A DNA stretch of 60,716 bases from a virus: positions 1 to 60,716 of IMG/VR virus record IMGVR_UViG_3300035698_016860; one strand, written 5' to 3'. The notes below the pieces were generated by a model that saw only the letters and a program-made list of their open reading frames with translations, did no database searches and had not been told where the DNA came from. Positions 1 to 60,716 of the stretch are shown here, piece after piece. How positions within the stretch are numbered: position 1 is the first letter of the stretch; each line of letters opens with the position of its first letter. Position numbers and translations under genes: made by a program.

Positions 1-590
1 AATTACATTTTGATACTTCTGAGTTTGATAAATTAGATTTTGATAAAACTTTTAAATTACATTTTGATACTTCTGAGTTTGATAAATTAGATTTTGATAA
101 AAGTTTTAAATTACATTTTGATACTTCAGAACTAGATAAGTTAAAATTTGATACTTCTGAGTTTGATAAATTAGATTTTGATAAAACTTTTAAAGTTAGA
201 TTAAATTTAGATACTTCAGAGCTAGACAAAGTTTTCAATAGAAAAATAAATTTAGATACTTCAGAACTAGATAAAATATTTGATAAAAAATTAAGTTTTG
301 ATACTTCAGAACTAGATAAAATTTCGACTTTTAGACACCCTATTGAAATCGATAAGATACCGACTGTTACATCTTTTACTGAAGAAAAGACTTATAATAT
401 AAATAAGACGTCGATTACAAAAACGACACCCAGAGTAGAACCCGAATTTAGACAAGTAGTCCCCGATAATAAAGAATTAATATTAAAATTGAATGAATTG
501 ATTGAAGTAGGTAAAAAAGACAAAATATTAAAAATAAATAATCGTGAATTTGCAAAGATATTGATAGACCAGGCGACTAGTAATTTTTAA
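1..590 (+). CDS. Tail tape measure protein, C-terminal part (partial)
   Basis: Open at the left edge, read from base 3 to TAA 588-590. The first 110 residues are imperfect repeats of about 11-19 residues built on DTSELDKL / FDKLDFDK, so a long regular helical rod is likely. The last residues (KINNREFAKILIDQA) resemble the C-terminal motif of tape measure proteins of Gram-positive phages (an INGREFA-type ending). Tape measure proteins set tail length and are followed by baseplate genes, as here. The identity is inferred from repeats, C-terminus and position; the N-terminus lies outside the window. Confidence 0.6.
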   Translation, partial: LHFDTSEFDKLDFDKTFKLHFDTSEFDKLDFDKSFKLHFDTSELDKLKFDTSEFDKLDFDKTFKVRLNLDTSELDKVFNRKINLDTSELDKIFDKKLSFDTSELDKISTFRHPIEIDKIPTVTSFTEEKTYNINKTSITKTTPRVEPEFRQVVPDNKELILKLNELIEVGKKDKILKINNREFAKILIDQATSNF

Positions 591-603
591 TGGAGATAGA
601 TAG

Positions 604-3204
604 ATGCCGATAGTTAATAATACTGATATATCTTCGTATTACGGTCAGTATGCGAATAAAACATACCCGACCATCGATCAACTAGATTTATTGAAGAAAA
701 ACAGGAACAGCGACTACAATATATTAGAAGTAGATTATTTCAGCGATACTATGGGTATATGAGGTGGAGACTCTACACCCAGAGGATTTACTAGAAATGA
801 TATGTTTATGGGTAAATCGCATTTGTTAGAATGTGATATAGATGCTAAATTAGTAACTCCTGTTGACGTATTAGATGATCTACCTTTGACTTGAGTTGAA
901 ATAGGATTTGCTGGGGAGAGACCAAGTTATATATTAGAATTATATAAAAAGTATAAAGACGAATTATTATTACAGAATTTAGGTCCAGATCCAGATCTTA
1001 GTTATAGTTTAATAAACCCAGTTACAGAAGACCCCATTTTTGATTTACTTACTTCTAACTTATCAACAAAGCTTAATTTATACAATCCTAAATCTTTCAT
1101 CCAAGATTGACCAGAAATTTTAGAAAATAATGTTCCGGTCGTTGGATACACTTCAATTGGAGAAGATAAATATTTACTACCGGCTAGTCCTACCATAGAA
1201 CAAAATAGTAATATAGAATTTTTATACACAGAGAACGAGGATAGTTTGTTGATCCAAAATATAGGCCCAGATCCAAATTTTAATTATACTCCAATAACTG
1301 GGTTTCCTGTATATCCAATTTCTGATTTGCTTAATTCTAATTTATCAACAGATCTTAATTTATACAATCCTAAATCTTTTATTTTAAATTGGCCCGATAC
1401 TTTAGAAAACCCAAATCTTATTTATGAATTAATAAATACAGAAGAGGTTCCTGTAGATCCAATATATGATTTATTTACAGAAAACAAGGACATGTTATAT
1501 AGTCCTAAGAATTTTGATATTAATTTTGCTAACAAATATGATAAAGAAAAAGACGCACCTCATATAGGATATACAGAAATAGGCGATGATAGTAGAACAG
1601 GAATAAATCCTTATTGGCCATGAAAAAGTTTTGCAACAGATGTTATAAGAATGAAACAATTTGCAGACTTAACTACTCCAGAGGGTATAAAATTTATAGC
1701 TACAAGAGCTGGGTTACAACTATTTAATCCGAGAGCAGAAACTAGAGTTTGAAATCCATTATCAATGATTCATGTACCCTTTGTGAGTTATCAGTATCAA
1801 ATGCCAGGATATATACCAAATACTTTATTGGGTGGTGACTATAAAGGTTCAGTGGAGCTAGTAAGGGGTGATATAGATAAGATAGATATACCAACTTTTA
1901 CTGATAATACATCTAATTGATTAGAAAATATAGCTAATACTTTTAATCCTTTTCCTCCGATGAACAAGACTATTCTCCAAAGAATAGAAGCTGATCCAAA
2001 GAAAGCATATACTGTTAAAAATGATAGAGGTGAAATAGTTCCTGATACTGATTCTGAATATACAATTGAAAATCAGTATGTATCTAGATTTATTAATACT
2101 GATACTGTAAAACACATAGAATTCGATAGTTTGTACTGATTAGATGCTGGAATACCAATACCCGAAACATTAATTACAAATAAAAAGATTGAAGAACTAA
2201 TAAAATCAGAAGAGGTACAAAATAAATTAGATAGAAATTGACCTAAAACTAAACCAACTGAAGATGATGTTCTTAATAACTCCATAAGAAGATATTCTTT
2301 AATGGCTTACAGTGAGCTCCCAACTGTTATTAATCCAACAGATAAAACTAAACTAGAATACACAAAAGGTGAAAATGAATTAACTTCATTTGGAGATAGT
2401 AGAGCCAATTTTATAGGAAATAAGAGTGGGAGAGTAATTTTACTAGATGATGTTGCTAAAGGTTATGGTTTTGGTAAACCTGGTCAACTTTCTGGCGCTG
2501 AAGTAGATAGAAATAATATATATAGTAAAAAGATGGTAGGTACTAGCGATAGAATAAATTTAGTTCCATATGATACTGAAGACACCGATAACGACTATAA
2601 TAAAGATAAAATAACAAAAGCTATAAAGGACATACCACCTTATAAAGATTTAGTAAGATTTAGAATTAAAGATTTAAAAAATGATAGATGATTAATATTC
2701 AGATCTATGTTAACTAATATTTCCGATCAATTTAGTTCTCGTTGAAACGAAAATAATTATATCGGAAGGCCAGTACCTGTATTTACTTATACTGGTGTGA
2801 CTAGACAAATAAATGCTAGTTTAAAAATATTTGCATTTACTAGAGATGAAATGAAACCATTATGGGTTAAAATTAATCATTTAATGGGTTTGAATTATCC
2901 ACATTATACTAGTGATGGTAGAATGATTGGACCTTTTGTTGAGTTAACCTTAGGTAGTATTTTATATGAAACACCGGGGTTCTTTAACAATATAAATATA
3001 GACTATGATGATAATATTCCATGAGAAATATTAGGTGTTACCGAAAATGATGATATTCAATTACCTTTTGGTATTAATGTAACTTTAAGTTTTACTGTTA
3101 TTGGAGACAGAATACCTGGGGCAGAATCATTACACTTATATGGATTGCCTGAAAGTTGAGCACCTGCTGAAGGTTGGTATAATAAAAATAAATATAAAGG
3201 ATAG
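604..3204 (+). CDS. Tail/baseplate structural protein with duplicated module, 866 aa
   Basis: One frame from ATG 604 (after GGAGATAG) to TAG 3202-3204 once TGA is read as Trp; I count 12 TGA and 4 TGG codons. A module of roughly 60-90 residues is duplicated (about residues 120-185 and 215-290): both copies contain NLYNPKSFI followed by DWPE or NWPD, the first Trp being TGA (1108-1110) and the second TGG (1390-1392). The C-terminal third (RPVPVFTYTG, RQINASLKIFAFTRDE, GPFVELTLG, ETPGFF, PWEI) matches a baseplate/tail structural family common in large virulent myoviruses. The exact place in the tail is not known. Confidence 0.8.
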
Positions 3205-3225
3205 GTTTAAATAAAATTTAAGAAG

Positions 3226-3828
3226 ATGTATAATCTAAAAGGAAATAAATTAATAGTTGTAGATGTACAGAGAGAATATGAATCTCACATAAATTTTGAC
3301 ATATCAGAATTTGTAGCATCTCTAATGTCTTTCAATGGTGATATTTTATATATCTACGATTCAACAGATGGTACAATTAAAGACGAAATTGTTAATTGAT
3401 TGTACGAAGAAACAGGACTATATGATATGGAATTCCTAGAAAAAGAATATGGTTATTTCAGAGAAGCTATGAGTTTATATGATCAAGAAGATATGGTCAA
3501 AGTTATAAAATTTATGATGAATAATAATTATGGAGATATTAGAGACGCTCAAATAGAAAAAATTAAAGAACTTGACATAGATGAAGATTTCAAAAATAAT
3601 TTACTTTCTGACAGTTTTGCCATGTATCTACCAGCTTTTGACTATAATATTTTAAAATCATATAATAATGCTACAATAATTGGCGGTGGACTACATGAAT
3701 GTCTGGAAGAAATAGTTATATTGATGGAAGCTTTAGATCTGAACCATAACATAGATTTACATTATATTTTTGAAAATAAAATAATATTGAGTAATATCGC
3801 GAGGAAAATAATAAATGAACAGATATAA
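3226..3828 (+). CDS. Phage protein, possible isochorismatase-like fold, 200 aa
   Basis: ATG 3226 to TAA, one TGA-Trp (VNWLYEE). The N-terminus LIVVDVQREYESH looks like the first strand and Asp of cysteine hydrolases, and IIGGGLHECLEEI near residue 150 resembles the strand carrying their nucleophilic Cys. No clear catalytic Lys was found, so the enzyme call is weak. It sits between baseplate genes and overlaps the next gene by 14 bases, so a small structural or assembly role is also possible. Confidence 0.6.
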
Positions 3829-4096
3829 ATATACCGGATTAGTTGGTAAAGATAAATATAATATAACATTATATCCAATTGTAGAAGAGAACGATTCAGA
3901 TATCTACATTATAGCCCCAAAGTGAACGAGATTGGACAGTTTGGCAGAAATATATTATAGAGATGTTACAAAATGAGTAATTATAGCTAGAGCGAATAAT
4001 CTAGACGGAGACTCATTATATATTGACGAACCAATTAGATTGAGAATACCAATCGACCCGAATTTATTTATATCGAAGTTAGAGGACGAGTCATAA
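3815..4096 (+). CDS. LysM-like baseplate protein (gp53/tail X type), 93 aa
   Basis: ATG 3815, TAA 4094-4096, two TGA-Trp codons. The core RLDSLAEIYYRDVTKWVIIARANNL followed by DEPIRLRIP is the pattern of LysM-like baseplate wedge proteins (T4 gp53, P2 gpX): a short helix-rich domain with a conserved Trp, then a P-x-x-x-L-x-I-P ending. Such proteins join baseplate parts under the tail tube. It overlaps the gene before by 14 bases and shares its stop base A with the next ATG, so translation is probably coupled. Confidence 0.75.
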
Positions 4097-6243
4097 TGGC
4101 TATATTTTTGGCCCCAATAGACGAAGCAGTAAAAAAAGAACTTGATCAACGTGTCAAATTTCAAAACTATGAAAACGCCACAGATGGTAGACCTTTCATA
4201 GATTGACAACGAAAAACACCCTGAATAAAATTATTTTCTAATATTGAAACTATTAAACGGGAAATGTTATTTACAGAATTTGGTAATAAACAATGACCTA
4301 AAAGTATGTATAATGATAGAACTCTAGCTAAAGAAAATATTTTAGTGGCATCAACATTAGATGAAAATCAAAAAAATAGAGCAGGTTTCGATGAAATGTA
4401 TACTTCTCTAGAAGAAAGTATAAAGAAAATACCTCATAGACCACAACCAACTATACAATCTGCACAAATAAAAACAATAGGAAAGCTTGGTTCTTTGAGA
4501 AAAGCAACAGTTTCGTTTACTTGTTATACATTAGAACAATTAGAACAATTAGAAATATTGTATATGACACCTGGAGGTTCTTGTGTTTTACAATGAGGGT
4601 GAGCTGGATTAGGATCAGAGGGGTCGGAATACAAAATAGATAACGTAACAAATGAAAACACCCCATTTGAATCAGAAAAGATTCGTGAAAAAATTAAAAA
4701 GTCTAATTATTCTATGGATGTTCTAGTTGGAATAATAACTAATTTTGAATGAACCTTAGGCGAAAATGGAATATTTAACTGTACGGTAGAATTGACAGCG
4801 AGGGGGTTTGAAGGACTATTCTTATCGGCAAAAACTTTGAAAAGTTACATCAATTTTGATAAAGGTAAAGTAGAACATATAACACTAGAAAGTTTTACCG
4901 ATAGATTTGAAGAATTTTTGAAAACAAAAGAAATAAAACCATTTGTTCTATTTAAAAAATGAATGTCGATAGGATTCATAGAGGATAGAGTAATTTCACC
5001 TTTTACAAGAGACGGAGGAATAGGAAAATTTCAAAGTATCCAAAATATTAAAGGTGTAGGAACCATTTCGGAGTATTGTGGAGATCATGAAAAACTCTTA
5101 TCGATGGATTCGGATATTTTCGTTATTCCTAGGGGTATTAGATGATCTTATAATTCGCGTGGGGCCTCTATTACGTTAAGAGTACCGAAACCTTCTGATC
5201 CTACTGTCGATAAAACAGATACATTTAATATAGGCGGAAATATTGGTTTAGGATATGTTAGAAATATTCTAGTACATAAAGATGTGGTTAAATCAGCTTT
5301 ACGAAAAGATACAATATTAGGTATTATGCAAGAGATTGTGGATAAATTAAATGAGTATTCGCTAGACTATTGAAATTTAAAAATAATAGCAGACGGTGAA
5401 ACAGGTACCTCAAAAATTATAGATTATGATAGTTCATTGAACGATGTTAACTATTTGGTTGGGGCCGAGGAACCAATGAAACCCTATGAATTTAAAGTTT
5501 TAGAAAAAGGATCAATTGTTAAAGGAATATCTATGGGTTCTGCTTTACCAGAACGAATAAAAACTGCTGCATTATATGCTATAAATGGTTTATCGCCAGA
5601 TGTAAACGGAAGTGCTCTCGGAAGAATGTTTGGAGGCGTATCAGATACTTATTTGAAATATTTAAAAAATAAACTTCCGCCAGAAGAAGAAACTGAACCC
5701 GAAGATTATGTTGAAGATACAAAAATTAAAGAAACCCAAGAAGATGGTAGAGCCGAGAGAGATAAGATTATAAACAAAACTATATTAGGTGTAAATCACA
5801 ATATAAGTACTCAGTATTGGAATGTTCTCAGAAATGATTTATTAGATAATCAGGGTGAAAATCCTAAAAATAATCAACTAATCAATAACAGAATGATAAA
5901 TATAAATCTAGAAGTCACAATAGATGGCGTATCAGGAATAAAATATGGAAATTCATTTACTATTGACTATATACCAAATAGATATAGAGGGAATTCTTTA
6001 TTCCAAACAACATATATTAATGATAATATAGATGAGAACACATGAGAAACTAAGATTATAGGTCAATTAAGAATAGGAATGAATAGTAAAGATGTTATAA
6101 CTACAGTCACTAAAGAAACAACAGCTGTGGGTGTTGCGTCTGAAGATGTTGACGATGCATATAAAAAGAAATTAATATCTAAAGAGGAATATATGGCATT
6201 ACATAAAGCATTCTATAACTATAGAGTAAAGAATGAGAGATAA
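4096..6243 (+). CDS. Virion structural protein, probably tail/baseplate, 715 aa
   Basis: Continuous from ATG 4096 to TAA 6241-6243 with about 10 TGA-Trp and 1 TGG (QYWNV). Residues 110-270 contain IKTIGKLGSLRKATVSF, CYTLEQLEQLEILYMTPGG, QWGW and EWTLGENGIFNCTVEL, a signature of a large structural protein family seen in many T4-like and jumbo myoviruses. The middle (about residues 480-560) is acidic and low in complexity. The start overlaps the previous stop. The role in tail or baseplate is inferred from family and neighbours. Confidence 0.8.
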
Positions 6244-6248
6244 GATAA

Positions 6249-6749
6249 ATGGCAAATTATACTAATGGTAAAGAATATCTATTAGGTGATGTTCCTTACA
6301 GAGGTCCGTATTTTATAGTTTCTGGAACTGATAAAGCATACACAGGTAGTAGTTTTATTTTTGGAATTTCTAAAGAACTAACAAGAGTAGAAATTGAAAG
6401 TGACTTAGATTTGGGTATATACCCTGAGATAAATCCAGACTACTATAATAAAGCGACTTGGTATCCCGTATCGTATTATCCTATGATAACTGATAAAGAC
6501 ATAGAGAATAGATGAATATATAGGTTCTTCGCTCAAAAAGCAAATAGTGTTACCAATCCAATTGTTGAAGTAGAAGGTAAGGACTATAATACATGTGAGC
6601 TATATAAATTCGTTAAGCTGAAATGATACATTATCGGGCCAGACCAAGAGGTGGTTGATTCTAATTCTCGTGCTATATCGGACAATCTAAATATATTACC
6701 AACATTAGATCAAAGATTAAAAAACCAGCTAGAATTGAATAAAAACTAA
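6249..6749 (+). CDS. Structural-region protein, 166 aa
   Basis: ATG 6249, five bases after the previous stop, to TAA 6747-6749, with two TGA-Trp (ENRWIYRF, KLKWYIIG) and one TGG. Rich in Tyr, Pro and Gly (VPYRGPYFIVSG) and ends in a helical tail (LDQRLKNQLELNKN). I do not recognise the family. As the last gene of the tail block it is probably a virion or tail-assembly protein. Confidence 0.75.
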
Positions 6750-6809
6750 CACCACGGGTAAATAAGCATAGTTATAATTAAATAGGTTATGGAGATATAA
6801 TAATACATA

Positions 6810-8156
6810 ATGAAAATTATTAGTTATAAAGAAGAGTTAGACAATCTCGACGTAGGGTCCGATGCGATTTTAATACCAATATTTGAAAACAATTTTGAAC
6901 ACCCGAAAAGACAAAGAACTATAATTATCTACATCTGTAGAATGTCAGATAAAAAAGAATGATTAATTGTCACGAAACACCATAGTGAATCTATTTCTGA
7001 TATAGACGACATAATTATACCACCTTTTACAGGTAATAAGTTTGTAACCGATAAAAAAACATTTTTATATACAAGTAATAATCTAAAGAATGTAGTCGAT
7101 CTAAAATTATATTATTACTTGAAATACAACAGGAACCTAAGAATAAACATAAACAATTCTGACGTTAAACAATTCTTCAGTAATAAGTATAAGAGGTTCA
7201 AAAACATTAACGGATTAATACCAATCTACACTCACTATGATACTTGCTCTAAAACAGCTAATAAATTATTGAATTTAATAGATACATTTAAACCATCCAC
7301 TGAATTTAAATTCTTTAACAATCTAGCAATACCAGAATTTAAAACTATAGAAGGAGCCGGTATACATATAGGCCCGTCGAGACTATTATCATCCCTCGGG
7401 TCTAAGATCAAGAGCGCCCCTAAAGATGACAAATTATATTCTTCGTACTTGTTCAATACTACAACCGGTAGGCCGTCTAATACATACAATAAAATAAATT
7501 TCGCCGCTTTAAATAAAAGTGACAATACTAGGAAACTAATAACTAGCCGGTTTGCAGATCGTGGGATATTATTAGAGTATGATTATGTTGCTTATCATTT
7601 AAAGCTAATAGCTACTTTGATAAATTTTAAGCACCCGAAGTCTATGAATTTTCATAAATACATGGCACAGAAATATCTTAACAAGTCGAACGTAACGGAA
7701 AAAGAAATAAACGATAGTAAAGTGATATCATTCAAACTGTTATACGGTGGAGTGTCTAAGGAATATAAACACATCGATTTCTATCAACTCTTACAGCCAA
7801 CGATAGAACTGTTATGAACAAAATATATAAACAATGTTAATGACTTTTTGCCAACAACAGATAGGGTGGTCCGGGATATTAAAAATAAATATAAGCTATT
7901 TAACTATTTGATACAGAATGTAGAGACTAAGAGAAACGTAACGATTCTGAAAAAAATTAATAATTATCTGAGTGACAAGAAAACTAAAGTAGTATTGTAC
8001 ACATATGATTCTTTTTTGATAGATTACTGTCTAGACGAAGGAAAAGAAATACTGATAGGAATGACAGACATTATAACCAGTAATGACGATTATCATGTTA
8101 GATTCAGGGCCGGTATAAATTACAAGGACATGAAAAATTTTTCGATAAAAACTTAA
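6810..8156 (+). CDS. Divergent family A DNA polymerase-like protein, 448 aa
   Basis: ATG 6810 to TAA, two TGA-Trp (KEWLIV, ELLWTKY). The C-terminal 250 residues follow the palm/finger order of family A polymerases: a T-x-T-G-R-x-S segment (NTTTGRPSNTYNKINFAAL, about 218-236), a motif A-like LEYDYVAYHLKLIA (about 250-265), a motif B-like VISFKLLYGG (about 303-312), and a motif C-like YTYDSFLID (about 396-404) where HDE is usual. No 3'-5' exonuclease domain is visible. It heads the replication block. It may be a divergent or accessory polymerase; activity is unproven because motifs A and C are weak. Confidence 0.65.
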
Positions 8157-8202
8157 ATTTTCTGATAATTATATATATAGGAATGAGCATAAGGAAATAA
8201 TA

Positions 8203-8625
8203 ATGGAGCACACTAAGAAAAAAATATTGTTGTGTACGTTTACGACAAAAGTTGCCATACAGGAAACGGTTAAGTCTATAAATGATACTTACGAGGTTGT
8301 AAATAATAAGATAATTATCTTATACGACACCGACGATGTAGATAGATTATTCTGTATATATAATGTGTTGGGTGGTAGCCAGATAACTAAGCTACCTAAA
8401 ACAATATTACTACACAGAAAGAAAGAGACCAATACGCTATACACTATAAATAGCCTTAATAAATTAGTATTGAGGTTGAACGGAAGCTACGACATAGCTT
8501 ATAGAGTAAATTGAAAAGATTTTAAAAATGTATTATTACTACTTAGAAACGACGAGCTATTGACGATAAGCACCGATCTACTAGTAGTTCATAATACTAA
8601 TGAACCAGTAATAATTGGAGATTAA
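8203..8625 (+). CDS. Hypothetical protein, 140 aa
   Basis: ATG 8203 after AAGGAAATAATA, TAA 8623-8625, one TGA-Trp (RVNWKDF). Alternating beta-strand and helix character; the end VVHNTNEPVIIGD shows no known motif. It lies between the polymerase-like gene and a chain of overlapping small genes leading to SSB, so a replication role is possible but unsupported. Confidence 0.7.
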
Positions 8626-8979
8626 ATGATGACAAAAATATACAAACCATCAATTTTATCACTCATAACTGAAGAAGTATTAAATGAAAGTGTTCAAGAA
8701 TATGTATCAGAGAGTGGAAAATCTAGTATAAAGTTTGAGAACAATGAAAATAATAGTGAAATAAAAATAACAACTAAACTGATAGTAGATATGGATGTAA
8801 GCAGTCTGCCAGCAGATTATCAAACGACTTTTATTGAACTAATGGAAATGATAGAATTACAATGGAATGATTTAGTGAAAAAATGGTATGAGGGTGATCT
8901 ATCTAAAGCGGCCGAAGAAATAGAGACCGACGAAGAATTAGAAGTACCGCCGGAAGCCGAGAGCAATGAGGAAGAATAA
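8626..8979 (+). CDS. Acidic hypothetical protein, 117 aa
   Basis: ATG 8626 directly follows the previous stop; a second ATG is the next codon. The last 30 residues are nearly all Glu/Asp with few hydrophobics (AAEEIETDEELEVPPEAES), so a disordered acidic tail is likely. The stop overlaps the next ATG (ATAATGA layout). Single Trp codons are TGG. Function unknown. Confidence 0.75.
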   Translation: MMTKIYKPSILSLITEEVLNESVQEYVSESGKSSIKFENNENNSEIKITTKLIVDMDVSSLPADYQTTFIELMEMIELQWNDLVKKWYEGDLSKAAEEIETDEELEVPPEAESNEEE

Positions 8980-9227
8980 TGATACTAGAGACTAAGAGAC
9001 ATCATGTCGATATAGCTGTAAACGATATTAGGCATCTAAGTAAAGTCAAAGAGTTACAGAAACAATCCAACATTGACGGTATGTCATATTATTGCGATGG
9101 TAATAACACAGAATCGAGACCAGACAAGATGGGTAGAGAATATTACAGAGACCTCATGCTAAAGAGAAAAATATCTAAACCGATAAAGTTTAGTGATATA
9201 GTAGAAAATATATTAGGAGATCAATAA
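8979..9227 (+). CDS. Hypothetical protein, 82 aa
   Basis: ATG 8979 overlaps the previous stop by one base and its own stop overlaps the next ATG (9227), which places it firmly in a translationally coupled chain. Basic, with an SRPDKMGREYYRDLML segment; no domain recognised. Confidence 0.7.
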   Translation: MILETKRHHVDIAVNDIRHLSKVKELQKQSNIDGMSYYCDGNNTESRPDKMGREYYRDLMLKRKISKPIKFSDIVENILGDQ

Positions 9228-9832
9228 TGGATGAACTTATATTAAAAGAAAAGTTGCTTAAAGAGATCGAAAAGAAAGATGTGAGCAACAAAATATTGAT
9301 ATTTCAAACTAAATTAGAGGGATATCTAGAATTATTCGAAGAAGAATCGACGACTTTACAAGCTACGCTCGACGGATTCGATAAGTACGATCTACAAATA
9401 CAAGAATACATAGACTCATTAAATGCTATTTCAAATTACGCCGAATCTATAAAAAAAACATCAGAAGGCGTGTTGGAGTACTTCAAGAGCATCAGTGAAT
9501 CTAAAGAAATTAAGTTGAACGTAAATAGGATCGACGAGATCAGGAAAATAGATAAGGCCGATAATACAATTATGGAATACCTAAAGGAATATAGACAGCA
9601 GACAGCCCAGTTGGTCAGCCTATTCGACAAACTAGAAAATTATTCAGGCGGTGAATCAATAGGTGAAGCCGTTAAATTTTACAACGATGTACTCGTAGAA
9701 CTGATACCTGTATTATCATCAGTATCCTCTAGAGCCTCAGCAATCGCCGATAAATTAGATACCATTCTGAATACTAAAGGTAAGCCTAGAGGTAGAGGTG
9801 CTACCCACGATGACACAGAGGAGGGCGAATAA
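9227..9832 (+). CDS. Coiled-coil protein, 201 aa
   Basis: ATG 9227 overlaps the upstream stop; the stop overlaps the next ATG at 9832. Almost entirely helical heptads rich in Leu, Ile, Lys and Glu, ending in a Gly/Arg segment (GKPRGRGATHDD). No enzyme motif. The operon position just before the SSB gene suggests a DNA-transaction accessory or scaffold protein, which is inference only. Confidence 0.75.
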   Translation: MDELILKEKLLKEIEKKDVSNKILIFQTKLEGYLELFEEESTTLQATLDGFDKYDLQIQEYIDSLNAISNYAESIKKTSEGVLEYFKSISESKEIKLNVNRIDEIRKIDKADNTIMEYLKEYRQQTAQLVSLFDKLENYSGGESIGEAVKFYNDVLVELIPVLSSVSSRASAIADKLDTILNTKGKPRGRGATHDDTEEGE

Positions 9833-10206
9833 TGAAAAATTTTAATCTCTACGACTCTATATATGATTGATATAAAACAGGTACCATTGTACCAAAAGAG
9901 AATAAAACTAGGGTAGACCTTTTATTGAAAGAAATGCTTAATGAAGCAGTAACGAAATACATGAACGAAAACGTCGATGTAGAAGAGGACGAAAAGTTAT
10001 ACTGGGATAAAACATTAGAAGAATACGTCGAGCCAATTGATATAATAGACAAGGCTGCCTTCGAAATGTGAGAATCTAATTGGTACCCGAAGAAGACAAG
10101 AGAGTTAGAGTCTCTAGTAGAAGGTTCGGAGATAGAAGATATACTACTAGATCTAAGACCTTTATGTGAATGTCATATTGCTAATATAAAAAGAAAATTA
10201 TTTTAA
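9832..10206 (+). CDS. Hypothetical protein, 124 aa
   Basis: ATG 9832 to TAA 10204-10206 when TGA is Trp (YDWYKTG at the N-terminus and EMWESNW). Trp near the start is followed by a helical acidic region. Last gene of the coupled chain that begins at 8626; a hairpin and a 140-base gap follow. Confidence 0.7.
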
Positions 10207-10225
10207 AAGAGAAAATAAATCAAGC

Positions 10226-10248
10226 GGATCAAAAATAAATTTTGATCC
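10226..10248 (+). terminator. Hairpin after the 8.6-10.2 kb gene chain
   Basis: Nine-base stem GGATCAAAA / TTTTGATCC with a five-base loop ATAAA, followed by CCGG rather than a T-run. It could terminate weakly or cap the 3' end of the message. The rest of the gap to 10349 holds AT-rich sequence and the SSB ribosome site AACAGGAG. Confidence 0.45.
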
Positions 10249-10349
10249 CGGAAAGTGTTTCATATATATACACGATAGCTAAGATATTTTAGCGTAGTTG
10301 AAGGACTATAGAGTAACAAAAAAAGAAAAAAGAACAGGAGAAAAAGACT

Positions 10350-11183
10350 ATGGAAAAACGAGAAAATGACTTTTGGATCGACATGGATGAAATTACAACC
10401 ATGATTGATGATCTAAAGAAAGAAAACAAATCAAGCTCAAAGAACCGTTGAGCACCGCCAACCGGTACTTCGGTTATCAGAATCGTACCTTATGTACAAA
10501 ACCGCAAAAACCCCTTCGTAAGAATGTATTTTCACTGGAACATTGGCAAGACCGCTATGCTGTCGCCAGTGACCCATGGAAGACCCGACCCAATCGACGA
10601 AGCTTCGAAGAAATTATTCGAAAAGGCTCGTGAAGGTGGATCAAAAGATGATTGGAAATTAGCTAAAAAGTTAGAACCCAAATTGAGAGTCTACGCTCCA
10701 GTAATTATTAGAGGCTCAGAAGAACAAGGGGTTAAATGGTGGGGTTTCGGTAAGGAAATATTCGCCGAAATACTAAATGTGATAAAAAGTGGTGACTATG
10801 ATGATATTACACACCCAATACAAGGCCGTGATATCAAAGTTGAAAGAAAAACTAAGGAAGAAGCTGGAAACGATTACGGTAAAACTACTATTAGGGTACT
10901 TCCGAAAGTATCACCCATCTCGTCTGATAAAAAACTACTCAAAGATATACTAACAGTCCAACCAGATCCAAACGAACTATACCCAGAACCTACGTATGAA
11001 GATCTGAGAGAAGCCCTTAGAAGATATCTCGACCCAGAAGCTGAGGTTGACGACAATATAGAGAGTACAGAAACCACTATCAGCGAGAGTGAGAAAATAT
11101 CTGAAACCAAAGGTGATCCTAAAGTAGATAGTGTTATAGATCAGTTTGACGATGTGTTAAACGAAATAAAGAGTAAAAGCTAG
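10350..11183 (+). CDS. Single-stranded DNA-binding protein, gp32-like, 277 aa
   Basis: ATG 10350 to TAG 11181-11183; the one TGA is in NRWAPPTGTSVIRIVPY, which aligns with the gp32-type start of the OB fold. Further family marks are FVRMYFHWNIGK, VYAPVIIRGSEEQGVKWWGFGK, DYDDITHPIQGRDIKVER and the acidic C-terminal tail (DVLNEIKSKS preceded by many Glu) used by phage SSBs to bind partners. It coats single strands and organises UvsX, helicase and polymerase. It stands alone between a long leader and a strong terminator, so it is probably transcribed at a high level. Confidence 0.9.
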
Positions 11184-11196
11184 ACGAACATATATG

Positions 11197-11229
11197 ACAG
11201 AGTACACTTAGTAGTGTGCTCTGTTTTTA
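11197..11229 (+). terminator. Rho-independent terminator after the SSB gene
   Basis: An 11-bp stem ACAGAGTACAC / GTGTGCTCTGT (one G-T pair) with a 6-base loop TTAGTA, followed by a T5 run. Placed 14 bases after the SSB stop. Confidence 0.88.
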
Positions 11230-11248
11230 ATACGATAAAGGAGTATTT

Positions 11249-12370
11249 ATGAGTGAAAAGAAGGATATAAAGGGCTTAGTTCATGGGTTAGCCGAATCTT
11301 TAGAAAAAATAAGTAAGAGTTCTGGCGAAAGTGGAACATATATATTTGAAACATCTCTGACCCCTACAGATATAACTGGTTGAGTTTCATCAGGTTCGGA
11401 TATGTTAGATTTGAAGATCTCAAACAGAAGAAACGGTGGATTCCCACTCGGAAAGATTACCGAACTGAGTGGATTATCGGGGTCCGGCAAGAGTTTGATA
11501 GGTAGTCACGCTCTAGCTAGTGTACAGAAGATGGGCGGGTTAGCAGTATATATAGACACCGAAGCTGCAGTGAGTAGAGAATTCTTGGAAGTTATCGGTG
11601 TGGATCTCAGCAATCTAGTTTATGTTTTGTGTGATACAATTGAATCTGTTTTTGAAATACTCGAAGGTATTATCATTAAAATAAGAAACGAAGATAAGGA
11701 AGTACCAGTTGTGATATTAATTGATTCAGTCTCTGGAGTAAAAAGTAGAGCTGAAGCGGAAACGGATTTCAGTACTGATGGATATGCCACACATAAAGCC
11801 AGAATAATGAGTAAAGCTATGAGGAAGTTAACCTCTCTGATAGCTAAACAAAAAATTTGTACAATATTTACATCACAACTCAGGATGAATATGAATGCAA
11901 GTTATGGTGAAAAATATACCACATCAGGCGGTATGGCTCTAGGGTTCCATTCTAGCGTCAGAATCAGATTCTCGCCGTCCACGAAGATTAAGAGAACAGG
12001 TACTGATGACATAATAGGACAGACCATCAAAGCGAAAATTACTAAGAATAGAGTAGCACCCCCTCACAAAACTGCAGAGTTTCAATTGTATTTTAATTCT
12101 GGTATAAATAATGTTCAAGGGTGGTTGGATACTATAAAAGACCTAGGATTAGTAACAGGTAGGTCCATACTCTTTAATAATGATAAAATTACGTTCACAA
12201 AAGCGACATTTAGTTCGGTAGTTGAAGGAACACCCGGACTAAAAGATTTCTTATATAATGAAATATGTGAGCATGTAATCACTAAGTATATAAAAGCTAA
12301 AAACTTAAATATCGATGAAGTTGAAATTGTCAAAGACGCCAAAGACGATACAGACAATCCAGGAAAATAA
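11249..12370 (+). CDS. uvsX: RecA/UvsX recombinase, 373 aa
   Basis: ATG 11249 after AAGGAG, TAA 12368-12370. Walker A GLSGSGKS lies at about residues 75-82; VVILIDSVSG is the Walker B strand; SRAEAETDF and FTSQLRMN follow the RecA core order. The only TGA falls in DITGWVSSGSDMLD, the WVSTG-type segment conserved before the Walker A loop, good evidence for Trp. The protein forms filaments on SSB-coated DNA for strand exchange and recombination-primed replication. Length is normal for UvsX. The C-terminus is acidic. Confidence 0.93.
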
Positions 12371-12410
12371 TTCTATTTAAAATGTTTACTTATTTTGAGG
12401 AATAGTCATA

Positions 12411-13436
12411 ATGTCTATAGATAAAAATATATATTCAACACTAAAAGATATACTAGATACACCACCCGTTGAACGGTTCCACAACGATCATATCATGATC
12501 GTAGACGGTACTAATACATTCATTCGGTGTTATTGTGGTAGTAATACCTGTAACTTCAACGGTATACACATAGGTGGGATAAGTGGTTTTTTTCAATCTG
12601 TTGGCCACGCATTAAAGAGGTTTAGGTCGACTAGATGTATAGTCGTCTTCGACGGACCAGGTGGTAGTCAGAAGAAAAGAAAAATATTTCCAGACTATAA
12701 GATGAAGCGGGCAACTAGTACAAAATACAATAGGCGAAACGACGTTGATTCTTCGGATAATTCGGAATGGCAATTCTCTGTTGTGAAACAGTTCTTGGGG
12801 TATTTACCAATGACAACAATAAGTATTCCTAATGTTGAGGCCGATGATGTAATAGCTGAAATTGCAAAATATAAAAAGAATTCGAAGATAACAATAATGT
12901 CAACAGACCAGGACTTCATGCAATTAGTGGATGATCGAGTAAGAGTCTGGAGCCCAATGAAAAAGAAAACATATGATAAAGAAAGGGTTATTGATGAATT
13001 TGGCGTACACCCTAACAATTTTATCTTACAGAAGATTATATCCGGTGATAGTTCTGATAATATACCTGGAGTCAATAGATTCGGTAATAAGACCGTAATC
13101 AAATACTTCCCTAAGCTAGTAAACCAAGAAGTATATAATATAGATATACTATTCGAGTGAATCACAGAAAGAAAAGGGAAGCTAGCAGATGAATTTAATA
13201 ATAGTAGGGATCTATTAGATAGAAACTATAAAATAATGGATCTTAGGGATCCTTTGTTGTCCGGTACAGCTATCACGAACACTAGAGCACTGGTAGATAG
13301 AAGACCAGACCGACTGAACGAACTAGATTTCAAAGTAGATTTTATTAAATACGGGATAGATAATGGAATAAGAAACTTGGATGATTTGATGAGGACTTAT
13401 TCTTTTCTAGACGTATTAGCAAATAAACAAAAATAA
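12411..13436 (+). CDS. 5'-3' exonuclease / RNase H (T4 Rnh, FEN family), 341 aa
   Basis: ATG 12411 to TAA with one internal TGA (LFEWITE). FEN active-site order is clear: MIVDGTNTFIR (Asp1), CIVVFDGPGG with RKIFPDYKMKR (arch), NVEADDVIAEIA, MSTDQDFMQLV, then the helix-hairpin region GDSSDNIPGV. It removes RNA primers and 5' flaps during lagging-strand synthesis. A promoter-like string (TTTACT, 16 bases, CATAAT) overlaps its ATG, but a GAGGAA ribosome site is also present, so normal leadered translation is preferred. Confidence 0.9.
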
Positions 13437-13516
13437 ACTTAAGCAGTTCATGATCTTATTTTAAGTTTACCTCCTTTTTCTTATTTTAAGTAATTATGAA
13501 CTGCTTTGTGTTTGGA
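13432..13516 (+). other. Intergenic region with two interlocking inverted repeats
   Basis: Between the exonuclease and helicase genes: AGCAGTTCAT and its complement ATGAACTGCT enclose about 50 bases, and TAAACTTAA / TTAAGTTTA gives a second 9-bp match, starting outside the first repeat and ending inside it. CTTATTTTAAGT also occurs twice as a direct repeat. The pairings are exclusive or pseudoknotted. No clear terminator T-tail. Could be a regulatory RNA or protein-binding site. Confidence 0.5.
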
Positions 13517-13525
13517 GTTATATAA

Positions 13526-14896
13526 ATGGCAGACACCTTTAAACGATTCGGTATTAATTTTCAGATAAAACTGATAGCTCAGCTATTAAAATATTCTAAG
13601 TTCACTACGCAACTTTCGGATATATTGAAGTGAGAATTTTTCGACTCTGAATCAAACCAATTCGTAGTAAAAACAATTCTCGACTATCACAGAAAAAAAC
13701 TGAGTGTGCCGACTGCGGATGTATTAATATTAGAATTGAAGAAGTCAAAGTTGTCCGATACTCTGAAATCGTCTATAGTTGAATCTTTCAAAAAGATATA
13801 TTCTAATATGGACGAATCAGATGATGAATACATAAAAGAAGAGGCGCTTACATTTTGCAAGAACCAAAAGGTAAAAAGTGCATTGATGACATCTGTAGAT
13901 CTACTGAAAGTTGGAAAATATGAAAATATAAGATCTGAGTTAAATGAAGCACTCAATTCTGGTTTAGATGTTGACTATGGTTTAGACTACAACAACAATT
14001 TCGAAGAACGATACGATGAAACAATTAGAAAGTGTATATTGACCCCTTGAGACCAATTTAATGAATTAACACAAGGTGGTCTTGGAGCAGGCGAACTCGG
14101 TACTATACTTGGTGGGTTCGGAACAGGAAAATCATGGTGATTAGTTGCTATAGGAGCACATGCTTTAAAATTGGGTAAGAATGTAGTACATTATACATTA
14201 GAATTAAACAGATCTTATACAGGATTACGATATGACGCCTATTTAACAGGTTATAACTCACAGGATTTAAAATTCCATAAAGAGGAAGTTAAGAAGACAC
14301 TAGACGGACTAGACATAGGTAAGTTAATTATAAAATTCTACCCACCGGGTGCCGCCACCGCTGACACACTTTATAGTCATGTTAAACAATTAGAAGGTAT
14401 AGGCTTTAAACCGGACTTGATGATAATAGACTATGCCGATGAGATGCTACCTTTAAAAACTGGAAGATACAATGATAGTGCATACGAAATAGGTGGAAAT
14501 ATATTCAGCGAACTGAGAGGTATGCTAGGAACACTTGAGATTCCTGGTTGAACCGGGACTCAAGGGAATCGGGAATTAGAAACTCAAGAGTATGCAGCCG
14601 GTAGACATGTTAGCGATAGTTATAAAAAAATGGCAAAAGGCGATTTTACAATAGGTTGGCAGCGAACAATGGAAGACAAAGTAAATGGGGTTGGAATGGC
14701 GTCTGTTATTAAGAATAGATTCGGGCCTGATGGACTATTATATCCTGCTGATGCCGACATGTCTAATGGACATATTATATTGCATGATACTAACACTGAA
14801 ATAGGAAAAAAGAAAAAAAATGATAGAAAAAATGGTGAAGTTACAACTAAAAAACTGTTGAGAAATAAATTGAGCGAACTAGGAATAGATATCTAA
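13526..14896 (+). CDS. Replicative DNA helicase, DnaB/gp41 type, 456 aa
   Basis: ATG 13526 to TAA 14894-14896 through TGA codons at conserved Trp positions (ILKWEFF, LTPWDQF, GKSWWLVA, EIPGWTGTQGNRE). Walker A GGFGTGKS at about residues 196-203, Walker B LMIIDYADEM, and a TGTQGNRE segment that matches the SQANR-type arginine/sensor loop of the family. The N-terminal 150 residues are helical as in gp41. It unwinds DNA at the fork. It follows SSB, UvsX and Rnh as in T4-like replication clusters. Confidence 0.92.
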
Positions 14897-14913
14897 GAAG
14901 AATAGGAGTGTTT

Positions 14914-15594
14914 ATGGAAAATAAATATACAAATATATACGGTGAAAATATTATTGAACCTAAGAAGGAACAAGTAATACAAACAGGTAGAACTATAGAA
15001 CTTGAAAAAATTCTCGAAGTCGGAGAAGAAAGTGTTATAATTGAAGATAAAATGGTCTCAGATATATATAAATTAGTATCTGATGTAACCGAAGAAGAGA
15101 TCATAGTTATAGAAGATGATATAGAATCTGTAATTAGTAATTCATGATATAGTGAAAGATGAGATACATGCCAATGATTAAATAAAGACATACCAACAAT
15201 AAAAAACAAAACGATTATTGAGTCGATAAAGTATTCGGAAGGGTGTAATTTTAAATCATTTAATAAGCGCGAGATATTGAAAATTAACAGAATAATTCTA
15301 AATTTTATAAGATTTATGGAAAGAGATAAGATACATATTGAATATAATACAAATATGGGAGTAGAAAAAAATTACGAAACATTGACTATAGAAGAACCAG
15401 AAGTCGACTATCATACTTTGAGAATAGTAATACCTCATACAGAATTTAAAACAATCAATATAAGTAAACTAGATTATAGAAAATATAAACGAGGACTAGT
15501 TATAAAGAGTTTTATTATTGATAGCGAAATGAATATTCATTGTGTATTTTATCCATTCATCTGAAAAATGTTATTATCTGCTGGGAGGTTATAA
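14914..15594 (+). CDS. Hypothetical protein, 226 aa
   Basis: ATG 14914 (six bases after TAGGAG; an in-frame GTG two codons upstream is less well placed) to TAA 15592-15594, reading four TGA as Trp (NSWYSERWDTCQWLN and FIWKML). Acidic N-terminal half, then a beta-rich C-terminal half. Its stop overlaps the next ATG. No family recognised. Confidence 0.75.
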
Positions 15595-17807
15595 TGGCTG
15601 AGATTAAGAATATTAAAAAGTTAGCAAAGAAGTATAAAGAGGCTGAAATTTATTTTCATATTGACTTAGACGGCGTTATGAGCGCAATAGCAATGAAAGA
15701 GTATCTGGAATCACATGAAATTGTAACAGTTGATGTACATCCGATACAATATGGACCGAGACAATATTCGATACCTAGACCTATGAAGAATACTTTACAA
15801 GTTTTAGTAGACTTCAATGATGGTAAACCATATATGCATATTCAAGTCGATCATCACGATCATCAAAGTGGGTTCACGTCGAAAACTAGTACTCACTTCG
15901 TAAAGTCAGCTTCAGCTGCATCAGAATTAAGTAATGTTATATCACCTAAGAATATATTAAGTAAATTAGATTGTTTTGCTATAGACATCATCGACTCAGC
16001 AGATTTTGCAAAATGTGATATAACAGCAGAAGATGTTATAAAACCAGATTACGAAGCACCATCTGGGGTTAAAAGCAAAAAGGCTCGTTTGAAATTTGCT
16101 TTAGCGGTAAATAAAATACTATTATCATTTAAGAATAAGACTGAATTTATGCATCATATTGTTATGGTAAGTGGTCCATCTCTACTATCTCTGTACTCAG
16201 TAATGTTAGAATACATTAAAGAAAACCAATATGCTACACCAGGAACCATTACTAAAAATGGAGATACTTATGCTACTGATCAAAAGAATAGTGATAATAC
16301 CTTTATGCATGGATATAATGTAATGATATATGGATTAGCAGGGTATGTAGGCAACCCAGGCTCATATGATAGATACACCATATTCAAAAACTTTCCAGAG
16401 GCTCACTATGGAATAGTTTGTTGACCTCTAGGTTTAATACAAGTATCTAAGAATCCTTTCAGAAAAGAAGAGAATCCTCACGATCTAAGCCAGATAGTTT
16501 GAGAAGTATTGGATAAGTATAGAAGTTTATTAAATAAACCAATATCACTAGGCTATATGAAATTAATGTATGAGTTAGACTTGTATAAGAAAACCGGAGC
16601 CGCTGCAGATTCAATAGGATTCACATTCGACGATGCTTATGTAAAATATAAAGACATTATAAATTTCGAAATATATAATATGGTTGCCAAACTAGAGAGA
16701 ACTAAGAATAGTACTACCACTAGTAAATATATCGCTAAAATAAAGAAAATCATGGAAAAACATTGAGACAAATTGACTGAAGGTGAACAGCAAGAATTGA
16801 ATGGAATCAAAATACCATTATGAGATGTAATTAGAACGAACAGTGGGGGTCATAAAAATATTACTAACATATCTAGCCTTAATTTATTAGGAAAAGACTA
16901 CGTAGAAAAATTAAAAGAAATTTGAATGTCTATTGGTGATGAGATGAAAACGAAATCTCTAGATATCCATAAAGAATCAGTAGAAGTATTAGTAGAGGAT
17001 AAAGCCAACCTTACATTTGAGAATAATCAAGAGTTCATTATGACTAAAAAACCCTTCTCCAATCTAAAATTAAAATTAATAGATAGCTTTATTGATAACT
17101 ATAACGGTATAAGTAGAACGGTTAGATTCGGTAATACCAGAATGTTGATATGAGATATAACATTAAGGTCTTGGATAGATAACGGAACCATGATACCATA
17201 TAAAGAAACCGAAACAAAGACTAATATTCAGACTGATCGAGCTATTGTTAATTCTTCTTCTGGTGTATCAAAATTACTCAAACCTAAAAATGTCTTAGCA
17301 AATAATACTGTTAAAGAGCCAGAAAAGCCAGAGAAAAAATATCATGACCTATCGACTTTCGAAGGTAGATTGGAATATGGTAGAGAAGCAGAGAAGGTAG
17401 TATTAATGGATCTCAAGAACAGAGGGATAAAAGCTATACCAACATCAGACCTGTCTAATTGGGATAACATATTTGATTTAAAATATGGTGATATACATAT
17501 TGAATCACCAGATAGAACTATAAAGATCGACGTAAAGCGAGGCCATATTATCGAAGGTAAATTGATAGGCACAGTGACGAAATATTCTAAAGATAACTTT
17601 GAAGGTGATTATTATTTATTCACAAATGGATTATCTTTGAAAGAGGCAAAGTTACTCCAGAATAGGAGTGTTAAAGCTTATATGATTGCAGTAGAAAAGA
17701 ATCAAGGATTAGATAAAACAAAAAATGGAAAAGACTGTTGGCACTTTAATCTCGATAAAATGAAGACTGCAATTTCTTATGAAGATTGAATAAAGGAGTT
17801 AAAGTAA
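15594..17807 (+). CDS. DHH-family phosphoesterase with C-terminal nuclease-like domain, 737 aa
   Basis: One frame from ATG 15594 to TAA 17805-17807 across about seven TGA codons. The N-terminal 300 residues have DHH motifs: IDLDGVMSA, LVDFND and QVDHHDHQSGF, as in RecJ/NrnA-like phosphoesterases that cleave short nucleic acids or nucleotides. The C-terminal 150 residues (from YHDLSTFEGRLEYGREAE) contain LKYGDIHIE and IKIDVKRGHI, resembling the D...D/E-x-K core of PD-(D/E)XK nucleases. The fusion suggests DNA-end processing next to UvsX and helicase. The DHH call is firm; the second domain is tentative. Confidence 0.82.
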
Positions 17808-18098
17808 ATGATATATATTGATAAACCTAAAAAATGTAGTTTTGGTAGATCCTCACATATGATCTCTGATAATTCTTCAGAAGAACTTATTAATTTTGCA
17901 AAGAAGATTGGACTGAAAATAGAATGAATCCAAAAGAGGGGAAAATATGATGAGCACTTCGACGTCATGAATTCTAAATATCGCCAGGCAATAAAAGCGG
18001 GGGCGAAATTAATTACATTGACGGAATTTGGTAAGATTCTAATAGATAAAAAGGAAAAATCTAATAATGAAAATAGAAGAATACATAAAAATATATAA
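17808..18098 (+). CDS. DUF4031 protein, 96 aa
   Basis: ATG 17808 abuts the previous stop. MIYIDKPKK, SSHMISD, ELINFAKKIGLK-EWIQ and YDEHFDVMNSKYRQAIKAGA follow the DUF4031 consensus (MIYVD..., SHM..D, W, HYD...S.R..AV..GA); the TGA is at the conserved Trp. Function of the family is unknown; it is common in phages and bacteria. Confidence 0.85.
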
Positions 18099-18432
18099 TA
18101 AATATACAGCAACAAATGGGACTACCTATGAAAAAATATGAGGAATACTAGAGGAAAAATTAGAAACAGAAGGATTAGAGTTACCAATTTACGTAAAAGA
18201 TAGACTTGATGACTCTATCGAAATGTTCGAAGATGATGCACGTAAAATAATATACGACGGTCATGTGGAATCCATCTATGAGATTGATGAATATTATACT
18301 GTTGAAACACTATTAAGTGGCTATGATGTTTTAACAAAGGAAGAATTTATAGACGAGTTAAATTTGAAGTTAGATAATCATAAAGACTATGTAATTGAAT
18401 TAAATTCGGTAATAGCTATTTTAGGGGAATAA
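18067..18432 (+). CDS. Hypothetical protein, 121 aa
   Basis: ATG 18067 overlaps the end of DUF4031 by 32 bases; one TGA-Trp (EKIWGILEE). Acidic and helical, TAA 18430-18432 overlapping the next ATG. The unusually long overlap is supported by an uninterrupted frame and an AAAAAGGAAAA purine tract upstream. Confidence 0.65.
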
Positions 18433-19046
18433 TGAAAAACATATATAGAGGAAGACTGATACTAAAGAAATTTAAGAGTAAACCTTATTCTTGAGTTTCA
18501 AAGACTCATTTCTATACTGTTATCAGGAAAGCGTTTCGGAAAATATATGTTGTTGCTAAGTTTAAAAAAAACACACAATATTACAGACCTAAAGCGATAT
18601 TTAGATTAAGGAAATATGTAGATATACATATATGTAAACAGGTAAATGCTAAATATGTAAGTGATGGAACTTTAGAAGATCTATACAACAAGGAAACTCT
18701 ACTGGTTAGATGTTTATCTAAACAAGACGCAAGTTATATAGGATGCCCGTTTAATACATATAAATTACTGGATCTTGGTATTACTGAGTTTTATAAATTG
18801 TTAGATGAAGAAAACAAAGCAATGATAGGATATAATAAACATAGTAGAAATTGGTATTGTTGAAATGGTAAAGATATAGCGATAGTTAAGAGGGGTGGTA
18901 ATTTAGAGGCAGCTAGATCTAAAGCACTGAAATTATACCGACCGGATCTAGAGAAGCCCGAAGGCCATGTAGACGATGTTAAAAAAGAAATTAGAAACGA
19001 AATAAAATATATCAATGACCAAACTAGAAAAAACACTGGAGAATAA
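18432..19046 (+). CDS. Hypothetical basic protein, 204 aa
   Basis: ATG 18432 to TAA 19044-19046, two TGA-Trp (PYSWVSK, WYCWNGK) and one TGG. Strongly basic N-terminal half (KKFKSK, KAFRKIYVVAKFKK) suggests nucleic-acid contact. No family recognised. It lies just before the ribonucleotide reductase. Confidence 0.7.
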
Positions 19047-19049
19047 AGC

Positions 19050-20288
19050 GTGAAACAAACAGAATTCAGTAAAACAATTACACTACAAAGATATGCATAC
19101 CCAGGTGAAATAAGTTGAAGCAACATATCTGATAGGGTATCAAACAATGTATCGTCAGTAGAAATAAATGGTGAGATACCTAAATATAAAAAAATATTTT
19201 ATAATGCTATGGATTCTGGTGATTTTATACCGGGTGGGAGAATATCATACGGAGCAGGTAGGCCAGGAACAGGATTGATGAATTGTTTTTCATTAGAATT
19301 CGAAGATAATAGACATTCAATAGCAGAAGTACTTTCTAACAGTTACCTTATTAGCACAAGTGGTGGGGGAATAGGTCTCTCCGTATCTAACATAAGACCG
19401 AAAGGAGATCCTATTGGAAATATGGCGTCTAGTGCCCCAGGTGTAATATCCGAAATAGAAATGATAGATGCAATTGGTGAGCAAGTTAGATCCGGGGGCG
19501 GGAGGAGAGCAGCCTTGTTGAGTTTATTAGATATTTCTCATCCAGATACATTAGAATTTATTGATATTAAATTAGATAAAACACAGTTAACAAATCATAA
19601 TATTTCGGTAGGTATCACAGAAGAATTCCTTAAAGCAGTCAAAAAAAATAAACAATGACATTTTACTTTTAATAATAAAATATATAAATTATGAAAATTT
19701 AGACGATGTAACCCCGATAAGAGACATAAAACAGATGAAGTAATAATACCATCCATATCCATGGAGTTGGCCGAAAAAATTGGAATAGCTTTTTATAAGA
19801 GTCGCTACGACGATTACTTCGAATTTATTGATGAACACACACTAATGGCGAGAGATCTATGAAATACAATAGTCGATAGAAATTTAACATCTGGAGAACC
19901 CGGATTTCTGTTTGTTGATAATATAAAAAAATATTTCAATAATCAATATTTCCAAACTTTTTCATCCACAAACCCCTGCTTAACGGCCGATGCAATAGTC
20001 AATACAGATAAAGGGCTAATATCAATCAAGGACTGTATTGATAGATTCAAAAGTGGCGAAGGTATTGAAGTCTTATCATATAACACCAGTACAGAAAAGA
20101 ATGAAACGCAAAGTATTATAGCTGGTAATAAAACCAGAGATAATGCTAATGTAATAAGAGTAGAATTAGAAGACGGGAAGATATTGAAGTTAACCCCAGA
20201 TCATAAGGTACGAACTAGTAATAGAGGCTACGTATCAGCAGTAGAGTTGGCCGAGAAGGATGAAATAATTACAATAATAGAAGAATAG
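19050..20288 (+). CDS. nrdJ: Class II ribonucleotide reductase, N-terminal half fused to split-intein N part, 412 aa
   Basis: GTG 19050 (GGAG eight bases upstream) to TAG 20286-20288, with TGA-Trp at ISWSN, KQWHF, KLWKF and DLWNT. Residues 1-309 are the N-extein: GGRISYGAGRPGTGLMNCF, TSGGGIGLSVSNIRPKGDPI and GEPGFLFVDN are NrdJ-type. Residues 310-412 are an intein N fragment: Cys1 in CLTADAIVNTDKG (block A) and LTPDHKVRT (block B). The extein ends at TNP, exactly before the Cys of the NPCGE active-site motif. It needs trans-splicing with the product of 21055-22128. Class II enzymes use adenosylcobalamin to make dNTPs with or without oxygen. Confidence 0.92.
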
Positions 20289-20347
20289 TTTGTATAAAAT
20301 GTTACAAGGGTCATAAGTATTAATATAAATTATAAGGAGATATTAAT

Positions 20348-21088
20348 ATGAAAAACAACCCTTGGAATATAAGAATGGAGAAGATAGAAGTGCCACAGAA
20401 GTATATTGATATGCTTGACGAAACTAGAAGAATCAATGGTTCTAAAAAAACAAATAGGATCGGAGCACCATCAGAACTAATAGAATATTTAGAGCATTTA
20501 TACTTTGATGAGGAATATGGAATAAAAGCTGTAGCTAGAGGATTCGGGTATTCTTATTCTGAAATGAGGAGAGGATTGATTAATTATATGCCTAGGCCAA
20601 TAAGAACAGGTCGGGACGTTATCACGGCACGTATGGTTCGTTTCAGATCGGCCAGAGTTACAGGAGATAAGAACCCGTGATATGATTGGACTAATCAGAA
20701 CAAGAAACCAATAAAAAATAGTCGTGGAATTCAAGGTTATTATAAAAAGAGAGATGGTACGACGGTCTGACTTAGATCAACTTGAGAATATATTTACGCG
20801 AAATGACTAGATAGGCATAATGTAAAATGGAGCATCGAGACTACAGTATTTAAGCTTAGTAACAACGAAAGATATAGACCGGATTTTTTTATCTTTGACA
20901 ACAAGGACGAATTACAATATATCGTTGAAATAAAGGGGTACTATAAAAATAGATTGTATAAGTATGAATTATTTAAAAAAGAATATAGCATACCGATTAT
21001 ATTGATAGATTGTGTAGATGACTATTGCAAAAACTATAAGAAGGAATTAAAATTATGAAAATCACAAAGACTAAAATTAAAAGGATAG
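20348..21088 (+). CDS. Free-standing endonuclease between split-intein halves, 246 aa
   Basis: ATG 20348 after AAGGAG. The frame runs through five TGA-Trp, including one at 21056, to TAG 21086-21088, so it overlaps the next gene. The N-terminal part is basic with a helix-turn-helix-like stretch (YGIKAVARGFGYSYSEMRRG). The C-terminal part has STWEYIYAKWLD, YRPDFFIFDN and YIVEIKGYY, the E...PDF...E-x-K pattern of Vsr-like/PD-(D/E)XK homing nucleases. Such enzymes have been described inside genes fractured by split inteins, and the arrangement here is the same. It probably cuts uninterrupted nrdJ alleles to spread the insertion. Confidence 0.85.
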
Positions 21089-22128
21089 AAGTTATACCGA
21101 ATGAAGACGTATATGATATAACAGTAGAAAAGAATCATAACTTTTACGCCAACGGGATACTAGTATCGAATTGTGGTGAACTCCCCCTCCCCCACTTTGG
21201 GAGTTGCTGTTTAGGATCCATAAATTTGTCCAATATGTATAACTACAGTAAAAAAGATGTAGACTGAGTTAAACTCGCAAAGACAGTTAAAATTGCCATT
21301 AGATTCCTAGATAACGTATTAAGTATCAATAGGTATCCTATACCAGAATGTAAAGAAGTAGCACAAGCTGGTAGACAAATAGGAATGGGTACACTTGGAT
21401 TACATTATCTATTAATTAAAATGGGGTTGAAATATGGTAGTAAGAAATCTCTAGAATTCATAGAAAGGTTATATACTACAATTAGAAATGAAGCATATGA
21501 AGCGTCAATAGAATTAGCCAAAGAGAAAGGACCATTTCCAAAATTCGACGCCGACGAATATCTGGATAATAATTTTGTTAAGAATTTACCAATTAGATTG
21601 CTTAGGAAGATAAGAAAATACGGGATCCGTAACGTTTCATGCTTAACTGGGGCTCCAACTGGAACAGGATCTATGATCGCGGGCGTTTCTTCCGGTATCG
21701 AACCTATTTTTGCTCCTGTTTATAAAAGAAAGTATAAAGTTAATGATACAATACACGAAGAACTAGTGATGGATACATTGTTCGCAGAGTATGTAAATTT
21801 AGAAAGAAATTTAGATATTTTTGTTGGAGCCTACGATGTTACGCCAGAACAACATTTGGCAGTACAGTCTACAATTCAGCAACTTGTAGATAGCTCTCTG
21901 TCAAAAACAATAAATTTACCAAAAGATTATAAGTCAGATGATTTGAGTGAAGTTTTATTAGATTTTACAGATCATCTAAAGGGTGTTACTATTTATCAAG
22001 CGGGTTCCCGTGAGAACGAACCTCTTTCTATAGTCGATTGGAAAGAATTAGATTTTGCTGAATTACTTAATACCGCCGGTAAGTATACCGTAAATATTAC
22101 TTGTGATGGGGATTCATGTGAAATATAA
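21055..22128 (+). CDS. nrdJ: Split-intein C part fused to class II ribonucleotide reductase C-terminal half, 357 aa
   Basis: ATG 21055 to TAA 22126-22128, one TGA-Trp (VDWVKLA). Residues 1-39 are an intein C fragment: VYDITVEKNHNFYANGILVSN contains blocks F and G (His, final Asn). The C-extein starts CGELPLPHFGSC, so splicing restores NPCGE, whose Cys carries the thiyl radical in this enzyme family. Further NrdJ marks: LTGAPTGTGSMIAGVSSGIEPIFAP and KGVTIYQAGSRE, and a C-terminal CDGDSCEI cysteine pair. The joined enzyme would have about 627 residues. Confidence 0.92.
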
Positions 22129-22142
22129 AAATAGGTGAAGAG

Positions 22143-22364
22143 ATGAGTTGCAAATGCCAAAGTTGCGGGAATCAATATAAGGTAGATATTATTGTAGCTA
22201 ATGACATATGAGAAAGAATAAAACCTAATGGTAAGTCAAGAGGTGCAGGACTACTCTGTGGAAGATGTATAATGGACAGGATCGAGAACTTAGATAATTA
22301 TGGTTATTTTGAATTAACAGGAGCTAAAAATGAAAATAAAAAAAATGGTTATTACCAGAATTAG
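22143..22364 (+). CDS. Small zinc-ribbon-like protein, 73 aa
   Basis: ATG 22143 after GGTGAAGAG. Two Cys pairs, CKCQSC near the start and CGRC near residue 48, suggest a zinc site. One TGA-Trp (NDIWERIK). The C-terminal part overlaps the start of the next gene in another frame. Confidence 0.7.
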
Positions 22365-22567
22365 ATAAACTTAATGAAGCTATAAAAGCTATTGAAGCTA
22401 TAGATCCTTTGAATTCTGTAATTTTCCCAGTATGTGAATATGGTAAAGTGATAAGTATTCTCGAAACTGTTAAAGTTTGTCTTTGTAAACGAATTGGAAT
22501 TAAATATAAGTCAAAGTGGAAATTAGTAGAATTTGAGCACCTTGAAGAAAATACAAGAGTTTTTTAA
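22330..22567 (+). pseudogene. Small gene with apparent frameshift at an A8 run
   Basis: ATG 22330 is well placed after ACAGGAGC, but its frame stops after 12 codons. Removing one A from the run of eight at 22338-22345 joins it to an open frame (WLLPELDKLNEAIKAIE ... LEENTRVF) ending at TAA 22565-22567, giving about 78 residues. Either a sequencing or real deletion, or polymerase slippage on A8 as in some AT-rich genomes. Function unknown. Confidence 0.5.
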
Positions 22568-22589
22568 GAGAAAATACAAAGGATAAAAT

Positions 22590-23048
22590 ATGAAGGTTAT
22601 ATACGCCCAAGAAGATATTAGTATCGAGGGTAAAAGTGTATTCTTAGCAGGTCCTACGCCTAGAGGTAAACATGTTGAAAGTTGGAGACCAGAAGCCATC
22701 AAATTATTTAGAACTTTCAAATTTGATGGCACTTTGTTAATACCAGAGATGAAGGGTGGTTTTGCCGACAATTTTGAATATAGTGATCAAATAGAATGGG
22801 AAGAAGAAGGGATGAATAAATCAGATCTTGTTATGTTCTGGATACCGAGGAAGATAGGAACTATGCCTGCTTTCACTACAAATATTGAATTCGGTTATTG
22901 GTTAGCTAAGGATATTTTAAAAATTATGTTGGGCATTCCGCCAACAGCAGAAAAAATGAGATATATTAAATATTACGCGGGTAAAGTTAATATAAAATAC
23001 GAAAAATCTCTTATAAGATTAGTGTCTAGTACTATAAAAAGGTTGTAG
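22590..23048 (+). CDS. Nucleoside 2-deoxyribosyltransferase-like protein, 152 aa
   Basis: ATG 22590. SVFLAGPTPRG, SWRPEAIKLF, LLIPEMKGGF, DQIEWEEEGMNKSDLVMFWIPR and FTTNIEFGYWLAKD match the deoxyribosyltransferase type 2 family, including the Glu-Trp-Glu segment and the TTN-x-EFG motif near the active site. The family exchanges or cleaves deoxyribose-base bonds, so it may salvage deoxynucleosides or change the nucleotide pool. It lies beside the reductase. All Trp codons are TGG. Confidence 0.85.
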   Translation: MKVIYAQEDISIEGKSVFLAGPTPRGKHVESWRPEAIKLFRTFKFDGTLLIPEMKGGFADNFEYSDQIEWEEEGMNKSDLVMFWIPRKIGTMPAFTTNIEFGYWLAKDILKIMLGIPPTAEKMRYIKYYAGKVNIKYEKSLIRLVSSTIKRL

Positions 23049-23054
23049 AATAAT

Positions 23055-23351
23055 ATGAAAAAGCGAGAATGGCCTTCGACAAATTATACACATACTGATC
23101 CAAAAACTATAGACGGACCTAGTCTAGTGGAATATATAAGAGAAAACACCAAACAATGAGAACAAGAATATATGTGTGTACCTACTCTACACGAAGGACA
23201 ACAACGGTCAAATGATATGGTAGATGCATTTAAATATATGAATCAAACTGCAGCCAAATGTACAATAGCTTTTCAAAATTATAGTGAATCCATAAAAGAC
23301 AAAAATAAACATGTTCATATTATAAATAATCGATTGATTATGATCGTATAA
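23055..23351 (+). CDS. Small protein with C-terminal NNRLIMIV tail, 98 aa
   Basis: ATG 23055 to TAA 23349-23351, one TGA (TKQWEQE) and one TGG Trp. The body has no known motif. The C-terminus HIINNRLIMIV belongs to the tail family shared by at least eight other proteins of the window. Confidence 0.75.
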
Positions 23352-23358
23352 ATAATAG

Positions 23359-23386
23359 TTTACTTAAATTGAAAAGCGATTATAAT
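23359..23386 (+). promoter_or_regulatory. Promoter of the shared early type
   Basis: TTTACT, 16 bases containing TTGAAAAG, then TATAAT. First member of the series when read left to right. It drives the gene at 23410. Confidence 0.8.
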
Positions 23387-23409
23387 AGGTTGTAGAAGGA
23401 GAAACAGAG

Positions 23410-23814
23410 ATGAATGAAAAATATATTAAGATGTGCCAAAAGGCCTACGAAATACAAGAAGAATTTAAGATACCGGAAATAAAAGAAGGTGATTATGAAA
23501 ATGATATAATGGGTGATTATCTATACTTTTGACATAGTGTTTATTATATAAAAGATAGAAAGAATCCTATTTTTTTACCGAACCAGAGTCAATTACAGAA
23601 TATGGTAAATTGGAAACGACAGGATCTAACTTTTCATTACAGAACCGATACGCAGCCTAATTATTCTTTGAGTGTCAATAATTTTAGCGAAAAAACATAT
23701 ACATTAGTGGGAGACAGTATGGTTGAACTCTGACTAATGTTTATAAAGAGAGAAAAATACAGTAAAATATGGCATAATGAACAAGGAGATTGAATAACAT
23801 GAAAAAATCAATAA
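23410..23814 (+). CDS. Conserved phage protein, 134 aa
   Basis: ATG 23410 after GAAGGAG to TAA 23812-23814 with four TGA-Trp. FLPNQSQLQNMV and ELWLMFIKREKYSKIWHNEQGDW recall a small protein family frequent in Firmicutes phages (LPRQDQLQ..., W..F...EKY.K.W...EW). The TGA codons fall where that family has Trp. The C-terminus overlaps the next ATG by 16 bases. Function unknown. Confidence 0.75.
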
Positions 23815-24092
23815 TGTGGATAATAGTTGTATTAGTATTACTTACTATTAGCTTCTTTGTTGGTAAACAACAAGATAGTAATATTATTATAGTAAATCTT
23901 CCTGATAAGGAATTATTTTATAAGGCTTGTTTGTATCATGGTGTAGAAGAAGCGTGGATATCGATTAATGGCACAGAGTTTTATGCTACGCGATATAATG
24001 AGGAAAAGGGGCGAATTGAAAGATTTATGTTGTTTACGAATGATTTTACGAGAAGTATTGCTAAAGAAATAAAAAAAGATCAAAGGAGTTAA
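23799..24092 (+). CDS. Single-pass membrane protein, 97 aa
   Basis: ATG 23799 preferred over an in-frame TTG 23790, which lies too close to AAGGAG. Residues 4-23 (SIMWIIVVLVLLTISFFVG) form an N-terminal transmembrane segment followed by a 70-residue soluble domain. No lipobox. Function unknown. Confidence 0.75.
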   Translation: MKKSIMWIIVVLVLLTISFFVGKQQDSNIIIVNLPDKELFYKACLYHGVEEAWISINGTEFYATRYNEEKGRIERFMLFTNDFTRSIAKEIKKDQRS

Positions 24093-24095
24093 AGA

Positions 24096-24293
24096 ATGAA
24101 AATAGCAGAAATAGACTTAGATAATGTAAAATGTTCTGATGGTTGGCATGAACTAGCCTGTGAATTAGGATTGGAAGATGAATGTGATAGTATATTCCAA
24201 TATGGTGAATACGCTAATTTCACAATAAAAGTAGATGAAAATTTAAACATAGTTGGTGGTAAAATCTATAGACACAAACCAAAAGGGGAGTAA
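24096..24293 (+). CDS. Small acidic protein, 65 aa
   Basis: ATG 24096 after AAAGGAGTTAAAG, three bases after the preceding stop. Acidic with Cys at 13, 23 and 30; DGWHELACELGLEDEC shows no known motif. Confidence 0.65.
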   Translation: MKIAEIDLDNVKCSDGWHELACELGLEDECDSIFQYGEYANFTIKVDENLNIVGGKIYRHKPKGE

Positions 24294-24296
24294 AAA

Positions 24297-24506
24297 ATGG
24301 ATGTAACCGAATTTGAAAAAGAAGTAAATACGATCCGTGCTGCAAATGGATGGAAGATCGAACTGGAGTTCAGTGGAATATGGTGTATAACTGTATGTGA
24401 TAAAGAAACCAGTAAACCTTTAGCTGTTACTGGTTCAACTAGTCTATTAGGTTTATTAACAGTTTTAAAAATACCATTTTCTGAACCTGTTTGGAAAAAG
24501 TTATAA
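24297..24506 (+). CDS. Small hypothetical protein, 69 aa
   Basis: ATG 24297 after GGGGAG. Helix then beta strands (WKIELEFSGIWCITVCD); TGG used for all three Trp. Part of the run of short genes from 24.1 to 25.8 kb. Not recognised. Confidence 0.65.
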   Translation: MDVTEFEKEVNTIRAANGWKIELEFSGIWCITVCDKETSKPLAVTGSTSLLGLLTVLKIPFSEPVWKKL

Positions 24507-24519
24507 TAAAGGATATAAG

Positions 24520-24819
24520 ATGGCTGACATAACTGAGAGAGAAAGGGACTCTCTCATGACGGCTAGTTGTATAACTGATGGTTACAGCATAACATCTGGT
24601 TCATGTTGAATCGATGAGGCCGGGGGTATACATACAGAGATAGATAATAACTCTCTCGGTTCAGGTAAACCTAATCTTAACGATCTAAAAGTTATGGTAG
24701 CAGATTTAGAAGAAAGAGATTTAGAAAAATTGTGTATGCATCTGAATGGACTGATCAGAGAAATGAAACCATTAGATGAAGTAGATACGATCAATAATAG
24801 ATACATTATAATAGTATAA
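24520..24819 (+). CDS. Small protein with C-terminal NNRYIIIV tail, 99 aa
   Basis: ATG 24520 after AAAGGATATAAG to TAA 24817-24819, reading one TGA as Trp (GSCWIDEAGG). The body is unlike its neighbours, but the last residues TINNRYIIIV are nearly identical to the ends of the next two proteins. Confidence 0.75.
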
Positions 24820-24821
24820 AA

Positions 24822-25247
24822 ATGATAGAGCGCGAACCTAATAATGAAAAAATGACCTTTTATGAAAGACTAGAAGACGGTTCCTTTGGTCCAGAAATTC
24901 TTTCAATAACAGGAAGAGATATAATTTCCAAATCAATGAATATAGAACCAGAAAGAATAACGATGATGGAACATGATTTCGTTTACGAGAAAGATAGGAC
25001 CCTTAGTGTAGAAATAGGTAATAGTGATCGAGATTTTTATAATATGTTAGATCACATTCCACTAGGTGGATTATATTTTGATTTTATGGGATATAGATGA
25101 TTAGTGATTAGTATAAATATAGAACTTAGGGATTCACTCGATATTCCAATAATAAAGATCGAAGCAAATAGTTACGCGCCAAGTGAAGTTTTAATACCCG
25201 AGGAAACAAATTTAATAAACGATAGATATATCATTATAGTAGGTTAA
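24822..25247 (+). CDS. Small protein with C-terminal NDRYIIIVG tail, 141 aa
   Basis: ATG 24822, two bases after the previous stop, to TAA 25245-25247 with one TGA-Trp (YRWLVIS). Beta-rich body. Ends in NLINDRYIIIVG. Confidence 0.75.
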
Positions 25248-25252
25248 AAAAG

Positions 25253-25639
25253 ATGAACATAGAACTTCACACAGAAGACGAAGTACTCTTCCACACTATC
25301 GAAGAGTATTACGTAATAAAGCTCGAAATAACAACATCGTATCCAGAGGAAATCGATATAACTATTTATCTTAAGGATCTCAAAGATGAAATACTAGGTT
25401 GGTATACAAAAAATATAAATAAAAAAATATATATTTACTATCGATATGTTTTTTGGGAAATAGACAGAAGCCCGAGGGTATTAAAAGGATTTTATCAAAA
25501 TCAGTTAAAATTAATAGGATATCGAGATCATATCTACAGAGGAGATATAAGTGATATGCCAGTTCCATCGAACCCTAATTGTTTCGTTGATTGTGAAGAA
25601 CACAATATAAATGATAGATATATTATAATAGTAGAGTAG
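25253..25639 (+). CDS. Small protein with C-terminal NDRYIIIVE tail, 128 aa
   Basis: ATG 25253 to TAG 25637-25639. Beta-rich, Tyr-rich body (YYVIKLEITTSYPEEIDI). Ends HNINDRYIIIVE, the fullest form of the shared tail. Two TGG Trp codons. Confidence 0.75.
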   Translation: MNIELHTEDEVLFHTIEEYYVIKLEITTSYPEEIDITIYLKDLKDEILGWYTKNINKKIYIYYRYVFWEIDRSPRVLKGFYQNQLKLIGYRDHIYRGDISDMPVPSNPNCFVDCEEHNINDRYIIIVE

Positions 25640-25645
25640 GTTAAA

Positions 25646-25813
25646 ATGATTGCAGATAGTTTAAATGTTAAGCATCCTCTAAGAAGAATAGATATGAAAA
25701 CCCTTGAACGGGAATTAAAGAAACTCGGTTTCTTAAATAAAAAATTAGCGAAAGAAAGAGAAGAAGAAAAAATAAGAGAAGAAAGCCGACCCTATATTAT
25801 ATTTGTAGAATAA
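25646..25813 (+). CDS. Short charged helical protein with RPYIIFVE tail, 55 aa
   Basis: ATG 25646 to TAA 25811-25813. A Lys/Glu-rich helix (LAKEREEEKIREES) followed directly by RPYIIFVE, so most of the protein is a helical linker plus the shared tail. Confidence 0.65.
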   Translation: MIADSLNVKHPLRRIDMKTLERELKKLGFLNKKLAKEREEEKIREESRPYIIFVE

Positions 25814-25830
25814 AATAAGGAGTTACAATT

Positions 25831-26409
25831 ATGAATAGAGAAGAAATTGAATTATCAATAGGTGCAAAAGTAAGAATAAATGCAAGTGGCGATCTACAGA
25901 TGGAACCACAATTTAGACTTTTTGTTCAGGAAAAAGATAGATGGATGAGAATAGTTAAATTAACGAGAGGTGGCATGGTTTATCTTTATGGAGACGACGC
26001 AAAATTTTATACTGTACCACCTAAGAATGTTGATATGTTTCACGAATATAATTGTTCAGACTTCTATGAAGCTTATTGGTGGCTATACGAACATCCATTT
26101 TTTCAATATGAAGTACCTCAAATAAAAACATTTAAGTACTCTTTTTTTGAACATGCATTAGATTTAGAAATTGTTAAAGTAAATCCAAAAAATAGTACTA
26201 TTGAGGATGATAGATCTTTGAATACCAAAACAGAAGTGTGGATAGAAGTTGCGAGTGATTATAACAATGAATATAATTATTGTAGTACTCATGAATGGTA
26301 TTTAGATTGTGGTGGTGATACATTTGAGGCCGCGGTACTAAGATTAGCTGAGAATGTTTATAAATATTATAAAAATGGAAAAGAACTTTTGATAGATCCA
26401 ATGGAGTAA
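25831..26409 (+). CDS. Hypothetical protein, 192 aa
   Basis: ATG 25831 after AAGGAGTTACAAT. Rich in aromatic residues (YEAYWWLYEHPFFQYE) with all Trp encoded by TGG. No family recognised. Followed after three bases by the next gene. Confidence 0.75.
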   Translation: MNREEIELSIGAKVRINASGDLQMEPQFRLFVQEKDRWMRIVKLTRGGMVYLYGDDAKFYTVPPKNVDMFHEYNCSDFYEAYWWLYEHPFFQYEVPQIKTFKYSFFEHALDLEIVKVNPKNSTIEDDRSLNTKTEVWIEVASDYNNEYNYCSTHEWYLDCGGDTFEAAVLRLAENVYKYYKNGKELLIDPME

Positions 26410-26412
26410 AAG

Positions 26413-26838
26413 ATGAAACCAGAATTAGAACAAAAATTAATTAAGAAATATCCTAAGATATTTGCAGACGTAAATAAAGGGCCTAAAGAAACCTTAATTT
26501 GTTTTGGACTCGAGTGTGGAGATGGTTGGTATTGGCTATTAGATAATCTATGTAGCAAAATTCAGCACTATGTAGATCAAGAAGGATATTATCCAAAAGT
26601 AGAGATTTCACAAGTAATAGCTGAGCAAGTAAAGGAAAAATTTGGCGGCCTAAGGTTTTATGTACATGGTGGAGATAGCAAGACAGATAACTATATATCC
26701 TTTGCAGAATATCTATCTGATACTATATGTGAAGAGTGTGGTTCTACCAAAGATATAGGACATACTGAAGGGTGGATCACAACTTTGTGTAAGGAATGTG
26801 GAGAAAAACAAACCCAACTAAAATGGAAACAAGACTAA
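26413..26838 (+). CDS. Conserved phage protein with C-terminal zinc ribbon, 141 aa
   Basis: ATG 26413. CGDGWYWLLDNLC, QVKEKFGGLRFYVHGG, then CEECG ... CKECG: a widespread phage/bacterial protein of unknown function with two Cys pairs likely to bind zinc. Intact length; TGG only. Confidence 0.8.
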   Translation: MKPELEQKLIKKYPKIFADVNKGPKETLICFGLECGDGWYWLLDNLCSKIQHYVDQEGYYPKVEISQVIAEQVKEKFGGLRFYVHGGDSKTDNYISFAEYLSDTICEECGSTKDIGHTEGWITTLCKECGEKQTQLKWKQD

Positions 26839-26918
26839 AACAATGCTGATAATTGGGATAAATTTGTATAATGGATCGAAGTGAAATACTCAACACCGTC
26901 AGATAAAGGGAAGAATAA

Positions 26919-27155
26919 ATGAGTTTAGACAAAGCAGTAAAACATAAAAAAGAAAAGAGAAAACCATATTATAAAAGCAAACGATTCGATAAAACCTGCA
27001 GAAATCATGGTTCTTGTGGATATTGCAAAGACAATAGAACTAAAAAAATTAATGAAAAAGCAAAAGAATTAGATAAAGAACTAGAAGATTGTGTAAACAA
27101 AATAATAGAGGATATTATAGACGATATAGTAGACGATAGAAATGAAACAGATTAA
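26919..27155 (+). CDS. Conserved small phage protein, 78 aa
   Basis: ATG 26919. MSLDKAVKHKKEKRKPYYKSKRFDKTCRNHGSC-YC is the start of a small basic protein common in phages, with a CxxHxxCxxC-like zinc site, here followed by an acidic helical extension (IIEDIIDDIVDD). Role unknown. Confidence 0.8.
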   Translation: MSLDKAVKHKKEKRKPYYKSKRFDKTCRNHGSCGYCKDNRTKKINEKAKELDKELEDCVNKIIEDIIDDIVDDRNETD

Positions 27156-27188
27156 AGTAGGCGCCTGTAAAATAAATAAAAATTTTTG

Positions 27189-27216
27189 TTTTAAATTTTT
27201 GAAATAGTGTTATAGT
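27189..27216 (+). promoter_or_regulatory. Promoter of the shared early type (weaker)
   Basis: TTTTAA, 16 bases with TTGAAATAGTGT, then TATAGT, following an A/T tract. Precedes the gene at 27243 and may drive the hslVU operon. Confidence 0.65.
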
Positions 27217-27242
27217 AGATTTATAAATAAAAAGGAATAACG

Positions 27243-27530
27243 ATGAATTTGTTGAAATTTGAACACAATACAGAATCTCTATTAAAAGAACTAGAAAAAG
27301 TAAAAACAGATTTGTCATCTGGAGAAGAAGCAAAATGCCCATCTTGGCATTGGCATACTGATTTTAGACCAGAAACAAATGGAGCAACCGCTGATTGTAA
27401 ATTGTGTGCATATATGTTTCCGAAATTACAAGAAGATAAAAAAGGTCTTTGTCCAGAAGATGAAGAAGTTTATGGAGTAAAAGAGTTCACAACAATGTTA
27501 GACGAGTTGATAAAATATAACACCAAGTAG
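27243..27530 (+). CDS. Small Cys/His-containing protein, 95 aa
   Basis: ATG 27243 after AAAGGAATAACG. The centre CPSWHWHTD and CKLCAYMFP may form a zinc site; helical ends. Family not recognised. First gene after the promoter. Confidence 0.7.
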   Translation: MNLLKFEHNTESLLKELEKVKTDLSSGEEAKCPSWHWHTDFRPETNGATADCKLCAYMFPKLQEDKKGLCPEDEEVYGVKEFTTMLDELIKYNTK

Positions 27531-27577
27531 AAGCGATTAGAGATCTTATAGATAAAAAGGAGGATTAAAAAATAATT

Positions 27578-27970
27578 ATGAAAGAACAAACTTATTTTGA
27601 AGAAATAATCAAAACATTACAGGATGTTGAAAAAACTGGGTCGATAAAAGAGGGTGATGCGGCGACCATATGGCGACATTTAATTATTATATTAGGTGAA
27701 ATCCGATTTAATGAAATTATAAGAGGAACAATTGATTACTGTAGTAACAATCAAGGGTCCTCAGATGATTTTTGTGCAATTATACATAAACAATTCCGAC
27801 AAATTGACGTAAGTGATGGAGTAACAAGAATAGATAATGGACACGATAAAGTTGTATTAGATGGACACATTGATATGCTTTTTTATAACTTTTGGATACT
27901 CGATAACACAAATATATTTATTAACATTCTCAGCAACCTTTACAAAGGGTTGCCAACAGAAAAAAAATAA
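27578..27970 (+). CDS. Hypothetical protein, 130 aa
   Basis: ATG 27578 follows AAAAAGGAGG with a long spacer of about 14 bases. Mostly helical; no motif recognised. It lies 11 bases before hslV. Confidence 0.7.
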
Positions 27971-27981
27971 AGGAGTTTCAT

Positions 27982-28515
27982 ATGATCGATATGAGAGGAA
28001 CTACAATTATTGGGATCAAGAAAGGCAAAGAAGTTGCGATTGGTGGTGATGGACAAGTAACACTAGGAAACGCTGTAATTAAAGCTACTGCCAAAAAGAT
28101 CCGTAAACTTCATAACGGCAAAGTGCTCGCGGGTTTTGCCGGTGCAACTGCTGATGCATTCACTCTTTTTGAAAAATTCGAAGGAAAGCTCAAGGAATTC
28201 AAAGGCAACCTGAAAAAAGCAGCAGTTGAGCTGGCAAAAGATTGGCGTTCAGATAAAATATTACGCAGATTGGAAGCAATGATAATCGTGGCTGATGAAG
28301 AATCTTTGCTTGTAATCTCAGGGAATGGCGATGTCCTGGAACCTGATGATGGAATAATCGCTATTGGTTCAGGAGGGAATTTTGCACTCGCTGCTGCCAG
28401 AGTTTTATCTAAACATACAAAATTATCACTTACAAAAATTGTGGAAGAATCATTGAAAGCAGCCTCAGATATCTGTATTTATACAAACAATAAAATAGAA
28501 GTATTGTCATTGTAA
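27982..28515 (+). CDS. hslV: HslV, peptidase subunit of the ATP-dependent HslVU protease, 177 aa
   Basis: ATG 27982 after AAAGGAG. The N-terminus [11 protein letters not shown] gives, after removal of a short propeptide, the catalytic Thr of the mature TT start. [30 protein letters not shown] and [17 protein letters not shown] are HslV signatures. Twelve copies form a double-ring chamber capped by HslU. Arginine codons CGT and CGC appear here while neighbours use almost only AGA, and GC looks higher, so the gene was probably acquired from a bacterium. It is intact and directly followed by hslU. Confidence 0.95.
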
Positions 28516-28543
28516 GAATTAAAACAAATAAAAAGGGGAAAAT

Positions 28544-29914
28544 ATGAAGAATGCATTAATGAAACATTTTACACCTACAAAAATTGTCAAAGAACTTGAT
28601 AAATACATCATTGGACAGGATAAGGCAAAAAGAGCAGTTGCAATTGCTTTGCGAAATCGGTGGAGAAGACAGCAGGTTCCCGGTGAACTCCAGGAAGAAA
28701 TCATGCCGAACAACATCATTCTGATTGGTCCTACAGGTGTGGGAAAAACAGAAATCGCTCGCAGACTTTCCAGGCTGGCAAATGCTCCTTTCATCAAAGT
28801 GGAAGCATCAAAATTTACAGAAGTCGGTTATGTGGGACGCGATGTTGAATCCATGATTCGTGAACTTATTGATGTTGCTGTGAATGATGTTCGCACAGAA
28901 ATGACAAAAAATGTTCATAAAAAAGCAATTTCTATTGCTAAAGAAAAAATGGTGGATATTCTTTGCCCTGAGACTCCTGCTGATTCCAACGAGACCGAAG
29001 ATGAGACAAAAAAGAGAGTCGAAAGACATAGTAACATTCGTAAAAAAATACGGAAACTATTAGATGCTGGCAAATTGGATAATCGAGATGCTGAGGTCAG
29101 CCAAGGAGATACGAGAGCTCCTCATATCGAGATTTTTTCTCAAACAGGATTAGAAAATATTGACTTACAACTTAGTGAAATGATGGCTGGAATCCTTCAG
29201 TCAAGAGAGGGAAATAAGAAAAAAGTGAAAGTTGGTGAAGCAATGGAACACCTAGTAGAAGTTGAATCCCACCAATTGATTAATAGAGATAAAGTGGTAG
29301 AGGAAGCTAAAAGAAGAGTGGAAAATGACGGAATAATCTTTATCGATGAAATCGATAAAATTGCAACTAAAAATAGCTTACACGGCGGAGCTGATATATC
29401 ACGTTCTGGAGTACAAAGAGACCTGCTACCGATCGTAGAAGGTTCATCCGTACCAACAAAACACGGTATTATAGATACTTCTCATATTCTTTTTATTGCC
29501 GCTGGTGCTTTTACCGTGGCTAAACCGTCGGATCTGATTCCGGAAATGCAAGGTCGTTTTCCTATTCGTGAAGAACTTAACAGTCTTACAAAAGATGATC
29601 TTGAAAAGATACTCGTTTATCCTAAGAATTCTCTTACAAAACAGTATACAGCTATTTTCAAATCCGAAGATGTGACTCTTGATTTTAAAAAAGACGCGAT
29701 TTCGAATATAGCATTTTTTGCTGCATTAGCAAACGAAAAAATGGAAGATATCGGTGCTCGCAGACTTCATACTATTATGAACGCTCTTTTAGAAAATTAT
29801 CTTTTCGAAATGCCGGATAAAAAATTGAAGAAAATTGAAATAACTAAGAATGCAGTTGAGAAAAAACTGAATAAAATTATCAAAGATGAAGACCTTTCAA
29901 AATATATTTTATAG
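28544..29914 (+). CDS. hslU: HslU, ATPase subunit of the HslVU protease, 456 aa
   Basis: ATG 28544. FTPTKIVKELDKYIIGQDKAK at the N-terminus, Walker A GPTGVGKTEIAR, SKFTEVGYVGRDVESM pore loop, an inserted I domain (about residues 110-235), Walker B IIFIDEIDKIA, and the C-terminal DLSKYIL, the tail that docks into HslV. Length is normal. It unfolds substrates and feeds them to HslV. The 5' third has bacterial-type codon use and the rest is more phage-like, which suggests partial amelioration or recombination. Targets in the cell are unknown. Confidence 0.95.
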   Translation: MKNALMKHFTPTKIVKELDKYIIGQDKAKRAVAIALRNRWRRQQVPGELQEEIMPNNIILIGPTGVGKTEIARRLSRLANAPFIKVEASKFTEVGYVGRDVESMIRELIDVAVNDVRTEMTKNVHKKAISIAKEKMVDILCPETPADSNETEDETKKRVERHSNIRKKIRKLLDAGKLDNRDAEVSQGDTRAPHIEIFSQTGLENIDLQLSEMMAGILQSREGNKKKVKVGEAMEHLVEVESHQLINRDKVVEEAKRRVENDGIIFIDEIDKIATKNSLHGGADISRSGVQRDLLPIVEGSSVPTKHGIIDTSHILFIAAGAFTVAKPSDLIPEMQGRFPIREELNSLTKDDLEKILVYPKNSLTKQYTAIFKSEDVTLDFKKDAISNIAFFAALANEKMEDIGARRLHTIMNALLENYLFEMPDKKLKKIEITKNAVEKKLNKIIKDEDLSKYIL

Positions 29915-29938
29915 TATAGTCAAATAAAGGAGATAAAA

Positions 29939-30160
29939 ATGAAAAAATTAGAAGTAGGACAAATATACGGAGTCAGTACTGAAGATGAACCGAACCCCTT
30001 TGGATTATATAATCTATTTCGTAGGGTACTTGAAATTGATGGAGAATGGATAAAATACGAATATTCGACTAAAAAACATTTTAAATACACAGGTATAAGT
30101 TGTTCAAAGGTTGATCGTTTCTTAGGAAGTGCTCATTTAATAGATAAAGACCCTTCATAA
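29939..30160 (+). CDS. Small hypothetical protein, 73 aa
   Basis: ATG 29939 after AAAGGAG, 24 bases downstream of hslU. Beta-rich (GQIYGVSTEDEPNPFGLYNLFRRVLEI). No recognised motif; it could be co-transcribed with hslVU. Confidence 0.7.
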   Translation: MKKLEVGQIYGVSTEDEPNPFGLYNLFRRVLEIDGEWIKYEYSTKKHFKYTGISCSKVDRFLGSAHLIDKDPS

Positions 30161-30193
30161 AATTTAAATAAAACTGAATAAAGGGAGAATTAA

Positions 30194-30403
30194 ATGATAA
30201 TTTGGGAAGAAAGAAACAATAAAACTCAAATGGGGTTCTATAAAGATAAACCTCTGTTTTATCTTTATCCTGTTGGGATCTCTTGGGAAATATTCCTTTC
30301 TGGTTCAGGTAAAATAAAAGGAACTTTAGAAGAATGCAAAAAATGGGCAAATAATAAAGAACAAATTAAAATAGCAGATTTCATTATAGCTTGTCGCACC
30401 TAA
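30194..30403 (+). CDS. Small hypothetical protein, 69 aa
   Basis: ATG 30194 after AAAGGGAG. Beta-sheet-like first half with aromatic residues, then a short helix containing one Cys. Not recognised. Confidence 0.65.
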   Translation: MIIWEERNNKTQMGFYKDKPLFYLYPVGISWEIFLSGSGKIKGTLEECKKWANNKEQIKIADFIIACRT

Positions 30404-30443
30404 TATGAGGAGCTGTAGGTTACGTTAAATTAAGGAGGAAAAG

Positions 30444-30650
30444 ATGGAGAAAGAACTAAGCATGATTGGAATAGAACATCAAGCAGGTAACACATATTTT
30501 ATTCCCAATGTTGGAGATATTGATATTCCACAGGATTCTACAATAGCAGATGTTTTTAAGCTAATTTACGATCTGGGATTTATATGGGGGGTTGAAGAGG
30601 GTAGAAGACAAAAGATAAAAGAAATTAAAGATGCTTTGAATATCTCATAA
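30444..30650 (+). CDS. Small hypothetical protein, 68 aa
   Basis: ATG 30444 after AAGGAGG. DIPQDSTIADVFKLIYDLGFIWGVEEGRRQKIKEI reads as a helix pair; its last base is the A of the next ATG. Not recognised. Confidence 0.65.
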   Translation: MEKELSMIGIEHQAGNTYFIPNVGDIDIPQDSTIADVFKLIYDLGFIWGVEEGRRQKIKEIKDALNIS

Positions 30651-30724
30651 TGAGGGAAGTCTGGTGTTCCACAAACTGGATGCTACATGATACTAAAGCT
30701 CTAGAAGGAGCGAAGGAGAGGTAA
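30650..30724 (+). CDS. Very small protein, 24 aa
   Basis: ATG 30650 overlaps the previous stop and its TAA overlaps the next ATG (30724), so the three genes form a coupled chain. Sequence MREVWCSTNWMLHDTK... has two TGG Trp. It may be a coupling peptide; real translation is uncertain. Confidence 0.45.
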   Translation: MREVWCSTNWMLHDTKALEGAKER

Positions 30725-30813
30725 TGAAAAATAGGATAGAAAGACTAAGAAATAAATTGTCACCATTCATGAATTTAGCTCAAATGTTATTTGATTTAAA
30801 AGATAGTGTATAA
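30724..30813 (+). CDS. Very small protein, 29 aa
   Basis: ATG 30724 with a strong AAGGAGAGGTA ribosome site. Basic N-terminal helix (MKNRIERLRNKL) then a hydrophobic stretch. Unknown function. Confidence 0.5.
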   Translation: MKNRIERLRNKLSPFMNLAQMLFDLKDSV

Positions 30814-30843
30814 GGTAGGAACTGATATATGAGGGAGTATTAA

Positions 30844-31032
30844 ATGATAGTAGAAGACGTAACACCGCTTGATGGAGAACTAATTGAATTTACAGGGGAA
30901 GACGAATATATCCGATATAGTGCAGATAATTGGAGATGGTGTATTGGTGAAAGCACTGAAACAGTTCATATGAAAAAAGAAATTGACATGCTCGAATCAG
31001 CTTATCAATTGTGGAAAAGTAAGCAAAAGTAG
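30844..31032 (+). CDS. Small hypothetical protein, 62 aa
   Basis: ATG 30844 after GAGGGAG. Acidic, beta then helix (VEDVTPLDGELIEFTGEDEY), TGG Trp only. Not recognised. Confidence 0.65.
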   Translation: MIVEDVTPLDGELIEFTGEDEYIRYSADNWRWCIGESTETVHMKKEIDMLESAYQLWKSKQK

Positions 31033-31038
31033 TACATA

Positions 31039-31116
31039 ATGATAGAATTAAAAGAAGGTTGTATTTGCCCTTATTGTAAAAGAGGAGGAAATGATGGGAA
31101 TACAAAAAACACCTAA
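31039..31116 (+). CDS. Very small zinc-knuckle-like protein, 25 aa
   Basis: ATG 31039 to TAA 31114-31116, overlapping the next gene. Contains CICPYC, half of a zinc ribbon. No strong ribosome site, so this is tentative. Confidence 0.35.
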   Translation: MIELKEGCICPYCKRGGNDGNTKNT

Positions 31117-31378
31117 AGATTTTATAGTAGATGCATTTGGCTCAATTTGGCAAAAATCAGAGTGTGAAACAATTGCCTGTAATATTATGGTGATATTAAA
31201 CAGAACCGGAAACAGTTGGAGAGAATTAACGTGGGATGAATACAAGGAAGAAAGACTAAAAGACAACAATTTTACAGAAGGAGAACGCAAATATTTTGAT
31301 AGAGTTATTGATTTTTGTGTTTCTGCTAAGACAGCAAGAACAGTATGTAAGAAATGGAAAGAAATATATGATAAGTAA
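31091..31378 (+). CDS. Hypothetical protein, 95 aa
   Basis: ATG 31091 (a second ATG follows immediately) after AGAGGAGGAA. GNSWRELTWDEYKEERLKD is helical and charged; two Cys near the C-terminus. Not recognised. Confidence 0.7.
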   Translation: MMGIQKTPKDFIVDAFGSIWQKSECETIACNIMVILNRTGNSWRELTWDEYKEERLKDNNFTEGERKYFDRVIDFCVSAKTARTVCKKWKEIYDK

Positions 31379-31432
31379 AATTAAATTTTTGACTGGTACA
31401 AATGTGACCGTATATACAATATAGGTGAAACA

Positions 31433-31657
31433 ATGGAAGAAAAAACGTTGTTGATATATTATGAAAGATGGTGTGGGCATCCTAAAGATAATAAAGCGTG
31501 GTTAGCTAGATTCGAAGATGAAGTTGGTGCACATGATTATGGTCTAAAAGATTATCTGATTAAAGATGCTATAAAACTCGGATATAAATACAAAGTTTTG
31601 AGAATACATCGTGATGGTACTAAAACAGTTGTAGAAACTAATTGTACTGAAGAGTAA
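31433..31657 (+). CDS. Small hypothetical protein, 74 aa
   Basis: ATG 31433 following ATAGGTGAAACA. YYERWCGHPKDNKAWLARFEDE and ends in TVVETNCTEE. TGG Trp only. Family not recognised. Confidence 0.65.
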   Translation: MEEKTLLIYYERWCGHPKDNKAWLARFEDEVGAHDYGLKDYLIKDAIKLGYKYKVLRIHRDGTKTVVETNCTEE

Positions 31658-31700
31658 AATAACTGGTGAATTAAAATTATTATAAAAAAGAAAATTTTTA

Positions 31701-31728
31701 TTTATCTATTTTAAAAAAGTGTTATAAT
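31701..31728 (+). promoter_or_regulatory. Promoter of the shared early type
   Basis: TTTATC, 16-base spacer, TATAAT, preceded by AAAAGAAAATTTTTA (possible UP element). Its downstream part (ATTAGATAAATTAAAAAGGAG) is repeated at the next promoter. Drives the gene at 31759. Confidence 0.85.
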
Positions 31729-31758
31729 ATAATTAGATAAATTAAAAAGGAGAACAAA

Positions 31759-32145
31759 ATGTTGACACAAGAACAAATTGATAAGATTAATGCAGAATCC
31801 CCTTGTGAACAAGGAGTATTTATAGAACCTTACGGAATTCCAGATGACATAAAAGAACCAGTTGTATATATGAGATGGGAAACAGGTGGTGTTTCTGGTG
31901 GGACTTGTTGGGACAGCAGTAATCCGCGATACCATCCAAGTGATTCTGGATGTCCTAAGTTTAAGGTATTAGATTTAGTTATAATGGAAGTCGACCCAAA
32001 CATGTCTTATCTTAAATATAGGGAAATTGAGGATTTAATACAGTCGTCGGAAGATACAGAATATAGATATTACGGAAATAGAACTGATTTCGAAATGAAA
32101 TTTATTATTTTATCGGATTTAATAGAAATTTTAAAATGTACATAA
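31759..32145 (+). CDS. Hypothetical protein, 128 aa
   Basis: ATG 31759 after AAAAGGAG. Residues 40-65 (YMRWETGGVSGGTCWDSSNPRYHPS) are Gly/Cys/Trp-rich, as in a small phage protein group of unknown function. Single-gene operon between two near-identical promoters. Confidence 0.7.
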   Translation: MLTQEQIDKINAESPCEQGVFIEPYGIPDDIKEPVVYMRWETGGVSGGTCWDSSNPRYHPSDSGCPKFKVLDLVIMEVDPNMSYLKYREIEDLIQSSEDTEYRYYGNRTDFEMKFIILSDLIEILKCT

Positions 32146-32214
32146 TGACACGAGTAAGAAGAATTGCAAGTTTTGTAGTATTTTGGATTGATTAAAATAA
32201 AAAGAAAATTTTTG

Positions 32215-32242
32215 TTTATCTATTTTGAAATAGTGTTATAAT
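32215..32242 (+). promoter_or_regulatory. Promoter of the shared early type
   Basis: TTTATC, 16 bases with TTGAAATAGTGT, TATAAT. Almost a copy of the promoter at 31701, including flanks. Drives 32273-35753 and perhaps beyond. Confidence 0.85.
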
Positions 32243-32272
32243 ATAATTAGATAAATTAAAAAGGAGATGAAC

Positions 32273-32635
32273 ATGAGCAATTTATGTCATTTGAAAATGG
32301 TTGAGGAATTTCAAAAAAACAGAGAAAATATGACAAAAAAGGAAGAAGAGAAGGAGATCGATAGAATTGTTAGAATAATGTTACCAAATAGAAATCATGA
32401 TAAAGTTCCATACGAAATTAACAAAGAGTATACTTGGAAAAACTTCACTACTGTTGACTTTGATAAAAATGATAATAGGTTTAGGTCGCCAGCAATATGC
32501 AAATTTAAAGTTACTCGAACTTATACTGATGATAGGGGCGACTGGTGTGTAGTAGAATATACAGTTGGTGAATATGCAGGAGAAACAGCTGGAATACCAT
32601 TAGACGATATGCCCTTGACAATAGAAGATCGATAA
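32273..32635 (+). CDS. Hypothetical protein, 120 aa
   Basis: ATG 32273 chosen because it sits six bases after AAGGAG; an ATG two codons upstream overlaps that site. Helical charged N-terminus, then a beta domain (KFKVTRTYTDDRGDWCVVEYTVGEYAGE). Not recognised. Confidence 0.7.
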   Translation: MSNLCHLKMVEEFQKNRENMTKKEEEKEIDRIVRIMLPNRNHDKVPYEINKEYTWKNFTTVDFDKNDNRFRSPAICKFKVTRTYTDDRGDWCVVEYTVGEYAGETAGIPLDDMPLTIEDR

Positions 32636-32645
32636 GGAGGATAAA

Positions 32646-32855
32646 ATGTCTTTAAAAAAAGAAGATGTTAAAGAAGATTTTCAAAAAAGAAAAAGAGTTT
32701 ATGCTGATAAACTTACATCATCTGCATCAAAAACGAAACCTTGTAAATGTGGATATAATCGTTGGAAAACTATCGAAAAGGATATTTTATACGAATGTCG
32801 TAAATGTGGTGAACGTAGAGAAGACGGAAAACGACGAATCTTAGTAGTAGAATAA
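32646..32855 (+). CDS. Zinc-ribbon protein with RRILVVE tail, 69 aa
   Basis: ATG 32646 after AAGGAGG. CKCGYNRW ... YECRKCGERRED forms a zinc ribbon. It ends GKRRILVVE, a divergent member of the shared C-terminal tail family. Directly upstream of the AAA ATPase. Confidence 0.75.
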   Translation: MSLKKEDVKEDFQKRKRVYADKLTSSASKTKPCKCGYNRWKTIEKDILYECRKCGERREDGKRRILVVE

Positions 32856-32865
32856 AGGAGAAAAA

Positions 32866-34350
32866 ATGGAAACAAAGTTTTACAGATATGTTGCTTCTGC
32901 TTTTCCAATACTATGGGTTGATACCTCTGAGTATGATCGAGCAATAACTCAATTAACGAAGGAAGTAACGGATAAACTTGTAAAGATTACGAATCAACCA
33001 TTTAAGTTTTTCAGTTGGGATATTGATCGAGGTATTATTAATTTAGAAAACAATTCACAAGTCTCTGGAATGAAAAATTCTAACCAACCCGGTTCACCTA
33101 TTAGTTTTATTCGTGATCGTTCGGAAAAATCAAATATAATTTTTGCAAAACATTTTCATCACTACCTCAATAAACCTCAGATCTGGTGTCAACTGCTTAA
33201 TGGAATAACCAAAATGAGAAAAAAAGGGAATATTTTTGTTATAGTCTCTCCGGTCATTAATATTCCTATCGAAATTGAAAAATATGTCAATGTTATTAAT
33301 TTCGATCTACCCAATAGAACTGAGTTAATGGGCATTGTCAATAAATTCGAATCTGATTTCATAAAGGGAGACCTCAAAAAGATAACGGAAAAAGAAAAAG
33401 AAGATATTATAGATCATGGTCTTGGTCTATCCGCCGCTGAATTCGAAAATGCCTTTTCTTTAGGACTCAGTAACCCCCACGCAAATAAAGCTCAAGTTAT
33501 ATATGAACAGAAAAAACAATTGATTATCAAAACAGGGCTCTTGAAAATTCAACAGGCGAAAGAAAACTTCAAAACTTTGATTGGTATGGATAATATGAAA
33601 AATTTTACTGTTGGGATGATTAACAGCAAAATAGGTAGAGGTATACTAATAGTCGGAATCCAAGGGGCTGGTAAATCCGAGTTCGCTAAAAGGTTAGGAA
33701 ACGAAACCAGCCGACCAGTTATTAGACTTGACTTTGGTGATCTTATGAATAGTTATGTTGGTAAAACAGAAGAAAAGACCAGAAACGCCCTCAAAACAGT
33801 TGATGCTATGGAACCGGCTATCTTATTCGTAGATGAATTTGAAAAAGGATTAGCAGGCGTAAGTGGAGGAAATGGCGACTCTGGGGTTGCAATGAGACAG
33901 GGGCAAAAATTTCTAACTTGGCTGAGTGATCATGAAACAGATGTATTTGTAGTTGCAACAGCTAATGACATTTCACAATTACCACCTGAATATCTTAGAG
34001 CTGAAAGATGGGATGCTATTTTCTTCGTAGATTTTCCTACTGAAGAACAATCAGCAGAAATCTTTAAAGTTTATAAAAAGAAATACGGTCTGAAAGGAAC
34101 CGCAAAAGGTATTAATTTTAAAGAATGGACTGGAGCTGAGATCAAAACATTATGCAGAATTTCTTCTGCTTTAAGTATCGATATAACAGAAGCGAGGAAG
34201 TACGTCACTAACATCATTAATGTGGATAAACAAAAAATAACCCGATTACAATCATGGGCAGACGGTAGAGCTATTCCAGCTAATATTATTAAGATCGACG
34301 AAGAAGATGGTCTAAATAGTAATATGGGAAATATAATTGTTACAGATTAA
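32866..34350 (+). CDS. AAA ATPase, Ycf46-like, 494 aa
   Basis: ATG 32866 after AAAGGAG. The N-terminal 250 residues are a Ycf46-type regulatory domain (PNRTELMGIV, GLGLSAAEFENAFS). The C-terminal AAA module has Walker A GIQGAGKSE (about 263-271), Walker B ILFVDEFEK (about 320-328), FVVATANDISQLPPEYLRAERWD with the arginine region and FFVDFPTEEQ. Ycf46 proteins occur in cyanobacteria, plastids and some phages; their role is not settled. The next genes encode DUF1257 and DUF2997, which often accompany it. Confidence 0.88.
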   Translation: METKFYRYVASAFPILWVDTSEYDRAITQLTKEVTDKLVKITNQPFKFFSWDIDRGIINLENNSQVSGMKNSNQPGSPISFIRDRSEKSNIIFAKHFHHYLNKPQIWCQLLNGITKMRKKGNIFVIVSPVINIPIEIEKYVNVINFDLPNRTELMGIVNKFESDFIKGDLKKITEKEKEDIIDHGLGLSAAEFENAFSLGLSNPHANKAQVIYEQKKQLIIKTGLLKIQQAKENFKTLIGMDNMKNFTVGMINSKIGRGILIVGIQGAGKSEFAKRLGNETSRPVIRLDFGDLMNSYVGKTEEKTRNALKTVDAMEPAILFVDEFEKGLAGVSGGNGDSGVAMRQGQKFLTWLSDHETDVFVVATANDISQLPPEYLRAERWDAIFFVDFPTEEQSAEIFKVYKKKYGLKGTAKGINFKEWTGAEIKTLCRISSALSIDITEARKYVTNIINVDKQKITRLQSWADGRAIPANIIKIDEEDGLNSNMGNIIVTD

Positions 34351-34379
34351 AAAATAAAAAATAAGTAGAGGAGTCAAAA

Positions 34380-34730
34380 ATGAGTCACATGTCAACAATG
34401 AAATTAAAGGTAACGGATATGTCAGCACTAATGAAAGCTTGTTCAAGTTTAGGACTGACTATCAAAGAAAACGAGAGAGTTAATTTTTACAGCGATAATG
34501 CTACTGGAACATCAATCCAATTACCAGGATGGGATTATCCTATTGTTATTAAACCAGACGGTTCGATAAAATATGATAACTATAATGAAAGGTGGGGTGA
34601 TATCGACAAATTGAATGAACTTGTTCAGCAATACAATTACGAAGTAGTTGTAGATCAACTTGCTCTTGAAGATTATGTCTTTGATGAAGTTCAAGAAGGC
34701 GATGAAATTGTAATTAGAACAATAGCTTAG
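34380..34730 (+). CDS. DUF1257 (Ycf35-like) protein, 116 aa
   Basis: ATG 34380 after AGGAG. MSHMSTMKLKVTDMSALMKACSSLGL fits the MSHFS.. start of DUF1257/Ycf35, and KLNELVQQYNYEVVVDQL matches the family helix. Family function unknown; it commonly neighbours Ycf46-like ATPases and DUF2997, as here. Confidence 0.8.
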   Translation: MSHMSTMKLKVTDMSALMKACSSLGLTIKENERVNFYSDNATGTSIQLPGWDYPIVIKPDGSIKYDNYNERWGDIDKLNELVQQYNYEVVVDQLALEDYVFDEVQEGDEIVIRTIA

Positions 34731-34739
34731 GGATTACTA

Positions 34740-35015
34740 ATGAAAAAAATAGTTATTAAGAAAGATGGAACTATAATTTTCGTTTATAACGAAAGAATTA
34801 TAAACCTATTTTCTAAAATTCCTAACGATCGATTTGATAAAAGAGCATCTTATGTCGAACCAGATCCAGACAAACCTGGCGAGTGGGTTGTTGATTTAAC
34901 TTTATCCGAAGGACCTAAAATTAACGGATTTAAAAAACGAAGTGATGCCATTACGTTTGAATTAAAGTGGCTAGATGAGAATATATTAGTTGGAGGACAA
35001 AATGTTAGAAGTTAG
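34740..35015 (+). CDS. Hypothetical protein, 91 aa
   Basis: ATG 34740. Begins MKKIVIKKDGTIIFVYNERI, similar in style to the start of DUF2997 proteins, then a Pro/Glu-rich strand region. Lies between DUF1257 and DUF2997 and overlaps the latter by 14 bases, so it belongs to the same module. Confidence 0.7.
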   Translation: MKKIVIKKDGTIIFVYNERIINLFSKIPNDRFDKRASYVEPDPDKPGEWVVDLTLSEGPKINGFKKRSDAITFELKWLDENILVGGQNVRS

Positions 35016-35187
35016 ACTCAAAAGAAATGGTAGAATCGAAATAAAAGTTGAAGGGATCCCAGGTGAATCTTGTATGGATGCAGATGCTTTTATTAGAAAA
35101 TTAGGAACAGTGGAGAAAGACGAAAAAACAGATGAGTTTTACCAGTCTGAAGTATCCGAAGAAACAAAAATCAGACACAACGGATAG
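35002..35187 (+). CDS. DUF2997 protein, 61 aa
   Basis: ATG 35002, five bases after GGAGG (an in-frame TTG upstream overlaps that site). MLEVRLKRNGRIEIKVEGIPGESCMDADAFIRKLG follows the DUF2997 consensus (I...G.V...V.GV.G..C......L...LG). Third member of the Ycf46/DUF1257/DUF2997 set. Confidence 0.78.
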   Translation: MLEVRLKRNGRIEIKVEGIPGESCMDADAFIRKLGTVEKDEKTDEFYQSEVSEETKIRHNG

Positions 35188-35189
35188 AG

Positions 35190-35753
35190 ATGATCGATCT
35201 TAGTTTCATACCGAAATCTATTTTAGCAGCTATTCGTAAAAAAAGACCTAATATGACAGACAACGAAATATTAGCGACGATATCTTCGTTGTCCCCTGCG
35301 GTCATTAAAGGGACTTTGAAAATAACAGTTAACGAAACCTATAGAATAATTTCTAGTTTCGTTAAACAATCACCAAAACTTATACATGATTCCAACATAG
35401 AATTTTTTCATTCCCAGAAGATGTCAAATCAGAATATTTCAGACTTGTTAGCTTCTATGGTATCAAATAAAATAGTTGAATCCGATGATAAATATAGAAA
35501 AATTCTACAAAAAACTGAGAAATCTAAAAAGTCTTTAGCAAAAATAAAAAAAGATATCGAAAAGAAAGAAATAGCTTATGTAATTAAAGCCGAAAATGAT
35601 CTTAGAATTAAAGAAAAAATAAAACAACTTAAAAAAAGCATAAGGGTTTTAGAAGCTGAAAAAGTTAAAGTGTCTTCGGAGATTGATAAAGCAAAAAATA
35701 TGCAATCTAATGCATATTCGATCGGCGATAGACATGTAATAGTGGTGGAGTAA
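35190..35753 (+). CDS. Helical protein with GDRHVIVVE tail, 187 aa
   Basis: ATG 35190, two bases after the DUF2997 stop. Long coiled-coil region in residues 105-165 (KSKKSLAKIKKDIEKKEI, KIKQLKKSIRVLEAEKVK). Ends SIGDRHVIVVE; the codons differ from other tail genes (GTG GTG GAG), which argues that the peptide rather than the DNA is conserved. Confidence 0.75.
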   Translation: MIDLSFIPKSILAAIRKKRPNMTDNEILATISSLSPAVIKGTLKITVNETYRIISSFVKQSPKLIHDSNIEFFHSQKMSNQNISDLLASMVSNKIVESDDKYRKILQKTEKSKKSLAKIKKDIEKKEIAYVIKAENDLRIKEKIKQLKKSIRVLEAEKVKVSSEIDKAKNMQSNAYSIGDRHVIVVE

Positions 35754-35756
35754 AAT

Positions 35757-36269
35757 ATGGGCGGTGAATTAGAAAGCTATATAAAAAACAACATCGAGTC
35801 TGGTTATTCCTCAGAGCTTGTTAGGTACACCCAGAATATGATGGGTGATTCCAATAATGTTATTGAAATGAAAGATATACCCGATGAAGAATTGTTAGAA
35901 GAATTAAAATACAGAAAATTAGGTGGACTCATTTTAATTGAAAATATTCCAACTAATATAAATGAATTCGTGGGTCGGGTATTATCTGGAAAAATAAAAC
36001 TATCAACAACTTTAGAACTAAGTAAACAACATTCAAATATTATGCTATCTATGCATTATATAAACCTTATCGGTTCAATACCAAAATCTCCGATGAACCT
36101 TAAGGACTTATCAAGAATTACTACAGCTACAAGAATATTAGTCACTACCATGGATTCTATCATACTAGCTGCTACAAAGAAAGACAAGGTCAAGTTTAGT
36201 AATTATATTAGTCAATTCATCATACTACGTAATTTATTAGTTTTACAAATGTTGGAGCTACTAAAATAA
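35757..36269 (+). CDS. Helical hypothetical protein, 170 aa
   Basis: ATG 35757, three bases after the previous stop. All-helical, with GGLILIENIPTNINEFVGRVL and a Leu-rich C-terminus (LRNLLVLQMLELLK). Probably acts with its coupled upstream neighbour. Not recognised. Confidence 0.7.
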   Translation: MGGELESYIKNNIESGYSSELVRYTQNMMGDSNNVIEMKDIPDEELLEELKYRKLGGLILIENIPTNINEFVGRVLSGKIKLSTTLELSKQHSNIMLSMHYINLIGSIPKSPMNLKDLSRITTATRILVTTMDSIILAATKKDKVKFSNYISQFIILRNLLVLQMLELLK

Positions 36270-36289
36270 ATATCAATAGTTGAGGTTAT

Positions 36290-36553
36290 ATGAATAAATT
36301 AAAAGAACAAAATTGGAAAAAATTTAGATCCCATATGAAGAGAAAAGGATATAAATTTGATGGAAATAAAACCTATGCGGCAATTAATGGAGGGAATCAA
36401 TATAGGTTTATTATACATAAACATTCTGTACAATATGAGAAGCTTATAGGTATAGGAAGATGGAAGAAATTGAATATTGGTGTATGGTACATCAAAGATC
36501 TTCACATTGAAGATAATAAACTATTGTTCAAGAGAAACGATTTCAGAGAATAG
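36290..36553 (+). CDS. Small basic protein, 87 aa
   Basis: ATG 36290, preceded by TTGAGGTTAT. Lys/Arg-rich (NWKKFRSHMKRKGYKFDGNKTY) with a short beta C-terminal half; possible nucleic-acid binding. Not recognised. Confidence 0.65.
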   Translation: MNKLKEQNWKKFRSHMKRKGYKFDGNKTYAAINGGNQYRFIIHKHSVQYEKLIGIGRWKKLNIGVWYIKDLHIEDNKLLFKRNDFRE

Positions 36554-36562
36554 GAGGTCGAG

Positions 36563-36844
36563 ATGTTAGATTTAGAAACATTACAAACGATTCCTAAAGG
36601 CACTATTTTTGCAAAAGGCGAAACGACCGATGATCAAAACGGTATCAATATGACCCGTTCGGGAAAACAATTAAAATGGATAGCAAAAAAAGGTTATGGA
36701 TATGACGATTGGGCCATATATGCTCATTGGGCTACAATGAGTGATCACTTTGTAGAAACTCAAGGTGATAAAGTTACAAGTGAACAAAACATTAAAAAAT
36801 TAGTTCCTTGTAGTGACGAAGTTTATAGTAAATACAGAAGATAA
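36563..36844 (+). CDS. Conserved-type small phage protein, 93 aa
   Basis: ATG 36563 after AGGAGG. GTIFAKGETTDDQNGINM, GKQLKWIAKKGYGYDDWAIYAHW and ENIKKLVP-like ending resemble a small protein widespread in phages of unknown role. TGG only. Confidence 0.7.
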   Translation: MLDLETLQTIPKGTIFAKGETTDDQNGINMTRSGKQLKWIAKKGYGYDDWAIYAHWATMSDHFVETQGDKVTSEQNIKKLVPCSDEVYSKYRR

Positions 36845-36865
36845 ATAAAAAAGAAAATTTTTATA

Positions 36866-36893
36866 TTTACTTTATTTGAAAAGATGTTATAAT
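36866..36893 (+). promoter_or_regulatory. Promoter of the shared early type
   Basis: TTTACT, 16 bases with TTGAAAAGATGT, TATAAT, preceded by AAAAAGAAAATTTTTA. Drives the CCA-adding enzyme operon. Confidence 0.88.
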
Positions 36894-36915
36894 CTAACTA
36901 AATAAAGGAGAATTA

Positions 36916-38307
36916 GTGAAAGAAAATCAAGATAAAGCAATTCAAGAAATAGCAAAATTGATAATAGACACGAAATACGAAAATAAGGTCTATATTGCCG
37001 GCGGCTGGTGTAGAGATAAGGTTATTGGTAGACCAAATAAAGATATAGATTTTGTAGTAGAGCTCCCAGGCGGTGGTATATTTTTTGCTTTATGGTTAAC
37101 TAAAAAGCTCGGAGTATATAAGAAAGACTCAAATCCTATTATATATGGACGGTTCGGTACTGCTTGCTTTAGAGTTTTTGATATAGAATTTGAAAGCGTA
37201 ATGGCTAGAAAAGAAGCGTATGAACCAGGATCCAGAAAACCTAGAGTTGAATTCGGTACACTCCTAGAAGATGTATACCGTAGAGATTTTACTATTAATT
37301 CATTATTATTTAATATTTCAACAGGTCAAATGCTAGATCTTACAAGACAAGGGCTATCTGATATTATTGATAAAGTAATAAAAACACCAATAAATCCAGA
37401 TATAACATTTAAAGAAGATCCCTTGAGAATGCTTAGAGCTGTTAGATTTGCTTGTGTTCTAGGATTTGATATTGATAACACCTCTTTAAAGGCAATTGCA
37501 AGAAATTCTAATTCTCTGCAAACTATTTCATATGAAAGAATTAATGCCGAATTAACAAAAATATTAACTTCTGAATATCCTGCATTTGGAATTAAAATAC
37601 TTGTTGAAACACAATTAATGAAATATATTATTCCGGAAATATATCCAACTGTTGGACTCTCACAAAATAAATATCATACCAAGGATGTATTTGGTCATAC
37701 ATTAGACGTAGTTAACAGTACTCCACCAACTATTTTACATAGAATGTCTGCTTTATTACATGATATCGGAAAGCCGAAAACAATGAAACCTAAACCTAGA
37801 AACCAAGGAAATAGTTTTATTAATCACCAAACAGTCGGTGCTTATATGTCTGAAAAGATCTTAAGTAAATTAAAATATAGTAATGATTTTATCGAAGATG
37901 TCTGCTTTATTGTTAAAAATCATATGAGAACCAAAGATTATGGACCCGAAGCCAAGAAGGCATCCGATAAAACAATAAGAAAACTTATTGCAGATTCCGG
38001 TAAGAGATTAAGTCCTTTGTTAGAAGTATGCCATGCCGATAACGTATCTCATGGACCACACAGTATGCCTCTCCAAGCACAGAGCATAGTAAACAGAATA
38101 AAAGAGATTGAAGATAGAAAAGAACCAATCAAAATACCAGTTACCGGTAATGATGTAATGGAAGTATTCGAATTAAACCCTGGTCCAGAAGTCGGCAAAG
38201 TGTTAGATAAAGCCAAGGATCTATTTCTAGAAGGTCCAAATATCGATAAAAGTAATCTTATTAGTAAATTAAAAGATTTCTTCAAAAAGTGAGTTTTTTA
38301 TATTTAA
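36916..38307 (+). CDS. tRNA nucleotidyltransferase / poly(A) polymerase family with HD domain, 463 aa
   Basis: GTG 36916 eight bases after AAGGAG. Nucleotidyltransferase head: VYIAGGWCRDKVIGR, KDIDFVVE (metal Asp pair), RRDFTINSLLFN, EDPLRMLRAVRFA. HD domain: LHRMSALLHDIGKPKT ... NHQTVGAY, like bacterial CCA enzymes with an HD part. Several tRNAs here lack encoded CCA (Gln, Thr-CGT, Asn), so CCA addition is a sensible role. In the reassigned code the frame reads past TGA 38290 for four more codons to TAA 38305-38307. Confidence 0.9.
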
Positions 38308-38336
38308 GAGATCGAAACAGAGGTAGGAGATATGTT

Positions 38337-38501
38337 AAGGTGTTAGTAGAAATAATTGAAATTTGCAAATACTGTGGTGGTCATGGTACTATAGTAGAAG
38401 AAGGAAAAGAAGAACATCAATGTCCTGTTTGTAAAGGAACAAAAGACCATATCTACATTAAAAGCGTGATGTCTATAAGAATATTAAATAAAGGAGAATA
38501 G
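38337..38501 (+). CDS. Small DnaJ-type zinc-finger protein, 54 aa
   Basis: GTG 38337 after GTAGGAG; a longer reading from GTG 38289 would overlap the CCA enzyme. CKYCGGHGTI ... CPVCKGTKD has two CxxCxGxx units as in DnaJ zinc fingers. Stops four bases before the lipoprotein gene. Confidence 0.65.
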   Translation, partial: KVLVEIIEICKYCGGHGTIVEEGKEEHQCPVCKGTKDHIYIKSVMSIRILNKGE

Positions 38502-38505
38502 AAAA

Positions 38506-39006
38506 ATGAAGAAAATGAAAGTTATTATTATGATTTTATTGTTATTTCTTGTTGGGTGCGGGTCGAAGACCGTTTATAGGATAGCTAATATCGTCCACAT
38601 AAATGGAATAAAATTTGAGAACCAAACAATAGGGTCCTTAGTAGATTTTAACAGTAGAAATACAAACCAAACTGTTAATATCGGATTGAATGTAGAACTC
38701 ATACCTGACGAGAATTTCTATGTTCTTTGTAATGTTGATTGTGGACTATTAATGAATTATACGAACGATAGAACCCTCTTTATTAGTTGTATGTTTGATA
38801 GATATAGTGAGTACGAATTACAACTATATCTAGATAACGTTCTCATATCAGAAATAAATATTCCTGAAGATAAACTAGACCATCTTGAGTATACATTACA
38901 TGAGGAAATACAGCGAAGGCCAGAATCAGACCCCGAACCAGAAAAAAATAAACCAGTAGATAGCAAAAAAGAGGGTACAGTAAAATCAAGTAGATTAGTC
39001 TACTAA
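38506..39006 (+). CDS. Lipoprotein, 166 aa
   Basis: ATG 38506. Signal peptide MKKMKVIIMILLLFLVGC with lipobox LVGC (Cys 18), so the product is likely anchored outside the cytoplasmic membrane. Beta-rich body, charged Pro-rich C-terminal region (PESDPEPEKNKPVDSKKEG). Possible roles are superinfection exclusion or envelope change; not shown by sequence. Confidence 0.8.
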   Translation: MKKMKVIIMILLLFLVGCGSKTVYRIANIVHINGIKFENQTIGSLVDFNSRNTNQTVNIGLNVELIPDENFYVLCNVDCGLLMNYTNDRTLFISCMFDRYSEYELQLYLDNVLISEINIPEDKLDHLEYTLHEEIQRRPESDPEPEKNKPVDSKKEGTVKSSRLVY

Positions 39007-39030
39007 TACTAAACTATATAGAGGACAAAA

Positions 39031-39582
39031 ATGAAACATGTAAATAAAACCATCCCATATGATCTATTAGATTATTATTTGGCATTTAAACCAGAAATAA
39101 ATATTTTATTCGATCAATATAACTTTCCATATGAGTATCATTGCGAAGATAATATGGCTTCTATGTATGAAGATGATGTCAAATGCGTCTATGCTAAGAT
39201 AGTAAAACTTATGAAATTAAAAGATTTTACTTTTCAAGATATCGATATTATCTCTACGCAAAAATTTAGAGAAAGTATGATTTGTATATTATCAATTATG
39301 TTAGATTCTTCTGAACCTTATTTATTTAAGATTAAACATGAAATCGTCCCAAATATTATAACAGGTTATAGAATTACTGGTAGTAATATTCTACCTGGTA
39401 ATTCTACGATGATGTATCGAATTGATTTATTTAGACAGAGCCCTACAACACAGGCTCTCAAATTGTTTACTGGATTGAACGGTGAGAATGTGTATACCAA
39501 TGTTGAAGAAAATATTAATTTGAACTTTAAGAGTGTCAGAAGAGAAGATAAAGTACATAAAGAACCAGATAAAACAGAATAA
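39031..39582 (+). CDS. Hypothetical protein, 183 aa
   Basis: ATG 39031 after AGAGGAC. Mixed helix and strand; no motif recognised. It is followed by a terminator whose flanks are complementary to an RNA at 49.35 kb. Confidence 0.7.
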   Translation: MKHVNKTIPYDLLDYYLAFKPEINILFDQYNFPYEYHCEDNMASMYEDDVKCVYAKIVKLMKLKDFTFQDIDIISTQKFRESMICILSIMLDSSEPYLFKIKHEIVPNIITGYRITGSNILPGNSTMMYRIDLFRQSPTTQALKLFTGLNGENVYTNVEENINLNFKSVRREDKVHKEPDKTE

Positions 39583-39595
39583 TTATTGTGAACTA

Positions 39596-39622
39596 ACACA
39601 ACTCTAAAGAGTTGTATCTTTC
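39596..39622 (+). terminator. Rho-independent terminator
   Basis: Perfect 7-bp stem ACAACTC / GAGTTGT with loop TAAA, followed by ATCTTTCTT. The same hairpin with inverted flanks occurs at 49360-49377. Confidence 0.7.
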
Positions 39623-39691
39623 TTATCATAAAATTTATTGTAAAATAAAATAATTAGACAATATGTATATAAAAAGATATAGGAGCGTTTT

Positions 39692-39946
39692 ATGGACGAA
39701 AAAAAAATTAAAGCAAAGATAGTTGAGTGATTCGAAAAAGGTGAATTAACTTCTAATACTCATCTATTAGTTATCGAGAATTTGAAAGAAAAAAGTATGG
39801 ATCCTTATTTTGTAAATTTTGAAGAAGATATAACAAAAACAATTATCGATCTTGAACAGAATCAAGATTTTAATCTTGTAGAAATTTACAATTTAGAAGA
39901 AGACTTAGAACCACAATTAAATGAATATAAAAGTTGGAATATTTAA
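39692..39946 (+). CDS. Small acidic protein, 84 aa
   Basis: ATG 39692 after AGGAGCGTTT, TAA 39944-39946, one TGA (IVEWFEKGEL) and one TGG Trp. Acidic helical. Not recognised. Confidence 0.7.
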
Positions 39947-39959
39947 GGTGTAAATATCG

Positions 39960-40412
39960 GTGTTTTCTTATAAGTGTAAAGTTTGTGACGAGAGTATAAA
40001 AAGTGGCAACGGTTGTGGTGAGCGTTGCCATCTCTTTCTGTTGGTAGATGGTAAAGTTGTCGAGACTATGTCTGGCCAGTATGATAATGAGGGTAGCGTA
40101 TTTAATGAAGAATTAGATGGATCTTTTGATTGAGATTTTGATAGTTGAAATAAATTAGTAGGGTTACATTTTAATGATAACGGATCTAACGGATTTGCTG
40201 CTTATCATGAAAGATGTTATCAGAATCATATACCTAATGATCGTTCAGAAAATGATCCATTCAGAGGGGCAGGGACCTTTAGAATAACAAATGATAATTC
40301 TTCTACTCATGCATTATTAATACAAAAAGATGAAATACAAATAAATGATGGTACTTTAAAAGAGTTTTTTGATAATCAAAAAGGACTAATTAAAAAATTA
40401 CTAAAAGACTAA
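39960..40412 (+). CDS. Cys-rich hypothetical protein, 150 aa
   Basis: GTG 39960 is the first start in this frame; the ribosome site AAGGTG is weak. Two TGA-Trp in SFDWDFDSWNKL. KCKVCDESIKSGNGCGERCH and HERCY suggest a LIM/treble-clef-like zinc site. Start uncertain. Confidence 0.6.
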
Positions 40413-40426
40413 ATAGGAGATAAATA

Positions 40427-40699
40427 GTGGAAAATTTAAGAAAATTAATGGGAGGCGTTAAGAAGGGCTTAAGAGAAGTTGAAGAAGATAGTGATATTTA
40501 TGCTGTAGATGAAAGAAGTGTTGGTAAATTTTCTATTGTAATTTTACAAAATAAGAAAAACAATATGATGCGAAGCGCCATTATGAAAAAAGATAAAATG
40601 AAACGATTTAACAGAAACAAGCAAGAAGATATAGACAGACTCTGGGATTTAGCGACCAAATATAAAGGTAAAGAAATTACAGAAATTATTAATTTCTAG
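40427..40699 (+). CDS. Basic small protein, 90 aa
   Basis: GTG 40427 after TAGGAGATAAATA, TAG 40697-40699. Lys/Met-rich (NNMMRSAIMKKDKMKRFNRNK). The same frame continues, after the TAG, straight into the endonuclease sequence at 40700. Confidence 0.65.
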   Translation: MENLRKLMGGVKKGLREVEEDSDIYAVDERSVGKFSIVILQNKKNNMMRSAIMKKDKMKRFNRNKQEDIDRLWDLATKYKGKEITEIINF

Positions 40700-41257
40700 T
40701 GAAGAGATAAACTAGGATATAAGTCCGGTCGATCGGCGTGAAATAAAGGATTGACAAAAGAGACTGACAAAAGAGTAGCACAAATTTCTGAAACTATAAT
40801 AAATAGATGTAAATCTGGTGAAATAATTCCATCATTTTTAAACAGAAAGCATAGCAAAGAAACAAAAGAAAAAATAAGTAAAACAATGATTAAAAAATAT
40901 AACGGCGGATTTTGTAAATGATATGAGTATACAAACCCAGCAGGTGAAATATTTAAATTACAGGGTACATGAGAGGTTAGATTTGCTAGAGTCTTAGATA
41001 TTATTGATGATAATTGAATAAAACCAAAGTTAAATGAAAATTATTCATTTGAATGAATAGATGAAAATAGTCAAAAACATTATTATACTCCAGATTTTTA
41101 TAGTCCTAAACTAAATAAATATTTTGAAGTAAAGGGATATTATAGTAAGAGAGATAAACGAAAAATGAAATTTGTATTTGAACAGAATAAAAATCATAAG
41201 ATAGAAATGGTATTCAAAAAAGATCTAAAACAATATGAAAAATTATTGCAAACATAA
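40700..41257 (+). CDS. NUMOD3 / PD-(D/E)XK homing endonuclease without clear start (possibly truncated)
   Basis: Open from TGA 40700 (Trp) to TAA 41255-41257, 185 codons with six TGA-Trp and no TGG. NUMOD3-like GRSAWNKGLTKETDKRV and NRKHSKETKEKISKTM, then GTWEVRFARVLD, YYTPDFYSPKLNKYFEVKGYY, the same W-E...PDF...E-x-K nuclease core as at 20348-21088. No ATG or ribosome site opens it, and it is in frame with the preceding gene beyond a TAG. It may be a 5'-truncated invader, or the TAG may have split a longer gene. It borders the tRNA cluster. Confidence 0.7.
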
Positions 41258-41284
41258 TTATTATCTGGGTGTACCAATTTTCGT

Positions 41285-41359
41285 GGCGAGATTGGTGTAA
41301 TGGTAGCACAATAGTTTGTGGATCTATTAGAGTCGGTTCGAATCCGTCATTTCGCCCCA
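41285..41359 (+). tRNA. tRNA-His (GTG)
   Basis: Acceptor GGCGAGA / TTTCGCC, anticodon loop TTGTGGA, T loop TTCGAAT. C at the discriminator position as expected for tRNA-His. CCA incompletely encoded. Confidence 0.88.
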
Positions 41360-41431
41360 AAATTCAATTTTTTATCGAACTAGAAAAGAGTTCATATGAA
41401 CTAGAAAAGAGTTCGATAAATTATTATAAAT

Positions 41432-41511
41432 GGCCTGGTAGCTCAATCTTTGCGTAGAGCACCGGATTGAAGATCCGGGTGTTAAGAGTTCGAGTCTCTT
41501 CTGGGCCACCA
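41432..41511 (+). tRNA. tRNA-Phe (GAA)
   Basis: Acceptor GGCCTGG / CTGGGCC, anticodon stem CCGGA / TCCGG with loop TTGAAGA, discriminator A and encoded CCA. D arm enlarged (about 20 bases). Confidence 0.88.
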
Positions 41512-41556
41512 TTTAACTTGGACACATCGCCCAGGCCACCATATTATTAAATATTT

Positions 41557-41645
41557 GGGCAAGTACGAGAACTGGAATATCGGGGGCACTTAAAATGCTC
41601 TGTGGAGCAATCCTATTGTGGGTTCGATGCCCATCTTGCCTACCA
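41557..41645 (+). tRNA. tRNA-Leu (TAA)
   Basis: 89 bases with a long variable arm. Acceptor GGGCAAG / CTTGCCT, anticodon loop CTTAAAA in stem GGGCA / TGCTC, discriminator A, CCA encoded. Confidence 0.85.
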
Positions 41646-41654
41646 AAATTTTAT

Positions 41655-41726
41655 GCCGGCTAGCCTAACTGGATAAGGCACCAGAATTTGAGTCTGGTTA
41701 TTAGAAGTTCGAACCTTCTGCCGGTA
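41655..41726 (+). tRNA. tRNA-Gln (TTG)
   Basis: Anticodon stem CCAGA / TCTGG with loop ATTTGAG, T loop TTCGAAC, acceptor GCCGGCT / TGCCGGT. CCA not encoded. Confidence 0.85.
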
Positions 41727-41765
41727 ACTTTCGAACAAAATGGGTAATTAATTTCCTTATTTTGT

Positions 41766-41840
41766 CGGAGTGTAGCTTAAAGGGAGAGCACTGGTTTTGG
41801 GAACCAGGCGGTGTCAGTTCGACTCTGACTACTCCGACCA
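41766..41840 (+). tRNA. tRNA-Pro (TGG)
   Basis: Acceptor CGGAGTG / TACTCCG, anticodon stem CTGGT / ACCAG with loop TTTGGGA, discriminator A, CCA encoded. Confidence 0.9.
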
Positions 41841-41892
41841 ACTTTAATTTTTTCAGAATGCAGACTAAAAAGAAAATTTTCTAAAATAATTG

Positions 41893-41920
41893 TTTACTTA
41901 TTTTGAAATAGATTTATAAT
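41893..41920 (+). promoter_or_regulatory. Promoter of the shared early type
   Basis: TTTACT, 16 bases with TTGAAATAGATT, TATAAT, after an AAAAGAAAATTTT tract. Drives 41945. Confidence 0.88.
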
Positions 41921-41944
41921 CTTATTAAATAAAAGGAGAAGAAA

Positions 41945-42334
41945 GTGAGTCCTATCAAATACCAAATATGTGATGCAAAGATATCATCCAAATATAGAGG
42001 CGATGATATTGGATGGGCTTATGATTACGAAGAATGTAAAACCAAACAGTGGATACATAAAAACTATTTAAAATGGTTTAGAAAGAAATATAATATAAAT
42101 CCCAGAGTCAAAGATAAAACAATTATTAATAATATTATTATCGAAAAAGTTAAACCAGAAACATTTCCAAAATATAATAACGATAGAAAAATAAAGATAA
42201 AAGGATATAACGGAACTAATCCCGAAATAGAGAAAATTCGATGGGATATAGTTTATGGTTGGACATATAGAATAAAAAATGCAGGACATGTATTTCAAGC
42301 AGTTAAAGAAGAAGATATTAGTTTCGTATTTTAA
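41945..42334 (+). CDS. Hypothetical protein, 129 aa
   Basis: GTG 41945 nine bases after AAAGGAG. Basic, Lys/Asn/Ile-rich. WKYNINP-like segments carry no known motif. TGG only. Confidence 0.7.
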   Translation: MSPIKYQICDAKISSKYRGDDIGWAYDYEECKTKQWIHKNYLKWFRKKYNINPRVKDKTIINNIIIEKVKPETFPKYNNDRKIKIKGYNGTNPEIEKIRWDIVYGWTYRIKNAGHVFQAVKEEDISFVF

Positions 42335-42348
42335 AAGAGGAAATTAAA

Positions 42349-42531
42349 ATGACCAACGACAAAAAGATAATTATTAAATTTACGTGTAGTGAGTGCGGAT
42401 TAGAACAAGAATATAAAGAACCAGACTTCTATACAGAGACTGATTTATATTACGGACACGAAAGAACTAGGATCTACACCGAATATCAATGTTCAAAATG
42501 TAAAAAAAGATATTGCGAAGAAGTGCATTAG
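42349..42531 (+). CDS. Zinc-ribbon protein, 60 aa
   Basis: ATG 42349 after AGAGGAAATTAAA. FTCSECGLEQEY ... YQCSKCKKRYCEEVH gives two CxxC pairs of a zinc ribbon. Unknown role. Confidence 0.7.
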   Translation: MTNDKKIIIKFTCSECGLEQEYKEPDFYTETDLYYGHERTRIYTEYQCSKCKKRYCEEVH

Positions 42532-42561
42532 AATTATAATAAAAGTTAAGAAATAGGTTCT

Positions 42562-42602
42562 CGGGGCGTGCCTTAAGGGAATGAATAACCCAGCTCCGAC
42601 CA
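42562..42602 (+). pseudogene. tRNA-Pro relic
   Basis: CGGGGCGTGCCTTAAGGGA followed by AGCTCCGACCA matches the two ends of the tRNA-Pro at 41766 (acceptor and D arm, then acceptor 3' strand, discriminator and CCA). The anticodon and T arms are gone, leaving 41 bases. Confidence 0.6.
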
Positions 42603-42647
42603 TTTAAATATGTAGTAAAAAGAAATAAAAATTAAGTAATTTATAAT

Positions 42648-42722
42648 GGGCTTGTAACTCAACGGGAGAGTGCTGCTTTTGCAAGGCAGAAGTTGGGATT
42701 TCGAAATTCCCCAGGTCCACCA
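42648..42722 (+). tRNA. tRNA-Ala (TGC)
   Basis: Acceptor GGGCTTG / CAGGTCC with wobble pairs, anticodon stem CTGCT / GGCAG with loop TTTGCAA, discriminator A, CCA encoded. Confidence 0.88.
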
Positions 42723-42728
42723 TTTTAT

Positions 42729-42905
42729 GCCTTGCGCTTTGAGACTATGAAGTTTAAGGAATATCTTATACAGATATCAATGTAAGTAGTATTTCGTAAA
42801 TGTTAAAAATTGTGATATCTACATTTTTACATAGTCGATAATAAGTAAATGGAGTAGATGTTGAAAAGACATTTCTATTATGGGGCTCGACTCCCCTGCG
42901 TGGCA
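42729..42905 (+). ncRNA. tRNA-like structured RNA of about 177 bases
   Basis: The 3' end has a T arm (GGGG CTCGACT CCCC) followed by GCGTGGC-A, which pairs with GCCTTGC at 42729-42735. Inside there is no normal D or anticodon arm. Instead GACTATG (42743) pairs with CATAGTC (42830), GATATCA (42773) with TGATATC (42813), and AGATGT with ACATTT near 42858-42874. The plan (tRNA-like ends closing a long helix with nested or pseudoknotted pairs) is tmRNA-like, but the real tmRNA is at 55.2 kb and no tag frame was found. An intron-bearing or degenerate tRNA is another option. Confidence 0.45.
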
Positions 42906-42916
42906 CTCTTTTTTAA

Positions 42917-42944
42917 TTTACATTTTTTAAAATAAGTTTATAAT
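42917..42944 (+). promoter_or_regulatory. Promoter of the shared early type
   Basis: TTTACA, 16 bases, TATAAT. Drives 42968 onward. Confidence 0.82.
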
Positions 42945-42967
42945 GTATTTAAATAAAGGAGTTGAAT

Positions 42968-43111
42968 ATGTTTAAAAAATTAACTAAGATCCAAAACTTC
43001 AGAAAGAGATCGCCGGATGTAAGGGTTATTTAGAAAAAGCGGAGCTTGCTATTGGAGAAATAATACATACTAATTCTCTCAATCATACTGCAAAAACAAT
43101 AAAAAATTAAA
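42968..43111 (+). pseudogene. Small gene with apparent frameshift
   Basis: ATG 42968 after AAAGGAG has only 21 codons to TAG 43031-43033. A -1 shift near 42988 joins the start to DPKLQKEIAGCKGYLEKAE and on to TAA 43109-43111, giving a plausible helical protein of about 48 residues. Either a broken gene or a sequence error. Confidence 0.4.
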
Positions 43112-43121
43112 GGGAGAAAGA

Positions 43122-43346
43122 ATGAACAGAAGATACCGAGGTATTAAAAATATGGAAAAAACCGATATGAACTGGCGAAAAGGAATATTACGTTTTGCTT
43201 GTTGTGATTGTGGATTAGTTCATGATATATCTTTTGTAGTAAAAGGAAATATGTTGAGAATTAGAATGCTGAGGAACAATAGAGCAACAGGACAGACCCG
43301 CAGACATCTTTATAAAAATAGTGAAAAGAGTAAAAACAACAAATAA
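43122..43346 (+). CDS. Conserved-type small phage protein, 74 aa
   Basis: ATG 43122 after AAGGGAG. YRGIKNMEKTDMNWRKGILRFACCDCGLVHDISF is a pattern seen in small proteins of many phages, with a CCDC metal-binding-like core and basic tail. Function unknown. Confidence 0.75.
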   Translation: MNRRYRGIKNMEKTDMNWRKGILRFACCDCGLVHDISFVVKGNMLRIRMLRNNRATGQTRRHLYKNSEKSKNNK

Positions 43347-43371
43347 AAAAATTTAATAAAAGGAGTACAAT

Positions 43372-43593
43372 ATGTTATTTGATATATTTTGGTTTTCGCT
43401 TATGTTTTATATAGGTTGGGGACTCGGTGAAATAAGTAGATTCCGTGTGAAGATCCATCGATTGTCTATTGAAAAATCAAAACTTGAAATATACTATAAA
43501 TTACCTGGTCTTCTAGTTATGTTCCTTTTAATCGCACAACCTATTAAAATGGAAGCCTGGTTGAGCAAAGAAGATATAGCTTTATTGTCATAG
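43372..43593 (+). CDS. Membrane protein, 73 aa
   Basis: ATG 43372 after AAAGGAG. Hydrophobic N-terminus (MLFDIFWFSLMFYIGWGLG) and a second hydrophobic stretch (LPGLLVMFLLIAQP), so one or two membrane passes. Unknown role. Confidence 0.7.
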   Translation: MLFDIFWFSLMFYIGWGLGEISRFRVKIHRLSIEKSKLEIYYKLPGLLVMFLLIAQPIKMEAWLSKEDIALLS

Positions 43594-43606
43594 TATTATA
43601 AAATAT

Positions 43607-43678
43607 AAATAGGCTATAGATAATCTTCCTTCTAACTTTTACTTGAAATAAAAAATTAGATTATTTAATTTCCTATTT
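43607..43678 (+). ncRNA. RNA motif copy A (stem, CTA/ATTT loop, 10-bp stem, TCCTTCTA)
   Basis: P1 AAATAGG / CCTATTT; internal loop CTA on the 5' side and ATTT on the 3' side; P2 of 10 pairs (43617-43626 with 43658-43667); the hairpin loop opens with TCCTTCTA. Same layout as copies at 43695 and 50700, with different stem sequences. Confidence 0.6.
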
Positions 43679-43694
43679 TTTAAAATAAATCGAT

Positions 43695-43756
43695 AGAGGC
43701 TATGAGATTTCTTCCTTCTAAAACCTGCTAAGTTATTAGAAATTTTAATTACCTCT
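43695..43756 (+). ncRNA. RNA motif copy B
   Basis: P1 AGAGG / CCTCT followed by a T-run; internal loop CTA / ATTA; P2 of 10 pairs including two G-T (43703-43712 with 43738-43747); loop opens with TCCTTCTA. It lies 17 bases after copy A and just before tRNA-Gly. Confidence 0.6.
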
Positions 43757-43766
43757 TTTTTATATT

Positions 43767-43852
43767 GCGGGCGTAACTCAGCGGTATGAGTACTTGACTT
43801 CCAATCAAGAGGCGTGTAGGTTCCGCAGGTTCGATCCCTGTCGCCCGCTCCA
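43767..43852 (+). tRNA. tRNA-Gly (TCC)
   Basis: Acceptor GCGGGCG / CGCCCGC, anticodon stem CTTGA / TCAAG with loop CTTCCAA, CCA encoded. The variable region is unusually long for Gly (total 86 bases). Confidence 0.82.
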
Positions 43853-43863
43853 AAATTTTTAAA

Positions 43864-43939
43864 GCCTTCGTAATTCAATTGATAGAAACCCTGTCTTGTA
43901 AACAGGAAGTTGGAGATTCGAATTCTCCCGAGGGCACCA
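43864..43939 (+). tRNA. tRNA-Thr (TGT)
   Basis: Acceptor GCCTTCG / CGAGGGC, anticodon stem CCTGT / ACAGG with loop CTTGTAA, CCA encoded. Confidence 0.9.
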
Positions 43940-43952
43940 TTAGTAATGTTAT

Positions 43953-44040
43953 GCGGCTGTAGAAGAACAGGTAAATTCGCCTGATTTAGGATCAGGTGCC
44001 TTTAGTGGCGTTGTAGGTTCGAAGCCTATCAGCCGTACCA
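43953..44040 (+). tRNA. tRNA-Leu (TAG)
   Basis: Class II tRNA of 88 bases; acceptor GCGGCTG / CAGCCGT, anticodon stem CCTGA / TCAGG with loop TTTAGGA, CCA encoded. Confidence 0.88.
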
Positions 44041-44052
44041 TCTTTTATACAT

Positions 44053-44128
44053 ACCTGTGTAGCTCCAAATGGATTAGAGCGCTGATTTCGTAATTCAGAG
44101 GTTGTAAGTTCGAACCTTACCGCGGGTA
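44053..44128 (+). tRNA. tRNA-Thr (CGT)
   Basis: Acceptor ACCTGTG / CGCGGGT, anticodon loop TTCGTAA in stem CTGAT / TTCAG (one T-T), T loop TTCGAAC. CCA not encoded. Confidence 0.8.
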
Positions 44129-44163
44129 CTTTTTATCATTAATAATTTTATAAAGGTTGCAAA

Positions 44164-44565
44164 ATGGAGTATAATATGAATAAAACAATGACGAGTATAG
44201 CTAAAGAACTTAATATAACCCTATCATCACAAGATACAATTAACTATAGTGCTAGTACATATAGTGAAATCTTCATGGGTAAGTATAAAGACAAAGAGTT
44301 CGAGTTTATTTCATTTTTTCATGAATTAGGTCATATTAAAATTAAACAAGAATTCATTAAGAAATGGAAATATAACACTCTCACAATAGAATTAGAATGT
44401 TGGAATATTGGTCTTGAAGAAGCAAGAAGAAGAAATATATTCTTTTCCGATAAAGCTATTGAATGGGGTTTTAATAAGGCTCTATCTTATGTAGGTCGTG
44501 ATGAAAGAGAATATAGTAATTGAGAGGAAGATTTCAGTCATAATTTATGAATAAATAAATTTTAA
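44164..44565 (+). CDS. Zincin-like metallopeptidase domain protein, 133 aa
   Basis: ATG 44164 (an ATG four codons later is an alternative) to TAA 44563-44565 through two TGA-Trp (SNWEEDF, HNLWINKF). FISFFHELGHIKIKQE carries an HExxH-type zinc motif as in ImmA/IrrE-like domains. Such domains cut repressors or act in toxin-antitoxin or phage-control roles; the substrate is unknown. It stands next to a second zincin-like gene. Confidence 0.75.
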
Positions 44566-44581
44566 AAAGATAATTTTTTAT

Positions 44582-44609
44582 TTTACTTTTTTTGAAAAGA
44601 TGTTATAAT
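44582..44609 (+). promoter_or_regulatory. Promoter of the shared early type, close to a start codon
   Basis: TTTACT, 16 bases with TTGAAAAGATGT, TATAAT; the ATG at 44616 begins seven bases after the -10 box, where transcription should start. Confidence 0.85.
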
Positions 44610-44615
44610 TTAACT

Positions 44616-45182
44616 ATGAAAAATAAAAAAGTTACACCAAAGTCAATAGTAAAGCAACATATTCATGATATTTGTAATAATCTTGATATACAAATAAAAT
44701 ATAGAAACATCGCAAGAGCTCTATTATCGTTAGGTATTATTTATAATAGAGAGATACCTGCAATGGGTCTAGACTATCGTCACGACAAAATAACAATTGA
44801 AATAAACCCGGAATTTATAAATCAACATTCTGAGCACGACATTCAGTTCTGTTTAATGCATGAAGCCTTTCACTATCTTAGAGATATAGAAAATATTGGT
44901 GAGGGCAGGAGCAATCGTCGCAATAAGATTGAAACAGTAGTTGAAGAAATAATAATAAATAGTATTTTGGAAGATTTAGTATTTTCACAAGAATTTATAG
45001 ATAAGGTTACATTCAAATATATTAGAAAACCTATTGAATATAATGGTTCGTTAGATAAGCAAGAACTAATTAAATGGATAAGAACAAAAAAAAACATACA
45101 TAATATTAAAAATTTTAGTAAAAATACTAGATTTATATTAACATACGAAGATTGGTTAGACTGGCTATGAAAAATAAAATAG
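44616..45182 (+). CDS. DUF2201-like putative metallopeptidase, leaderless gene, 188 aa
   Basis: ATG 44616 to TAG 45180-45182, reading one TGA (WLWKIK). FC-LMHEAFHYLRDI holds an HExxH zinc motif, and the pattern N-term helices plus HEAFH recalls the peptidase-like domain found before VWA domains (DUF2201). No ribosome site fits between promoter and ATG, so the message is probably leaderless. An upstream in-frame ATG at 44592 lies inside the promoter. Confidence 0.75.
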
Positions 45183-45273
45183 TAAAGCTTCCGATCTATA
45201 ATATTTTCATTTACAATATTTAAAAACATATTATTACATAATTAACATAGATATTTTTAACAAGGAAGAAAAA

Positions 45274-45444
45274 ATGGATAAATTAATAAAAGTAGCAAAA
45301 GAGTATTTCTCTCACGACCCAGGAGGTAAGGTAGGCTTTGTACTACTCACTCCTGCAAATATGGAAGCGATCGAACAGCGGGGCGAAGTCTACATTGTTG
45401 TTAATGAACTTGAAGTATTCCATACTATTGAAGATGATACATAA
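45274..45444 (+). CDS. Small hypothetical protein, 56 aa
   Basis: ATG 45274 after CAAGGAAGAAAAA. Uses CGG, GGC and CTC codons more than its neighbours. Alpha/beta mix; no motif recognised. Confidence 0.65.
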   Translation: MDKLIKVAKEYFSHDPGGKVGFVLLTPANMEAIEQRGEVYIVVNELEVFHTIEDDT

Positions 45445-45462
45445 CTAATAAGGAGTCTATTT

Positions 45463-46662
45463 ATGAATGAATTGATGAAGATCCCAAAACGGATTAATGT
45501 TGGATTTCAAGAACGAAGTGATACTTATACAAAAAAATTAGCATACGTTATTTATTATGATGAAAAAGGTAAATTGCGTAAAGAAACATCATGGGAAAAT
45601 TGGCGTGATAAAAATATTCCTAATGTAGAATTTGATAATGAACCAATGTCAGGATTTGTTTTAAATCAAGGTGTTGGCGGAGCTAGACAAAGTTGGGGAC
45701 CTAATGTAAGAAATGAATACATAAGAGTTTATGATCCTCGTGACTTTGAATTTGAAATTAGTGTAGCTAATCTATTATTTCTCTTACAGGAATGTTCAGC
45801 AATAAAAGGTAAAGGCTTAGAAGGTGATTTTGTTTATGCATGGTCTGGTAAAGAATTAGTTTTATTACCAGCAGAATCCCACGAATATAAAACTTCTATG
45901 GATTATACTAATCTACAGACTAAAAAAGTGACTGCAAAACAAATGGTTAAAGGTTATACATATAAAACAAAAGATACTAAGGAAGTAATATATCTAGGTA
46001 GACATATGTGGTATGAAAACAAATGGCCACAAAGAAATAGTGAAGACCAGTTCAATCATAGAAGTGGTAAAAAGAAGCACATATTTATTGATCTTAAAAA
46101 AGTAGGTAAAAAACCATCTGATATATCTACTTATACATATATAATAGAAGTAGGTTTTACTAAATTAGGGTCAATTATAGACGAAACACCACATCCAGAA
46201 TTTTCTAATGAATACGAAAAATTAGTTAAGTCTCATCATACGTCTAAACCAAAGGAACTTAAGCTAGTACCAAAAAAACTTAAACTAGACCGAAGTGAAT
46301 CTGGTGGTTATTGTAGTAACAGTCGATATGGTGCGTTAGAAGAAAATGGAAAATTATATAGTGTTTGTATATATAGGAGTAGTAATAATAGACATTATAA
46401 TCATGCTACAAGTAAATATGTTTATTCTGGGCCAGATACATATAATATAAATTACGATAACTTATATGAACTCACAGAGGATGGATTTAGATATGGTCAG
46501 TATATAAATAACAAAAGAACACCTAGTCGATATCATAATAATTACTATACTAATAATACTATTAAAGAAAATGCAACGATAGAAGAAGTAAGCTCGCTGG
46601 TTTCAAATACAATTATATGTGTATGTGAAAATGGTGCAGAATACGAAGTAATAGAAAATTAA
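45463..46662 (+). CDS. Conserved large-phage protein, 399 aa
   Basis: ATG 45463 after AAGGAG. KIPKRINVGFQERSDTYTKKLAYVIYYDEKGKLRKETSWENWRDK, FDNEPMSGFVLNQGVGG and RVYDPRDFEFEISVANLLFLL are hallmarks of a protein family common in Bacillus and other large phages, with no assigned role. Intact, TGG only. Confidence 0.8.
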   Translation: MNELMKIPKRINVGFQERSDTYTKKLAYVIYYDEKGKLRKETSWENWRDKNIPNVEFDNEPMSGFVLNQGVGGARQSWGPNVRNEYIRVYDPRDFEFEISVANLLFLLQECSAIKGKGLEGDFVYAWSGKELVLLPAESHEYKTSMDYTNLQTKKVTAKQMVKGYTYKTKDTKEVIYLGRHMWYENKWPQRNSEDQFNHRSGKKKHIFIDLKKVGKKPSDISTYTYIIEVGFTKLGSIIDETPHPEFSNEYEKLVKSHHTSKPKELKLVPKKLKLDRSESGGYCSNSRYGALEENGKLYSVCIYRSSNNRHYNHATSKYVYSGPDTYNINYDNLYELTEDGFRYGQYINNKRTPSRYHNNYYTNNTIKENATIEEVSSLVSNTIICVCENGAEYEVIEN

Positions 46663-46671
46663 GGAGTAGAT

Positions 46672-47115
46672 ATGAACAAAAATGATGAAGTAATCAAAGA
46701 GTTACTCAAACAAGTAGAAAAACAAAAAAAGGAATTAGGTGTTCGTGAAAGAGCGAGTTTGGTTACGAATGGTTTATTTGTAAATGGAAACAATAGTAAT
46801 GATATTCTCAATATTAATACTGTTAATGATGTAAACATTCTTATACGCGCAACAAGATTATTGATTAAAGACGATCTTGCACATAAAAAAGCTTGTGAAC
46901 TATTAGAGATCGATCTTGTTGAAAATGATCGTAAACCATGTGGATACACCTTTGACGAATGGATTACAGATTTTAAAACAAGAATTCGTATTATTGAATG
47001 GAATAAACGAAAGCGAAAGCTCAGTGCAACAACTAAAAAATTGAATACTTTGATGAGTACAGATGCTAGAACTGAATCAGAGTTAGATACAATTAGAGCT
47101 GAATTAAATATATAA
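46672..47115 (+). CDS. Hypothetical helical protein, 147 aa
   Basis: ATG 46672 after AAGGAGTAGAT. Coiled-coil start (LLKQVEKQKKELGVRERAS) and a basic helical C-terminal half (WNKRKRKLSATTKKLNTL). Resembles a phage protein usually found near the family above, but I cannot name it. Confidence 0.72.
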   Translation: MNKNDEVIKELLKQVEKQKKELGVRERASLVTNGLFVNGNNSNDILNINTVNDVNILIRATRLLIKDDLAHKKACELLEIDLVENDRKPCGYTFDEWITDFKTRIRIIEWNKRKRKLSATTKKLNTLMSTDARTESELDTIRAELNI

Positions 47116-47122
47116 ATTTTAT

Positions 47123-47194
47123 TGCGCGGTAGTTCAGAGGCAGAACAATGGTTTGTTAAATCATAAGTCGGGATTTCGATATTCCCCCGCGCAG
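47123..47194 (+). tRNA. tRNA-Asn (GTT)
   Basis: Acceptor TGCGCGG / CCGCGCA, anticodon stem ATGGT / ATCAT with loop TTGTTAA, discriminator G. CCA not encoded. Confidence 0.87.
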
Positions 47195-47195
47195 C

Positions 47196-47265
47196 ACCTA
47201 ACTTATTGAATAACCTCTACGTGGTGTTAGGTAGAAACAGGTAATGCTGGCTAATAGTTCAATAA
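47196..47265 (+). ncRNA. Pseudoknotted intergenic RNA between two tRNA genes
   Basis: ACCTAAC (47196) pairs with GTTAGGT (47226) and TTATTGAA (47203) with TTCAATAA (47258). The two helices cross, giving an H-type pseudoknot of 7 and 8 perfect pairs. No open frame. Could be a processing element, riboswitch-like fold or small RNA. Confidence 0.5.
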
Positions 47266-47271
47266 ATATGA

Positions 47272-47348
47272 GCCCCTGTAATTCAGTGGAACAGAATAAC
47301 CGCCTTCTAAGCGGTAAGTCGCAGATTCAAATTCTGCCAGGGGTACCA
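47272..47348 (+). tRNA. tRNA-Arg (TCT)
   Basis: Acceptor GCCCCTG / CAGGGGT, anticodon stem ACCGC / GCGGT with loop CTTCTAA, discriminator A, CCA encoded. Confidence 0.9.
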
Positions 47349-47356
47349 TTTTCTCG

Positions 47357-47384
47357 TTTACAAATTTTGAATTATTATTATAAT
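47357..47384 (+). promoter_or_regulatory. Promoter of the shared early type
   Basis: TTTACA, 16 bases with TTTTGAATT, TATAAT. Drives the radical SAM gene at 47404. Confidence 0.82.
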
Positions 47385-47403
47385 GCAAAAAGAGAGGTTA
47401 TAA

Positions 47404-48180
47404 ATGGATTTTATATTTTGCATGTATTTTAATTACACATGTAATATGAAATGTGAAGATTGTTTGCATGATTGTGGTCCAGATTCTACCGAAGAAATGT
47501 CTAGAAATGAGTTAGAATTATGTTTAATGTTTTTCAGGTCCATATTTGATAAAAAACAGAGAATGAATATAGCTATTTCCGGTGGCGAACCTCTGGTTTA
47601 TCCAGATTTTTACTGGTTTCTCAACGAATATAGGAAACTCAGTAAATTATGGACAGTTCGTATATATACAAATAGTACTATAAAAATTGATAAAAGTAAA
47701 ATACCAAAAGATATAATTAGCTCAATCAGAATTAGTGATGATATATTTCATCAAATGGAAAGAAAAAGGTTAAAGCTTAAAATAGTTGACAATTCTGATG
47801 TTTGTGACGACATCTCGTATTTTAACTCTAAATCAGAAGCTATTTTTAATAATAAGGGTCGCGGTAAAGATGTTTTAGAGAAATATGAAACATATTATTC
47901 AAAGAAATATTGCTATACTGAAACTCAAAATGGTTTTCATCAAACAAGTATATCTTTTGGACCAGGTAAAATAAGATTTTGTTCAGAAAATTCACACGAT
48001 TACAGCAACGAACCTTGTTTTATGGATTATAAAGACCTTATCATCAAAGGCCATGAAGGAATGTTTATGGCTGGCATGGAATATAATAATCTTCATAGAT
48101 GTATGAATTGTTTAACACCGTGTACATTTTTTAGATTAAAATTAGATAAAGATGGAAATTTAATAAAGAAAAAACAATAG
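47404..48180 (+). CDS. Radical SAM protein, 258 aa
   Basis: ATG 47404 after GAGAGGTTATAA. Cys 13, 17 and 20 in CNMKCEDC form the CxxxCxxC site for a 4Fe-4S cluster; NIAISGGEPLVYPDF is the GGEP motif that binds SAM. A later Cys group (CMNCLTPC) could bind an auxiliary cluster or metal, as in peptide-modifying radical SAM enzymes. Substrate unknown; a nearby short peptide gene (48191) and tRNAs are possible targets. Confidence 0.82.
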   Translation: MDFIFCMYFNYTCNMKCEDCLHDCGPDSTEEMSRNELELCLMFFRSIFDKKQRMNIAISGGEPLVYPDFYWFLNEYRKLSKLWTVRIYTNSTIKIDKSKIPKDIISSIRISDDIFHQMERKRLKLKIVDNSDVCDDISYFNSKSEAIFNNKGRGKDVLEKYETYYSKKYCYTETQNGFHQTSISFGPGKIRFCSENSHDYSNEPCFMDYKDLIIKGHEGMFMAGMEYNNLHRCMNCLTPCTFFRLKLDKDGNLIKKKQ

Positions 48181-48190
48181 GAGAAAAATT

Positions 48191-48223
48191 ATGAGTAATA
48201 TTAAGAGAGGTGCAGTTTTCTAA
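48191..48223 (+). CDS. Very short peptide, 10 aa
   Basis: ATG 48191 with AGGAG nine bases upstream and TAA 48221-48223; peptide MSNIKRGAVF. It lies right after the radical SAM gene. May be a leader peptide or chance. Confidence 0.3.
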   Translation: MSNIKRGAVF

Positions 48224-48250
48224 GAAATCCAATATAGGAGGAATTAGAAA

Positions 48251-48496
48251 ATGAGTAGAAGCTTTAAAAAAATTGCATGTTTAGGTAGTGAAGGTAGAAA
48301 ACATCTTAGATTTGCTAAAAGACAATCTAATAAGAAAATTAGAAGAAGTGTGAATATTCCAAATGGTAAACAATACAGAAAGATATACGATACTTGGGAT
48401 ATTAGAGATTTTCAATGGAAAGAATTTCGAAAATTAGAAGTTGAAAGTTATATAGAAAGAAATATTTTAGTAAGACATAGAATCTATATGAAGTAG
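48251..48496 (+). CDS. Small basic protein, 81 aa
   Basis: ATG 48251 after TAGGAGGAATTAGAAA. Very basic (KIACLGSEGRKHLRFAKRQSNKKIRR), fits a nucleic-acid or ribosome-binding protein; similar short basic proteins are common in phages. The stop overlaps the first bases of tRNA-Trp. Confidence 0.72.
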   Translation: MSRSFKKIACLGSEGRKHLRFAKRQSNKKIRRSVNIPNGKQYRKIYDTWDIRDFQWKEFRKLEVESYIERNILVRHRIYMK

Positions 48497-48570
48497 ACCT
48501 GTGGTGTAATGGTAACATAACGGTCTCCAAAACCGGAAGATTGGGAGTTCGAGTCTCTCCAGGTCTGCCA
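48495..48570 (+). tRNA. tRNA-Trp (CCA)
   Basis: Acceptor AGACCTG / CAGGTCT, anticodon loop CTCCAAA in stem CGGT / ACCG, discriminator G, CCA encoded. The anticodon reads TGG, not TGA by normal pairing. Confidence 0.9.
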
Positions 48571-48580
48571 TTTTTATAAA

Positions 48581-48643
48581 GGAGATATCATGTTAAATTC
48601 GGGCGAGTGGATGGTGAATGGACTCACTACACTTTGATATCTT
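48581..48643 (+). promoter_or_regulatory. Helix that can hide a ribosome site
   Basis: GAGATATCA (48582) pairs with TGATATCTT (48635). The 5' strand contains the AAGGAG site and touches the ATG of the leader frame at 48590, so folding would block its translation. Confidence 0.45.
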
Positions 48644-48679
48644 CATTCTTTAATTTACAGGAGGGATTATGAATTGTAA
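48590..48679 (+). CDS. Leader peptide candidate, 29 aa
   Basis: ATG 48590 five bases after AAGGAG; TGA read as Trp (TTLWYLH), TAA 48677-48679, overlapping the next gene start by 11 bases. Its end covers the AGGAGG of the next gene, so its translation could control that gene. Confidence 0.45.
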
Positions 48680-48959
48680 GAAAGAAATAGAACTTCTTAC
48701 CAAAATTATTAAATATTTGAAAAAGACTATTGATTACAATGGTTTCTACAATGCTTATTTATTGAAAATGATTGATGAGAAAGAGTTCGAAAAAATATCA
48801 GAAGACTTCATAATTAAACCTAGTGATAAAATAGATTATGAGCAGTATAATGCATTGATAGAGTTTATTGATGAGAACCCTGATATAGAATTTGACAATG
48901 ATGAAATCGCAGATATTATGGGTATTACTACATCTAAACTTACTGAATTTATGGAATAG
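48669..48959 (+). CDS. Hypothetical protein with HTH-like end, 96 aa
   Basis: ATG 48669 after AGGAGGG. Helical; the C-terminal DNDEIADIMGITTSKLTEFME reads as a helix-turn-helix, so a small regulator is possible. Confidence 0.7.
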   Translation: MNCKKEIELLTKIIKYLKKTIDYNGFYNAYLLKMIDEKEFEKISEDFIIKPSDKIDYEQYNALIEFIDENPDIEFDNDEIADIMGITTSKLTEFME

Positions 48960-48979
48960 CCTAAATAAAAGGAGAGAAA

Positions 48980-49108
48980 ATGAAACAAGAATTAATAAAA
49001 AGAATTGAATCAGCGATATTAGAAACACCAACCGGTGATTTAAGAAATCTGTTGGCCGATGTGAATATATTTTTACAAACAACAGTTATTATAGAAAAAT
49101 CTGAATAA
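48980..49108 (+). CDS. Small protein, 42 aa
   Basis: ATG 48980 after AAAGGAGAG, TAA 49106-49108. Single amphipathic helical protein (LIKRIESAILETPTGDLRNLL). Unknown. Confidence 0.6.
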   Translation: MKQELIKRIESAILETPTGDLRNLLADVNIFLQTTVIIEKSE

Positions 49109-49135
49109 AAGAAGAAATAGTAAATTAATAATATT

Positions 49136-49214
49136 CGGGGTATAGTCTAGTCTGGCCTATGACACCTGCCTGTCACGCAGGAGATCGCGGATTCGAATTC
49201 CGCTGCCCTGGCCA
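49136..49214 (+). tRNA. tRNA-Asp (GTC)
   Basis: Acceptor CGGGGTA / TGCCCTG with G-T pairs, anticodon stem CCTGC / GCAGG with loop CTGTCAC, discriminator G, CCA encoded. Confidence 0.87.
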
Positions 49215-49240
49215 TTTTATAGAAAACACAATAAAAAAAT

Positions 49241-49402
49241 ATGACTCTTTAGAGTTATAAATACCGTAGGAACTACGGAAATTAAAGCTTGTGGAGATAA
49301 AAGCTCTGACTTGAATAATGATTATTCAAGTGAAACTATTATCGATGAAACAAGAAGGTACAACTCTTCGGAGTTGTGTTAGTTCACATAAGTAGAGTCG
49401 TA
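49241..49402 (+). ncRNA. Multi-hairpin structured RNA
   Basis: TATGACTCT (49241) and AGAGTCGTA (49394) close the element with 9 pairs. Inside are hairpins CCGTAG-GAA-CTACGG (49264), ACTTGAATAA-TGA-TTATTCAAGT (49309) and ACAACTC-TTCG-GAGTTGT (49360, UUCG tetraloop). No open frame. The last hairpin and flanks (49352-49387) are complementary to the terminator at 39586-39622. Confidence 0.55.
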
Positions 49403-49462
49403 AAACCGGCATATCGTTTGATGTATGAAAGCTACCAACAAGCTGATAATTACAAATTTTTA

Positions 49463-49490
49463 TTTACTTTTTTTGAAAAGATGTTATAAT
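49463..49490 (+). promoter_or_regulatory. Promoter of the shared early type
   Basis: TTTACT, 16 bases with TTGAAAAGATGT, TATAAT. Drives 49523. Confidence 0.87.
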
Positions 49491-49522
49491 CTAATTAGAT
49501 AAATAAAAGGGAGTACATCTAA

Positions 49523-49822
49523 ATGAGACCAAAATCCTCTGAGGGGAACTTTCGGGAAGCAGTAACAGAATGCTTAATAAAAGGAGTACGTACTCGATAT
49601 GACGCTTGTGGATCTAACTCACTTGAAGAATGTAAAAAAATTTATAAAGATTTTGAATATATACAAAGTGGACAAGTACGATATATAGATGGTATTAAAT
49701 ATAAGTCGAAAATTCTTTATCATTTTTTTCAACGCAAAACTACGAAACCTAAATCTGTAAAAGAAAAGGCTAGTCAAGATGAAGAATCAGATAAAAGATA
49801 TATCATATTTTTAGAAGAATAA
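49523..49822 (+). CDS. Small protein with KRYIIFLEE tail, 99 aa
   Basis: ATG 49523 after AAAGGGAG. Basic body (KSSEGNFREAVTECLIKGVR) then an acidic linker and SDKRYIIFLEE, a member of the shared C-terminal tail family. Single-gene operon between two early promoters. Confidence 0.72.
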   Translation: MRPKSSEGNFREAVTECLIKGVRTRYDACGSNSLEECKKIYKDFEYIQSGQVRYIDGIKYKSKILYHFFQRKTTKPKSVKEKASQDEESDKRYIIFLEE

Positions 49823-49834
49823 ATAAAAATTTTT

Positions 49835-49862
49835 GTTTTACTTTTTAAAATAGTGTTATAAT
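49835..49862 (+). promoter_or_regulatory. Promoter of the shared early type
   Basis: GTTTTA, 16 bases, TATAAT. Drives the metallo-beta-lactamase fold gene at 49888. Confidence 0.8.
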
Positions 49863-49887
49863 TTAATTAGATAAAAAGGGAGATATT

Positions 49888-50697
49888 ATGAATATAGTAT
49901 TTTTAGGTACAGGTAGTGCATTTACACTAGATAATTTCCAATCTAACATTATGTTTGAACACGAAAGTAGAAAACTTCTTGTCGACGCAGGGGACGATAT
50001 CAGAAGATCGTTAAATGCCATGGGATTAAATTACAGAGATATTACAGATGTTTATATATCTCATCTACACGGTGATCATACATCAGGATTAGAATATTTA
50101 GCACTCTGTTCTTATTTCGACCCAGATAAAGAAAAAATTAATTTATATGGTCATCACAGAGTTCTAGACGCTTTATGGGATACTGTTTTACAAGGAAGAT
50201 TGAGATCTGTACCAGGTAAAAGAGTTCAATTAAGCGACTACTTCAACGTTTTTCCTTTAGACGATAATAATTATTTCGGCTTTGGTAGAAACAAATTTGA
50301 GCTTGTGCAATCTGTGCATATAATGGATGGTTTTTCAATTGTATCTTCGTATGGTCTTATGATAACACTTCTAGATCTTGGTAAAAAACTCTATATTACG
50401 ACGGACACCCAGTTTAACCCCAACCAGATAAAGGATTTTTATGAAATGGCTGACATAATAATACAAGATTGTGAATACTTATATTTTAATGAAACCCCGA
50501 TTTTTAGTAGTGTTCATTCTCATTATGAAGAACTTTTAACACTACCTTTAAAAACTAGAAGGAAAATGTATTTAACACATTATCAAGATAGGGTTATTCA
50601 TGAAGATAAATTTCTAGAAGCTATAAAAGACGGATTCTTAGGTTTTCTTGTTCATTCGAGAAGACATGATTTCGAAAATTTTATGAATAAAAAATAA
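49888..50697 (+). CDS. Metallo-beta-lactamase fold hydrolase, RNase Z-like, 269 aa
   Basis: ATG 49888 after AAAGGGAG. FLGTGSAFTLDNFQSN at the start, SHLHGDHTSGLE (HxHxDH zinc motif), ITTDTQF and a late His (LTHYQD) are the order of RNase Z / cyclic-nucleotide phosphodiesterase-type members. With 20 tRNA genes nearby, tRNA 3' trimming is one sensible role; a phosphodiesterase against host signal nucleotides is another. No sequence feature decides between them. Confidence 0.8.
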   Translation: MNIVFLGTGSAFTLDNFQSNIMFEHESRKLLVDAGDDIRRSLNAMGLNYRDITDVYISHLHGDHTSGLEYLALCSYFDPDKEKINLYGHHRVLDALWDTVLQGRLRSVPGKRVQLSDYFNVFPLDDNNYFGFGRNKFELVQSVHIMDGFSIVSSYGLMITLLDLGKKLYITTDTQFNPNQIKDFYEMADIIIQDCEYLYFNETPIFSSVHSHYEELLTLPLKTRRKMYLTHYQDRVIHEDKFLEAIKDGFLGFLVHSRRHDFENFMNKK

Positions 50698-50699
50698 AA

Positions 50700-50793
50700 T
50701 AGGTGGCTATAAAAACTCTTCCTTCTATATACATTGTATATAAAGGGGGTAAGTTGAAACCCCTAGATAATTAGAATTTTTAATTACCACCTA
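50700..50793 (+). ncRNA. RNA motif copy C with extra hairpin, upstream of 50816
   Basis: P1 TAGGTGG / CCACCTA; internal loop CTA / ATTA; P2 of 10 positions with one C-A mismatch (50710-50719 with 50773-50782); loop opens with TCCTTCTA and contains an extra hairpin AGGGG / CCCCT. Nine bases later comes TAGAAAGGAG, the ribosome site of 50816, which TCCTTCTA could partly pair with. Confidence 0.6.
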
Positions 50794-50815
50794 AATAATT
50801 TAGAAAGGAGATAAT

Positions 50816-51004
50816 ATGTTTCTATCTTATTTTAAAAAATTCCCAGAAAAGGATAGGACCTTAGAAGTTATTGTTGAATTTCCAGATGATGGCGGAAACA
50901 CTGGAAATGTCATAGACACTATTGTTCATCCTTTAGATTATGAACCGAAAGGTGAAACTGTATATCAAAAAGAAGACAACACAAAGAACGTTATAAATGA
51001 GTAA
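50816..51004 (+). CDS. Small hypothetical protein, 62 aa
   Basis: ATG 50816 after AGAAAGGAG. Beta-rich, acidic (RTLEVIVEFPDDGGNTGNVID). Downstream of RNA motif copy C. Not recognised. Confidence 0.68.
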   Translation: MFLSYFKKFPEKDRTLEVIVEFPDDGGNTGNVIDTIVHPLDYEPKGETVYQKEDNTKNVINE

Positions 51005-51007
51005 AAA

Positions 51008-51328
51008 ATGAAAGAATATAGGATATACACACTCTGGATAAATGGTTATACTGTTGCTTTTCTAGTGTTAATTGTAGCTCTAGTAATGTTTGCAGTATTT
51101 GGACTTTGGGCCCTCTTCGGGGCCGGGGGAGTACTAATGCTCGAATGTGGGCTTGCTATAATAGTACTGCTTGAACTACAGAAGAGTTCTCAATGGAAAG
51201 ACGGAGACTATAGAATTGCACACTATACTGTAAAAATAGAACAGTATAAGAGAAATATTAAAGATTTTGAAAAAAAATTAAAATATGAGAACGACAATAA
51301 GATCGAGAAATCGAAGAAAATGGAATAA
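51008..51328 (+). CDS. Membrane protein with coiled-coil tail, 106 aa
   Basis: ATG 51008. Two adjacent membrane segments (YTVAFLVLIVALVMFAVFGLW and LFGAGGVLMLECGLAIIVLL), then a charged helix (YKRNIKDFEKKLKYEND). Holin-like or envelope function possible, not shown. Confidence 0.72.
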   Translation: MKEYRIYTLWINGYTVAFLVLIVALVMFAVFGLWALFGAGGVLMLECGLAIIVLLELQKSSQWKDGDYRIAHYTVKIEQYKRNIKDFEKKLKYENDNKIEKSKKME

Positions 51329-51340
51329 AAGAGAGGAAAA

Positions 51341-51796
51341 ATGAAAACGTTGCAGCAAATATTATCTGATTATAAATCAGAAACACTTGATCATAGAGAT
51401 TCGAGTAGATTAATGGATTTTATTCCTGAAAAAGATCTAAAGACTCTTGGAATAGAACTGAAAGACGAGTATATTGGAAAGCATAAACCTATCTTACTAA
51501 CTAAAAGAAATATTTTACGAAGATTGAAACAAGACATTGCTTTTGGATTCGAAAAAGCATTAAATAAAAGAGGTCTTTCTGCTGAGGCTATGTGGTGGGT
51601 TATATCTATGTGGAATTGGATATTAGAAGAAGGGTTAGAAGATTTCAGTAGTGATAATTATGCACAATACGGACTACCTCTATTAAAAGCAACAGCTCTT
51701 AAATATGGATTTGATAATCCTATTAATGATGATGTTGGTGATGAATATAAATATTCCGCCGATGGGGATTATCCAGAGAGAAAGTATGAGATATAG
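51341..51796 (+). CDS. Hypothetical protein, 151 aa
   Basis: ATG 51341 after GAGAGGAAAA. RDSSRLMDFIPEKDLKTLGIEL and AMWWVISMWNWILEEGLED with four TGG Trp; helical. A similar protein occurs in several phages, function unknown. Confidence 0.72.
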   Translation: MKTLQQILSDYKSETLDHRDSSRLMDFIPEKDLKTLGIELKDEYIGKHKPILLTKRNILRRLKQDIAFGFEKALNKRGLSAEAMWWVISMWNWILEEGLEDFSSDNYAQYGLPLLKATALKYGFDNPINDDVGDEYKYSADGDYPERKYEI

Positions 51797-51815
51797 ATTT
51801 ACAAAGGAGTAAAAA

Positions 51816-52052
51816 ATGAAAGACAAAGTACTTAGAGTTACAATGACGATTGACTATATAGTTAAGGTATCCGAAGACGGAACAACTAATATTAATGGTT
51901 GGACTATTGAAGAGGTAATTAGAGATTGGTATAAAAATGGTAGAGCTGGACATTTTCATGCTTCTAGAGAATCCTCCAGAATCGGTAATAGTGAACAACT
52001 TGTTAAATTCGAATTAAAAGAGTTGAAAGACCTGAAAGAACGAAAGGAGTAA
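51816..52052 (+). CDS. Small hypothetical protein, 78 aa
   Basis: ATG 51816 after AAAGGAG. VLRVTMTIDYIVKVSEDGTTNINGWTIEEVIRDWY: beta strands then helix, as in a small phage protein group of unknown role. Confidence 0.7.
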   Translation: MKDKVLRVTMTIDYIVKVSEDGTTNINGWTIEEVIRDWYKNGRAGHFHASRESSRIGNSEQLVKFELKELKDLKERKE

Positions 52053-52054
52053 AA

Positions 52055-52252
52055 ATGGATCAATTCACTGTAGAGATTCCAGGTAAGGGGTTTATCAAAG
52101 AACTAAAATTCCCCGCTGATAAAAGTGTATTTACTTTTTCAAAGAAAAATGCATTCAGATTTGTCAGTAAGGAATACATACAAGAGAAACTCAGAGGAAC
52201 TGTCCTTGACAACTATATAATAGAAGAAGTTATAGAAACACCAGATAAATAA
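52055..52252 (+). CDS. Small hypothetical protein, 65 aa
   Basis: ATG 52055, two bases after the previous stop, AAAGGAG upstream. FTVEIPGKGFIKELKF, beta-rich; coupled to the gene before. The next feature is tRNA-Ser, one base away. Confidence 0.65.
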   Translation: MDQFTVEIPGKGFIKELKFPADKSVFTFSKKNAFRFVSKEYIQEKLRGTVLDNYIIEEVIETPDK

Positions 52253-52253
52253 G

Positions 52254-52337
52254 GGAAGCATACCCTAATTGGTAAGGAATACGATTGCTAATCGTACGCT
52301 TACGGGCTTGAGAGTTCGATTCTCTCTGCTTCCTCCA
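52254..52337 (+). tRNA. tRNA-Ser (GCT)
   Basis: Class II tRNA with variable arm; acceptor GGAAGCA / TGCTTCC, anticodon stem TACGA / TCGTA with loop TTGCTAA, CCA encoded. Discriminator T instead of the usual G. Confidence 0.88.
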
Positions 52338-52377
52338 GTTTTAAGGAGAAAAAATTAATACGAAAACTAAGTTTTAT

Positions 52378-52465
52378 GGTAGAGTACCCAAGCGGTTAAA
52401 AGGAACAGACTGTAAATCTGCTGGTCGGATGACCTTCGGGGGTTCGAACCCTCCCTCTACCACCA
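52378..52465 (+). tRNA. tRNA-Tyr (GTA)
   Basis: Acceptor GGTAGAG / CTCTACC, anticodon loop CTGTAAA, long variable arm as in bacterial tRNA-Tyr, discriminator A, CCA encoded. Confidence 0.9.
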
Positions 52466-52489
52466 AAAAATAAATATAAGGAGATAATA

Positions 52490-52675
52490 ATGAAAGATGG
52501 AAACAAATTTATAAGTAATGATGGGGAATTATTTATGTGTCTGTTGTGTGGTGAAGTTTTCAAAATAGGTGAATATAATGAAGGATATTATTCGAAGTGT
52601 AGTAAAGAGCTAAAAACAAAATTTAATAAAGTAAGAAACGATCACATAAAAAATCTTAGAAGAATGTGTCCATAG
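52490..52675 (+). CDS. Small zinc-finger-like protein, 61 aa
   Basis: ATG 52490 after AAGGAG. FMCLLCGEVFKIGEY with a CxxC pair and later Cys residues suggests a zinc site. Unknown. Confidence 0.68.
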   Translation: MKDGNKFISNDGELFMCLLCGEVFKIGEYNEGYYSKCSKELKTKFNKVRNDHIKNLRRMCP

Positions 52676-52733
52676 AATGATAAATTTGTAATCAGAACTA
52701 GAGACATACTAGCTAAATAAATAAGGAGAAAAA

Positions 52734-52907
52734 ATGAGTTCATCAGGAGAAATTATTAAACGAGAAATACGAGAAAGTTTAGTCGAATTAGGATACGCAT
52801 CAACAACGTCTAACGTGAACATTATTTATCATAAGCACTTAGGTGATATGATGGATAGGAAGTTAAAAGCATTAATTAAGAGTAATTCATATTTGTTAGA
52901 GCGATAA
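52734..52907 (+). CDS. Small hypothetical protein, 57 aa
   Basis: ATG 52734 after AAGGAG, TAA 52905-52907. Helical (EIIKREIRESLVELGYAS). Unknown. Confidence 0.65.
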   Translation: MSSSGEIIKREIRESLVELGYASTTSNVNIIYHKHLGDMMDRKLKALIKSNSYLLER

Positions 52908-52917
52908 GGAAATAACA

Positions 52918-53253
52918 ATGAAAGAACAAAAGATTAAAAAAATAATCTATAAAATAAATAATTCTAACATTATTCCAAATGCTGAAAAAATAGCAAACAG
53001 ACTTATATCTCTTTCTGATCTAACTGAAGAAGATTCTGAGATTTCTGTTGATTCGCTGAATAATTTCTATCTATTCCTAGAATCAAATACAACTCTAGAT
53101 TATCCAATGATTTCATTAACTCCAGACAATGAAATTTATAGTTCCTGGGAAAATAAACTATTTGGTAAATTATTCAGTATACGTTTCTTACCAAACGGTG
53201 ATAGAAGAATTGTTTTATTTCTGCGTAATGATAAACTTATACAAATAAATTAA
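52918..53253 (+). CDS. Hypothetical protein, 111 aa
   Basis: ATG 52918 after AAGGAAATAAC. ISLTPDNEIYSSWENKLFGKLFSIRFLPNGDRRIVLF is a beta-sheet pattern seen in some phage and plasmid proteins of unknown role. Confidence 0.7.
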   Translation: MKEQKIKKIIYKINNSNIIPNAEKIANRLISLSDLTEEDSEISVDSLNNFYLFLESNTTLDYPMISLTPDNEIYSSWENKLFGKLFSIRFLPNGDRRIVLFLRNDKLIQIN

Positions 53254-53270
53254 ATGATAAGGAGATCATA

Positions 53271-53447
53271 ATGAAAGTACAAGAAATTAAAAAAGAAATC
53301 GGTAAAGAAAATTGAGAAAAATTTCAAAAATGGATGCTTGGTCAGACTATTTTTATGAATGAAGATGGAAGTACGGAGTATTTCGAACGTGATGTTGAAA
53401 ATTTCCAACATTTACTAAAGACTGGTAAACAATTATTCTTTGATTAA
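53271..53447 (+). CDS. Small hypothetical protein, 58 aa
   Basis: ATG 53271 after AAGGAG, TAA 53445-53447. One TGA (KENWEKF) and one TGG (QKWMLGQT) within seven codons. Begins MKVQEIKKEIGKE and ends GKQLFFD, close in style to a short conserved phage protein. Confidence 0.7.
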
Positions 53448-53457
53448 ATAAATTTAT

Positions 53458-53528
53458 TGCGAGGTAGAGTACTGGTAACTCTGTGGATTCATATTCCACC
53501 CATGGCGGTTCAATTCCGCCCCTCGTTT
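53458..53528 (+). tRNA. tRNA with CAT anticodon (Met or Ile)
   Basis: Anticodon stem GTGGA / TCCAC with loop TTCATAT, T stem GGCGG / CCGCC, short D arm, acceptor with a T-T first pair and CCA not encoded. CAT could be Met or lysidine-type Ile. Confidence 0.72.
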
Positions 53529-53562
53529 TTTAAATTATTAAAGTATTTAGAAGGAGAAACAG

Positions 53563-53799
53563 ATGGAAATAAATTGGAATGTAATTATCGAAGACGGAAA
53601 AACAGAATACTTAAAAACTAGAGCATCAGACCTTGTAATAAGGACAATGCTTATTAAGTACATAGAGTTATATCCTGAGAGAGAAGAAGATATGAGTTTC
53701 GGAAAGTTTCTTCGATATAATGGAATTGAATGTATCTATGATGGGACCCACGGTTATTTTGACATAGACAGAGAAAGATCAGCTGATAAAAATGAGTAA
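53563..53799 (+). CDS. Small hypothetical protein, 78 aa
   Basis: ATG 53563 after GAAGGAG. Acidic mixed alpha/beta (WNVIIEDGKTEYLKTRASDL). Unknown. Confidence 0.68.
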   Translation: MEINWNVIIEDGKTEYLKTRASDLVIRTMLIKYIELYPEREEDMSFGKFLRYNGIECIYDGTHGYFDIDRERSADKNE

Positions 53800-53855
53800 A
53801 GTAGTTTACATCTTTTAAAACATAGATATAATTATAGTAAAAAAGGGATATAAAA

Positions 53856-54014
53856 ATGGAAGTAATTAATTGTTTAATTATGCATCCTACACCGGATAGT
53901 GAGGATATGATGGAAATAAAGATAGGAATTACCAAAGAAAATAAAATAGTTATTCTGTGCGCAAGTACTTTAGAAAAAGAAGAGAAAAATAATGTCAAGA
54001 CCAGAACTTATTAA
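53856..54014 (+). CDS. Small hypothetical protein, 52 aa
   Basis: ATG 53856 after AAAAAGGGATATAAA, TAA 54012-54014, overlapping the next gene by 23 bases. Beta-rich (INCLIMHPTPDSEDMMEIKI). Unknown. Confidence 0.6.
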   Translation: MEVINCLIMHPTPDSEDMMEIKIGITKENKIVILCASTLEKEEKNNVKTRTY

Positions 54015-54204
54015 ATTAATAAAAGATGAAATAAAAAAGAATCCTACAGAGCCTATCATCGCCAATGTAGGAGCAGTGGGTCTAATGGAATTTCGTAAAG
54101 TGCTTATAAAGGAAGGAGGCATTATAACAAAAGAAGGTGGTCTACTTACATGTAAAAATTTTAAAAGGGAGTGTAGTAATGATAGAATTCCAATTAGTAA
54201 ATGA
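53992..54204 (+). CDS. Small hypothetical protein, 70 aa
   Basis: ATG 53992 inside the end of the previous gene. SRPELIKLIKDEIKKNP and GLMEFRKVLIKEGG, helical. Overlaps the next gene by 26 bases. Confidence 0.62.
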   Translation: MSRPELIKLIKDEIKKNPTEPIIANVGAVGLMEFRKVLIKEGGIITKEGGLLTCKNFKRECSNDRIPISK

Positions 54205-54487
54205 AAATACTAAGAAGACTCTTCTAGTAGACGTAGATTGTACAGAAGATCAATTCTACGATACAATCGAAGAAGAGAAATTTAGAAACACAAAAGAACT
54301 TATAAACGCTAGTCTCGGTTTCTTAGACTTTTCTGGGTTCAAAGATAAAAAGAAGAAGCTACATCTTGGGTTTTCTTCACAAGAAATAGAAGAGAAAAAC
54401 TTTAAATCTATATTTGATAATTTCTCTGATATGATTAGCAAAAAATATAAATTATCGAATTTTAGATCTGGTTCAGTAAAACAATAA
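54179..54487 (+). CDS. Hypothetical protein, 102 aa
   Basis: ATG 54179 after AAAGGGAG. Longer in-frame starts exist but lack a ribosome site. Charged alpha/beta protein; ends FRSGSVKQ. Unknown. Confidence 0.68.
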   Translation: MIEFQLVNENTKKTLLVDVDCTEDQFYDTIEEEKFRNTKELINASLGFLDFSGFKDKKKKLHLGFSSQEIEEKNFKSIFDNFSDMISKKYKLSNFRSGSVKQ

Positions 54488-54518
54488 AATAAACTTTATA
54501 TACTTATAAGGAGTAGTA

Positions 54519-55058
54519 ATGCATAGTTTTTTCAGCTTTTGTACTTTAGGCGATAAAAAATATTATTTTGATTGAGAAATTATAAAAAAATTACGAAAAG
54601 ATAATTTTGGAAATATTGATAGTGGCGAAGGTATATGTAGGTATTTTAATCTAGATACTAAAAAAATAAGTTGTTACAATTATAATCTAAGATTGAATAA
54701 ACTAGAAACTTGAGACGAAGTTACAGATAAAGAGATTTATAAAGTCAGAGAATGAGTTGAAAAGTTAGATTTTGATAATATCCTAAATCCAAACGAAATT
54801 GAAGATAGTGATCTCGCTTATGCATACTGCTATTCTATAAGAAAGGACCAGAAATTGAAGAAACTTATCACCGATCCATATTGAGCATACTGATATTGTG
54901 TAGGAGTAGAAGATGATCCAATTGTAAGAAAATATATCAAAAATACTCATTGAGAGCGAAAACTCAAAAGTTATAAAAAAGTAAAAAGAGAAATAGAAAA
55001 TTATGAAAGGAATACAGGAAGCCGCCGTAGTTCAGCTGGTAGAATACCGGGATCATAA
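54519..55058 (+). CDS. Hypothetical protein with TGA-only Trp, 179 aa
   Basis: ATG 54519 after AAGGAG to TAA 55056-55058. Six Trp (FDWEII, LETWDE, REWVEK, PYWAYWYC, THWERK), all TGA, unlike neighbours that use TGG. The last 12 codons lie inside the downstream tRNA gene and the stop TAA is in its anticodon loop. An endonuclease-like or repeat origin was looked for but not seen; family unknown. Confidence 0.7.
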
Positions 55059-55096
55059 CCCGTAGATTGGAGATTCGAGTTCTCCCGGCGGTACCA
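55021..55096 (+). tRNA. tRNA with CAT anticodon, initiator-like
   Basis: Anticodon loop ATCATAA flanked by GGG / CCC, the three G-C pairs typical of initiator tRNA; first acceptor pair is a weak G-T (GCCGCCG / CGGCGGT). CCA encoded. Overlaps the 3' end of the gene at 54519. Confidence 0.78.
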
Positions 55097-55116
55097 TTTT
55101 ATAGAAGTAAAGAAAA

Positions 55117-55210
55117 TTATGTAGGTGCCCGTTGTAATATTCGATTAGAACTAGTTTACACAAAACGGGGTCAAATGCGTCGTAGTGGAGAGCAGCCTAC
55201 ATAATTTTTT
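55117..55210 (+). ncRNA. Small structured RNA before the tmRNA
   Basis: TTATGTAGG (55117) and CCTACATAA (55196) pair perfectly over 9 bases and are followed by T6, so it ends like a terminated transcript. CCCGTT (55128) pairs with AACGGG (55164) inside. The remaining 26 bases (TCAAATGCGTCGTAGTGGAG...) are unpaired or form a second arm. Not a normal tRNA. Confidence 0.55.
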
Positions 55211-55227
55211 ATAGATACATATAACCC

Positions 55228-55586
55228 GGGCCAGACGCGGTTTCGACATAGAGCCTAGTGGATTATTAATGTGTGTTGAGAATAGTAATAACCTCACAAA
55301 CTATTTACTAACCAACAAATAACAAAGCTTACGCTTACGCAGCTTAGTATAGCTGCCCAGAAGCTGATGATTCATTCTAATCAGTGGACGGTCATTTCTG
55401 AATGATAATCTGATATCGCCTATCGGATGATAAACTTAAGCGAGAACACTAATAGATATTAGTTAAAGAATCTCGAGATATTTGTTTGTTATTATCTTGT
55501 CAAAAAAATAAAATAAACTACGCACATAAGAATGTTAATTTTTGACTACTTTATGGACTCCGGATCATTCCCGGACTGGTCCACCA
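55228..55586 (+). ncRNA. ssrA: tmRNA
   Basis: 359 bases. 5' end GGGCCAGACGCGGTTTCGAC and 3' end with T arm TCCGG / CCGGA, acceptor CTGGTCC, A and encoded CCA; the ends pair GGGCCAG / CTGGTCC. The tag frame reads ...NNKAYAYAA and stops at TAG 55345-55347, followed by hairpin-rich pseudoknot regions. It rescues stalled ribosomes and adds a degradation tag. The TAG stop suits a genome in which TGA is sense. Confidence 0.93.
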
Positions 55587-55628
55587 ATTTCTTGCGGAAG
55601 TAAGTTCAGGGCATTTTTACTTAAACGA

Positions 55629-55700
55629 AGAGAGCTATAGATTTAGGACGCCTATAAGCTGTGAATAGAATGGTTCAGTTAAGTTTATAGCTCATTTTTT
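55629..55700 (+). terminator. Terminator-like stem after the tmRNA
   Basis: GAGCTATA (about 55632) and TATAGCTC (about 55686) pair over 8 bases around a loop of about 45 bases, followed by ATTTTTT. It could end the tmRNA transcript or be a separate small RNA. Confidence 0.5.
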
Positions 55701-55701
55701 G

Positions 55702-55729
55702 TTTACATATTTTAAAATATGGTCATACT
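55702..55729 (+). promoter_or_regulatory. Promoter of the shared early type (variant -10)
   Basis: TTTACA, 16 bases, CATACT. Drives 55747. Between the tmRNA and this point, 55591-55690 holds AGAGAGCTATAGATTT...AAGTTTATAGCTCATTTTTT, a terminator-like pairing of GAGCTATA with TATAGCTC followed by T6. Confidence 0.7.
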
Positions 55730-55746
55730 AAATAAAAAGAGGAATT

Positions 55747-56004
55747 ATGAAGAAATTTAAAGAATTTAAATGCCAAGATTTGGATAATTGTGATATCTGG
55801 ATAACATATAAAAAATTAAATATGTCTAAAAACGAGTATTTCGGAGTAAGCCAATCATACGATATTGGTTTCGATGGGAGAAAGAAAGCGGTTCGATTGA
55901 TTGTTGGAGATATGAATGCATCTGATGAAACAAAAATAGGAATAATTAAAGCATTAGGTAAATTACAATCAAATGATAATTACAAATGCGTATATAGTCG
56001 TTAA
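55747..56004 (+). CDS. Small hypothetical protein, 85 aa
   Basis: ATG 55747 after AAGAGG. KEFKCQDLDNCDIWITYKKLN, beta-rich, one TGG Trp. Unknown. Confidence 0.68.
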   Translation: MKKFKEFKCQDLDNCDIWITYKKLNMSKNEYFGVSQSYDIGFDGRKKAVRLIVGDMNASDETKIGIIKALGKLQSNDNYKCVYSR

Positions 56005-56026
56005 TAAAAAAATTGGAGAATAGAGT

Positions 56027-56539
56027 TTGAAACATTATACGAAAAAGGAATATAGAGTCAAATATATTTTTGATAATATGTTATATGTGGATTATAAAGG
56101 CGCTTATTCACCAAAATCAGCTATGTCCCTGACCACAGAAATGTATGGTAGAAATCATAAGACCGACGAATATTACGAATCGTTTAAAATACTTGGATTT
56201 GAAGAAGTTGTTGATATGTCCAATATAATTATTTCTAATTCTCCTTGGCCTTCAAATAGAGTAGATGCTAATATAATTATTAAAAATGAATTTTATAAAA
56301 AAGAAGATTTTGATTTTTATAGTAAATTATTTGGAAACAATAGATGGACTGAATTACCTGCAAACAAAGATATGTATGATATTTTAGTTATGTTAAAGTT
56401 ATTTAAAAGTAAAAGTCAAGCAAAGAAAAATTGGAAACGAAGCGGTAAAGATATTCCAAAAGGATTTTCTCATTTTAGAGGCATCGGCAAATTCAATAGT
56501 GAATTTTGTATTCTAAATCCAAATAGTGTGGAAAAATAA
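56027..56539 (+). CDS. Hypothetical protein, 170 aa
   Basis: TTG 56027 after TTGGAGAATAGAG is the best placed start (no ATG nearby). The C-terminal part KSKSQAKKNWKRSGKDIPKGFSHFRGIGK resembles an RNA-binding S4-like helix pair. Function unknown. Confidence 0.68.
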   Translation: MKHYTKKEYRVKYIFDNMLYVDYKGAYSPKSAMSLTTEMYGRNHKTDEYYESFKILGFEEVVDMSNIIISNSPWPSNRVDANIIIKNEFYKKEDFDFYSKLFGNNRWTELPANKDMYDILVMLKLFKSKSQAKKNWKRSGKDIPKGFSHFRGIGKFNSEFCILNPNSVEK

Positions 56540-56554
56540 TTATAAGGAGTTAAT

Positions 56555-56689
56555 ATGTATAATAGTGTTTATGATGGACCAAAAGTAATTACTGAATCAA
56601 AATGTATAAAATTCAATGAATCTGGTGATACTCTTAAGAGAGATGTTCAATATAAAGTTGATCAATTTAGAAAGTTAACAGAAGAATAA
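56555..56689 (+). CDS. Small hypothetical protein, 44 aa
   Basis: ATG 56555 after AAGGAG, TAA 56687-56689. Short polar protein; eight bases before tRNA-Cys. Unknown. Confidence 0.6.
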   Translation: MYNSVYDGPKVITESKCIKFNESGDTLKRDVQYKVDQFRKLTEE

Positions 56690-56696
56690 ATATTTA

Positions 56697-56783
56697 GACC
56701 CAGTGACCGAGTGGTTAAGGTAACGGCTTGCAATCCCGTTGGAATAAATTCCGTTGTGGTTTCGAACACCACCTGGGTCTCCA
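56697..56783 (+). tRNA. tRNA-Cys (GCA) with long variable arm
   Basis: Acceptor GACCCAG / CTGGGTC, discriminator T, CCA encoded. Anticodon loop TTGCAAT in stem ACGGC / CCCGT (one C-C). D arm GACCGAGTGGTTAAGGT and a variable arm GGAA-TAAA-TTCC are of the Ser/Leu class, giving 87 bases. Cys identity (GCA, T73) on a class II body is unusual. Confidence 0.75.
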
Positions 56784-56791
56784 TTTTTTTG

Positions 56792-56819
56792 TTTACTTAT
56801 TTTAGAAAATTGTTATAAT
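56792..56819 (+). promoter_or_regulatory. Promoter of the shared early type
   Basis: TTTACT, 16 bases, TATAAT. Drives 56838. Confidence 0.87.
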
Positions 56820-56837
56820 AAATTAAAGGAGGCGGTC

Positions 56838-57065
56838 ATGTTATTATTAATGTTATATATTATAGTTAAAATGATGTTTGTTTGGATGTTTATAGATCTT
56901 TCATTACAACATAGTAAAAGTATCGAAAAATTATATGTAGAACGACCCAAAGATTTCAAACGTAAGATAAAACTTACTAAGATATTTCGCAAAGGATGGG
57001 TAACATTATCATGGTGTAATATATTAGATTCAACCGTTATATTAATGATAGTTATATACTTTTAG
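56838..57065 (+). CDS. Membrane protein, 75 aa
   Basis: ATG 56838 after AAAGGAGGCGGTC; upstream in-frame codons would run through tRNA-Cys and the promoter and are excluded. N-terminal (LLLMLYIIVKMMFVWMFIDL) and C-terminal (TVILMIVIYF) hydrophobic segments. Unknown. Confidence 0.72.
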   Translation: MLLLMLYIIVKMMFVWMFIDLSLQHSKSIEKLYVERPKDFKRKIKLTKIFRKGWVTLSWCNILDSTVILMIVIYF

Positions 57066-57141
57066 GCCCCTATATTTCAATTGGATAGACTGTTCGGCTA
57101 CGAACCGAACGATGCAGATTCAAGTTCTGCTAGGGGTTCCA
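57066..57141 (+). tRNA. tRNA-Arg (ACG)
   Basis: Begins at the base after the preceding stop. Anticodon stem TTCGG / CCGAA with loop CTACGAA, acceptor GCCCCTA / TAGGGGT, CCA encoded. ACG needs conversion to inosine to read CGC/CGA. Confidence 0.88.
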
Positions 57142-57214
57142 TTTTTTGATAACGCAAAATATACACTATAACATAGTTAGTGTTATTGTACAAATTTAAC
57201 GTTAAGGAGTTGCT

Positions 57215-57292
57215 ATGAAAAGAACTAAAGGCTGGATACAAAAACTTAAAAGATTGTGGTATAAATTTTGTAAACTATATATGGGAAATTAA
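57215..57292 (+). CDS. Very small basic protein, 25 aa
   Basis: ATG 57215 after AAGGAG, TAA 57290-57292. Basic aromatic peptide (KRTKGWIQKLKRLWYKF), amphipathic helix. Expression uncertain. Confidence 0.5.
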   Translation: MKRTKGWIQKLKRLWYKFCKLYMGN

Positions 57293-57306
57293 GGAGAAAT
57301 AAAATT

Positions 57307-57606
57307 ATGTTAGAAGAAAATAAAGAATTATTTATTAATTGTAATTGCCATGCGCCAGAACATATTCTCAGATTTACATATTGGCCATGGGAAGAAGATG
57401 AGAGTGATAAATATGCAAAGTTAATAGACTTGGACATATTCTTAGAGTCACCGAGTTTTTTCAGACGAGTCTGGAGGGGTGTAAAATACATTTTTGGTTT
57501 TAAAACTAAGTATGGTTCAGGTCATTTTACAGAAATAATTTTAAATAAGGACTCTTGTAAAAAGATGATAGATTTCTTTAACGAAACTTACGATTATAGT
57601 AAATAA
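57307..57606 (+). CDS. Conserved-type small phage protein, 99 aa
   Basis: ATG 57307 after AAGGAG. INCNCHAPEHILRFTYWPWEEDE and FFRRVWRGVKYIFGFKTKYGSGHFTEIIL match a small protein seen in many phages (role unknown). Intact; ends at a terminator. Confidence 0.78.
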   Translation: MLEENKELFINCNCHAPEHILRFTYWPWEEDESDKYAKLIDLDIFLESPSFFRRVWRGVKYIFGFKTKYGSGHFTEIILNKDSCKKMIDFFNETYDYSK

Positions 57607-57633
57607 GGAAGACCAGATCTTCCTATTTTTTTT
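57606..57633 (+). terminator. Rho-independent terminator
   Basis: Perfect stem AGGAAGA / TCTTCCT with loop CCAGA, then ATTTTTTTT. It overlaps the last base of the stop codon of the upstream gene. Confidence 0.9.
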
Positions 57634-57668
57634 ATACGAAATAAAAAAGAAAATTTTTAAAATAATTG

Positions 57669-57696
57669 TTTACTTATTTTAGAAAAGTGTTATAAT
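57669..57696 (+). promoter_or_regulatory. Promoter of the shared early type
   Basis: TTTACT, 16 bases, TATAAT, after AAAAAAGAAAATTTTT. Drives 57721 to 58688. Confidence 0.88.
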
Positions 57697-57720
57697 CTAA
57701 TTAATAAAAAAGGAGAGTAT

Positions 57721-57783
57721 ATGAAAAAGTCAATTTATCCGAGAGAAAGAAAACCTAAAAAACGACCGATGATTAGGAGATAA
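57721..57783 (+). CDS. Very small basic protein, 20 aa
   Basis: ATG 57721 after AAAGGAGAG, TAA 57781-57783. KKSIYPRERKPKKRPMIRR is almost wholly basic. It contains the AGGAG ribosome site of the next gene, so it may couple translation. Confidence 0.45.
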   Translation: MKKSIYPRERKPKKRPMIRR

Positions 57784-57784
57784 C

Positions 57785-58303
57785 ATGAAGAAAAAAATTA
57801 AAATAGGTAAAAGAAATTTCATTTATGATCCTAAGAATTGTGTGCTTAACTATGTTGACTCGAAAGGCGAAATTGTCTCTTCAATTGGATTGAGTAAAAG
57901 TAATTGGAAAGAAGATCCAAAATATTGGGCTGAAAAATATAACGATGAACTGAATGAAGAACTCATTGCTAAGTTTATGGGAGCCGAACCAAATTTATTT
58001 ACAATTGATAAAAATGGTTCTCGTAATTATTCTTACGAACTCTATTTCGGTAACATAGATGAAGAAGTTATTAAACCTGAATGTATGCGTTTTCATTCAT
58101 CTTGGAGCTGGTTGATGCCTGTAATTGAGAAGATCGAAAGTTTACGATATGAAGTAAACATCAAAGGAACGTGTTGCACTATGTATAGACAACACAATAA
58201 GTTCTCACTTTTCGAGTTTAGTGAAAAATCAAAAATGGACGCAACTTATCGAGCAGTAATCGAATTTATCGAATGGTATAATAAGGAGAAAGAAAATGAA
58301 TAA
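57785..58303 (+). CDS. Hypothetical protein, 172 aa
   Basis: ATG 57785. Alpha/beta; FHSSWSWLMPVIEKIESLRYEVNI and a Cys pair; the middle resembles a phage protein of unknown role. Overlaps the next gene by 8 bases. Confidence 0.72.
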   Translation: MKKKIKIGKRNFIYDPKNCVLNYVDSKGEIVSSIGLSKSNWKEDPKYWAEKYNDELNEELIAKFMGAEPNLFTIDKNGSRNYSYELYFGNIDEEVIKPECMRFHSSWSWLMPVIEKIESLRYEVNIKGTCCTMYRQHNKFSLFEFSEKSKMDATYRAVIEFIEWYNKEKENE

Positions 58304-58688
58304 AATAACACAGTTCGACGTATTAACCTGTAAGCAATTCAAAAATGAATTTGAGAAAAGTTTAGAAGAACTCGGTACTAAGTTTGGAGTAAATGTTGTA
58401 ATCAAAAGAGGCAAATATTCTTCAGATAATTATACACTTTCTGTTGAAGCTTCTGTTATAGCAGAAAATGGAGAAGTTCTAGATACAGCAGCTGAAGCAT
58501 TTAAACGAAATGCTACCTTCTTCGAATTAAAACCAGAAGATCTATACAAAATATTCAAATGTGATGGTTCACAATACAAAATTGTTGGTATGAAACCAGG
58601 TAATAGAAAATATCCTATATTAGCTAAATCTATCGACAATAACAAAACATATAAATTTTCTGCTGATACTATAAAAATGCTCTTATAA
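58296..58688 (+). CDS. Hypothetical protein, 130 aa
   Basis: ATG 58296 overlapping the previous end. LGTKFGVNVVIKRGKYSSDNYTLSVEASVIAENGEV and KIVGMKPGNRKYPILAKSIDNNKTYKFSADTI, a pattern frequent in phage proteins of unknown function. Confidence 0.72.
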   Translation: MNKITQFDVLTCKQFKNEFEKSLEELGTKFGVNVVIKRGKYSSDNYTLSVEASVIAENGEVLDTAAEAFKRNATFFELKPEDLYKIFKCDGSQYKIVGMKPGNRKYPILAKSIDNNKTYKFSADTIKMLL

Positions 58689-58706
58689 AAGATTTAATAA
58701 AAACAT

Positions 58707-58734
58707 TTTACAATTTTTAAAAAATTGTTATAAT
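58707..58734 (+). promoter_or_regulatory. Promoter of the shared early type
   Basis: TTTACA, 16 bases, TATAAT. Drives 58759. Confidence 0.82.
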
Positions 58735-58758
58735 AATCTTAGTAGAGGAGTTAATAAT

Positions 58759-58917
58759 ATGCATTTTAAAAATTTACAATTAGGTGCATTAATAATGCTC
58801 GTTGTATTATTTTGTTTAATTGTAGGACTTGTAATGTTTAATTTTTATCCTAAACACGTTGAGGCTGAAATCCTCAAAAGTGATATTACTATCGAGAAAC
58901 CATTTCAGGAGTTTTAA
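58759..58917 (+). CDS. Single-pass membrane protein, 52 aa
   Basis: ATG 58759 after AGAGGAG, TAA 58915-58917. Membrane segment LGALIMLVVLFCLIVGLVMF, short acidic outer part. Unknown. Confidence 0.68.
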   Translation: MHFKNLQLGALIMLVVLFCLIVGLVMFNFYPKHVEAEILKSDITIEKPFQEF

Positions 58918-58918
58918 T

Positions 58919-59095
58919 ATGGAAGACAAAATTAGAAAAATACTAGAAGACGCCGGAGGGAGTCAAATTAATCTTAATAGTAAGAATGGTGTTGATTTAC
59001 TTACTAAAAGAATCATGAAAGTGATTAAACTAGAAAAAGAGTTTATAAGAGCTCCCGTAAGAAAAATGTGGAAACAGACTGGATTCATGGAATAA
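58919..59095 (+). CDS. Small helical protein, 58 aa
   Basis: ATG 58919 after CAGGAG. Helical, basic C-terminal half (FIRAPVRKMWKQTGF). Unknown; coupled to its neighbours. Confidence 0.65.
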   Translation: MEDKIRKILEDAGGSQINLNSKNGVDLLTKRIMKVIKLEKEFIRAPVRKMWKQTGFME

Positions 59096-59098
59096 CTA

Positions 59099-59281
59099 AT
59101 GACGATATCACAATTAAAAAGATTATTTTCGGGCGAAGTAATAGCTAAAAAACTGGCCGAAGAATGAGACCAAAATGGTATATTAGGGGGTCTCGAAGTT
59201 GATAAGACCAAAGAAGTAGAACCAAAGGTTATTGAAGAAGATAGAAATATTTATGATAGAAATATAATAGTTGTTGATTAA
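59099..59281 (+). CDS. Small protein with DRNIIVVD tail, 60 aa
   Basis: ATG 59099 to TAA 59279-59281, one TGA-Trp (AEEWDQN). Short helical body, acidic linker, then IYDRNIIVVD, a member of the shared C-terminal tail family. Confidence 0.68.
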
Positions 59282-59285
59282 AACA

Positions 59286-59406
59286 GATGTGTCGCCCTAT
59301 ATAAAGACATTATTGTGAACAATTACGGAGTGTTTCTAAATTTTGATTAATTTCGAATTTTGTAAAATCCTATAGGTGATTTATAAATATCCCGTGGCGA
59401 CATATC
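59286..59406 (+). ncRNA. Structured leader or small RNA upstream of 59427
   Basis: GATGTGTCGCC (59286) and GGCGACATATC (59396) form an 11-pair closing helix with one G-T. Inside, ATTG-TGAA-CAAT gives a hairpin and a CCTATAGG palindrome lies near 59369. It ends 20 bases before the ATG of the next gene, so it could be a riboswitch-like leader. Confidence 0.5.
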
Positions 59407-59426
59407 TTTTAAAAAAGGAGATAAAA

Positions 59427-59831
59427 ATGTTTAGACCTAGAGCATACATTAAGAGTTTAAAAGAAATGGCCAACGTTTCAATTTTAGAATATAATATAAA
59501 AGGTGAAATCATTGGGGCTGTTTTGGACATTGACCAAGTTTATATTGTTGATATTGTTAGTGGTTTTGAACAAACAGAAGATAGCCCATATTGGGAGATA
59601 AATAAAATAGAACTTATATGGCCAACAGATCTAAAAGATATAACTGGTAGAGAATACTATACAGATGACATCTTAGTAGATACCAGAAATAATTATAAGT
59701 ATAAAGTCATATTTATGGATGGTGCCTTCTGGGCTAATCCTTTAACTTCTGGATTTGAAGGATACGAGACAGTTCTATTATCAGATGTTCATGCATTATC
59801 AAGAATAATTTCAAATGAAAAATGTGAATAG
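59427..59831 (+). CDS. YopX-like phage protein, 134 aa
   Basis: ATG 59427 after AAAGGAG. FRPRAYIKSLKEMANV, WPTDLKDITGREYYTDDILV and YKVIFMDGAFWANPL follow the plan of YopX-type proteins (TGLKD.NG.EIY.GDI...V...). Role of the family unknown. Confidence 0.68.
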   Translation: MFRPRAYIKSLKEMANVSILEYNIKGEIIGAVLDIDQVYIVDIVSGFEQTEDSPYWEINKIELIWPTDLKDITGREYYTDDILVDTRNNYKYKVIFMDGAFWANPLTSGFEGYETVLLSDVHALSRIISNEKCE

Positions 59832-59840
59832 GAGTAAATA

Positions 59841-60065
59841 ATGGCTATAAAAAATATAGAAGATCTGATCGAAGGTAAAAGAAAAATCGATTTAACTGGA
59901 CCAGATGGAAATGCTTTTAGATTATTAGGAATTGCTAAAAATCTCTCAATTGATTTGGAATTAAAATTTGAGAAGATTCGCAAAGAAATGACATCCGGTA
60001 ACTACGAGAATTTAATTAAGGTATTCGACGATTATTTCGGAGATTACGTAGATTTATACAGATAG
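59841..60065 (+). CDS. Small hypothetical protein, 74 aa
   Basis: ATG 59841 after TAGGAGTAAATA. Helical, acidic C-terminal half (NLIKVFDDYFGDYVDLYR). Unknown. Confidence 0.68.
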   Translation: MAIKNIEDLIEGKRKIDLTGPDGNAFRLLGIAKNLSIDLELKFEKIRKEMTSGNYENLIKVFDDYFGDYVDLYR

Positions 60066-60075
60066 GAGATTAAAA

Positions 60076-60300
60076 ATGATAAATTCTAAAGTTCTTGAAT
60101 GTGTAAGAATTTCAAAATCAATTTCATCTATTGAACAATTGAAACCACTCGAAAATATTCTTAAAGAAAGAAAAAAGATAGCAGAGGCTTTTATCAGAGA
60201 ATCTAATAAAGAAATAATGACTGAATATTGGTTCCTCATTCAAGATTATAATGATAGAATAATGAAATTTATAGGGTTGCCAAGTGATGGCGGGGAGTAA
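60076..60300 (+). CDS. Small helical protein, 74 aa
   Basis: ATG 60076 after TAGGAGATTAAAA. All helical (SSIEQLKPLENILKERKKIAEAF). Stop two bases before the next ATG. Unknown. Confidence 0.68.
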   Translation: MINSKVLECVRISKSISSIEQLKPLENILKERKKIAEAFIRESNKEIMTEYWFLIQDYNDRIMKFIGLPSDGGE

Positions 60301-60302
60301 TA

Positions 60303-60518
60303 ATGGGAAAATTTAAATATGGATCGATAGTTCGCTTAAACAAAGATGCCTGTTTACCAAACAACACAATAACTATACTAGAGAATACAGACTTTATATA
60401 TTTGGGTGATATTGTTCAAATACCAGATCACTGTATTCTAATCAATATGTCAACAAACGAAATATTAACCGGTTATCATACTGATAATTTCAGATTAGCT
60501 ACAGAAGATGAAATATAA
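60303..60518 (+). CDS. Small hypothetical protein, 71 aa
   Basis: ATG 60303 after GGGGAG. Beta-rich (FKYGSIVRLNKDACLPNNTITIL, QIPDHCILINM), possibly an SH3-like small barrel. Unknown. Confidence 0.66.
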   Translation: MGKFKYGSIVRLNKDACLPNNTITILENTDFIYLGDIVQIPDHCILINMSTNEILTGYHTDNFRLATEDEI

Positions 60519-60549
60519 AATTTACAAGGGATCAAAAAAAGGAGGAGAC

Positions 60550-60716
60550 ATGAAAGAAGTTTGGAAAGTATTTTTTCGATTAAAAGGCGAAGAAATTAAA
60601 GATTGGTGGGAATATAAAGTAAAAGAGAACTTTTGGTTCGTTGTCGCCTTATTGGTCATTATAGGCATTTCTATCCACTTTATAGGGTCACTTGGGTGGC
60701 TTATAGCAGGAAATGC
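60550..60716 (+). CDS. Membrane protein, 5' part (partial)
   Basis: ATG 60550 after AAAGGAGGAG, open to the right edge. Five TGG Trp in 55 codons; a charged, Trp-rich N-terminus (EEIKDWWEYKVKENFW) and a membrane segment (FVVALLVIIGISIHFIGSLGW). Unknown. Confidence 0.65.
   Translation, partial: MKEVWKVFFRLKGEEIKDWWEYKVKENFWFVVALLVIIGISIHFIGSLGWLIAGN

What the first reader, a model, noticed from the sequence alone, without database searches (positions are those of the whole stretch)
43607..50793. Three-copy RNA motif with covarying stems and a fixed TCCTTCTA loop
Copies at 43607-43678, 43695-43756 and 50700-50793 share the order P1, CTA / ATT(A/T) internal loop, exactly 10 positions of P2, then TCCTTCTA. 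P1 is AAATAGG/CCTATTT, AGAGG/CCTCT or TAGGTGG/CCACCTA, so the sequence changes while pairing stays, which is true covariation. Two copies are in tandem before tRNA-Gly; the third is just upstream of the ribosome site TAGAAAGGAG of 50816, which the loop could partly pair with. I know no named motif of this form. It may be a riboswitch-like or sRNA element that mimics or blocks Shine-Dalgarno pairing.
Basis: seen in the sequence. Interest (0 to 1): 0.74.

Follow-up and report, generated by a model that had tools for sequence, protein, structure and literature searches.

The report
Y-RNA-like partner RNAs of TerD protein
The three repeats are copies of a widespread, previously unnamed small folded RNA, found in large phages and many bacteria beside the gene of one uncharacterised TerD-type protein, which suggests a new RNA-protein particle that resembles Y RNA particles and sometimes carries a transfer-RNA mimic.

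Summary
Three copies share P1–CUA–P2 (10 bp)–UCCUUCUA–variable insert–P2'–NUUN–P1'; a covariance model scores them E 3e-17 to 2e-13 and finds no fourth. The same element occurs in many large-phage contigs and bacterial chromosomes, with strong covariation (score 0.887 against 0.20 shuffled).

(1) The element sits beside one ~700-aa protein family: 147 of 206 motif-fetched loci with the stems carry the gene, against 8 of 131 without, and those 8 are mostly true elements that my filter missed. 177 of 179 elements lie on the same strand just outside the gene. Loci fetched by protein carry the RNA in return. AlphaFold gives a helical N-terminal region and a TerD-fold C-terminal region. (2) Some inserts are YrlA-type tRNA mimics: T, D and capped acceptor arms hung on the stem.

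Best reading: the scaffold RNA of a new RNP that works like a Y RNA but is not a Ro60/Y RNP, because no TROVE relationship was detected. The Shine-Dalgarno idea is not supported. The window lacks the protein gene and is a 61-kb fragment.

The parts
43607..43678 (+). Copy A of the element: P1 43607-43613/43672-43678, CUA 43614-43616, P2 43617-43626/43658-43667, UCCUUCUA 43627-43634, insert 43635-43657 (a small hairpin UUUUA-CUUGAAA-UAAAA), AUUU 43668-43671
   Evidence: exact pattern, CM R1 66 bits E 2.7e-17, fold
43695..43756 (+). Copy B: P1 43695-43699/43752-43756, CUA 43700-43702, P2 43703-43712/43738-43747, UCCUUCUA 43713-43720, insert 43721-43737, AUUA 43748-43751; 10 nt upstream of tRNA-Gly
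   Evidence: exact pattern, CM R1 55.9 bits E 3e-14, fold
50700..50793 (+). Copy C: P1 50700-50706/50787-50793, CUA 50707-50709, P2 50710-50719/50773-50782 (one C-A mismatch), UCCUUCUA 50720-50727, insert 50728-50772 with two hairpins, AUUA 50783-50786
   Evidence: exact pattern, CM R1 53 bits E 2.4e-13 (not in the seed alignment), fold z -2.64

Best explanation
The three copies are genes of small noncoding RNAs that act as the RNA half of a ribonucleoprotein. Shown by sequence comparison: a constant basal part (P1, 3x4 internal loop CUA/NUUN, a 10-bp P2 with conserved CU/AG end, and single-stranded UCCUUCUA) carries a freely varying insert, and the RNA is genetically tied to one ~700-aa protein family with a helical-repeat-like N-terminal region and a TerD-fold C-terminal region. 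Inferred: the protein binds the constant stem and the UCCUUCUA strand; the insert (a short hairpin in most copies, a YrlA-type tRNA mimic with capped acceptor arm in others) is the effector end that recruits or decoys a tRNA-handling factor, as in Y RNA particles; copies in the leader of the protein gene may also let the protein regulate its own synthesis. In the window the RNAs stand apart from the protein gene, which would lie elsewhere in this large phage or in its host.
For: Covariation in 34 diverse copies: 96% of cells paired, 195 cells changed on both sides, score 0.887 against 0.203 shuffled and at most 0.191 with partners slid. Genetic linkage: loci fetched by the DNA motif alone carry the protein gene in 147 of 206 cases with stems and 8 of 131 without; 144 elements lie upstream and 33 downstream of the gene on the same strand, 1 inside, 1 on the opposite strand. 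Of 21 records with an element but mostly without the gene in the fetched flank, 15 encode the protein elsewhere; the 6 without it are viral fragments of 10-101 kb. Reciprocal test: of 7 phage regions fetched by protein homology, 5 have clear elements nearby (XacN1 3, LR745208 3, MT835874 up to 4, Weasels2 up to 3, LpeD 1-2); Salicola SCTP-2 has one 18 kb away, Ruegeria RpAliso only a marginal match. Four of four new bacterial homologues of high score found by protein carry it (L359-L362), while 32 loci mostly with only a TerD-like domain carry none. Five relatives of this phage lack both. Protein model pLDDT 92.5; TerD structures are the top named matches. Inserts match the tRNA-like half of Rfam YrlA (E 8e-6 to 1e-8) and fold as cloverleaf modules on the stem with tetraloop-capped acceptor arms. 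Bacterial Y RNAs are described as a stem of paired ends that tethers Ro60/Rsr plus a tRNA-like effector domain (PMC8394870).
Against: No binding, expression or phenotype data. The window itself encodes no member of the protein family. The N-terminal region has no recognisable RNA-binding fold, so direct binding is inferred from linkage. Diverged homologues (L363, L364, L367; 478, 229, 203 bits) show no clear element in the DNA held. Most inserts are short hairpins without a tRNA mimic (211 of 261 are 45 nt or less, 2 of these with a T-loop motif), so the effector idea rests on a minority.
Confidence: 0.65

Rival explanations
1. The element is mainly a cis-acting leader of the TerD-type protein's mRNA: the protein binds it and turns its own translation up or down, and dispersed copies control other genes such as 50816 here.
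For: 144 of 179 elements are upstream of the gene on the same strand, many within 5-120 nt of the start; copy C is a leader of the ORF at 50816.
Against: 33 elements lie downstream of the gene; tandem arrays of up to 5 copies; inserts with full tRNA mimics have no evident role in a leader; copies A and B precede a tRNA; many records have copies far from the gene (G009).
Confidence: 0.22
2. It is a self-processing or RNA-circularising element: the permuted tRNA halves are real tRNAs that are cut out at the P2/UCCUUCUA junction and closed in the anticodon loop.
For: Inserts hold the 3' half of a tRNA before the 5' half, the order of permuted tRNA genes.
Against: Acceptor arms are capped by stable loops such as UUCG and GCGA, as in a mimic; the halves match YrlA; most inserts are short hairpins; no conserved junction is seen next to the tRNA halves.
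Confidence: 0.05
3. Shine-Dalgarno mimic or riboswitch.
For: UCCUUCUA resembles the end of 16S rRNA of Bacillus (from memory) and pairs 7 of 8 with the site before 50816.
Against: No enrichment of complementary sites in 114 partner leaders; the association is with one protein, not a metabolite pathway.
Confidence: 0.05
4. The repeats are DNA sites or small mobile repeats, not RNA.
For: Multi-copy, intergenic, hairpin-forming.
Against: Nearly constant orientation with the gene (177 of 179), compensatory changes in both stems with fixed unpaired positions, YrlA-like inserts.
Confidence: 0.03

Closest known systems
Bacterial Y RNA YrlA (Rfam RF02553) with Ro60/Rsr
   Same: 5' and 3' ends form a long interrupted basal stem; variable effector end; a tRNA-like module with T, D and capped acceptor arms joined through the anticodon-stem position; gene next to the gene of the presumed partner protein.
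   Different: Stem sequence and internal loop differ (YrlA matches stay at 28-43 bits, gathering score 69); the partner is a helical/TerD protein with no detectable TROVE relationship; most copies have a short hairpin instead of the tRNA module; tandem copies are common.
TerD family (tellurite resistance/Ter systems)
   Same: The C-terminal region of the partner protein has the TerD fold (3ibz, 2kxt, 2qz7), with an invariant SGD motif that resembles the TerD Ca2+-site motif.
   Different: Fused behind ~400 residues of helical N-terminal region; no other ter genes recur beside it; linked to an RNA element.
NCBIfam NF041916 (MXAN_6230/SCO0854 family RING protein) and PHROG 33734 (unknown function)
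   Same: Residues ~300-678 of P0001 match NF041916 (E 2e-148), and residues 194-683 match PHROG 33734 (E 3e-89).
   Different: Below the NF041916 cut-off (496 against 600 bits); no RING domain was found in P0001 by Pfam; neither family record names an RNA partner.
Permuted tRNA genes
   Same: 3' half before 5' half.
   Different: Acceptor arm capped by a loop; held on a conserved protein-linked stem; most family members carry no tRNA.

Membership tests
Y RNA / YrlA (RF02553) | Scores above the Rfam gathering cut-off | tested here: not met
   Best 43.2 bits against 69; no match for the window copies
Y RNA / YrlA (RF02553) | Long stem from paired 5' and 3' ends with an internal loop | tested here: met
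   P1/P2 covariation, though stem sequences differ
Y RNA / YrlA (RF02553) | tRNA-like effector domain | tested here: inconclusive
   Met in a minority of loci (L150, L033, L169, L241, L333, L334); absent from the window copies
Ro60/Y RNP | Partner protein is a TROVE/Ro60 protein | tested here: not met
   No Pfam TROVE in P0001, hhalign against 8 TROVE proteins: no relation, no Ro60 in the Foldseek rows shown, no element beside TROVE genes
Ro60/Y RNP | Physical complex of protein and RNA | not testable with these tools
   Linkage only
TerD fold (partner protein) | TerD beta-sandwich | tested here: met
   3ibz E 5.8e-6, TM (target) 0.61; 2kxt E 1.5e-5, TM 0.67
Riboswitch | Conserved ligand core upstream of a set of metabolically related genes | tested here: not met
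   Linked to one protein family, no shared pathway among neighbours
Known Rfam family of any kind | Match at gathering score | tested here: not met
   Only tRNA/tmRNA matches in the window and in 13 loci

The most novel reading that the evidence does not exclude
A second, independently evolved, bacteria-wide 'Y RNA' system: a TerD-domain RNA-binding protein with its own scaffold RNAs, modular inserts and tRNA mimics, carried by bacteria and re-used by large phages, possibly to guard or repair tRNAs against host anticodon nucleases.
Probability: 0.4. Interest if true: 0.93.

Novelty: new variant of a known kind. Interest (0 to 1): 0.85.

Why it matters
TerD domains are widespread in phage-defence and stress (Ter) systems whose molecular role is unsettled; an RNA partner would give one branch of them a concrete activity. 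It would also show that the Y RNA plan (scaffold stem plus tRNA mimic) is not confined to Ro60, and would give phages that carry many tRNAs a candidate RNA quality-control or tRNA-protection particle that can be tested with one protein and one 65-nt RNA.

Tried and rejected
First pattern had a spacing error of one base; its hits are mostly chance but included 11-bp P2 variants. TROVE relationship of the protein: rejected by hhalign and by Foldseek on the whole and the N-terminal 400 residues. Shine-Dalgarno complementarity of UCCUUCUA: no enrichment. Permuted-tRNA splicing or a self-cleaving ribozyme: considered, disfavoured by capped acceptor arms and YrlA similarity. RtcB as a constant neighbour: seen in single cases (L298, L328, Weasels2) but not recurrent, so not claimed. 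No match in PADLOC. Solved-structure sequence search empty for the family profile. Papers: none in the library for SCO0854 or MXAN_6230, and none found that joins TerD with a noncoding RNA. The protein gene was sought in the window's record and in five contigs related by another protein; neither RNA nor protein is in the five, which fits co-occurrence but does not locate the window's partner.

Full report
What is there. The constant anatomy is P1 (5-7 bp here, ending GG/CC), CUA facing NUUN, P2 of ten positions ending CU/AG, then single-stranded UCCUUCUA, then an insert of any sequence. Shuffling controls and a covariance model put the copies far outside chance, and no fourth copy is present in the window. 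Copy C was not in the model's seed, so its 53 bits are an independent test.

It is widespread. Many pattern hits in coding sequence are chance and lack the stems. A 34-sequence alignment (A2), in which copies were required to pair but not to vary, has 12 of 16 pairs with two-sided changes and a covariation score of 0.887 against 0.203 shuffled and at most 0.191 when slid. The percentage paired is biased by that requirement; the number of compensatory changes is not. GGCUA, UCCUUCUA and the AG that starts P2' are nearly invariant, and CUUU, AUUU or CUCU are the commonest 3' internal loops. Rfam has no family for it at gathering score.

It travels with one protein. Loci were fetched by DNA pattern only, yet 147 of 206 with stems encode a homologue of P0001, a 699-aa protein first seen next to a Paenibacillus tandem pair; only 8 of 131 pattern hits without stems do, and most of those 8 are true elements missed by my strict filter. 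Where the full gene is present, 144 elements lie upstream and 33 downstream on the same strand, 1 inside and 1 on the opposite strand. Of 21 records re-examined whole, 15 encode the protein; the 6 that do not are viral fragments of 10-101 kb, the window among them. The converse also holds: of seven phage regions found by protein alone, Xanthomonas XacN1, LR745208, MT835874, Rhodococcus Weasels2 and Lactobacillus LpeD carry the element beside the gene, in diverged form (GGCCA in XacN1 and LR745208); Salicola SCTP-2 has one copy 18 kb away and Ruegeria RpAliso only a marginal match. The four new bacterial homologues of high score found by protein carry it, including second paralogues in two genomes, one of them that of the P0001 locus (L359-L362). 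Thirty-two loci mostly with only TerD-like matches do not. No other gene recurs beside the pair.

The protein. AlphaFold2 gives a confident model (pLDDT 92.5). The C-terminal region matches solved TerD structures. The N-terminal 400 residues are helical and match nothing in the PDB at E below 0.001. NCBIfam NF041916 and PHROG 33734 match most of the length, without known function. There is no detectable relationship to TROVE/Ro60.

The inserts. Most are short hairpins: 211 of 261 are 45 nt or less, with a median of 19 nt among these. A minority are tRNA-like: 3' half, loop-capped acceptor arm, 5' half. These match the tRNA-mimic part of YrlA (L333, L241, L334, L169, and full length L150 at E 1.2e-8) and fold as a T arm, capped acceptor arm and D arm on the P1-P2 stem (L333 most cleanly). 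YrlA RNAs are described as a stem of paired ends that tethers Rsr plus a tRNA-like domain that binds PNPase (PMC8394870), and their tRNA-like domain has been proposed as a competitive inhibitor of an anticodon nuclease (PMC7790460).

Interpretation. Shown: a structured RNA family, its genetic tie to one protein family, the TerD fold, and YrlA-like inserts in some members. Inferred: binding of the stem by the protein, the effector role of the insert, and possible autoregulation. It works like a Y RNA particle, but it fails two tests of membership (Rfam score, TROVE partner), so it is not filed as one. The three window copies have hairpin inserts, not tRNA mimics, and are separated from any partner gene in this fragment; that they use the same protein is an inference from the family. 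The name and function of the whole remain to be tested at the bench.

Noticed in passing
window 49888-50697: The ORF ending 2 nt before copy C matches the anti-Pycsar phosphodiesterase Apyc1 (PF23023, E 2.3e-23), a phage counter-defence protein.
   Followed up: no
window 41286-57141: Twenty tRNA genes interspersed with small ORFs; tRNA-Gly(tcc) (86 nt) and tRNA-Cys (87 nt) are unusually long, which suggests large variable arms in types that normally lack them.
   Followed up: no
window 36916-38292: Phage-encoded CCA-adding enzyme; nearest listed relative is in a 735-kb uncultured phage (43% identity), so the window is probably a fragment of a very large phage genome.
   Followed up: partly
L328 1568-5060, L298 216-1774, L352 4815-11234: RtcB RNA ligase lies beside the TerD-type gene (L328), beside an element (L298), and about 3 kb from the TerD-type gene in Rhodococcus phage Weasels2, reminiscent of rsr-Y RNA-rtcB operons.
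   Followed up: partly
L361, L362 (Firmicutes genomes G002, G149): Two genomes, one of them Paenibacillus, hold two diverged paralogues of the protein, each with its own element.
   Followed up: no
window 43635-43657; L130, L160, L097 inserts: Several short inserts from different phages fold as hairpins with the same 7-nt loop CUUGAAA but different stems, like an anticodon stem-loop.
   Followed up: no
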